Part shown: piece by piece, positions 1 to 25,074 of the stretch
Position numbering within the stretch: position 1 is the first letter of the stretch
Layout of the letters: each line of letters opens with the position of its first letter
DNA from: a virus
Virus record (IMG/VR): IMGVR_UViG_3300046003_007653
Span: 1-25,074 of that record
DNA: 25,074 nt
Direction: 5' to 3' (one strand)
Program-made: the position numbers and the translations under genes
The notes under the pieces: generated by a model
The model's database searches: none
What the model was told of the DNA's origin: nothing
The model's input: only the letters and a program-made list of their open reading frames with translations

Positions 1-771
1 AGGGGAATTGCCAGCGTTGCGAGTGGCTTGATCGTGGATTGGAATAGGAAAGTAGAAGCTTTCAGCTTGTTGCGTAAGTTGCTTACCAACTTGTTTGCTT
101 AACCCGCAATCAATCGTTGCACATACATCTGGTATGCCAGATTCTATTCTTTGATCGATGCCTCCAACGCCTGCTTCAACATTGGCGGCAGTTCCTTGCC
201 CCGCTTCTCGGCTCGGCGGAGAATCCCGGCGCACGCCTTCGGACTCAAATAGAACCTTTGCGGCAAGCTCCCAGTTTCCAAGGTGGCCGACAACGAACAC
301 ACGACGGCGTCTTTGGGCCACTCCGAACCATTGAGCGTCCAGGACCCGGTAGGCCCACCCATACCCCAGCTCGCCCAGCGCCCCGAGGAAGGAGCCAAAA
401 TCCCTTCCTCCGTTGCTGGACAGGACGCCGGGGACGTTTTCCCAGACAACCCATCGAGGCCGCAGACGTTGAGCGATCTTAAGGAAAGTAAGCATAAGCC
501 CGCCCCTTGGGTCGTTGAGGCCGTGCCGGAGTCCGGCAACACTGAAGGACTGGCAAGGGGTTCCCCCGACCAGAAGGTCAACTGATCCGCTTGGTATATT
601 CCATTGCTCATGTTTGGTCATGTCTCCGTGGTTGGGAACCTCCGGCCACCGATGCTTCAGCACGGCTGCCGGGAATGGTTCAATTTCTGAAAATGCGACC
701 GGCTCCCAGCCAAGCGGCTCCCACGCCACGCTGGCTGCCTCGATGCCTGAACAAACCGAAACGTACCTCAC
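1..771 (-). CDS. dcm: DNA (cytosine-5) methyltransferase, Dcm-like, N-terminal 257 codons (cut by window edge)
   Basis: Transfers a methyl group from S-adenosylmethionine to cytosine C5 in DNA, usually to protect phage DNA from restriction. The frame opens at GTG 771 behind GGGAGGGG and stays open to base 1, so the C-terminus is missing. Visible C5-MTase motifs in order are: motif I, VCSGIEAASVAWEPLGW; motif IV with the catalytic Cys, GGTPCQSFSVAG; motif VI, WENVPGVLSS; and motif VIII, QRRRRVFVVG. The N-terminus and the late IHDQATRNAG stretch resemble phage Dcm proteins as I remember them. The target-recognition domain and motifs IX-X lie outside the window, so specificity cannot be read. 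The GTG overlaps the stop of the upstream 57-aa gene (GTGA), which fits translational coupling at the end of the early operon. Confidence 0.95.
   Translation of the reverse strand, partial: MRYVSVCSGIEAASVAWEPLGWEPVAFSEIEPFPAAVLKHRWPEVPNHGDMTKHEQWNIPSGSVDLLVGGTPCQSFSVAGLRHGLNDPRGGLMLTFLKIAQRLRPRWVVWENVPGVLSSNGGRDFGSFLGALGELGYGWAYRVLDAQWFGVAQRRRRVFVVGHLGNWELAAKVLFESEGVRRDSPPSREAGQGTAANVEAGVGGIDQRIESGIPDVCATIDCGLSKQVGKQLTQQAESFYFPIPIHDQATRNAGNSP
144..611 (-). CDS. Possible overlapping ORF inside dcm (alternate frame, 155 aa)
   Basis: An ATG-initiated open frame of 155 codons lies entirely within the dcm coding region in another frame of the same strand. It starts MSNGIYQADQLTFWSGE and ends with a basic, helix-like stretch, LSPKACAGILRRAEKRGK. 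From memory, very similar alternate-frame products are annotated in other dcm-carrying phages. That could mean real overprinting, or only conservation of the Dcm frame reflected in the second frame plus over-annotation. No strong Shine-Dalgarno precedes the ATG. I assign no function. Confidence 0.3.
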   Translation of the reverse strand: MSNGIYQADQLTFWSGEPLASPSVLPDSGTASTTQGAGLCLLSLRSLNVCGLDGLSGKTSPASCPATEEGILAPSSGRWASWGMGGPTGSWTLNGSEWPKDAVVCSLSATLETGSLPQRFYLSPKACAGILRRAEKRGKELPPMLKQALEASIKE

Positions 772-941
772 AGCCCCTCCCTAATCCTTTCCAAAATCAG
801 ACAGTTCTCCCGCTCCTCTGCGGCCCGCAGCGCTTCCCGGGTCTCTTTTAGCTGGCGCTCCAGCGACCGGCAGCGGTCGGCCAGCTGGCGGACCATGGTT
901 TCGGTGGGTAGGACGGTGTAGTTGGCGATGGTTTCGCTCAT
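768..941 (-). CDS. Small coiled-coil protein, 57 aa, unknown function
   Basis: The start is ATG 941, which overlaps the exonuclease stop as ATGA and sits behind GAGGA in the exonuclease 3' end. A longer in-frame start at 980 is less likely. The product begins MSETIANYTVLPTETMVRQL. The central part, roughly residues 17-45, is rich in Arg, Glu, Leu and Ala and has a heptad look (RCRSLERQLKETREALRAAE). This suggests a short coiled coil, perhaps an oligomerisation or adaptor protein. There is no membrane segment or signal peptide. It is coupled to dcm by a second 4-nt overlap. I do not recognise the family. Confidence 0.75.
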   Translation of the reverse strand: MSETIANYTVLPTETMVRQLADRCRSLERQLKETREALRAAEERENCLILERIREGL

Positions 942-1750
942 TTGTTTTTCCTCGGGTCGTATTTCTTGATTTTCCGCCACAGGCAGCAGCAGGCCCGGAA
1001 TGCCTCAAAGGCGTCGTGCACTTCCTCGGCCGTGTAGAGTTTCTCGTCGATGGCTCCGGTCTTGCGGTCGATAAAGACATTGCGGGCCGGTAGTGCCTCG
1101 CCCGCCCAGGCAAACGAATAGGCAGACAGCTGGAGCAGCTCCTTGTAGTCCGTCCAGACCTTGTGCTCCTCGTCGGCCGTCGCGAATCCCGGCATGTCCG
1201 GGTGGAACGGCGCCACCTTGCTGAAATTCTTGCTCTTAAAATCCACGATCTCGGTCTGCCCGTCGATCTTGGCAATCAGGTCACAGCGTCCGGCGTAGCC
1301 CTCGCCGTCATGCACCACCACGTCCTCTGACAGCACCACCTCGTCGATCGCCTTGGCCCAGCAGGTCAGCGATGCCAGGTGCGGCCGCAGGCCGTCATCA
1401 AGGTCCTTGTGCAGCGGCGCCTCGCCTGCGATCACCAGCTCGGCCAGCGTGTGGATCCGGGTGCCGGTGTCGGCCATCCCGGCCAGCTCCGCCCGGTTGG
1501 TTTCAATCACCCGTCGGGCGTAGTCCTGTTCCGACTCGCCGTCGTTTCTGGGCAGGGTCAGCGTCTGGACGATGGCTGCGTCTACCTTGTGGCGGGTCAG
1601 CGCATCGCTCTCCAGAATTTTGAGGATCGTGGTGACGCTGGGGAACGCCTTGGCCTTGCGGGCTGAGCGCAGATCCCCGTGGCACGGTTCGCCCGTGGAC
1701 AGGTAGTAGTGCGCCGACTCAGCGTCGTATTTTACGACAACGTTGGCCAC
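938..1750 (-). CDS. PD-(D/E)XK exonuclease, Cas4/RecB-like (270 aa)
   Basis: A predicted phage recombination/replication nuclease of the restriction-endonuclease-like fold. The N-terminal part contains FPSVTTILKILES and GTRIHTLAELV, as in RecB/Cas4-type phage exonucleases. The active site is visible as GYAGRCDLIAKI (Asp), then EIVDFKSKN (the D-x-K element), then LQLSAYSFAW (the Q-x3-Y motif). I chose GTG 1750 because GGAAGG lies 6 nt upstream and the stop of the upstream 30-aa gene is 1 nt away; the TTG at 1801 would overlap that gene. The SSB-like gene upstream suggests a replication or homologous-recombination module. The C-terminus holds CCC plus a basic tail (KIKKYDPRKNK), so an iron-sulfur cluster is conceivable but unproven. 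Confidence 0.85.
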   Translation of the reverse strand: MANVVVKYDAESAHYYLSTGEPCHGDLRSARKAKAFPSVTTILKILESDALTRHKVDAAIVQTLTLPRNDGESEQDYARRVIETNRAELAGMADTGTRIHTLAELVIAGEAPLHKDLDDGLRPHLASLTCWAKAIDEVVLSEDVVVHDGEGYAGRCDLIAKIDGQTEIVDFKSKNFSKVAPFHPDMPGFATADEEHKVWTDYKELLQLSAYSFAWAGEALPARNVFIDRKTGAIDEKLYTAEEVHDAFEAFRACCCLWRKIKKYDPRKNK

Positions 1751-1751
1751 G

Positions 1752-1844
1752 TTATGCCTTCCAGCCGCGCAAGGTGCTAAACGCCAGGGCAAACAGCCCA
1801 AGCATAAATACCGGCAGTGCGATTCTAATAATGGTTTCGGTCAT
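1752..1844 (-). CDS. Tiny single-pass membrane protein, 30 aa
   Basis: ATG 1844 follows AAAGGAAACC, and the frame stops at TAA 1752, 1 nt before the exonuclease GTG. The product MTETIIRIALPVFMLGLFAL continues to a basic tail (TLRGWKA). This is one hydrophobic helix of about 19 residues with positive charge at the C-terminus, predicting N-out/C-in. Support comes from the ribosome site, the tight spacing and the exonuclease Shine-Dalgarno lying inside its last codons. Function is unknown; tiny membrane proteins of this kind are common in early phage operons. Confidence 0.6.
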   Translation of the reverse strand: MTETIIRIALPVFMLGLFALAFSTLRGWKA

Positions 1845-1860
1845 GGTTTCCTTTCCGCAA

Positions 1861-1893
1861 GGCCGGCGGCAGTTGGGGGAACTACCGCCGGCC
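1861..1893. other. GC-rich hairpin in the SSB-exonuclease intergenic space
   Basis: GGCCGGCGG (1861-1869) is complementary to CCGCCGGCC (1885-1893): a perfect 9-bp stem with a 15-nt loop that can pair further (GTT/AAC). On the minus-strand transcript it lies between the SSB-like stop (1931) and the Shine-Dalgarno of the 30-aa gene. No T-run follows, so it is probably an RNA-stability or processing structure and not an intrinsic terminator. Confidence 0.5.
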
Positions 1894-1930
1894 CCGCTTA
1901 TGGTTTCTTCTCGTGGTTTCTCCGACAGGG

Positions 1931-2452
1931 TCAGAACGGGATGTCGTTGCCGTCCGCGTCCGTGGTCGTGTTGCGGACTGCGGCCACAGCCACCGCCGGC
2001 TTGGGCTCGCGGTCCTTGAACCGGACAAATTCTGGGTCGACCTTCAGCTTGGTCTTGCCCGCTTTAAGCACGCTTTGGACGTTCGCGTAGACCTGGCCGG
2101 GTTCCCGCTCGTTGTGGACGACGACGATCTGACAGTTTTGGCCGATCAGTTTTTCGAGGTCGAAGTTGTCCGGGGGCGGCTTGCCGAACCACGTCTTGAG
2201 GTCTTTGAACAGACTGCTCTTTTCATGAAGCGTCAGCCCGTACCGGCGGCCAATGCTGTAGGGCCGGCCGTCCTCCATTTTGGTGCCCAGCTGCCAGACG
2301 ATGCGCACCTTGTGCTGGGATTTGGTTTCGCCCTGCCAGGTGGTCTCGACAATGCCGAGATCCGCCACGTCACAGCAGACCGCGTCATGGACGCCCTCTG
2401 GGGCCGGGGTGTAGGTTCCGTTGCTTTGGGGTTTGCTTGCTACTATTGCCAT
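1931..2452 (-). CDS. ssb: Phage single-stranded DNA-binding protein-like (173 aa)
   Basis: Resembles a phage family of SSB analogues that I know from memory, with a start like MAIVASKPQSNGTYTPAPEG, a middle containing KSQHKVRIVWQLGTKMEDGR, and LIGQNCQIVVVHNE. The C-terminus ends DADGNDIPF. This is the acidic aromatic tip used by bacterial SSB to recruit partner proteins. Expected role: coat ssDNA during phage replication and recombination, working with the downstream exonuclease. ATG 2452 sits behind two tandem AAAAGGAGAAA-type ribosome sites, suggesting strong translation. The body is not obviously a classical SSB OB-fold by eye, so the name rests on family recollection plus the tail. Confidence 0.75.
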   Translation of the reverse strand: MAIVASKPQSNGTYTPAPEGVHDAVCCDVADLGIVETTWQGETKSQHKVRIVWQLGTKMEDGRPYSIGRRYGLTLHEKSSLFKDLKTWFGKPPPDNFDLEKLIGQNCQIVVVHNEREPGQVYANVQSVLKAGKTKLKVDPEFVRFKDREPKPAVAVAAVRNTTTDADGNDIPF

Positions 2453-2482
2453 TTGGTTTTCTCCTTTTTGGTTTCTCCTTTT
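2453..2482 (-). promoter_or_regulatory. Tandem duplicated ribosome-binding site before the SSB-like gene
   Basis: On the minus strand, two near-identical units, AAAAGGAGAAACC and AAAAAGGAGAAAACC, lie back to back before ATG 2452. The nearer copy has normal Shine-Dalgarno spacing. The farther copy is about 15 nt upstream and may act as a standby site or be a recent duplication. Confidence 0.55.
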
Positions 2483-2491
2483 CGCGGGCGA

Positions 2492-2707
2492 TCACTCGTC
2501 GTCCGTGAAATCGTTGGTTTCGTGCGGGTAGGCCGCCGCAATCCGGTCCTCGTCCGGCCGGATCCAGCCCAGCTCATGGGCGCGGGCCAGTTGGCGAGCC
2601 TTGTATTCGTCGTGCTCGTTGATGGCCCGGACGGCCCGCTCGGCAGACACGCGACGCGCCCTTTCCTCGGCCAGTTCGATGTGTAGAAAGGCGGGGGTGA
2701 TGGTCAT
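2492..2707 (-). CDS. Small charged protein, 71 aa, unknown function
   Basis: ATG 2707 overlaps the stop of the upstream nuclease gene (ATGA). The product starts MTITPAFLHIELAEERARRV and is rich in Arg, Glu and Ala through about residue 45. It ends acidic (ETNDFTDDE). It is probably helical, with no membrane segment or recognisable domain. Coupling to the nuclease gene suggests co-expression. A longer start at 2740 is less likely because it lies inside the nuclease gene. Confidence 0.7.
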   Translation of the reverse strand: MTITPAFLHIELAEERARRVSAERAVRAINEHDEYKARQLARAHELGWIRPDEDRIAAAYPHETNDFTDDE

Positions 2708-3033
2708 TTGCCATGCTCCTTGATGCGCTTCCAAAACCACGCGACGGCTCGCCCGATGTTTTCAAAGGTCAGGCACTTGGTGGTGAAGGTGATTACGTTC
2801 CAGCCCAAGTAGGTGGCCTCCCGCATTTTCTCGGCGTCCTTGACCTGGCCCATGCCCCGGCTGTGCCGGCCGCCGACAAACACGCCGCCATTTAGCTCAA
2901 TGGCCCCCATGGCGCAGTCGCTGGCGTAATCGAAACGCCACCGGCGAGACGGGTGGAACTTGACCTCCTTGGTCAGCGCCGGCCCCTTGTGCAGCGCCCA
3001 CAGCTTTTCAAACTGGCTGGCTAGGCGGCTCAT
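2704..3033 (-). CDS. Restriction-endonuclease-fold nuclease (Vsr/DUF559/VRR-NUC-like), 109 aa
   Basis: Small phage nucleases of this kind carry a pattern of FHP-x-R(K/R)WRFD(F/Y)A, then AIE-(hydrophobic)-(E/D/N)GG, then a conserved RHxRG-x-G. Here it reads KFHPSRRWRFDYA, AIELNGGVF and GGRHSRGMGQ, followed by YLGWNVITFT. The Asp of RFD and the Glu of AIE are the likely metal ligands. Probable roles are junction or branch processing, nicking or host DNA degradation; the sequence does not decide. The start ATG 3033 overlaps the upstream stop (ATGA), and the next gene starts on its stop. Confidence 0.75.
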   Translation of the reverse strand: MSRLASQFEKLWALHKGPALTKEVKFHPSRRWRFDYASDCAMGAIELNGGVFVGGRHSRGMGQVKDAEKMREATYLGWNVITFTTKCLTFENIGRAVAWFWKRIKEHGK

Positions 3034-3233
3034 TGGTCAATGCCTCCGGTATGCCACGTGCCCTTCACTTCAATGGGCGTCTGCCTGGCCTCAACCACGG
3101 CAAGCCGCTGGGACAGCTTCCGCAGCTCTGTCCTCATTTCCAAAATGGCCGACAAAACGCTGAACTCGCTGGCCCCAATGCTTGAGGCGTTGGCCGGGAT
3201 GGCCCCCTCAGCCTCCAAGTCCCGCACGCTCAT
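3030..3233 (-). CDS. Small helical protein, 67 aa, unknown function
   Basis: ATG 3233 lies behind GGAGG (7-nt spacing). The first part, MSVRDLEAEGAIPANASSIG, is followed by a helical, leucine-rich segment (VLSAILEMRTELRKLSQRLA) that may form a coiled coil. The C-terminus is polar, ending GGIDQ. The gene is coupled at both ends by ATGA overlaps. No family recognised. Confidence 0.7.
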   Translation of the reverse strand: MSVRDLEAEGAIPANASSIGASEFSVLSAILEMRTELRKLSQRLAVVEARQTPIEVKGTWHTGGIDQ

Positions 3234-3382
3234 TTGCGGGCCTCCTCTTTGCACTTCTGCCAAAACCAGACGGCAAAGGATCCGGCAAAAACAAGCAGGC
3301 CCCATGCCGCGCCTACGATCAGCGCCCATCCGGTCAGGACGGCCACCATCTTGGCAATGTCCAGAAAATCGGAGGGCGTCAC
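3230..3382 (-). CDS. Small membrane protein, 50 aa
   Basis: GTG 3382 follows GGAGG by 6 nt and overlaps the preceding stop (GTGA). The frame ends TGA 3230 inside the next ATG. The product starts MTPSDFLDIAKMVAVLTGWA and continues with a long hydrophobic helix (about residues 12-41), then a basic/acidic tail, QKCKEEARK. This predicts a single-pass inner-membrane protein with its C-terminus in the cytoplasm. Double overlap coupling and a good ribosome site support it. Role unknown. Confidence 0.65.
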   Translation of the reverse strand: MTPSDFLDIAKMVAVLTGWALIVGAAWGLLVFAGSFAVWFWQKCKEEARK

Positions 3383-3600
3383 AAAGGCCTCCGAATCCAC
3401 GCGGTTTTCTCCGCGGCGAGCCCGCGGATCAGATCCATCACGTCGCAGGCTTTTTTAGCCTCGTCGGTGGCTTGCTTTGCTACGTTTTTGCTACGCTCAC
3501 CACTTAAGTCGTTGGTGGATAACGACCGGACGGGGTGGGATTTGAACCCACGGCGACCAGCTACAGTGTATTTGTTTAAGATTAACTCTGACGGCTTCAC
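3379..3600 (-). CDS. Uncertain ORF crossing the att core, 73 aa
   Basis: An open frame from GTG 3600 runs through the tRNA-like attachment core and ends TGA 3379, overlapping the next GTG. The last 40 residues (GERSKNVAKQATDEAKKACD, then MDLIRGLAAEKTAWIRRPL) look like a real, charged helical protein. The first 30 codons are simply the att core translated. No good Shine-Dalgarno precedes 3600. If it is real, integration would separate its start from its body. It may instead be a shortened gene remnant. Confidence 0.35.
   Translation of the reverse strand: MKPSELILNKYTVAGRRGFKSHPVRSLSTNDLSGERSKNVAKQATDEAKKACDVMDLIRGLAAEKTAWIRRPL
3476..3495 (+). repeat. attP arm-type repeats, left pair (2 x TTTGCTACG)
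   Basis: TTTGCTACG occurs at 3476-3484 and 3487-3495, in the same orientation as the pair on the other side of the core. Such short direct repeats flanking a tRNA-like core are typical arm-binding sites for the integrase N-terminal domain. They lie about 35 bp from the core. Confidence 0.65.
3527..3567 (-). other. attP: Attachment-site core: 3' part of a tRNA gene (attP)
   Basis: On the minus strand the segment reads as a tRNA 3' end. There is a T-arm with a perfect 5-bp stem and 7-nt loop (GTGGG TTCAAAT CCCAC), a 7-nt acceptor strand CCCGTCC and a discriminator G. Upstream, ACTGTAGC resembles an anticodon loop with GTA, so tRNA-Tyr is possible but unsure. No matching 5' acceptor, D-arm or anticodon 5' stem is present, so it is not a functional tRNA gene. 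Tyrosine integrases often use a tRNA 3' end as crossover region, with the phage carrying the identity segment. Phage genes on both sides make this attP and not attL or attR. Confidence 0.75.
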
Positions 3601-3625
3601 TTAATTTCTTGGTGTTTTTGGCCAA

Positions 3626-3643
3626 TTTGCTACGTTTGCTACG
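3626..3643 (+). repeat. attP arm-type repeats, right pair (2 x TTTGCTACG), before int
   Basis: TTTGCTACG occurs twice head to tail at 3626-3634 and 3635-3643, just upstream of the int start at 3652. An inverted copy, CGTAGCAAA, lies inside int at 3811-3819. The pair probably binds integrase and, because it overlaps the int leader, could also mediate integrase autoregulation. Confidence 0.65.
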
Positions 3644-3651
3644 GACTCAAT

Positions 3652-4800
3652 ATGGCCACGATTTACAAAAGAAAAGACAGCGAATGGTACTGGCTGCGGT
3701 ACAAAACCCCCGAGGGAAAATGGGCCTGCAAAGCGACGCGCTACCGGACGGACAACACCCTGCACCGGGCCAAGGCCCTGGAGGAGGCCAGCCGGCTTTC
3801 TGTTACGGAACGTAGCAAAAAAAGCACGGACACCTCTTGGGTCGATGAACTTTTGGTTCAACACCAGGTCGCCGACAACACCCGCATCTACTACCGAAAC
3901 AGCTGGCGCAACCTCTCCCGATTCATGGCGGAGCGACGAATCCTGCTGGAGGACTTCACGCCGGCCCGAGCCTTGGACTACATCGCCTGGCGCACCCGCC
4001 TGCCCCGGACCAACGGATCCTTTCCCGGCCGTAACCAAGCCCTGCAGGATATCAAGATGCTCAAATGGATTCACAGGCAAGGCCGGCTGCTGGGCCACCT
4101 CTCCACCATGGCCATGATTGATTTCCGTTCCCGCAAAAGCCCCGTCCAGCGCAAGCCGGTCTTTACGGAGGAGGAGATCGCCCGCGTTCGCCACGCCCTG
4201 TCCATCCCGCACGTGCCGGACTGGATGCGCACCAGCTTCGAAATCGCCCTGCACACGGGTTGCCGGTTGAAAGAGACCCGCATCCCGCTTTCCTGTATCG
4301 ACCTTAAAACCGGCACGGTCACCTTTCCCGCGCCCAAGGGCGGCACGGGCCGGAGCTACACCATCCCGATCCCGGACGGTCTTCTCCCCATGTTTCGCAA
4401 AATGAAGTCCACGCCCCGCAGCCACACGCTGGAATGGCCCGGCTGCGGCACCAAGGTCTCCAGCTACTGGCGCCGTTTTTTCAACCTGCTGGGAATGAGA
4501 AAGCACAGTTTTCATGGCCTCAGGGCAACACGTGTGACAAACCTGCGGCGTGCAGGGATTGTTCAAGCTGTCGCCATGCGACTCGTGAACCATTCTTCGA
4601 CGCTGGTGCACGACCTGTATCAGCGCCATTCAGTGGAAGATCTGCGGCCCTACGTGAACGCGGGCCTTCCTGCATCCACGCCTCAAACGCCGCCGGAAAC
4701 ACCAGCCCCCGCACCATGGGAAAGCCCGGCTGGAAAGACAGCTGACGGGCCCGATTGTACGCGATTCCGTACGCGGCAGACAGCTCGCGCAGGTTCATAA
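3652..4800 (+). CDS. int: Tyrosine recombinase / phage integrase (382 aa)
   Basis: Catalyses site-specific recombination between attP and a host tRNA gene. The N-terminus (MATIYKRKDSEWYWLRYKTP) looks like an arm-binding domain, followed by a SAM-like core-binding domain at about residues 64-150. The catalytic domain shows Arg205 in TGCRLKETR, a Lys in the KGG beta-hairpin near 229, His288 and Arg291 in FHGLR, His314 in LVNHSS, and the nucleophile Tyr323 in HDLYQRH. The full catalytic set is present, so it should be active. The C-terminal 50 residues are a proline-rich extension that overlaps the opposing excisionase-like gene. The ribosome site is weak. It is one of only two plus-strand genes, adjacent to its att core. 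Confidence 0.95.
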   Translation: MATIYKRKDSEWYWLRYKTPEGKWACKATRYRTDNTLHRAKALEEASRLSVTERSKKSTDTSWVDELLVQHQVADNTRIYYRNSWRNLSRFMAERRILLEDFTPARALDYIAWRTRLPRTNGSFPGRNQALQDIKMLKWIHRQGRLLGHLSTMAMIDFRSRKSPVQRKPVFTEEEIARVRHALSIPHVPDWMRTSFEIALHTGCRLKETRIPLSCIDLKTGTVTFPAPKGGTGRSYTIPIPDGLLPMFRKMKSTPRSHTLEWPGCGTKVSSYWRRFFNLLGMRKHSFHGLRATRVTNLRRAGIVQAVAMRLVNHSSTLVHDLYQRHSVEDLRPYVNAGLPASTPQTPPETPAPAPWESPAGKTADGPDCTRFRTRQTARAGS

Positions 4801-4855
4801 GCTCATTCAACCCGCGCTTAGCGCGAGCGGCTCCCACGTACCTCTCGGGGGTCAT
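4520..4855 (-). CDS. xis: Excisionase-like small helix-turn-helix protein (111 aa)
   Basis: The segment from about residue 20, MNLRELSAAYGIAYNRARQL, then GFPMVRGLVFPAAFEAWMQ, is a short MerR/excisionase-type winged helix-turn-helix: 'pick the module from context, then a wing ending in the substrate-like residue run'. ATG 4855 overlaps the stop of the upstream RHH gene (ATGA), so the two are co-translated. The gene is antisense to the last 281 bases of int. The expected role is to direct excision by bending att DNA. The C-terminal half after residue 65 is low-complexity and may be shaped by the overlap with int. Confidence 0.6.
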   Translation of the reverse strand: MTPERYVGAARAKRGLNELMNLRELSAAYGIAYNRARQLSFQPGFPMVRGLVFPAAFEAWMQEGPRSRRAADLPLNGADTGRAPASKNGSRVAWRQLEQSLHAAGLSHVLP

Positions 4856-5013
4856 GGCGCGTCGTCAGCCTCCTGAATCAGCTTCGCAACCAACTGCGAA
4901 AGACTTAGATTTTTCTTCTCCGCCAGCTCCCGGCCCAGCTTTTTAATGTGGACGGGCAGATACAAATTCGTCACCTCCGCGCCGCTGTTCTTCGAGGAGG
5001 ATTTGACTGGCAT
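4852..5013 (-). CDS. Ribbon-helix-helix (Arc/CopG-like) regulator, 53 aa, leftward
   Basis: The protein starts MPVKSSSKNSGAEVTNLYLP. The beta-strand candidate EVTNLYLPVHI is followed by helix KKLGRELAEKK, a turn with NLSLSQ and helix LVAKLIQEAD. This order is that of a single RHH domain binding operator DNA as a dimer with residues from the strand. ATG 5013 has no Shine-Dalgarno but lies 6 nt after a -10-like TAGAAC, suggesting a leaderless message. It sits first in the xis-side operon and faces a second RHH gene across a 112-bp operator region. Probably one half of a lysogeny/lysis-type switch. Confidence 0.75.
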   Translation of the reverse strand: MPVKSSSKNSGAEVTNLYLPVHIKKLGRELAEKKNLSLSQLVAKLIQEADDAP

Positions 5014-5015
5014 GT

Positions 5016-5048
5016 GCGTGTTCTATGCGCATGAAACACGCATGGCAA
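5016..5048 (-). promoter_or_regulatory. Leftward promoter overlapped by a 26-bp palindromic operator
   Basis: On the minus strand, TTGCCA (5048-5043), a 17-bp spacer and TAGAAC (5025-5020) end 6 nt before ATG 5013. The span 5016-5041 is a palindrome with outer arms GCGTGTT and AACACGC around a perfect centre ATGCGCAT; 11 of 13 base pairs match. It covers the spacer and the -10, so a dimeric repressor bound here would block this promoter. Confidence 0.65.
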
Positions 5049-5090
5049 GAAAAAAGATGCTTTGGGCTGAACTTTTTTTCCGGCGCGAAT

Positions 5091-5122
5091 TTGACCTGCG
5101 CACTTTTTACGCATAACATGCG
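5091..5122 (+). promoter_or_regulatory. Rightward promoter with short palindrome at its -10
   Basis: TTGACC (5091-5096), a 17-bp spacer and TAACAT (5114-5119) end 6 nt before ATG 5126. The -10 lies in a perfect inverted repeat, CGCAT-AAC-ATGCG (5110-5122), which shares the half-site ATGCG/CGCAT with the leftward operator. The expected start of transcription coincides with the ATG, as in leaderless lambda cI transcripts from PRM. Confidence 0.65.
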
Positions 5123-5125
5123 CTG

Positions 5126-5326
5126 ATGGCAAAGGAAGCCACCAACCTGACCCTGCCGGCCGAGGTCAAAAAGAAAGGCATGGCCTTGGCCAAAAAGGCA
5201 GGCATGTCCCTTTCGACCTATGTTACCCAGCTGCTGATCAAGGAGGCGGCCCAAGAACAGGGTTTTACCAGCCCGAGCCCTGCCCTGTATGTGGCCGGGC
5301 GTCCGCAGGGTAAGATCAAAAGATAG
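5126..5326 (+). CDS. Ribbon-helix-helix regulator, 66 aa, rightward
   Basis: The product starts MAKEATNLTLPAEVKKKGMA. The predicted strand ATNLTLP, helix AEVKKKGMALAKKAG, turn MSLST and helix YVTQLLIKEAAQE make a typical RHH fold. A short basic tail (GRPQGKIKR) follows. It has no Shine-Dalgarno and sits immediately behind the -10 element, so it is probably read from a leaderless mRNA. It is divergent from the other RHH gene and shares operator half-sites with it. It ends 3 bp from a convergent minus-strand gene. By position it is the best candidate for a prophage-maintaining repressor, but no other evidence says which RHH does what. Confidence 0.75.
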   Translation: MAKEATNLTLPAEVKKKGMALAKKAGMSLSTYVTQLLIKEAAQEQGFTSPSPALYVAGRPQGKIKR

Positions 5327-5329
5327 GCT

Positions 5330-5608
5330 TTATCCCTTTTTGGATACGAGCCGGTAGTGCCGGTTCAGGCGGACATACCCGCGCCTGGGACCGCGGGAGT
5401 CTTCACTGGGCTTGATCCATGTGCGGAACTTCTTGGTCTCCGCCCTGCCCAGTTTCACCAGCAGGTTGAGCTCACGGCAGACGTGATATTTGTTTTTCTT
5501 CAGCTCCGCCGCAATCTGTTCCAGCGTCTGCCAACCGGGCGGGATCTCATCCGCCTCCTGAGAAAATGCTTTTTGGATCGCCTCTGCCCATCCCACCTTG
5601 CCCTTCAC
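5330..5608 (-). CDS. Winged-helix DNA-binding-like protein (92 aa)
   Basis: GTG 5608 overlaps the metallophosphoesterase stop (GTGA). The first residues, WAEAIQKAFSQE and GWQTLEQIAAELKKN, then HVCRELNLLVKLGRAETKKF, have the helix, helix-turn-helix (T-x-x-x-IA-x-x-L) and wing pattern of a small winged-helix protein. The C-terminus is basic (RRGYVRLNRHYRLVSKKG). It may regulate transcription or act in packaging or replication; nothing in the sequence decides. It is the last gene of the rightmost minus-strand run before the switch region. Confidence 0.6.
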   Translation of the reverse strand: MKGKVGWAEAIQKAFSQEADEIPPGWQTLEQIAAELKKNKYHVCRELNLLVKLGRAETKKFRTWIKPSEDSRGPRRGYVRLNRHYRLVSKKG

Positions 5609-6342
5609 AGCGGGAATCTCCACTCCCCTTTCACCGGCGTGGCCAGCCAGGACACGCAGGCGTCCTGGCAAAACTCCCCATAGGCAAAGCCGTGGCCCCA
5701 GCGGTACGTGGCCCGGCGTTGGCGGGCGTAGCCCATGGCCCCGATGTTGGCCAACGTGCCAGTGCAGATCCCCGTGGGCGAACCGATCACGCGGCCCCGG
5801 GCAATCTCTGGCCGGTGCAGATGCGCCATGACGATGGGCTTGCCCAGGGATTCAATCGTGTCCCGCACGGCCGCCTCGGAACACTGGAAGCCGTGCAAAA
5901 AGACCGTGTCGCCCAACAAGGACAGCCCACCCTCGATGTCGTAGGGGTACAGCTGGGCCTTAAGTTTTTTGGCTGCCTGTTCGATTGCCGCAACCCCCTG
6001 CTCCGCCGCATAGGCCACGACCGCGGAGGATGATCTAGTTAGGCCAAAAATTCGGTTCTCGTGGTTCCCGAGGTGGATCCGGGTCACTTCCAGTTCCTTG
6101 AGGTGGGTCATTCCGTGGAGATAATCGTCGGCAAAACTTGCGGTCTTGTCTGGGTCGTCAGGGCTGTGCCTTGCCCCCGCCCTCCAGGCTGCCGTGTCCA
6201 GGAAGTCGCCCAAGTGGATTGTCTCCACCGGACGCCAGCGGGATCTAAAGGATAGAACCTGCTCCCAGGCCTTGCGGTCGATGTGACCGGCGTGGGTGCA
6301 TCCTACCGCCAGCCAGCGCCTCCACTTGCGGACGACGTTCAC
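5605..6342 (-). CDS. Calcineurin-like metallophosphoesterase (245 aa)
   Basis: Dinuclear-metal phosphoesterase motifs are in order: GCTHAGH (residues 14-20), LGDFLD with Asp46, GNHE (92-95), HGF with His150 and AHLH (173-176). Members hydrolyse nucleotide, phosphoprotein or nucleic-acid phosphoesters; phage copies may process DNA ends or nucleotides. The first motif has Cys15 where the family usually has Asp (D-x-H). This either marks a subfamily or weakens one metal site. The start GTG 6342 has only a poor Shine-Dalgarno and is the likeliest because it gives a short N-terminus before the first strand. It overlaps the downstream winged-helix gene by 4 nt. Confidence 0.85.
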   Translation of the reverse strand: MNVVRKWRRWLAVGCTHAGHIDRKAWEQVLSFRSRWRPVETIHLGDFLDTAAWRAGARHSPDDPDKTASFADDYLHGMTHLKELEVTRIHLGNHENRIFGLTRSSSAVVAYAAEQGVAAIEQAAKKLKAQLYPYDIEGGLSLLGDTVFLHGFQCSEAAVRDTIESLGKPIVMAHLHRPEIARGRVIGSPTGICTGTLANIGAMGYARQRRATYRWGHGFAYGEFCQDACVSWLATPVKGEWRFPL

Positions 6343-6368
6343 TTTACACGCGCCTATGTGTCAAAAGT

Positions 6369-6695
6369 TTAGGCCTTGTCCTCGTACCCAGGCAGGCCTT
6401 GGAGGATCTGCAGGATCCGGACGCACGATTCCCGGGCATCCGCGGCGGCCACGGTCTTGTCGTCCGCCCCCTTGAGCGCCAGATCGGCAATCACCGCCAG
6501 CTGCACTTTGTGCGTGTAGACGTAGGAAACCAGATCGACCACCTCGCTGATGGCGTCCGCCCAGCACGGGCGCAGCCACAGTGCCCCGCCGTGCTCCTCC
6601 TGCCCCTTCCGGTACTTGCGGTCAAAATCGCGCAGAAAGGCGTCCTTGATTGAGGCCAGATGGAGCTCGTGCTCCTTGGACATAGGCGATTTCAC
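6369..6695 (-). CDS. MazG-like all-alpha NTP-pyrophosphohydrolase family protein (108 aa)
   Basis: The central segment, KYRKGQEEHGGALWLRP, followed by ADAISEVVDLVSYVYTHK, matches the helical MazG/dUTPase-2 superfamily pattern. The Glu residues (QEEHGG, EVVD) would bind Mg2+. Such proteins remove pyrophosphate from nucleotides, or in phages modulate nucleotide pools or (p)ppGpp. The usual E-x-x-E-x(12-28)-E-x-x-D layout is only partly clear here. GTG 6695 overlaps the endopeptidase stop (GTGA); ATG 6683 is an alternative. The C-terminus (GLPGYEDKA) is acidic. Confidence 0.6.
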   Translation of the reverse strand: MKSPMSKEHELHLASIKDAFLRDFDRKYRKGQEEHGGALWLRPCWADAISEVVDLVSYVYTHKVQLAVIADLALKGADDKTVAAADARESCVRILQILQGLPGYEDKA

Positions 6696-7198
6696 GGCTT
6701 GCGCAGGCCCGCCTTACGGGCCGTTTTGGTAGGTTGTGGCGCGGTTGTGGCCACGCGGATGTTTTGATTGCCGGGAATATCCCGCCAGGTCTTGTAGCGG
6801 CCATCCTGCAGGTGGCCCGTCTCCCAGCTGATCGATGCCAGGTCAAACGTGTGGCCGCATTGTTCCCCCACCTTGTAGGCGGTGGCGTCATCCCAATCGG
6901 CCGAGAAAAGTTTGGGGTCCTTGGCCGTGGGTTTTACCGGCACCCAATCAAACGCCAGCCCGTAGTTGTGGTAGCTCTCCCCGGGCTTGGCCTTGGTGAC
7001 AATCCGGCCGGGCTTGGTCCTACCCTGGGCAAACAGCGCCAGCTGCTCCTCAAAACTGCGGAAACCGCAGTAGATCAGCGGCCGGATCCCCGTCTGCACC
7101 ATTTCATCCAGCCATTGCCTCACCCTCCGCTGAAAGTTTGCCTCCAGCGTGGCGATGGTTTTCAGCGTGCGGTTACTGATCTCCGCCAGCGTGTTCAC
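6692..7198 (-). CDS. Endolysin: M15-family peptidoglycan peptidase (168 aa)
   Basis: The fold of VanY/L-alanyl-D-glutamate endopeptidases is shown by ESYHNYGLAFDW (S-x-H-x2-G-x-A-x-D; His77, Asp84) and WETGHLQ (Glu126, His129). These are the zinc ligands and catalytic acid. A helix with R-x(S)FEEQ-x-LFAQGR precedes them, as in phage A500/T5-type enzymes. It cleaves stem-peptide bonds in peptidoglycan to release progeny. There is no signal peptide, so export needs a holin. The C-terminus from residue 145 is a basic tail (KTARKAGLRKP). GTG 7198 overlaps the lipoprotein stop. Confidence 0.9.
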   Translation of the reverse strand: MNTLAEISNRTLKTIATLEANFQRRVRQWLDEMVQTGIRPLIYCGFRSFEEQLALFAQGRTKPGRIVTKAKPGESYHNYGLAFDWVPVKPTAKDPKLFSADWDDATAYKVGEQCGHTFDLASISWETGHLQDGRYKTWRDIPGNQNIRVATTAPQPTKTARKAGLRKP

Positions 7199-7467
7199 TG
7201 GCGGGCCCGTTCCCGTGCTGTTTCCGCCAGGCTATTAACAACAGTCGACAACGCGCGGGCGTACTGTTTCCGGAAGGCTTCCGGTGGCCGCCCGTATTCC
7301 TTTTCCAGCGCGTCCCATTCTTGCATGAGAGCCTGGACGCTTTCCCTTTCCGGCGCCGGGCCCGAAGCGACTTGGGAGACCGTCGCACAGGCTACCAGCA
7401 GGATCCCCAGACTAAGGACGCTTAAGCCACCAAGAATCGATGTCGCGAAGGCGCTTTTGGCGGTCAT
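7195..7467 (-). CDS. Lysis-region lipoprotein (90 aa), possible outer-membrane spanin
   Basis: ATG 7467 follows AGGAG by 8 nt. The N-terminus, MTAKSAFATSILGGLSVLSL then GILLVAC, is a lipoprotein signal with lipobox L-V-A-C; the acylated Cys is about residue 27. After cleavage a region of about 60 residues remains, with charged helix stretches (EWDALEKEYGR, ARALSTVVNSLAETARERA). Its place directly upstream of the endolysin and its overlap with a membrane-protein gene recall Rz1/o-spanin genes. It could equally be a lipoprotein of another function. The next gene starts on its stop (GTGA). Confidence 0.7.
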   Translation of the reverse strand: MTAKSAFATSILGGLSVLSLGILLVACATVSQVASGPAPERESVQALMQEWDALEKEYGRPPEAFRKQYARALSTVVNSLAETARERARQ

Positions 7468-7570
7468 GTTCGATCTCCTCAAAGCTGCGCTGGAGCGGGC
7501 TTTTGCGTTTTAAAAACCACAGGATCACCGCCACGATCCCGCCCAAAAGAGACAGGGCGGCCGTGAGCAT
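7412..7570 (-). CDS. Small membrane protein, 52 aa, overlapping the lipoprotein gene
   Basis: ATG 7570 is 1 nt after the holin-like stop, and the frame runs to TAG 7412, overlapping the lipoprotein gene by 56 nt in another frame. The product MLTAALSLLGGIVAVILWFL has one N-terminal membrane helix, then KRKS and a charged tail (EEIEHDRQKRLRDIDSWW). The strong positive charge after the helix predicts a cytoplasmic C-terminus, which argues against a typical i-spanin. It is nevertheless the partner position of Rz in Rz/Rz1 pairs. Confidence 0.6.
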   Translation of the reverse strand: MLTAALSLLGGIVAVILWFLKRKSPLQRSFEEIEHDRQKRLRDIDSWWLKRP

Positions 7571-7571
7571 G

Positions 7572-7739
7572 TTATTTGCGCGAAAACTTTTCGAGCCAGG
7601 CGACGATGCGGTACAGCGTCCGCTCCGGCTCCTCGCCCGGGATGAAGGTGGCCAGCAGGGCGGCTGCGCCCAGGAGGGCCGTCAGCGCGCCCAATACACC
7701 CAGCCAATCAATCTTAAGGAGTGCGGTGATAATTTCCAT
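7572..7739 (-). CDS. Holin-like small membrane protein (55 aa)
   Basis: The product starts MEIITALLKIDWLGVLGALT, continues with a hydrophobic helix (about residues 12-33, ALLGAAALLATFIPG) and ends with an amphipathic charged tail (EKFSRK). I recall similar short FIPGE/FSRK proteins in the lysis regions of environmental phages. Size, position before a lipoprotein and endolysin, and topology fit a small holin that permeabilises the inner membrane. The start codon at 7739 is inside a 7-bp hairpin (7737-7755), so translation may be controlled. No strong Shine-Dalgarno is seen. Confidence 0.6.
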   Translation of the reverse strand: MEIITALLKIDWLGVLGALTALLGAAALLATFIPGEEPERTLYRIVAWLEKFSRK

Positions 7740-7755
7740 ACCCGTGCTGGGTATG
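7737..7755 (-). promoter_or_regulatory. Hairpin enclosing the holin-like start codon
   Basis: CATACCC (7737-7743) and GGGTATG (7749-7755) form a perfect 7-bp stem with a 5-nt loop. In the minus-strand mRNA the final ATG of the stem is the start codon of the holin-like gene. The structure would mask the codon and the bases before it, a plausible translational brake on holin synthesis. Confidence 0.45.
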
Positions 7756-7772
7756 TCAAAAGCCGTTGAAAA

Positions 7773-8036
7773 TCAGATGCCCAGCTTGCGGGAGATGACC
7801 GTGCCAAAAGCGGAGGCGGCGGCTGTGACGATTACCCACGCCAGCCACAGCTTGGTCTTAAGCGAGTGTGCATCGGCCTCCAGGGCGGTGACCTGGGCGT
7901 CCAGGTGGGTCAGCTTGGTTTTAAGCAGATCACGGATTTCGCCGATCTGTTCCATGATCCACTTTTGGTTGGCCTCGATCGTCACGATCCGTTTATCCAG
8001 CCCGTGGATGTCGGCTGAAAGGTTCCGCGCCGGCAT
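7773..8036 (-). CDS. Coiled-coil protein with C-terminal membrane anchor (87 aa)
   Basis: I chose ATG 8036 because it follows the upstream gene's stop by 4 nt. The start is MPARNLSADIHGLDKRIVTI. Residues 12-60 are a likely coiled coil (TIEANQKWIMEQIGEI, LDAQVTALEADAHSL). Residues 62-83 form a membrane helix (WLAWVIVTAAASAFGTV), and the end is SRKLGI. It resembles haemolysin-XhlA-like or holin-associated phage proteins in shape. It could act as an antiholin or a lysis accessory at the inner membrane. Confidence 0.65.
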   Translation of the reverse strand: MPARNLSADIHGLDKRIVTIEANQKWIMEQIGEIRDLLKTKLTHLDAQVTALEADAHSLKTKLWLAWVIVTAAASAFGTVISRKLGI

Positions 8037-8040
8037 GGCG

Positions 8041-8175
8041 TCAGATCTCCGCGGTTTCCGCGCCTTCACAGATGCGGACGCACTCCGCCCCGGAGGCGTC
8101 ATAGAAGCGTTCGATGTAGCCTTCCGCGACCAGCCAGTTAATGGCGGCCAAAAAATCTGCGTAGGTGTAGCTCAT
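8041..8175 (-). CDS. Small acidic protein, 44 aa
   Basis: ATG 8175 directly follows the previous stop (TGAATG). The product starts MSYTYADFLAAINWLVAEGY and ends ETAEI. It resembles a short helix-turn-helix-like pair of helices but is too small for a firm call. Support is positional: same strand, abutting genes and GGAGA 9 nt upstream. Unknown function. Confidence 0.5.
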   Translation of the reverse strand: MSYTYADFLAAINWLVAEGYIERFYDASGAECVRICEGAETAEI

Positions 8176-8352
8176 TCACAGATTCTCCGGCATAGATGGT
8201 GCGGTAAAATTTATTAACGAAAGCTCCTCCTCGGTCTTCGCCGCATCAATCTCAGCAAGGCAACGCTCAACTTCCTTTTGGGATGCAATAGCGATCTTTT
8301 GAAGAAATTTAATTCTTGTTTGCAGGATATTCTTTTTTGCGTTTTCTTTCAT
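8176..8352 (-). CDS. Small charged helical protein, 58 aa
   Basis: The product starts MKENAKKNILQTRIKFLQKI and continues with SQKEVERCLAEIDAAKTEEE: two charged helices, perhaps a coiled coil. The base composition is AT-rich like the next gene upstream and unlike the rest. It starts 1 nt after that gene's stop and ends against the next ATG. No family recognised. It may belong with the fibre end as a chaperone-like protein, but that is only inferred from position. Confidence 0.55.
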   Translation of the reverse strand: MKENAKKNILQTRIKFLQKIAIASQKEVERCLAEIDAAKTEEELSLINFTAPSMPENL

Positions 8353-8353
8353 T

Positions 8354-8836
8354 TTATGCTATTGGCCTATAAAGAGTTGCCAGATTTCCATTTTCTATTG
8401 CAACATTAACTCCACCACCAAGACTGGTCTGAACAACGACTATGGATGACTGCAATAAAACATTTCCTATATCAGTAGAAAAATCCGAGGTTGCTACATA
8501 GCAAATCGTCTCTGAGGATGTTTGCCCAGTAATTGCATCAGTAAACGGACCCAAACTATTATCAAGTATAAAACAATCAGACAGCCCAGAATAATATGGT
8601 GAGTCTACATTAACTGCATTTCCAAGATAGTAAGATGCTATATATACAATGTCTGAATAAGAAAATGGATCGGCCCAAGAGCAATCACCAAACAAACTTC
8701 TAAAAGTTTGGTTTTTTTTATATTTTGGAACAAATGCAAGAAGTTGCGTAGTTGTATCTGTTGCTACTGTTGCAAGCCCACACCTATTATCATATTTTCT
8801 TTTGTTTATAGGTATTCCCGATGATCCTATTTTCAT
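8354..8836 (-). CDS. AT-rich protein at the tail-fibre end (160 aa), unknown
   Basis: ATG 8836 overlaps the fibre stop (ATGA). The product starts MKIGSSGIPINKRKYDNRCG. It is rich in Ser, Thr, Tyr, Asp and Asn, with many short strand-like runs (SDIVYIASYYLG, SIVVVQTSLGGGVNVAIENG). It has no signal peptide or membrane helix. The DNA is strikingly AT-rich against its GC-rich neighbours, indicating recent acquisition. As the last gene of the tail module it is a candidate receptor-binding tip or fibre-tip protein, but no domain is recognised. Confidence 0.6.
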   Translation of the reverse strand: MKIGSSGIPINKRKYDNRCGLATVATDTTTQLLAFVPKYKKNQTFRSLFGDCSWADPFSYSDIVYIASYYLGNAVNVDSPYYSGLSDCFILDNSLGPFTDAITGQTSSETICYVATSDFSTDIGNVLLQSSIVVVQTSLGGGVNVAIENGNLATLYRPIA

Positions 8837-10080
8837 GTTATTTCAGTCACCCTAGCCGTTCCTGCCGTTGCAAAAATAGCGTTCACCTGTCCTGTATATT
8901 TATCAATTTCAAGGTAATCACCAGAAAACAGCTTGACCGAATAATTGGTAGTGCTTGCGGTTCCGCTTCCGTATAGAACATGAAGATTGCCTGCGCCCTC
9001 GTTGTAGATGGTCAGAACCTTTCGGTTTGAGTTGGATGCCTTTAGGGTTGATGAAGTAGTGGAAGTGAAATTGGATACTGTTGCCTCCCCTGTTGCACCC
9101 CTATTAGAAACATTAAATGTGCCAGATCCAGCATTCGCAGTAACCGTCCCGCTAATCGTTGGTAGAGAGCCGATGGTGACGGAGTTGCTGACTGTGACGG
9201 TTGCAGAAAGCGGAAGGCTTGGATGATTTATTACTTGAAGTGGCGCGCCATTTGCATCGTCAAAACCAATTCTAACTCCAGTCCCACTATCGGTTAGCGG
9301 TATTGGTGCGTGCTGAGAATTTACATCATCCCACCCGCCTACGGTTAGAAATCCGCTAACTGTAACAGCATTTGAATCAACAAAGGCTCTGGTTCCAACA
9401 ACATTCGCCGTCACCGTCCCGCTGATGGCAGGGAGAGAGCCGATGGTGACGCTGTTGCCGACTGTAACGGTTGCTTGGAAAATTTCAACTGACGGGGAAA
9501 ACACCCTTGCATTTACATAGTTACTTCCACTTTCCAGAGATAACGGATGGCGTGAACCATCAGACCTTGTTCCTACATTAGCATTGAAAGTAACTGATGA
9601 TGCCCCAACCGTCACCGTGCCGGAGATTACAGGAGTAGAATTTGAGATAATGCCTTGAAGCTCGCCATCTGCCCATGAAAAAACACCAGCCCTTACAGGC
9701 TCAACAAGATCAACAAGGGCCGTTGCGGTAAGATTTGAGTTTGCCGTTACTGAGCCACGAACTCCAATGGTTACTGAGTTTAAATTGGACGATGAAAGAT
9801 TCGCCGTCACCGTCCCCGCCACGGTCTGGGTGGAGGCCTGGTCATCATAGAAAATGACCAGCGGGCTGGTGGTCGTCAGCCCGGCGGTGGAGGCGTTCAG
9901 CGTTACCCTTGTATCGGCCCCGGCGGAAACGGTCCCAGTGACGCTGGCGAAATTGTACAGGGTGCGACCGACGCCCGGGGCCACGATCAAAAGGAGCTGA
10001 TCGGCATCAATGTTGACGCCGGTCAGCGTGACCACGTTGGTCGCGGGGCTGTAGCTGTAGTTGGAGACAATTTGCTTCAT
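8833..10080 (-). CDS. Tail fibre / virion surface protein with internal repeats (415 aa)
   Basis: A beta-rich Ser/Thr/Val protein. The N-terminal segment is MKQIVSNYSYSPATNVVTLT. The middle carries repeats of the form ATVTV-x-NSVTIGSLP-x-ISGTVTAN, two nearly identical copies about 90 residues apart and weaker copies elsewhere. The C-terminal about 65 residues (RKVLTIYNEGAGNLHVLYG to TGQVNAIFATAGTARVTEIT) match a small beta-sandwich end domain I know from many phage tail or head-decoration proteins. It is expected to be a structural fibre or baseplate decoration contacting the host. The C-terminal half is more AT-rich than the N-terminal half. Confidence 0.7.
   Translation of the reverse strand: MKQIVSNYSYSPATNVVTLTGVNIDADQLLLIVAPGVGRTLYNFASVTGTVSAGADTRVTLNASTAGLTTTSPLVIFYDDQASTQTVAGTVTANLSSSNLNSVTIGVRGSVTANSNLTATALVDLVEPVRAGVFSWADGELQGIISNSTPVISGTVTVGASSVTFNANVGTRSDGSRHPLSLESGSNYVNARVFSPSVEIFQATVTVGNSVTIGSLPAISGTVTANVVGTRAFVDSNAVTVSGFLTVGGWDDVNSQHAPIPLTDSGTGVRIGFDDANGAPLQVINHPSLPLSATVTVSNSVTIGSLPTISGTVTANAGSGTFNVSNRGATGEATVSNFTSTTSSTLKASNSNRKVLTIYNEGAGNLHVLYGSGTASTTNYSVKLFSGDYLEIDKYTGQVNAIFATAGTARVTEIT
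9134..9204 (-). repeat. Fibre repeat unit, copy A
   Basis: About 71 bp, strongly similar to copy B at 9404-9475. Both encode ATVTV-x-NSVTIGSLP-x-ISGTVTAN in frame. The distance between copies is 270 bp (90 codons), a whole-codon period as expected for a duplicated protein module. Confidence 0.6.
9404..9475 (-). repeat. Fibre repeat unit, copy B
   Basis: Direct-repeat partner of copy A at 9134-9204. Differences are mostly scattered substitutions. The shared CGCCGTCACCGTCCC-type start recurs at about 9803, marking a third, shorter unit. Confidence 0.6.
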
Positions 10081-10100
10081 GGCTTTACCTCAAAATCTTG

Positions 10101-10298
10101 TCATCCAAGGGCAATGGCGTAGGCAATGCCCTCGCCCACGGACAGGGCGCCGATGGAGGATGGGCTGACGGGATCGCTTCCGGTGGTGCTGTGGCTGCTG
10201 GCGTGGGGAACCACGCCGGCCTCGGCGTTGGCGATGGGAGTGCCCACGGCCACGCTGATTTGCGCCGGCCCGGCGATGGTGGCGGAAAGATCGGGCAT
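10101..10298 (-). CDS. Short fibre-linker protein (65 aa)
   Basis: The ATG overlaps the previous stop by 1 nt (TAATG). The product begins MPDLSATIAGPAQISVAVGT and contains HASSHSTTGSDPVSPSSIGA, the H-x3-H-x-x-G-x-D-x-(I/V)-x-P-x-x-IGA tail-fibre motif common to phage fibres. It is probably a short structural segment of the tail tip or a split-off fibre domain. Confidence 0.7.
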   Translation of the reverse strand: MPDLSATIAGPAQISVAVGTPIANAEAGVVPHASSHSTTGSDPVSPSSIGALSVGEGIAYAIALG

Positions 10299-10633
10299 TA
10301 TTCGGTGACCTCGCCGCTGATGGTGACGGAGCCGTTAAGCAGCCGCACCTTGGTGCCGGCACTGGTCGTCAGCAGCAGATCCCACCTGCCCCCGGACAGA
10401 GGCAGGGAGCTGGCGGTGACGGCGGAAAGGGTCAGGGCCAGGACGCCGGCGGTGCCGGTGTTGGTGACGGCGGTGAAGCTGGCCAGCAGGGCGCCGTTAT
10501 AGTCATCCCGGATCTGGGCGGCGGCGGTGGATCCGGCCAGGCTGTAGGTGGCCCCGGTGGAATCCTTGACGGAAACCTGCAAAGCAAGATCCACGCCTTG
10601 TTCAACGGTTAGATTATAGACACCTGCGGCCAC
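10298..10633 (-). CDS. Tail / baseplate protein with beta-sandwich (BppU-N-like) fold (111 aa)
   Basis: The product begins MAAGVYNLTVEQGVDLALQV and continues SVKDSTGATYSLAGSTAAAQ, IRDDYNGALLASF and RWDLLLTTSAGTKVRLLNGSVTIS. This matches the phage pattern 'Y-(D/N)L-x-(I/V)EQG-x-D ... AR-x-QIR-x-x-Y', usually found next to fibre genes and similar to baseplate upper-protein N-domains. The start is GTG 10633, with no clear Shine-Dalgarno. It probably attaches fibres to the tail tip. Confidence 0.7.
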   Translation of the reverse strand: MAAGVYNLTVEQGVDLALQVSVKDSTGATYSLAGSTAAAQIRDDYNGALLASFTAVTNTGTAGVLALTLSAVTASSLPLSGGRWDLLLTTSAGTKVRLLNGSVTISGEVTE

Positions 10634-10654
10634 GGAGGCAGGCGCATGTCAAGG

Positions 10655-11260
10655 CTAGGACGGGTCGCGGAAAGTTTCGGCCGTGATGGTAATGTCGCAG
10701 GTAATGACAACCTGGGTGGACGGATTTTGAGAGGATTTTGCATTGGTGGAAGTACGGGTAAACCCGCCAAAATCCACCGTCAGGCTACCGGTCGTCGGCG
10801 GGCCGGCTGAAGCCTGGGTAAAACCGACATCTTTGTAGCCAGTCCTGATAAACAGATAGTACTGATCGTTAAAAAGGTAGATGGGGAAAACATCGTCAAC
10901 AATTACGCTAAAAAGCCCACCGCCGTCGGGGCTGCCAACGAAGGTCCCCTCAAACGTCCAGGGATTTTCAAGGCAGATAATCCTGCTCATGCGGTCAACC
11001 CCATAGGTGTTGGCCGGAGGAAAAAAAAATTTTTCCAGGGCCACATTTGTGGCCGAGGAGGTGGACGTGCCAAAAAGATCAGTGGCTGTGTATGTGGCCG
11101 AGGCCCGAACGGTGCAAAGCTTCCACATAATGTGCATGGCCTCCTCCAGCGAAAAGCCCCAAAGGTAGGGCTGCTGGCCGTCGACAATAATGGTGGTGGG
11201 ATCGGTTTCGGTGTGCACCTCGCACCCAGAGGGAAAAAGCTGTGGGTAGATAAAGGCCAT
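10655..11260 (-). CDS. Tail-module structural protein (201 aa), family not recognised
   Basis: The product starts MAFIYPQLFPSGCEVHTETD. It is rich in aromatic residues and Thr, with no membrane segment. A stretch, DDVFPIYLFNDQYYLFIRTG, suggests beta strands. The ending TITAETFRDPS is typical of a structural protein. It lies between the two-repeat tail protein upstream and fibre genes downstream, with intergenic gaps of 15-21 nt and no overlap. Likely a distal-tail or baseplate component. Confidence 0.6.
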   Translation of the reverse strand: MAFIYPQLFPSGCEVHTETDPTTIIVDGQQPYLWGFSLEEAMHIMWKLCTVRASATYTATDLFGTSTSSATNVALEKFFFPPANTYGVDRMSRIICLENPWTFEGTFVGSPDGGGLFSVIVDDVFPIYLFNDQYYLFIRTGYKDVGFTQASAGPPTTGSLTVDFGGFTRTSTNAKSSQNPSTQVVITCDITITAETFRDPS

Positions 11261-11275
11261 GAGGGCCTGCCCGGC

Positions 11276-12289
11276 CTACAGCTGCAGGTCTTTGCGGACG
11301 GTGGCGACGACCTGAAGAAGCGTCTGCTTGCGGGAGGATTCAGACAGCTCCACCTCCAGCACGCCGGTGCAGGTGTTGGCGCCGCTTTCCACAAACATCT
11401 GCTCCAGATCCATCCCGCCAAAGGTCACCACGCCCTCGTACCAGGAGGCATATTGGATGCCTGATTTATCCAGCGTAAGCGCGGTGGTGACGTTGGTCAG
11501 GGCCAGCCCGTTCACAAAGCTGATGATGTGGCCACGGCCGGCGGAAACGGCCTGCACGGCAATGTTGGCGCCCAGGCCGGTGACGGCGGAAAGAGCCGTC
11601 TGCAGCGCCAGGCTGGACGCGCCCAGGGACACGGCGGTGGTGGCGTTGGAGCCGTAGACCAGGCTGTAGGATCCGCCGACCGCATCGGATCCAAGGGTGA
11701 GCCGGTAGGTCTCGTTGGCCGAGGCGCTGCCCTCCTGCACCAGCGACAAGGTGACGACGCCGGCCGTGGCGGCGGCGGAAAACGTCAGGGCCGAGACGGC
11801 CGGCTGACGGACCAGCTCCACCAACTGAACGGCGGTGACGCCGGAAGCGGGCGCCTGCAGGGTGCTGACCCGGGCCGAACTGGACGGGAACATGGTGAAG
11901 GTAACCCCGGTCAAGGACAGGGCGGTGTTGGCGGTGGCGGCGGTAATCAGCCAGGCGGATCCGGAGCCCCCGTAGGTGGCCACGGTGACGTTTCCGGCCA
12001 CAGCGGAGACGGCGGTGGCCACGGCAGAGGTGGTGGCGTTGTAGGCAATGGCCTCGGACGTGCCGGTGGAGGTGGTGAGCTTAAACTGGCCCATGGCCGG
12101 ACGGGTGCCGGCGGTCCCAAACACAACCTTGAACGACGGCGCGGAAAGAGAGGTGTCGCCGGCGCCATCCCGGCTATCCACCACCCGCAGGCGAAGGTTG
12201 TAGCTGTCGTTGCGGGAAAAAATCTGGCCACCGCCGGAAATCAGGCCCAGGCCGGAGCCGTCCAGGGTGAGATTAAGATTGGAAGGCAT
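11276..12289 (-). CDS. Tail protein with tandem beta domains (337 aa)
   Basis: The product starts MPSNLNLTLDGSGLGLISGG. Two related internal domains are visible, one around FKLTTSTGTSEAIAYNATTS to GNVTVATYGGSGSAWLITAA, the other around YRLTLGSDAVGGSYSLVYGS to SLALQTALSAVTGLGANIAV. Both follow the pattern 'FTLT-x3-T-x-x-I-x-YNA-x5-A-x-x-AL ... NV-x-V', known from phage and large adhesin-type proteins. The end, ESSRKQTLLQVVATVRKDLQ, differs. Probably a tail-tip or fibre-attachment protein. Confidence 0.65.
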   Translation of the reverse strand: MPSNLNLTLDGSGLGLISGGGQIFSRNDSYNLRLRVVDSRDGAGDTSLSAPSFKVVFGTAGTRPAMGQFKLTTSTGTSEAIAYNATTSAVATAVSAVAGNVTVATYGGSGSAWLITAATANTALSLTGVTFTMFPSSSARVSTLQAPASGVTAVQLVELVRQPAVSALTFSAAATAGVVTLSLVQEGSASANETYRLTLGSDAVGGSYSLVYGSNATTAVSLGASSLALQTALSAVTGLGANIAVQAVSAGRGHIISFVNGLALTNVTTALTLDKSGIQYASWYEGVVTFGGMDLEQMFVESGANTCTGVLEVELSESSRKQTLLQVVATVRKDLQL

Positions 12290-12319
12290 AAATGGATGGG
12301 CCCGGTGTCAAAGCCGGGG

Positions 12320-12604
12320 TCATAAATCGTCAAATCCGATCGAATCGTAGCCCAGCACCTGGATGGTGCCCGGCGCGCCGTTGCGGCAGACATGCAGCTC
12401 GATGACGGAGAACCCGGCCGGAACACCAGTCCCCCCGGCCGTGCCAGTGCTTGAAATTTCTATGCCGTCCTCGGTTTCCCGGATGGAAATGTTGTCCCCG
12501 GCCAGCGGTTTGATGGCCTCAATCCGGCGGACGACTTTGCGGAAATGCTCGGCATGGATCTTGAGCTTGCCGGCAGGCAGGGGCGTAAGGCGCGGCTCAG
12601 GCAT
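12320..12604 (-). CDS. Small conserved-looking phage protein (94 aa)
   Basis: The product starts MPEPRLTPLPAGKLKIHAEH and continues FRKVVRRIEAIKPLAGDNIS, then a beta-rich part, IRETEDGIEISS and FSVIELHVCRNGAPGTIQVLG. I recall similar 'AGKLKIHAEHFRK' proteins among tail genes of environmental phages. A helix N-terminus with a beta C-terminus suggests a tail-tip assembly protein. Function unknown. Confidence 0.6.
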   Translation of the reverse strand: MPEPRLTPLPAGKLKIHAEHFRKVVRRIEAIKPLAGDNISIRETEDGIEISSTGTAGGTGVPAGFSVIELHVCRNGAPGTIQVLGYDSIGFDDL

Positions 12605-12607
12605 ACA

Positions 12608-13291
12608 TCAGAGGTTATAGGCAAAGATGTTGGTGTAGCTGCCGTTGGATTCCCGCCGGCTGGCATAGCCTGATTCCTGAAAACTTAAAACCACCACGGT
12701 GGCCCGGCCACGCTGCTCCGTGCGCACGGAGATGCAGATGAAGCCGCTGTAGTAACCTGTGACCAGGTCCACATCGCCCTCGTAATTTTCCAGCGTGGTG
12801 GTGACACGAATCTCGCGGGGGCCGGAGGCGGGGGCCGGCAGGGACAGCCCGCCAATGGATGCGGGCATGCGGGCGCCCAGGTAATTCCCCACGACGGTGT
12901 TCACAGCGCTTTCGGCGGCGACGAAAGTCACCTCCACCGTGACGCCACGGCTGGGATGGTAGTACGGCACTCCTTCCGGAACGGCCGTCGGGGATAACCC
13001 GTAAATCTTGGGAGCCCCCGGAATGATCCGAACCCTGGGCTTGGCGGTGGCATCGGGCCCGGCCGCGGTGATGTTAATCTTGGCAAAACCGTCGGAGGAG
13101 TAGGAAAGATCGGACTGGGTGACCCACAGATTGGAATCCAGCGAGTAAGCGGATCCGATGGCCGGCACCAGGCTGGGGCCGCAGACGGCCGTGGCGGTGA
13201 TCAGCATGCTGGAAAACTTCACCCCATCCTGATCCACATAAGTGTTGGTCTCCCGGGTGACGGGAAGATTGCCAAGGTAGGACGCGCTCAT
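12608..13291 (-). CDS. Tail protein downstream of the tape measure (227 aa)
   Basis: ATG 13291 overlaps the tape-measure stop (ATGA). The product starts MSASYLGNLPVTRETNTYVD and has beta-strand-like stretches (SSMLITATAVCGPS, EIRVTTTLENYEGDVDLVTG, RATVVVLSFQESGYASRRES). Position directly after the tape measure fits a distal-tail or minor tail protein at the tail tip. No catalytic motif is seen. Confidence 0.6.
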   Translation of the reverse strand: MSASYLGNLPVTRETNTYVDQDGVKFSSMLITATAVCGPSLVPAIGSAYSLDSNLWVTQSDLSYSSDGFAKINITAAGPDATAKPRVRIIPGAPKIYGLSPTAVPEGVPYYHPSRGVTVEVTFVAAESAVNTVVGNYLGARMPASIGGLSLPAPASGPREIRVTTTLENYEGDVDLVTGYYSGFICISVRTEQRGRATVVVLSFQESGYASRRESNGSYTNIFAYNL

Positions 13292-14592
13292 GTGGCGTGG
13301 GCGTAGGCTTTCAACTCGTTCAGAATGTCCTGCACGGACTGCATATATTTAATAATTTCAGACTGCTGATTCTTGGCGGCCTGGGCCGCCTCAAAGGGGG
13401 CTCTGGCAGCCTGCCTGGCTTGATCCTCTCGCTTTTTCTGGATTTCACGGTTGACCTTGTACGCATCGGCTCCCGGACCCAGCTCGGCCTTGATCTGATC
13501 CCGATATTCGCGGGAGCTTGCAATGGTTTGCTGGTTAAATGCGCGGTCCACGGCCCGGTTGATGCCGATCTCCATGCTGGTCATGCGCTGGCCGGGGCCG
13601 CGGGCGCTGCCGAAAACGCCCTGGGCGATCTTGGCGGCGGCGGCATCGGTTTCAATGACCCGGCGATCGACCTCCTTTTTGCGCTGCTCGGCCTCGTCCA
13701 GGGCGGACTGGGCCTCCACGATCTGCATGGTGTTGAGGTTCATCTCCTCGGTCTGGCGGGCGCGGGCCATGTCCTCGGCCTGCCGCTGGGCTTCCTTTAA
13801 GCCGGCCTGAAACTCCGCCCGCATGCGTTCCCGAGCGCGGTCGCGCTGGCGGTCGTACAGATCGCCGTCAAAGCCGGCCCTGGCCGCCTTGCGGTCGGGA
13901 TCGGTTTCGCGGAAAAATTTGTCCTGGGCCTCCACGTCCTCGCTGGCAAAGCGTTCCCGCAGGGCCTGCACGGTGCGCCGGCGGCGCTCCTCGTTGGTGA
14001 TTTTGGACGCGGCGTCCAGCTGGCTTTGCCGGGCGGCCTGCAGGTCAAAATCCCGCACCTGTTCGGGCGACATCCGGGAGCGGCGCAGGGCGTTGACGGC
14101 GCCCATGGCCATTTCGGATTCGGCGGCGTCGCGCAGGGATCCCTGCAGGTTTTCCAGCACATCGGCCCCGCCGAAAATCCTGAAGATGGCGGCGTTGACG
14201 GGGCTGGCGTTCTGCAGTTCCTCCAGGCTTTTGGCGACGCCGGCGGCGGCGGCGTTGAGCTTTTCCGCTCGGGCCGCGCCCTCCTCAAAGGACTGGGCCA
14301 GGCCCTTGATGCCGTTTTGGGCATCGGCCGCGATCTGGGCGGCGGAGCCGATCTTGCTGCCCACGTCGCGCATGGCGTCGCTCAGCGCGCTGGCGGCTCC
14401 GATGGCGATGGTGCCGCCTAGGGTCTTGACGAACACTTTCTGCAGGGCCTCGGCGCCGCGCATGGCGGCATCCGTGGCGTCCTTGACGCTGGTCAGCTGC
14501 TTGGAAAACTCGCGGAAGGAGGAGTTGGCCTGTTTATCAAACCCGGTCGCGTCCAGGCGCAACCTTGCGACGGCTTCGGCGGCTTCGGCCAT
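13288..14592 (-). CDS. Tape measure protein (short, 434 aa)
   Basis: A helical, Ala/Glu/Arg-rich protein. The N-terminal segment has SSFREFSKQLTSVKDATDAA, then a mildly hydrophobic stretch, LGGTIAIGAASALSDAMRDV. Long coiled coils follow (QRDRARERMRAEFQAGLKEA, QSALDEAEQRKKEVDRRVIE) and the end is AYAHAT. Position after the tail chaperones with the frameshift, and the coiled-coil content, identify it as the tape measure that sets tail length. At about 0.15 nm per residue it would give a tail of only about 65 nm. No lytic domain is seen. Confidence 0.75.
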   Translation of the reverse strand: MAEAAEAVARLRLDATGFDKQANSSFREFSKQLTSVKDATDAAMRGAEALQKVFVKTLGGTIAIGAASALSDAMRDVGSKIGSAAQIAADAQNGIKGLAQSFEEGAARAEKLNAAAAGVAKSLEELQNASPVNAAIFRIFGGADVLENLQGSLRDAAESEMAMGAVNALRRSRMSPEQVRDFDLQAARQSQLDAASKITNEERRRRTVQALRERFASEDVEAQDKFFRETDPDRKAARAGFDGDLYDRQRDRARERMRAEFQAGLKEAQRQAEDMARARQTEEMNLNTMQIVEAQSALDEAEQRKKEVDRRVIETDAAAAKIAQGVFGSARGPGQRMTSMEIGINRAVDRAFNQQTIASSREYRDQIKAELGPGADAYKVNREIQKKREDQARQAARAPFEAAQAAKNQQSEIIKYMQSVQDILNELKAYAHAT

Positions 14593-14598
14593 AAATTC

Positions 14599-15465
14599 CT
14601 ACAGGCCGGCTTTTTTCGCCTCGGCGGCGGCGATGATGCCCAGGCGCTTGATCATGGCTAGGATCTGAATGTCAATGGTTCGCCGGATGGTATCAGGGCT
14701 GATGACCTGAAAGATGTAACGCACGCGGTTGCGCAGCTCCACAAAGGGCTTGTCCTTGGCATCGGCATAATCGGCGGCGTCGCCGGTCTGGTATTTTTTG
14801 ACGTGCCGCCGCACCCACCCGGGGATGCCGCGCATGCCGGCCTTGATTCCGCCGGCCGCGCTGATGGCCTCCGCGGCCATGGCCCAGCCGGATTTGGCCA
14901 CGCCAACGCGGGCCTCGCGCTCGCGGATGTACTTTTCCAGCTTGGCAGGATCGGTGACCACCTGCCGGACGTACTGGTTTTTGGGGACGCGCTGGGCCTT
15001 GCCAAAACGGGCGGCCTTATGGGCCACGCCGGCATCGAACCGGCTGACGAGCGTGCCGATGAGGGGCTTGACCTGCAGGCGTTGCAGCAGCAGATCGGCA
15101 TCCACCAGGCCGCGGTACTTGCGCTTGCCGGAGGCTTTCTGCGCCCCCAGCACGAGGCTGGAGAAGGCCCGGGCCGCCTGGCGCGGATTCTGGGTGGGGC
15201 TTTTGCCGGGGGATTTGGATGAGCGCGCAATGATGGAGGAGGCCAGCCACGTGGGCATGTAGACGCGGCCGATTTCGGTGCGGATCTTTTTCTCGGACCG
15301 TTTTCTGACGTCCTCGGATTCCCCAAAGGGCTGGGTGGCGTTGGCCAGGCGCACGGCCAGGTTGCGGGCCTGGATGCGCATCTCCTGGGCGGCCTGCAGG
15401 CGGGTCTGCCCGACAAAGGCCTTCAGCGCGCGCTCCAGCTTGGTGGCATCCACTTGTAGTCCCAT
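14599..15465 (-). CDS. Minor tail / tail-assembly protein (288 aa)
   Basis: The product starts MGLQVDATKLERALKAFVGQ. It is basic and helical: AAQEMRIQARNLAVRLANAT, then EDVRKRSEKKIRTEIGRVY. Later it has RFGKAQRVPKNQYVRQVVTD and a helical C-terminus (AMIKRLGIIAAAEAKKAGL). The N-terminus recalls HK97 gp10-like tail-completion proteins, but its position between chaperones and tape measure is unusual for that family. It is best called a minor tail protein of unknown role. It starts 2 nt after the chaperone-fusion stop. Confidence 0.55.
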   Translation of the reverse strand: MGLQVDATKLERALKAFVGQTRLQAAQEMRIQARNLAVRLANATQPFGESEDVRKRSEKKIRTEIGRVYMPTWLASSIIARSSKSPGKSPTQNPRQAARAFSSLVLGAQKASGKRKYRGLVDADLLLQRLQVKPLIGTLVSRFDAGVAHKAARFGKAQRVPKNQYVRQVVTDPAKLEKYIREREARVGVAKSGWAMAAEAISAAGGIKAGMRGIPGWVRRHVKKYQTGDAADYADAKDKPFVELRNRVRYIFQVISPDTIRRTIDIQILAMIKRLGIIAAAEAKKAGL

Positions 15466-15467
15466 GG

Positions 15468-16057
15468 CTAGATTCCCAGTTTTTTGGCGATGTCAGCGCT
15501 ATCGACGCGCCCGCGGCGCGCCCGGCGCAGCCGACTGCCGTTGGCCCACAGGACGTAGGCGTGGGCCTGATGCAGCAGGGCCATGGGCAGCTCCCATAAA
15601 ATGTACTCCACGGACCAGCCAAAGGCCTTGGCCAGCGGGAACACGCCCAGGGCGGCGCCCGCCGGCGTCACGCGTTTCCCGGCGGGGCCGGCCTCCCGGT
15701 GGCCTGCACCTCGGTCTCGGCCTGGGCGGCCTCGTCCAGCATGGCGTTGACGACGGCGGCGGCGGAATCCCGATCGGCGATGGTCATGCCGGAACTGAAA
15801 TCCAGCACGGCCTCGCGGAAGGCCTCGCGGTTCCAGCACAGGCGGATGGCGTTTTTGCGGTCTTTCCTGAGCTCCAGGTGCAGGTAGAGAAAAGCCCAGA
15901 TAAAAAACAGGCCGGCGTCATCCTCGCTGCGCACTTGCGCCATGAGCAGGCGGGATCCTTCGGTATAGGGAGCCAGGGGCTGGCCTTTCCACGTCCTTTC
16001 CCCGGACACAAAAGCCCCGTCCAGCTCGGCGGAGAGGTCGGTTTCCTCGGCCATCAC
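15468..16057 (-). CDS. Tail assembly chaperone, -1 frameshift fusion (gpGT-like, 196 aa)
   Basis: The 129-codon upstream frame meets its stop one codon after a canonical slippery heptamer. A -1 shift there continues in the next frame: GKRVTPAGAALGVFPLAKAF, then GWSVEYILWELPMALLHQAH, to DSADIAKKLGI. The product is 128 residues from the first frame plus 68 from the second. Reading re-starts at base 15674. In lambda-like phages the short (G) and fused (GT) forms chaperone the tape measure; here the next genes are tail proteins, as expected. The second frame has no convincing start of its own, which supports frameshifting. Confidence 0.85.
15668..16057 (-). CDS. Tail assembly chaperone, short form (gpG-like, 129 aa)
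   Basis: GTG 16057 overlaps the upstream stop (GTGA); an adjacent ATG at 16054 is possible. The product starts MMAEETDLSAELDGAFVSGE, has helical segments (LFFIWAFLYLHLELRKDRKN, EAFREAVLDFSSGMTIADRD) and ends in a flexible PAPPGNA tail. The slippery site overlaps the last codons. It lies between the tail tube and the tape measure, exactly where gpG lies in lambda-like tails. The aligned upstream fusion makes the role of this gene firm even without recognisable sequence similarity. Confidence 0.85.
   Translation of the reverse strand: MMAEETDLSAELDGAFVSGERTWKGQPLAPYTEGSRLLMAQVRSEDDAGLFFIWAFLYLHLELRKDRKNAIRLCWNREAFREAVLDFSSGMTIADRDSAAAVVNAMLDEAAQAETEVQATGRPAPPGNA
15674..15680 (-). other. -1 ribosomal frameshift heptamer GGGAAAC
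   Basis: In the zero frame it reads G GGA AAC, followed by GCG and the stop TGA. Slipping by one base re-pairs as GGG AAA and continues CGC GTG ACG. This is the X-XXY-YYZ rule; lambda uses GGGAAAG at the same gene position. Confidence 0.9.
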
Positions 16058-16425
16058 ATTTTGCTCAAAAGGGATTTTTTCAGCTCGGGCTTGGCGCGCT
16101 CGGGCACCAGCAGGGTCTGCTCGCCCCGCTGGATGACCATGATGGGCTCGGCCCGCTTGACCAGCCCCAGCAGGGTTTCCCGGTTTTCCAGGGCGGCGCG
16201 GACGTAGCGGATGGGGCTTTCGGCGGCGGACTGCATCTCGGACCAGCTGCGCTCCATCTCGGCCCGGGCCTCGTCCCCTCCCCCGGAAAACCAGAACGTG
16301 TACTGCCGGCGGCCGTCCTCACTGACGGTGCAGGTGCAGGGGTCGTATTTGCGGATCTGGGCGCCAAAGGCGGCCGCGGCGGCGGCGACCTTGATGTTGG
16401 TGGTGCCCCAGAAGCTATCGATCAT
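16054..16425 (-). CDS. Tail-module protein (123 aa), unknown
   Basis: The product starts MIDSFWGTTNIKVAAAAAAF, then GAQIRKYDPCTCTVSEDGRR and QYTFWFSGGGDEARAEMERS. The Ala-rich start and the CTC pair are notable. It lies between tube-like protein and chaperone genes, coupled to the latter. It may be a tail terminator or chaperone partner. Not recognised. Confidence 0.6.
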   Translation of the reverse strand: MIDSFWGTTNIKVAAAAAAFGAQIRKYDPCTCTVSEDGRRQYTFWFSGGGDEARAEMERSWSEMQSAAESPIRYVRAALENRETLLGLVKRAEPIMVIQRGEQTLLVPERAKPELKKSLLSKM

Positions 16426-16460
16426 TTTTGGAGGATCTCATGAAGGCCGCGGGTGGCGGC

Positions 16461-16808
16461 TTAGGACATGTTCGGATAGCGGGTGGCGGAAACGTTGACG
16501 GTCACAAAGGAATCGGGGGCCTTGGTGAAGGACACGGAATCCACCACGATGCGTCCGCCGGTGCTGGTGGCGTTGGCCAGCGTGGAAAGCACGGCTCCGG
16601 CGGTGGTGCTGTAGGTGCCGGTGACGGTGCCGGACCAGGACAGGGTGTCGGTCTGGTTAAAGAGGGCCAGCCCGACCACGTCGCCCTGGTTGTTGCGCGC
16701 CTCGGCTTTTTCCGTGTTGCGCGTCTCGCTGAAAGATTGAACCAACATTCCGCTCTCTGCAGACAAGCCGAAGGAGAGCCCTGATTGACCGATGGTGGTG
16801 GCTGGCAT
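16461..16808 (-). CDS. Major tail tube-like protein (115 aa)
   Basis: The product starts MPATTIGQSGLSFGLSAESG. It contains SETRNTEKAEARNNQGDVVG, then ALFNQTDTLSWSGTVTGTYS, and ends VNVSATRYPNMS. The pattern 'Q-x-x-xT-R-x-E-K-x-x-(A/V)-x-(N/D)-x-x-G(D/E)' followed by a beta-sheet is that of a small tail tube/sheath-type protein. The gene position just before the chaperones agrees. Called from position and pattern. Confidence 0.65.
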   Translation of the reverse strand: MPATTIGQSGLSFGLSAESGMLVQSFSETRNTEKAEARNNQGDVVGLALFNQTDTLSWSGTVTGTYSTTAGAVLSTLANATSTGGRIVVDSVSFTKAPDSFVTVNVSATRYPNMS

Positions 16809-16824
16809 GACAGACGAAAAAGTG

Positions 16825-17271
16825 TCAACTCCCGATGGAGTTGGGGTAGGCTAGGACCGTCAGGCTAAGCGTGCGGGTGAAAAGCCGCTCGTCCCCCTCC
16901 ACCCCGGCTTGGCTGCCGGTGACGTCGCAGCGGTAGGCCCGGGCGGACCCGATGGCGGTGGTGGCGTTCAGCCGGCTGACGGCGGAGCTGTCATGGTAAA
17001 AAGCCTGCAGAAGCTGGGCGCTTTTCACATTAAAAGCCTGGGCGGTGGTGTCGTCCGCACCCGCGGCCAGCACGATCTCCACGGGCACCTCAAAGACGCC
17101 GGAGCCGGGCACCGGCACCTCCGCGCCCATGGTGGCGCGGATGGCCAGAAAGGGCGGATCCTTTTCCATGGTTTCCTGCGACAGGTGGTAGGTGACGCCG
17201 GTGACGGCGGAGGACAGCAGTTCCTTGAGTCCGGCCTCGATCAGGCGATCCAGCATGGTGACGGCGGCCAT
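16825..17271 (-). CDS. Tail completion / minor tail protein (148 aa)
   Basis: The product starts MAAVTMLDRLIEAGLKELLS, then VTYHLSQETMEKDPPFLAIR with EVPVPGSGVFEVPVEIVLAA, ending RTLSLTVLAYPNSIGS. A helical N-terminus followed by a beta sheet, just before the tube gene, matches the tail-terminator/completion place (gpU-like). It starts 4 nt after the zinc-ribbon stop. Family call is from position and fold impression. Confidence 0.6.
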   Translation of the reverse strand: MAAVTMLDRLIEAGLKELLSSAVTGVTYHLSQETMEKDPPFLAIRATMGAEVPVPGSGVFEVPVEIVLAAGADDTTAQAFNVKSAQLLQAFYHDSSAVSRLNATTAIGSARAYRCDVTGSQAGVEGDERLFTRTLSLTVLAYPNSIGS

Positions 17272-17275
17272 AATC

Positions 17276-17524
17276 CTAAGCCGGCAATGTCACCGCCGGC
17301 CATTTGCCGATGGGACAGGCGGATTTTGGAAAATGCAGTTTCCAGCAGCTGCAGCCGCACTTGCGGCACCGGCCGGTGCCGGCAAAAGCTTGGGCGTCCC
17401 AATGTTCGCACACCTGGCATAGGGATTGGCGGTGGGACAGCACATCCTCCGGCACGCGGCGAAAGCCCCCGCCGGCAAATCCGGCCACGGCCCGGCCGGC
17501 CTGCATGACCTGGCGGAAGATCAC
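17276..17524 (-). CDS. Small zinc-ribbon-like protein (82 aa)
   Basis: GTG 17524 overlaps the preceding stop (GTGA). The C-terminal part reads LCQVCEHWD ... GRCRKCGCSCWK ... SACPIGKW. These Cys pairs (C-x2-C, C-x2-C-x-C, C-P-x-GKW) are a known small phage and bacterial zinc-ribbon pattern. It may bind nucleic acid or a protein partner. It closes the accessory cassette and is adjacent to tail genes. Whether it belongs to the cassette or to the tail module is unclear. Confidence 0.7.
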   Translation of the reverse strand: MIFRQVMQAGRAVAGFAGGGFRRVPEDVLSHRQSLCQVCEHWDAQAFAGTGRCRKCGCSCWKLHFPKSACPIGKWPAVTLPA

Positions 17525-18144
17525 GGCTGGTCCCACACGGGCCGGATGGCGGGGTCAAACGTGACCATCTCCTTCAGCCCGGCGCCGCCGTGGGGATAGA
17601 CGGGCTCGTAGTGGTAACGCCGGACGCACGGCGGCCAGCCGATCCGGCCCCTGCCCCGCTGGGCCTTGGAGGTGTCCACGCTGCGGTCATTGTCCTCGAT
17701 GACGAACGTGCAGGGCAGGCCGTGCCCGTCCACGTAGTTCACGGCCTCGTAAAAGTGGCCCTCGTCCTCCGCGCCGTCGCCCACAAAGCACCAGACGTGG
17801 CGGGCTTCCCCGGCTTCCTTGATGCGGTGGGCCACGCCGGCGGCGATGCCGCAGGTGCCGGCCAACACGCTGGAGCTGTAAAAGTTTAGCCGGTGGTCAA
17901 AGACAAACATGCTGCGCCCCTCCCGGATCATCTGCTCCAGGGCGTCCGGATCCCCTCCGTGCAACAGGTAGTGATAGTGGGAGCGGTGGGTGGAAAAGAC
18001 CCAGTCCCCTCGCCTAATTTCCCCAAACAGCCTGACCAGCTGCACCTCGTTGCCGCCGCAAAGGTGAATCAGGTAAGGCAGCTTGCCATCCTTAAACAGC
18101 CGGCGGATGCGCAGCTCAAAGTTGATCAGATCGTGCTCGTTCAT
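17521..18144 (-). CDS. TPP-binding E1-alpha / transketolase PP-domain protein (207 aa)
   Basis: Thiamine diphosphate enzymes bind Mg-TPP through G-D-G-x(about 28)-N. Here GDGAEDEG begins at residue 122 and EDND ends the motif at 153; Asp123 and Asn152 are expected Mg ligands. STHRSHYHYL (51-60) corresponds to the His-rich active-site loop of the E1-alpha type (HRGHGH). The protein is shorter than typical E1-alpha (about 320) or the transketolase N-half (about 270). It would pair with the pyrimidine-domain protein at 19232-19759 to make a full active site. ATG 18144 overlaps the radical SAM stop. Reaction unknown: ketol transfer, decarboxylation or acyloin formation are all possible. Confidence 0.85.
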   Translation of the reverse strand: MNEHDLINFELRIRRLFKDGKLPYLIHLCGGNEVQLVRLFGEIRRGDWVFSTHRSHYHYLLHGGDPDALEQMIREGRSMFVFDHRLNFYSSSVLAGTCGIAAGVAHRIKEAGEARHVWCFVGDGAEDEGHFYEAVNYVDGHGLPCTFVIEDNDRSVDTSKAQRGRGRIGWPPCVRRYHYEPVYPHGGAGLKEMVTFDPAIRPVWDQP

Positions 18145-19232
18145 ACAAAGGCGTCGTGGCTGTCGGACGCCAGACTTTCAAACAGGGCCACCTTGTTGTG
18201 GTTGGCACACTCATGCAGGCAGCTGACGCCGGGGTTGAAGGTCTTGTGCCAGGCCCGGGCCTCCGGGCTGAACCACGCCTGCCGGAACGACTGATCCCTG
18301 AAGGACGCGATCCGGCCGTGGGCGCTGTAGGCGGTGTTGTGGCAGGCGTAGATGTTCAGGTCAGCTGCGGCCACGCAGACGGCCTGCGCGTACAGGCAGC
18401 GGGCAAACGGACGGACGGGGCTTTTGGACGGGCTGTCCAGATCGTAGGTGCTGTTGACGCTGAAGGTGTCGTCGACCAGGGCCTGGCATTCGGCCAGCTG
18501 TTCGCGCACGCGCACGGCAATGTCCTTGTGATAATCCTTGAAGCCCTGCACGTAGACGGGCGAGAAGCGCACGTTTTCCACGCCGAACTCCTTGAGGGTT
18601 TGGGCAAACGGGGTGATGCCCTCGTAGTTGTAGCGGGTGACGATGAAGTTGACCCCCAGGTCGCACGTGGCGGTCTTGGCGGCGGCAAAGGTTTTCATGT
18701 TTTTCAGCACGGCCTCAAAGCTGGCCGGAGGCACGGCGCGGCTCTGGTGCATCTGTTCGGCGCTGGTGTAATCGATGGACACGCGCACCCACTTGGCCCG
18801 GGTGAGAATTTCGGCGCGCTCGCCGGTGAGCAGCTGGCCGTTGGTGATGATGGACAGATCGATGCCGGAGGACAGCGTGGCGGTCATGGCTTGGGTGATG
18901 GCGGGATGGAACAGCGGCTCGCCCCCGCCGGAAAAGGTGACGGCCCGGACGTTCATCTCGCGCAGGTCGTCCATCAGCTCCAATAGCTTCCACGTGGGCA
19001 TGACGTCCTGCTCCTTCATTTCGGTGTGCATGGCGGACTGCAGGTGCAGGTCCGGCCGGTCCTTGGGCCGGGTGGTGCCGTCGCTGTAGGTGCAGAACCG
19101 GCAGGCGTGGTTGCAGCGGTTGGTGGGCTTGATGCGGACGTAGAGCGGGGCGGTGAGCGTCTGGGTGCGGAAACTTTCCACCTTTTCCGGAAAGCTGAAG
19201 ATCTTGTAATCGCTGTACTTGTTTTGGCGCAT
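18141..19232 (-). CDS. Radical SAM protein with extra C-terminal cysteines (SPASM-like, 363 aa)
   Basis: CNHACRFC (Cys40, 44, 47) is the C-x3-C-x2-C [4Fe-4S]/SAM signature. SGGGEPLFHP (about 100-110) is the GGE motif, and a TIM-barrel-like core follows. C-terminal cysteines (RCLYAQAVC, IYACHNTAYS, SCLHECANHN) in a SPASM-like arrangement suggest auxiliary iron-sulfur clusters. Such enzymes do radical chemistry on peptides, sugars or nucleotides: epimerisation, dehydrogenation, C-C or C-S bond formation. It lies between the two TPP-enzyme genes with 1-nt and 4-nt overlaps. It would need the host's reductant. The substrate is not visible. Confidence 0.85.
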   Translation of the reverse strand: MRQNKYSDYKIFSFPEKVESFRTQTLTAPLYVRIKPTNRCNHACRFCTYSDGTTRPKDRPDLHLQSAMHTEMKEQDVMPTWKLLELMDDLREMNVRAVTFSGGGEPLFHPAITQAMTATLSSGIDLSIITNGQLLTGERAEILTRAKWVRVSIDYTSAEQMHQSRAVPPASFEAVLKNMKTFAAAKTATCDLGVNFIVTRYNYEGITPFAQTLKEFGVENVRFSPVYVQGFKDYHKDIAVRVREQLAECQALVDDTFSVNSTYDLDSPSKSPVRPFARCLYAQAVCVAAADLNIYACHNTAYSAHGRIASFRDQSFRQAWFSPEARAWHKTFNPGVSCLHECANHNKVALFESLASDSHDAFV

Positions 19233-19759
19233 CAGATCAGGTCCTTGTGCTCGACGAGCATGGTGCTGCGGCCGCAGTGCAGCCCCTCGTGGGCCTCAAA
19301 GTAGGCCGGGGCGATCTGGTGCGGCTCGGTCAGGCGCACGACGGGAAAATCCACCATCAGGCGGATGGCGTGGGTGAAGTCCTGCACGTGGGTGGGCCCG
19401 GTGTAGAGGGGCTTGTGCCGGTTGCCGACGACCACGCGCAGGATGGCGGCGGGCCGGAACTGGCCGCGGCTGATCGTCTGGGCCGCGCCCAGGTGGTTCA
19501 CAATGGCGTCCAGCGCGTTGAGGATGAAATCCATGCGCTCGATAAAGACCACGGGTCGCAGGCCGGCCAGCGACAGGCCGGTGGCCAGGCCGACCATCAG
19601 GTTTTCCGCCACGGGCGTCTCGATCAGCTGCGCGTCGGGCACGTTTTTCAGCGTGCCCAAAGCGCGGCCGCCGATTTTCACGCCATACCCGATGAAGCGG
19701 GTGGCCTTGTCTGCGGCCAGATTGTCCATGGCCAGAGTGAGTTCGTCCCGGTAGGTCAC
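19232..19759 (-). CDS. Transketolase-type pyrimidine-domain protein (E1-beta-like, 175 aa)
   Basis: TPP enzymes need a Glu that protonates the aminopyrimidine ring. LIETPVAENLMVGLATGLSL has Glu52 in the expected place. The next segment, GLRPVVFIERMDFILNALDA then IVNHLGAAQ, matches the 'RP-x-x-x-x-x-x-x-DF-x5-D-x-IVN' of pyruvate dehydrogenase E1-beta. The start GTG 19759 overlaps the preceding stop (GTGA). The usual 130-residue C-terminal transketolase domain is absent: the protein ends shortly after the pyrimidine domain. Together with the 207-aa PP-domain protein it forms a minimal two-gene TPP enzyme. Confidence 0.85.
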   Translation of the reverse strand: MTYRDELTLAMDNLAADKATRFIGYGVKIGGRALGTLKNVPDAQLIETPVAENLMVGLATGLSLAGLRPVVFIERMDFILNALDAIVNHLGAAQTISRGQFRPAAILRVVVGNRHKPLYTGPTHVQDFTHAIRLMVDFPVVRLTEPHQIAPAYFEAHEGLHCGRSTMLVEHKDLI

Positions 19760-20520
19760 AGGATCCCCTCGCCCTCCAGCAGATGGATGGCGTGATAGAC
19801 GCTCTTGGCCATGCGGGTGCGCGGCGTGAGGATGACTTGCTCGACGTCCGCGCAGAGGATGATGGGCTTGGCCTGGTTGTGGATATTCAGGCAGGGCCAG
19901 CTGGGGCCGGTGCTGGTGCCCACGATCGCTTTGGCCTTGGTGGAGGCGGCGCCGATGAAGGTGACGTTTCTGTTTTCAAAATGCGGGCACAGGCCGGTGG
20001 GCGCGGTGGAGATAACGCGGTGGCCCTTAAGCACCAGCCGGGCAATCAGGTCGCGGAAATCCTGTTCCTTGTAATTTAAAAACTGTCCGGAAAGTCCGGG
20101 CGAGTTGATGACCAGCACGTCACACTCCGGCGCCATGGGAATGAAGGAGTCCAGCGTGGGATAATCCAGCAGCAGGTCCGCCACGGAGCGGACGGGGTTG
20201 GGTAGGCCCATTCTGCCGGCCAGCTCCTCAAACCACTGGAGGTGGAAGGCGGCAAAATCCAGCCGGTCGGGATGGCGTTCCCACCAGCCGCCGGCGTTGC
20301 GCCAGCTGTCGACGCTTTCCGGCGGGGCCTGATCGATGGGCCGGATCCGCAGGCGTGTTGAGATGTCGGACCGCAAGGCGTCGATCTCCTCAAACTTGCA
20401 CAGCTCGGGCTGATGGTAGTGGGTGATCTCCAGCGCGGGATCGGCCAGACAGGCGCGGCGCAGGAAGTTGAGCTGAACCAGGTTATCGCCCAGCCGCAGG
20501 GCGTTGTGGGTGTGGATCAT
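19756..20520 (-). CDS. GT-B / GT9-like glycosyltransferase-family protein (254 aa)
   Basis: The start, MIHTHNALRLGDNLVQLNFL, has the 'RLGD-x-(L/I)-x-x-x-x-x-LR' of GT9-like heptosyltransferases. The C-terminal half has a donor-side pattern, IVGTSTGPSWPCLNIHNQAK, then PIILCADVEQVIL, where family members show GP(S/T)H and a nucleotide-sugar site. At 254 aa it is short for the family (about 330). It may transfer a sugar made or altered by the neighbouring enzymes. It is coupled upstream and downstream by 4-nt overlaps. Confidence 0.6.
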   Translation of the reverse strand: MIHTHNALRLGDNLVQLNFLRRACLADPALEITHYHQPELCKFEEIDALRSDISTRLRIRPIDQAPPESVDSWRNAGGWWERHPDRLDFAAFHLQWFEELAGRMGLPNPVRSVADLLLDYPTLDSFIPMAPECDVLVINSPGLSGQFLNYKEQDFRDLIARLVLKGHRVISTAPTGLCPHFENRNVTFIGAASTKAKAIVGTSTGPSWPCLNIHNQAKPIILCADVEQVILTPRTRMAKSVYHAIHLLEGEGIL

Positions 20521-22211
20521 CGGGCCGACGGGTTGCGGGCCTCAAAGATTTTTTTACCGATCTCGTAATTGGTGGCGGCGTTGTGGCGCAGGAACTCCGC
20601 GTCCGGTTTTTGGCCGGTGAACATGGGATTGTTGTGGGTAAAGACGACGTCGCGGGCCTCGACCACGCACCCGTCGGCGTAGGCGCGGGCGGTGAACTCG
20701 TTATCGGAAAAGATGCCGGAGCTGGCGTCGTACTCCGGCGCAAACAGCTGGCCCTGCTTCAGGTAACGGTTGCGGGTGAGGATGGCCAGGCACAGCAGCT
20801 GGTCCTGGCGGTGCCCGTCGCTGACGGCCAGAACGGATTCGCGGGTGGTGTCGCCGATGCGGTCGGCGACGATTTTGTCCCACCACAGCGGCGGATCCCA
20901 ATCGTCGCTGCCTTGGATGATGATCTCCCCCCTGGCCTTTTCGGCGGCGCGGTTCCAGGCGGCAATGCAGCCGCCTTTTCCGGTGACGGTTCCCCAAGGC
21001 TTGAGGGCGGCGGCCTTGTCGTCGTCCTCGTCGGTGGCGTAGATCCATTCAATGCTTCCCGGATCGGCCGCTTTTTTCATCCACAGGATGCGGGCGTTGA
21101 TGGCCTCCTGCGGCCGGCCGCGGGTGGCGTGGCAGACGGTGATCTTGACGGGCTTGGTTTTGCGCCACTGGGCCTCGATTTTTTCGGCCTCGGCCGTGTC
21201 GCCCACGGCGCGGGCGGCGGCGATGTACAGGTCAATGCACTCAAAATCATAGATCTGCCGCTGGGCGTTCCACTGGGTGATGCCTGGATCCGGCTGCACC
21301 ATGGCGGCTTTCAGCAGGTGGAAGGCCGCGCCCCATTTGCCGGCGGACGCCTCCTCCCGGGCCATGTAGTAAAGCGCCTCCCGGCGGCCGGGGCTGGCCT
21401 GATGCGCCCGGGCGTAGGCGGCCATGCGCTGTTCCGTGGCGGCCTGGACGGCGCCGTAGTTGCACCAGCTCTCGTACCGCAAGGTGGGCTCCTGGCTGGG
21501 CCAGAGCGCGGAGACGTGGGACCAGGCGGAGGACTTGTCCCGCTGGCCGGAAAGAAACAGCTCCTGCTGCAGGTAGTACGCATACTTGCCGGCCTCGCCC
21601 AACTGGCTTTCCAGGATGCGCATGTTTCTGTCCGCGCTGGCGGGCTTGTAGCCGTCCACGTGGTGTTCGACCCACGGGTTCTGCTCGCCGACGACCTCGT
21701 ATCCGGGGAGCGGCAACAGGGCCTCGTGCACGGCATAGTGCCAGCGGCCGGACCACGATCCGTCGGGCAGGCGTTTGACCAGGCGTTCCCTGACGGGGTT
21801 CAGCTTGGCGTTAAGCACGGCGTAGACGCCGGCGTAGATCCCCAGCTTTTCGCGCTCCTGCAGTGCCTTGATTGCGTTTTTCAGGCGTTCCTTGAGGCCG
21901 GCGGCAGGAAGGTCATCGGCATCGACCCACATGGCAAACTGCCCGGTGCAGGCCTCTAGGGCCGTCTGGCGGGCTTTCCCGAAATGATCGACGTGGGGCC
22001 AGCCGGCGTTGGCCGGATCGTTTTTGTAGTGGACGATCTTGGCGCCCTTGCTTCTGGCGATCTCCTCGGTGCCGTCGTCGTTCAGGCCGCCGCGGGCGAT
22101 GCAGACGACGAGCTCGTCCGCGTATTTTTTAAAGGCGTCCAGGCAGCGGCCGATGTATTTGGCCTCGTTGCCGGCGATGAGATAGATGGAAAGTTGAGGA
22201 TCTCGGGGCAT
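20517..22211 (-). CDS. Two-domain GT2-type glycosyltransferase (564 aa)
   Basis: The N-terminal GT-A domain starts LSIYLIAGNEAKYIGRCLDA and has WVDADD at 95-100 (DxD metal site). It resembles SunS/WaaE-type GT2. A middle region (about 190-345) has helical repeats (YARAHQASPGRREALYYMAR, LLKAAMVQPDPG), like TPR. A second GT-A-like domain begins near 350 (KITVCHATRGRPQEAINARI) and has GSDDWDPPLWWDK. So a phage two-domain glycosyltransferase, expected to build a disaccharide or modify a virion or host component. It starts 5 nt after the head-tail joining gene's stop and is the first gene of the cassette. Confidence 0.85.
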   Translation of the reverse strand: MPRDPQLSIYLIAGNEAKYIGRCLDAFKKYADELVVCIARGGLNDDGTEEIARSKGAKIVHYKNDPANAGWPHVDHFGKARQTALEACTGQFAMWVDADDLPAAGLKERLKNAIKALQEREKLGIYAGVYAVLNAKLNPVRERLVKRLPDGSWSGRWHYAVHEALLPLPGYEVVGEQNPWVEHHVDGYKPASADRNMRILESQLGEAGKYAYYLQQELFLSGQRDKSSAWSHVSALWPSQEPTLRYESWCNYGAVQAATEQRMAAYARAHQASPGRREALYYMAREEASAGKWGAAFHLLKAAMVQPDPGITQWNAQRQIYDFECIDLYIAAARAVGDTAEAEKIEAQWRKTKPVKITVCHATRGRPQEAINARILWMKKAADPGSIEWIYATDEDDDKAAALKPWGTVTGKGGCIAAWNRAAEKARGEIIIQGSDDWDPPLWWDKIVADRIGDTTRESVLAVSDGHRQDQLLCLAILTRNRYLKQGQLFAPEYDASSGIFSDNEFTARAYADGCVVEARDVVFTHNNPMFTGQKPDAEFLRHNAATNYEIGKKIFEARNPSAR

Positions 22212-22216
22212 GGCGG

Positions 22217-22516
22217 CTAACCCTCGCGCAGGCCGATGACGTAGCAGGCGTGGTTGGTATCCAGGCTGATGACGCGGTAGGTGACGCTGTTGACCAGCGC
22301 GGTGGTGCCGATGGACGGCGGCGTGGCCATGACGGCCTTGTCGGCGGTAAAGGTGGCGTTGAGGTCCAGATCGTAGCCGTGGAGCTCAAGGTTTTCCCGG
22401 CGGGTGATGGTGGAAAGGACGCCGGTGACGGAGGTGGCGCCGAAGGTGGCGGCGGTGCCGAACTGGTCGTAGGCGACGGCCAGGGCGTCTTTGAGGCAAT
22501 CGGTGAACTCGGACAT
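22217..22516 (-). CDS. Head-tail joining / neck protein (99 aa)
   Basis: The product starts MSEFTDCLKDALAVAYDQFG, then TAATFGATSVTGVLSTITRR. It ends with a beta-rich segment, VNSVTYRVISLDTNHACYVI. The order helix, then beta-barrel-like part, between the capsid and tail genes is typical of lambda gpFII/head-completion proteins. It is preceded by the terminator hairpin after the capsid gene. A helix-plus-barrel neck protein is the best call. Confidence 0.65.
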   Translation of the reverse strand: MSEFTDCLKDALAVAYDQFGTAATFGATSVTGVLSTITRRENLELHGYDLDLNATFTADKAVMATPPSIGTTALVNSVTYRVISLDTNHACYVIGLREG

Positions 22517-22537
22517 GTTAGGATCTCAGGTAAGGAG

Positions 22538-22573
22538 AAAGGGCGGCGGACTGATTGCTCAATCCGCCGCCCC
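22538..22573 (-). terminator. Hairpin terminator/attenuator after the capsid gene
   Basis: On the minus strand GGGCGGCGGA (plus 22541-22550) pairs with TCCGCCGCCC (22563-22572), a 10-bp GC stem followed by CCCTTTCTCCTT. The T-run is weak, so termination is probably partial. It would lower expression of downstream genes relative to the capsid gene. Confidence 0.65.
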
Positions 22574-22584
22574 TTCCAAGGAGG

Positions 22585-23475
22585 TTAGGCTCCGTTGATC
22601 CGCACGAGGCTGGAAGTCTCGCCGGCCTTCACGCCGTAGATCAGCGCGTAGGTCCGCTGCAGCTTACCGGTTTGCACCGAGTAGGCTTCGCGCACCTGGA
22701 CGGACAGGCCCGTCCGGGGCTCGGTGACGACCGAGATGTCGCCCGGGATGGTGACGTTGGACGGCACTTCCGGAACGCGGGCCGCGATGAGCAGGGCTTC
22801 CCGCTGGGCGAAGAATCCGCCGAGGGTGATGCTGTTGCTGGGGATCGCGGAGTACTGGTTGATGTTGAATCCCGCCACGCTGCCGAGGCCGGCATTGCGG
22901 ACGGCGTCGCCGCTGATCTGCGGATTCGCCACCACGTTGCTGTCCTTGAGGAGCGTGCCGAAGAACGCGGGCGAGAGCACCGCGTAGCGGTCGTTGGTCG
23001 GGACCTTGTTGTTGTTGAGGATCACGCCGGCCGAAACCGCCCAGGCGTAGCTGAACGAGGCCGAGCTGACGGTGATCGCGCTGGTGTAGCTGGAGCTGGT
23101 GACGAGCGCGAGCAGGTCGCCCACCATCTGCAACCCGAGGGCGTGAGCGGCGGCGCCGGCGAAACGCTCGATCAGGTTGATGTTGGAGGTGGTGCGCTCC
23201 TGGTCGTCCACGTCGTAGGAAACGTGCTTGAATTTGTCCAGGGTGATCTGCACGTCGGTCTGCGTGGCGGCGGTGGCGACGTAGCCATTGGCTTGGCTGT
23301 AGTCTTGGGCCGTCAGGGCACTGACGCGGTGGGTGTAGATGGAGGCGTTGAACTTCGCCGCGGAGTCGGAGAAGTCGGTGACGCTATTGCGGAGGAACGA
23401 GTAATCCGAAACCAGGATCTCCAGCGCGCGCTGGGCGATCACATTGGCATTGGTCGTTCCGAGTGTGTTGGCCAT
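22585..23475 (-). CDS. Major capsid protein, HK97-fold (296 aa)
   Basis: The product starts MANTLGTTNANVIAQRALEI, then LVSDYSFLRNSVTDFSDSAA and KFNASIYTHRVSALTAQDYS. Later come LMVGLQMVGDLL-like helix segments and PGDISVVTEPRTGLSVQVRE, ending KAGETSSLVRINGA. The layout (N-arm, long helix near residue 100-115, beta-hinge, P-domain) fits a P22-coat/HK97-like capsid. The ATG follows AAGGA. Being followed by the terminator hairpin supports high expression. Prohead protease and portal are upstream, as in standard phage heads. Confidence 0.85.
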   Translation of the reverse strand: MANTLGTTNANVIAQRALEILVSDYSFLRNSVTDFSDSAAKFNASIYTHRVSALTAQDYSQANGYVATAATQTDVQITLDKFKHVSYDVDDQERTTSNINLIERFAGAAAHALGLQMVGDLLALVTSSSYTSAITVSSASFSYAWAVSAGVILNNNKVPTNDRYAVLSPAFFGTLLKDSNVVANPQISGDAVRNAGLGSVAGFNINQYSAIPSNSITLGGFFAQREALLIAARVPEVPSNVTIPGDISVVTEPRTGLSVQVREAYSVQTGKLQRTYALIYGVKAGETSSLVRINGA

Positions 23476-23493
23476 GTTATTGTCCTTCGGGCG

Positions 23494-24426
23494 TTAGACG
23501 CCCAGCTTGCGGAGAAGCTCCACGCGCTTGGCGTGGTTTTTCTCCTGGTTGAACTGCGTGAGGATCTCGGCGCGCGACACTTTGGCGTCCGCGTGTTGGG
23601 CCGGGACGGGCGCCGCACCCGCGGCATCCTTCTCGACCTTTTCTGAAAGTTGGGTTTTTTCCTCGACGGGCTGGGCGGCCATCTCGGACTTCTCGTCCTT
23701 TTTGGCGCCCATGTCCTCGACGGCGTCCTCGACCACGTCCTTTTTCATGTAGCCGAGGATTTCGGCCAGCATGCCGGCGATGTCGCCCAGGGTGGGCTCG
23801 GCGGCCTTGGTTTCCACGGCGGGAGCGGGTGCCTCGGCGGCGGGCGCCTCGGCCAGCTCGGCCTTGGGGGCTTCCGTCGCGGCGACGGCGGGGGTTTCGG
23901 CCTTAATTTCGGGGGCCGGAGCGGGGGCGCTCAGCTCCTCTTTTTTCGTTTCCACAATGGGTGTGTCCATTTGAGGTTTTGAAAAGGTGTCAACTGGTAG
24001 ACGGGAAAAGGCGCTGAACATGCCGGCGGGGTTGGCGGCCGGGGTGGTGACCACGGAGACGTCGTAGATCTCGGTGACCCGGGCGTAGCGGTAGCCGTCC
24101 TCCTTGTCCTCGGGCACGCCGGAGAACGTCAGGCTGAGGCCGAACTGGTCGGGCATGATGTTGGCCAGGCTGGCCACGTAGCTGGCCTTGTCGTTATCCA
24201 GCAGCGTCAGGTCGCCGAGCAGGCGGTTGCCCTGGATCTTGAAGTTTTCGACGTAGCCCAGGATGTCCATGACCTGCTGGGCGCCGTGGCCGTTGGTGAC
24301 CTTGATCCGGCCCATGGACTGGGCGACGGCCAGGGCCTGCTGCAGGCTGGTGTCGTCGATAAGGAGGTTGTGACCCTTGGCCTCGCCGGCCGTCAGGATG
24401 GAGACGTTGTTGAGCTTGGTGGCCAT
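23494..24426 (-). CDS. Prohead protease with C-terminal scaffold domain (310 aa)
   Basis: The protease part (about residues 1-155) includes KVTNGHGAQQVMDILGYVEN, NRLLGDLTLLDNDKASYVAS and PDQFGLSLTFSGVPEDKEDG, then VSVVTTPAANPAGMF. This is the phage head-maturation protease pattern, with the His of NGHG and the Ser of GLSLTFS as catalytic candidates. The C-terminal half is Ala/Pro/Glu-rich and then coiled coil: a scaffold-like region that guides capsid assembly and is presumably cleaved. I chose ATG 24426 because the upstream lipoprotein stop lies at 24443; a GTG just before it is possible. Confidence 0.8.
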   Translation of the reverse strand: MATKLNNVSILTAGEAKGHNLLIDDTSLQQALAVAQSMGRIKVTNGHGAQQVMDILGYVENFKIQGNRLLGDLTLLDNDKASYVASLANIMPDQFGLSLTFSGVPEDKEDGYRYARVTEIYDVSVVTTPAANPAGMFSAFSRLPVDTFSKPQMDTPIVETKKEELSAPAPAPEIKAETPAVAATEAPKAELAEAPAAEAPAPAVETKAAEPTLGDIAGMLAEILGYMKKDVVEDAVEDMGAKKDEKSEMAAQPVEEKTQLSEKVEKDAAGAAPVPAQHADAKVSRAEILTQFNQEKNHAKRVELLRKLGV

Positions 24427-24442
24427 ACGGGCCACGAAAATG

Positions 24443-24571
24443 TCAATGGCTGGGGGTTTGTCCGGCGTCGGCCGCGGCGCCCATGTCGGAATAGGCAGGC
24501 AGGCCGGTGGAGATGTTTTTTGGTTTTTCGCACCCGGCAAAAAGCAGGCAGACCAGCGCCAGCCGAATCAC
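24443..24571 (-). CDS. Small lipoprotein between portal and protease (42 aa)
   Basis: GTG 24571 overlaps the portal stop (GTGA). The product starts MIRLALVCLLFAGCEKPKNI, with a short signal and lipobox F-A-G-C. The mature part is about 29 residues (TGLPAYSDMGAAADAGQTPSH). The short signal and lipobox are clear. An exported lipoprotein within head genes is unusual; it may be a superinfection-exclusion or entry-block moron, but this rests only on its shape and position. Confidence 0.6.
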   Translation of the reverse strand: MIRLALVCLLFAGCEKPKNISTGLPAYSDMGAAADAGQTPSH

Positions 24572-25074
24572 TTTTTCTTTTTGGCGGGCTTGTTCTTTAG
24601 GCCGACGGCCTTGGTGACCATGTCCAGCTCCTTGTCGGAAAGCTGGTAATCCGGATCGTCCTTCATGGTAAAGGCCTCGGTCTTGGCCGGCAGCACTTCC
24701 ACCTTGGCCTGCATGGCGACGGTCTCGGTCACGTTGGCCACGAGCTCCTCCGGGGCGGCCGGGGTCTGCACGGGCTCGGGCTGGGCGTTTGGCTCCCCTT
24801 GCCCGGCATCGGAAACAGCCGCTTGTTTGGGAGCCGGGCTCAGTGCGGCAATAAACTTTTTCTCGCGGTCCATCTGCTCGATCTGTTCCTGCCAGTCCAA
24901 GCCCAGCTCACCGAAGTAGTCCTGCAAGGTGGACAGGCCGGCCTTGTAGTCCTCGCGGGCTTGCATGGCCTCGCGGCCGGCGTCCACGGTAAGGCTCTTG
25001 GGCGTCTGCCAGGAGACGCGGTCGTAGTCCTCCACCTCGGGCAGATCCCCGGCGGCGATGGCTCGGGCGATGTC
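24568..25074 (-). CDS. Portal protein, C-terminal part (168 codons in window)
   Basis: The frame is open past 25074. The visible part, RVSWQTPKSLTVDAGREAMQ, then AREDYKAGLSTLQDYFGELG and LDWQEQIEQMDREKKFIAAL, matches the C-terminal end of lambda-type portal proteins ('W..P..l-x-VDP-x-(K/R)E ... G-x-x-(S/T)-x-x-E ... G-x-D-x-x-E'). The distal tail is a long charged and Ala/Pro/Glu-rich region ending in KPAKKKK. The portal is the dodecameric DNA entry ring of the head. Terminase genes are expected further right, outside the window. Confidence 0.8.
   Translation of the reverse strand, partial: DIARAIAAGDLPEVEDYDRVSWQTPKSLTVDAGREAMQAREDYKAGLSTLQDYFGELGLDWQEQIEQMDREKKFIAALSPAPKQAAVSDAGQGEPNAQPEPVQTPAAPEELVANVTETVAMQAKVEVLPAKTEAFTMKDDPDYQLSDKELDMVTKAVGLKNKPAKKKK

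Follow-up and report, generated by a model that had tools for sequence, protein, structure and literature searches.

A candidate sugar-tailoring cassette with a split TPP enzyme and a radical SAM protein between the head and tail genes of a freshwater phage

Closest described systems

The E1 alpha/beta-like enzyme pairs AviB1/AviB2 of avilamycin and Pau11/Pau12 and Plm8/Plm9 of paulomycin are proposed to place a two-carbon branch from pyruvate onto a keto-sugar. Avilamycin synthesis also involves AviX12, a radical SAM sugar epimerase. The two-carbon branching chemistry of such pairs is treated in PMC4753412 and PMC4802897, and PMC10991966 mentions a radical SAM epimerisation for avilamycin. 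What these systems share with the phage locus reported here is an E1-like, two-chain TPP enzyme encoded together with glycosyltransferase and sugar genes. The likeness is one of description, and it has clear bounds: the C-terminal part of E1 is missing from each phage half, the genes belong to a virus, and the phage pair always lies near a radical SAM or alcohol dehydrogenase gene, without a deoxysugar dehydratase.

To our knowledge, the chemistry of phage glycans is known from few systems. Virion glycosylation by phage glycosyltransferases has been reported (PMC12363180, PMC11256854), and in the mycobacteriophages Che8, Corndog and Myrna such enzymes decorate capsid and tail tube proteins; these phages resemble the present case by description, although no TPP or radical SAM tailoring is mentioned for them in PMC12363180. 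The TPP enzyme has relatives in the cyanophages S-SM2 and P-TIM68, where a protein of the same family (PHROG 34187) carries the PP and Pyr halves in one chain and is annotated as a 'transketolase central region-containing protein'. Its neighbours are a zinc-alcohol dehydrogenase gene and nucleotide-sugar genes, with heptose-type genes beside it and without a radical SAM gene, and the LPS gene cluster around the fused enzyme of S-SM2 was already noted in 2010 (PMC3037559). A previous reading of this DNA, made from the sequence alone, knew of no phage system with such a gene set. We likewise found no description of the set in phages in the open-licence literature searched. Its TPP module is common in viruses, and the fused form was already annotated in cyanophages.

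The cassette and its enzymes

The window, meaning the whole stretch of 25,074 nucleotides that was analysed (IMG/VR record IMGVR_UViG_3300046003_007653), belongs to a freshwater phage that encodes an integrase and carries the enzyme set between its head and tail genes. Five core genes, in the order GT2, GT9, E1-beta/Pyr half (E1b), twitch-type radical SAM protein (rSAM) and E1-alpha/PP half (E1a), form a single overlapping run on the minus strand (22211–17521) within the head-tail operon (Table 1). Neighbouring genes share 4 nt (GT2/GT9, 20517–20520; GT9/E1b, 19756–19759; rSAM/E1a, 18141–18144) or 1 nt (E1b/rSAM, 19232), and the gene run, counted with the zinc-ribbon gene that follows E1a, is separated by 5 nt from the preceding head-closure gene and by 4 nt from the next late gene, whose product has no family match in Pfam or PHROG and none in phage records. 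The run is not a chance arrangement, since its order is kept in dozens of contigs, GT2, GT9, E1b and rSAM contain no internal stops, and cassette GC3 is 0.84–0.91. A scan of the cassette proteins for transmembrane-like stretches detected none.

Table 1. Genes of the cassette and its flanks, with the evidence for each assignment
Feature	Coordinates	Strand	Evidence
Major capsid protein, flanking	22585..23475	-	phrog_283 major head protein 3.4e-30
Head-closure/attachment protein, flanking	22217..22516	-	Pfam Phage_attach 5.9e-4 (under cut-off); phrog_161 head closure Hc1 0.038
GT2, family-2 glycosyltransferase, 564 aa	20517..22211	-	Pfam Glycos_transf_2 1.1e-14
GT9-like glycosyltransferase, 254 aa	19756..20520	-	AlphaFold2 fold, Foldseek, invariant L10-G11-D12
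TPP enzyme, E1-beta/Pyr half (E1b), 175 aa, GTG start	19232..19759	-	Pfam Transket_pyr 4.5e-7
Twitch-type radical SAM enzyme (rSAM), 363 aa	18141..19232	-	Pfam Radical_SAM (PF04055) 6.7e-19
TPP enzyme, E1-alpha/PP half (E1a), 207 aa, GDG..N motif	17521..18144	-	Pfam E1_dh 8.5e-16
Small zinc-ribbon protein, 82 aa from GTG 17524; accessory, not core	17276..17524	-	phrog_13558 (unknown function) 1.4e-8
Conserved late gene, flanking; presumed tail completion	16825..17271	-	Position; syntenic in relatives

The sequence-only reading had described six consecutive genes, overlapping by 1–4 nt, as one unit. All six ORFs are present at this place on the minus strand and the overlaps are real, that of E1a with the zinc-ribbon gene (4 nt, GTGA) depending on a ribbon start at GTG 17524; the longest ribbon ORF begins at 17536. 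The idea of a unit holds for five genes, which are not isolated but part of the head-tail operon. The zinc-ribbon gene, with PHROG 13558 as its sole match, was rejected as a core member because it does not adjoin E1a in most relatives: it does so only in L002/L004 and the same contigs, and is elsewhere or absent in the others.

The domain matches of GT2, E1b, rSAM and E1a all exceed the Pfam cut-offs, that of GT2 with 55 bits against a 23-bit threshold. GT2 combines an N-terminal family-2 domain (residues 8–129) with a second, C-terminal glycosyltransferase-like domain, and matches phrog_13126 (beta-1,4-glycosyltransferase, 1.1e-16) as well as phrog_14945 (glycosyltransferase, 2e-5, at residues 356–531); its best PDB sequence match is GmaR (1.3e-4). 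The GT9-like protein has no sequence-family match in Pfam, PHROG or further sequence searches, and its earlier assignment is upheld by the predicted fold. The AlphaFold2 model (pLDDT 95) gave GT9 enzymes for all top Foldseek matches in the PDB (WaaC, WaaF, TibC and a Veillonella GT9), and at E <= 0.001 GT9-type enzymes account for 25 of the 27 matches. Invariant in 17 sequences, D12 is presumably the equivalent of the catalytic Asp of WaaC. The cassette protein is nevertheless shorter than the heptosyltransferases TibC and WaaC whose fold it shares, and only about 12–17% identical to them.

Both halves of the TPP enzyme match PDH-type E1 chains, E1a that of 1ni4 (alpha, 3e-20) and E1b, at profile level, that of 1ik6 (beta, 7.6e-16). 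Neither is a full-length PDH-type chain: E1a with 207 aa and E1b with 175 aa correspond to only part of the 365–382-aa alpha and 324–369-aa beta chains in the PDB, of which E1b covers about 160–170 residues and from which it differs by lacking the transketolase C-terminal domain. Nothing matching the lipoyl E2 and E3 partners was detected among the ORFs scanned (the window and part of the ORFs of a sister contig). The catalytic positions are kept, with G122-D123-G124 of E1a invariant, N152 near-invariant, and Glu52 of E1b, the activating Glu of the Pyr domain, invariant in 26 sequences. We rejected the reading of E1a genes in relatives as broken, as the apparent stops two codons from the alignment end are natural stops. 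Folds and catalytic residues thus fit a TPP enzyme and a radical SAM enzyme, and the unrelated folds that would have spoken against the earlier proposal were not seen.

In rSAM, the CX3CX2C motif (C40, C44, C47) is invariant among full-length members, and four further invariant cysteines (C279, C297, C338 and C342) are the predicted ligands of a single auxiliary cluster. The tail once described as SPASM-like is corrected to a single-cluster twitch domain instead of a two-cluster SPASM domain. An auxiliary cluster with four Cys ligands is found in BtrN of butirosin, a twitch radical SAM dehydrogenase (PMC9012708), whose C-terminal part aligns with residues 273–344, although the cassette enzyme is larger and the identity low. 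PDB sequence matches comprise BlsE, MoaA, SuiB, DesII and the BtrN C-terminus, and those of Foldseek SuiB, DesII, BlsE, viperin, PqqE and the peptide-modifying SkfB. DesII and BlsE, which act on sugar nucleotides or nucleosides, are among the best matches by both sequence and fold, but are about 16% identical and belong to another reaction context. The fold similarity to SuiB, SkfB and PqqE, all of them peptide-modifying enzymes, counts to some extent against a sugar substrate and would suit an enzyme maturing a RiPP-like peptide beside coincidental neighbours. We consider that scarcely credible: no precursor peptide or peptide-recognition domain was seen, the closest sequence-level PDB match is the sugar-nucleoside enzyme BlsE, and the link between rSAM and the TPP pair holds in phages, in bacteria and in archaea.

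Distribution and module exchange

Dozens of phage contigs show the order GT2-GT9-E1b-rSAM-E1a at the same head/tail site, and GT2 directly follows head closure in all relatives with enough contig. The TPP pair reaches further: at least 500 stretches of viral contigs match it, jumbo phages and cyanophages among them. Divergent viruses show recombined gene orders, with or without glycosyltransferase genes. Co-occurrence of the genes, for which the sequence-only reading had suggested a search, is wide.

Among 144 distinct E1a loci, 104 have rSAM, 35 a zinc-alcohol dehydrogenase (ADH) instead, none both, and 5 neither, all of the latter on cut contigs. The reading that L073 and L076 have neither was rejected, L073 having an ADH and L076 ending within its rSAM gene. 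In other words, all 139 loci with enough flank carry one partner and never the two. On the E1a tree, four rSAM/ADH changes are needed (bootstrap range 4–4), three of them forced by starred branches. Because the partners are mutually exclusive and were swapped at least three to four times, they probably do equivalent work, the conversion of an alcohol to a ketone, and this repeated exchange provides a concrete prediction of the reaction of the radical enzyme. A parallel is known from 2-deoxystreptamine synthesis, in which radical SAM and NAD-dependent dehydrogenases alternate (BtrN versus NeoA-type enzymes). The exclusivity could instead reflect two different acceptors, which would weaken the case for a shared reaction in virion-glycan synthesis. 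A short-chain dehydrogenase (SDR) lies within 4 kb of 16 of the 35 ADH loci versus 5 of the 104 rSAM loci.

Exchange also affects the rest of the locus. In near-identical phages (the L087 group), a transketolase-like split pair and a methyltransferase take the place of the E1 pair, while GT2, GT9 and rSAM are kept. Phages with capsids 80–83% identical to that of the window keep GT2 and have exchanged the rest for a methyltransferase and a second GT9-like gene, so that GT2 may be followed by a TPP module, a transketolase module, or a methyltransferase with another GT9-like gene. The pattern, in which GT2 stays constant and the tailoring modules change, resembles antigenic variation of virions. 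Other relatives of the capsid protein, in a Verrucomicrobia phage and Gordonia phages, match at only 24–29% and are uninformative on the host.

Proposed reaction and target

Sugar or glycan tailoring is very probably the role of the cassette, and the most likely reading is the synthesis of an unusual sugar and its transfer to an acceptor, probably the virus particle. The earlier proposal of a modified or branched sugar made by the TPP pair and rSAM and attached by the glycosyltransferases is well supported by folds, catalytic residues and co-occurrence as regards a sugar-modifying cassette; its exact product can only be deduced. In a virion-glycan locus of this kind, the constant GT2, together with GT9, would assemble a glycan on one of the phage's structural proteins, using a nucleotide sugar that we presume to be host-supplied, as genes for sugar-nucleotide synthesis were not found; the donor of GT9 is plausibly ADP-heptose. 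Like BtrN, which acts on an aminocyclitol, the twitch rSAM would turn a sugar hydroxyl into a ketone, a step that ADH would carry out in other phages. The two TPP halves would form one minimal carboligase. Its two-carbon unit, taken from pyruvate or another alpha-keto acid, or from a ketose in transketolase-type variants, would be added to this ketone to yield a branched or chain-extended sugar in the manner proposed for the antibiotic pairs, and at many ADH-type loci the SDR would then reduce the new acyl group.

This explanation as a whole, a virion-glycan tailoring locus, seems to us an evenly balanced proposition. Two-carbon branching of a ketone, taken by analogy, falls slightly short of that; its precedents use dehydratase-made keto-deoxysugars and are likened to the cassette by description, not by sequence, which tells somewhat against the explanation. 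Still more tentatively, a minimal two-domain TPP carboligase with interchangeable rSAM or zinc dehydrogenase might build a branched sugar that phages put on their own particles, the locus swapping its chemistry between near-identical phages in a serotype-like manner. If true, this would be a family devoted to C–C bond formation on sugars, frequent in aquatic viruses but scarce among sampled cells, and its stripped-down enzyme would be useful for making branched sugars.

The TPP pair may alternatively act in a transketolase-like way before sugar activation, giving an unusual heptose or octose chain, with rSAM epimerising or dehydrating the attached sugar. The transketolase-like replacement in the L087 group, the heptose-type genes of S-SM2 and P-TIM68, an HldE-like protein read from the sequence of L145 and the GT9 fold typical of heptosyltransferases agree with this, as does the near-invariant C190 of rSAM, which might donate the hydrogen in a twitch epimerase and to that extent tells against a dehydrogenase in a virion-glycan pathway. 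We nonetheless hold it rather unlikely: E1a and E1b are much closer matches to E1 dehydrogenases than to transketolase, the small phages showed no phosphosugar isomerase or kinase, and an epimerase leaves the replacement by an alcohol dehydrogenase unexplained.

Virion, DNA and host surface had all been named as possible targets. A virion protein is reasonably probable and is preferred over the host surface because of the position of the locus, between head and tail genes in all relatives examined, where genes would be expected to be expressed late. The LPS core is another substrate of GT9 enzymes, LPS heptosyltransferases being among them, and together with the integrase and the LPS-type cluster of the S-SM2 relative this would suit a cassette that alters the host surface during lysogeny or infection and blocks superinfection; such a role appears unlikely, also because the run encodes no membrane protein resembling a flippase or an anchor. 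Phage glycosyltransferases are known to hypermodify DNA, according to Pyle et al. 2024 as cited in PMC12619734, and the glycosyltransferases with the TPP and rSAM enzymes might by extension decorate phage DNA bases. This is highly improbable, because no base-modification gene is present among the annotated genes of the 33.6-kb sister contig G001, and the cassette lies within a structural operon.

A split TPP enzyme within a structural operon

The sequence-only reading had proposed a six-gene sugar cassette, and its gene list is borne out by six minus-strand ORFs running from 22211 to 17276 in this viral record of 25,074 bases. Successive ORFs overlap by 4, 4, 1, 4 and 4 nt, the last value assuming a GTG start at 17524. 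The cassette is part of the structural operon, whose neighboring genes are listed in the table.

Genes flanking the cassette
Feature	Positions	Strand	Family match
Capsid gene	23475-22585	minus	phrog_283, 3.4e-30
Head-closure-like gene, between capsid and cassette	22516-22217	minus	Phage_attach, weak, 5.9e-4
Conserved late gene without family, after cassette	17271-16825	minus	

Judged from their sequences, the two TPP enzyme halves, E1a (E1-alpha/PP) and E1b (E1-beta/Pyr), are clearly related to the alpha and beta chains of PDH E1. Each is reduced to its cofactor-binding domain (207 and 175 aa vs about 365-382 and 324-369 in solved E1 chains), the catalytic GDG..N being retained in E1a and the activating Glu in E1b. 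The radical SAM protein (rSAM) located between them contains a CX3CX2C motif and four more invariant cysteines (C279, C297, C338 and C342), an arrangement that would correspond to a twitch domain whose single auxiliary cluster is fully ligated, as found in BtrN (PMC9012708). Compared with solved structures, its profile matches BlsE, MoaA, SuiB, DesII and the C-terminal part of BtrN, and its predicted model (mean pLDDT of 79, less reliable at both termini and near 268-283) resembles SuiB, DesII, BlsE, viperin and PqqE. The first glycosyltransferase is by sequence a GT2 enzyme. No sequence family was found for the second one; its confident model (pLDDT of 95) points to GT9, since all of its best 25 PDB matches are heptosyltransferase-type members of that family. 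The small Cys protein belongs to PHROG 13558, a family of unassigned function.

A 33.6-kb sister contig (G001), 99.7% identical to the window across 15.3 kb, further encodes a GpA terminase, a lambda-type portal, an integrase, a VanY-type lysin and an AAA/PriCT replication protein; none of ten G001 proteins scanned was a nucleotide-modification enzyme. The late region from 9801 aligns with G001 end to end at 99.7%, whereas the left arm (1-9800) aligns only in parts (92.6-95.6% identity), and the early arm thus differs between both phages.

Distribution and exclusive partners of E1a

The order GT2-GT9-E1b-rSAM-E1a recurs in dozens of IMG/VR contigs with the same flanking head and tail genes, and scanning viral contigs with a family profile gave at least 500 matching segments. 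Other orders (E1a-E1b-rSAM, E1b-rSAM-E1a and E1a-GT9-E1b-rSAM) occur on contigs of 100 to 735 kb and also on small ones, often with other sugar genes nearby. In cells, the TPP family looks rare: a GTDB genome scan gave at least six candidates among the matches listed, five of them strong, and in the phylum of the Desulfobacterales locus L143 only the centre genome carried it (1/297 sampled). There, a chromosomal operon (L143:5863-10935) in ordinary surroundings (pyrB, lepB and rpoN, as read from sequence) consecutively encodes GT2, two rSAM proteins, E1a, E1b and another rSAM. Since a locus labeled Nanoarchaeota (L145) displays the order E1a-E1b-rSAM-rSAM, the TPP/rSAM linkage spans viruses, bacteria and archaea.

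After dropping identical copies, 144 E1a loci were counted. The partner within 7 kb was rSAM in 104 and a Zn-dependent alcohol dehydrogenase (ADH) in 35, never both; the five loci with neither are all cut contigs. A tree of 48 E1a representatives requires four partner changes (bootstrap range 4-4), at least three of which are forced by starred branches. The swap is independent of TPP-half fusion, as rSAM can accompany a fused enzyme (L117, L120) and ADH a split one (L066, L073, L078). On the simplest reading of this distribution, counted per locus and not per event, rSAM and ADH do equivalent chemistry, probably alcohol oxidation because a twitch rSAM enzyme and a Zn-ADH are both able to perform this reaction. 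Of the 35 ADH loci, 16 have a short-chain dehydrogenase (SDR) at most 4 kb from E1a, vs 5 of the 104 rSAM loci. At two loci (L054:7265 onward, 246 aa; L066:5437 onward, 262 aa), an extra radical SAM-like protein of about 250 aa adjoins the TPP module, in addition to the main rSAM or ADH partner.

A putative route to a decorated virion

We interpret the system as probable phage glycan decoration using a putative E1-like carboligase. In avilamycin and paulomycin, E1 alpha/beta-like pairs have been proposed, with genetic support, to join a pyruvate-derived two-carbon unit to a keto-sugar (PMC4753412, PMC4802897), and the twitch rSAM enzyme BtrN forms a ketone by oxidizing an alcohol group of a cyclitol (PMC9012708). 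Combining both chemistries by analogy, rSAM or ADH would generate a ketone to which the TPP enzyme would add a two-carbon unit; an SDR, where encoded, would reduce the added unit, and GT9 and GT2 would attach the sugar. Host ADP-heptose may be the GT9 donor, as suggested by the typical heptosyltransferase activity of this family and by the heptose-type genes adjoining fused-type TPP loci. Virion proteins are the target that we favor because of the locus position and of a mycobacteriophage precedent (PMC12363180, PMC11256854). Earlier work had come across the fused TPP form and left it unassigned, in an LPS cluster of a cyanophage; the role of that cluster was described as unknown (PMC3037559). 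Within a library of openly licensed papers, we found no description of the TPP/rSAM module, the rSAM/ADH alternation or a swappable head-tail locus.

Exchangeable modules at the head-tail site

Among 80 contigs selected by capsid similarity, 73 are long enough to show the gene after head closure (seven end earlier), and this gene is GT2 in all 73. Downstream of it, 37 contigs carry the TPP module (some cut), two a transketolase module and 17 an alternative module, the remaining 17 being cut too early. In the alternative module, a different GT9-like protein (RLGDVL-type start, classified by eye) comes after a methyltransferase, which is either alone or accompanied by a DUF5672 protein, and the capsids of these phages are still 80-83% identical to that of the window. 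In L087, L088, L090 and L091, the E1 pair gives way to two split halves resembling transketolase (213 and 151 aa; Transketolase_N 4e-12, Transket_pyr 2e-22) and to a methyltransferase, with GT2, GT9 and rSAM still present. The locus therefore pairs an invariable GT2 with tailoring genes that can be exchanged, a pattern that speaks for glycan decoration and makes an essential role in metabolism less likely.

The transketolase-like genes and methyltransferase (L087:6200-7998) lie exactly at the E1-pair position of relatives, and four such contigs only were found. Alternative modules at this site (L312:11939-13236, L313:8886-10859 and L314:3001-4151) combine either a methyltransferase or DUF5672 and a TylF-like methyltransferase with a second GT9-like family of about 221 aa, for which there was no Pfam match. 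In a further variant (L297:5017-5403), GT2 is directly followed by the start of a member of this second family, truncated at the contig edge.
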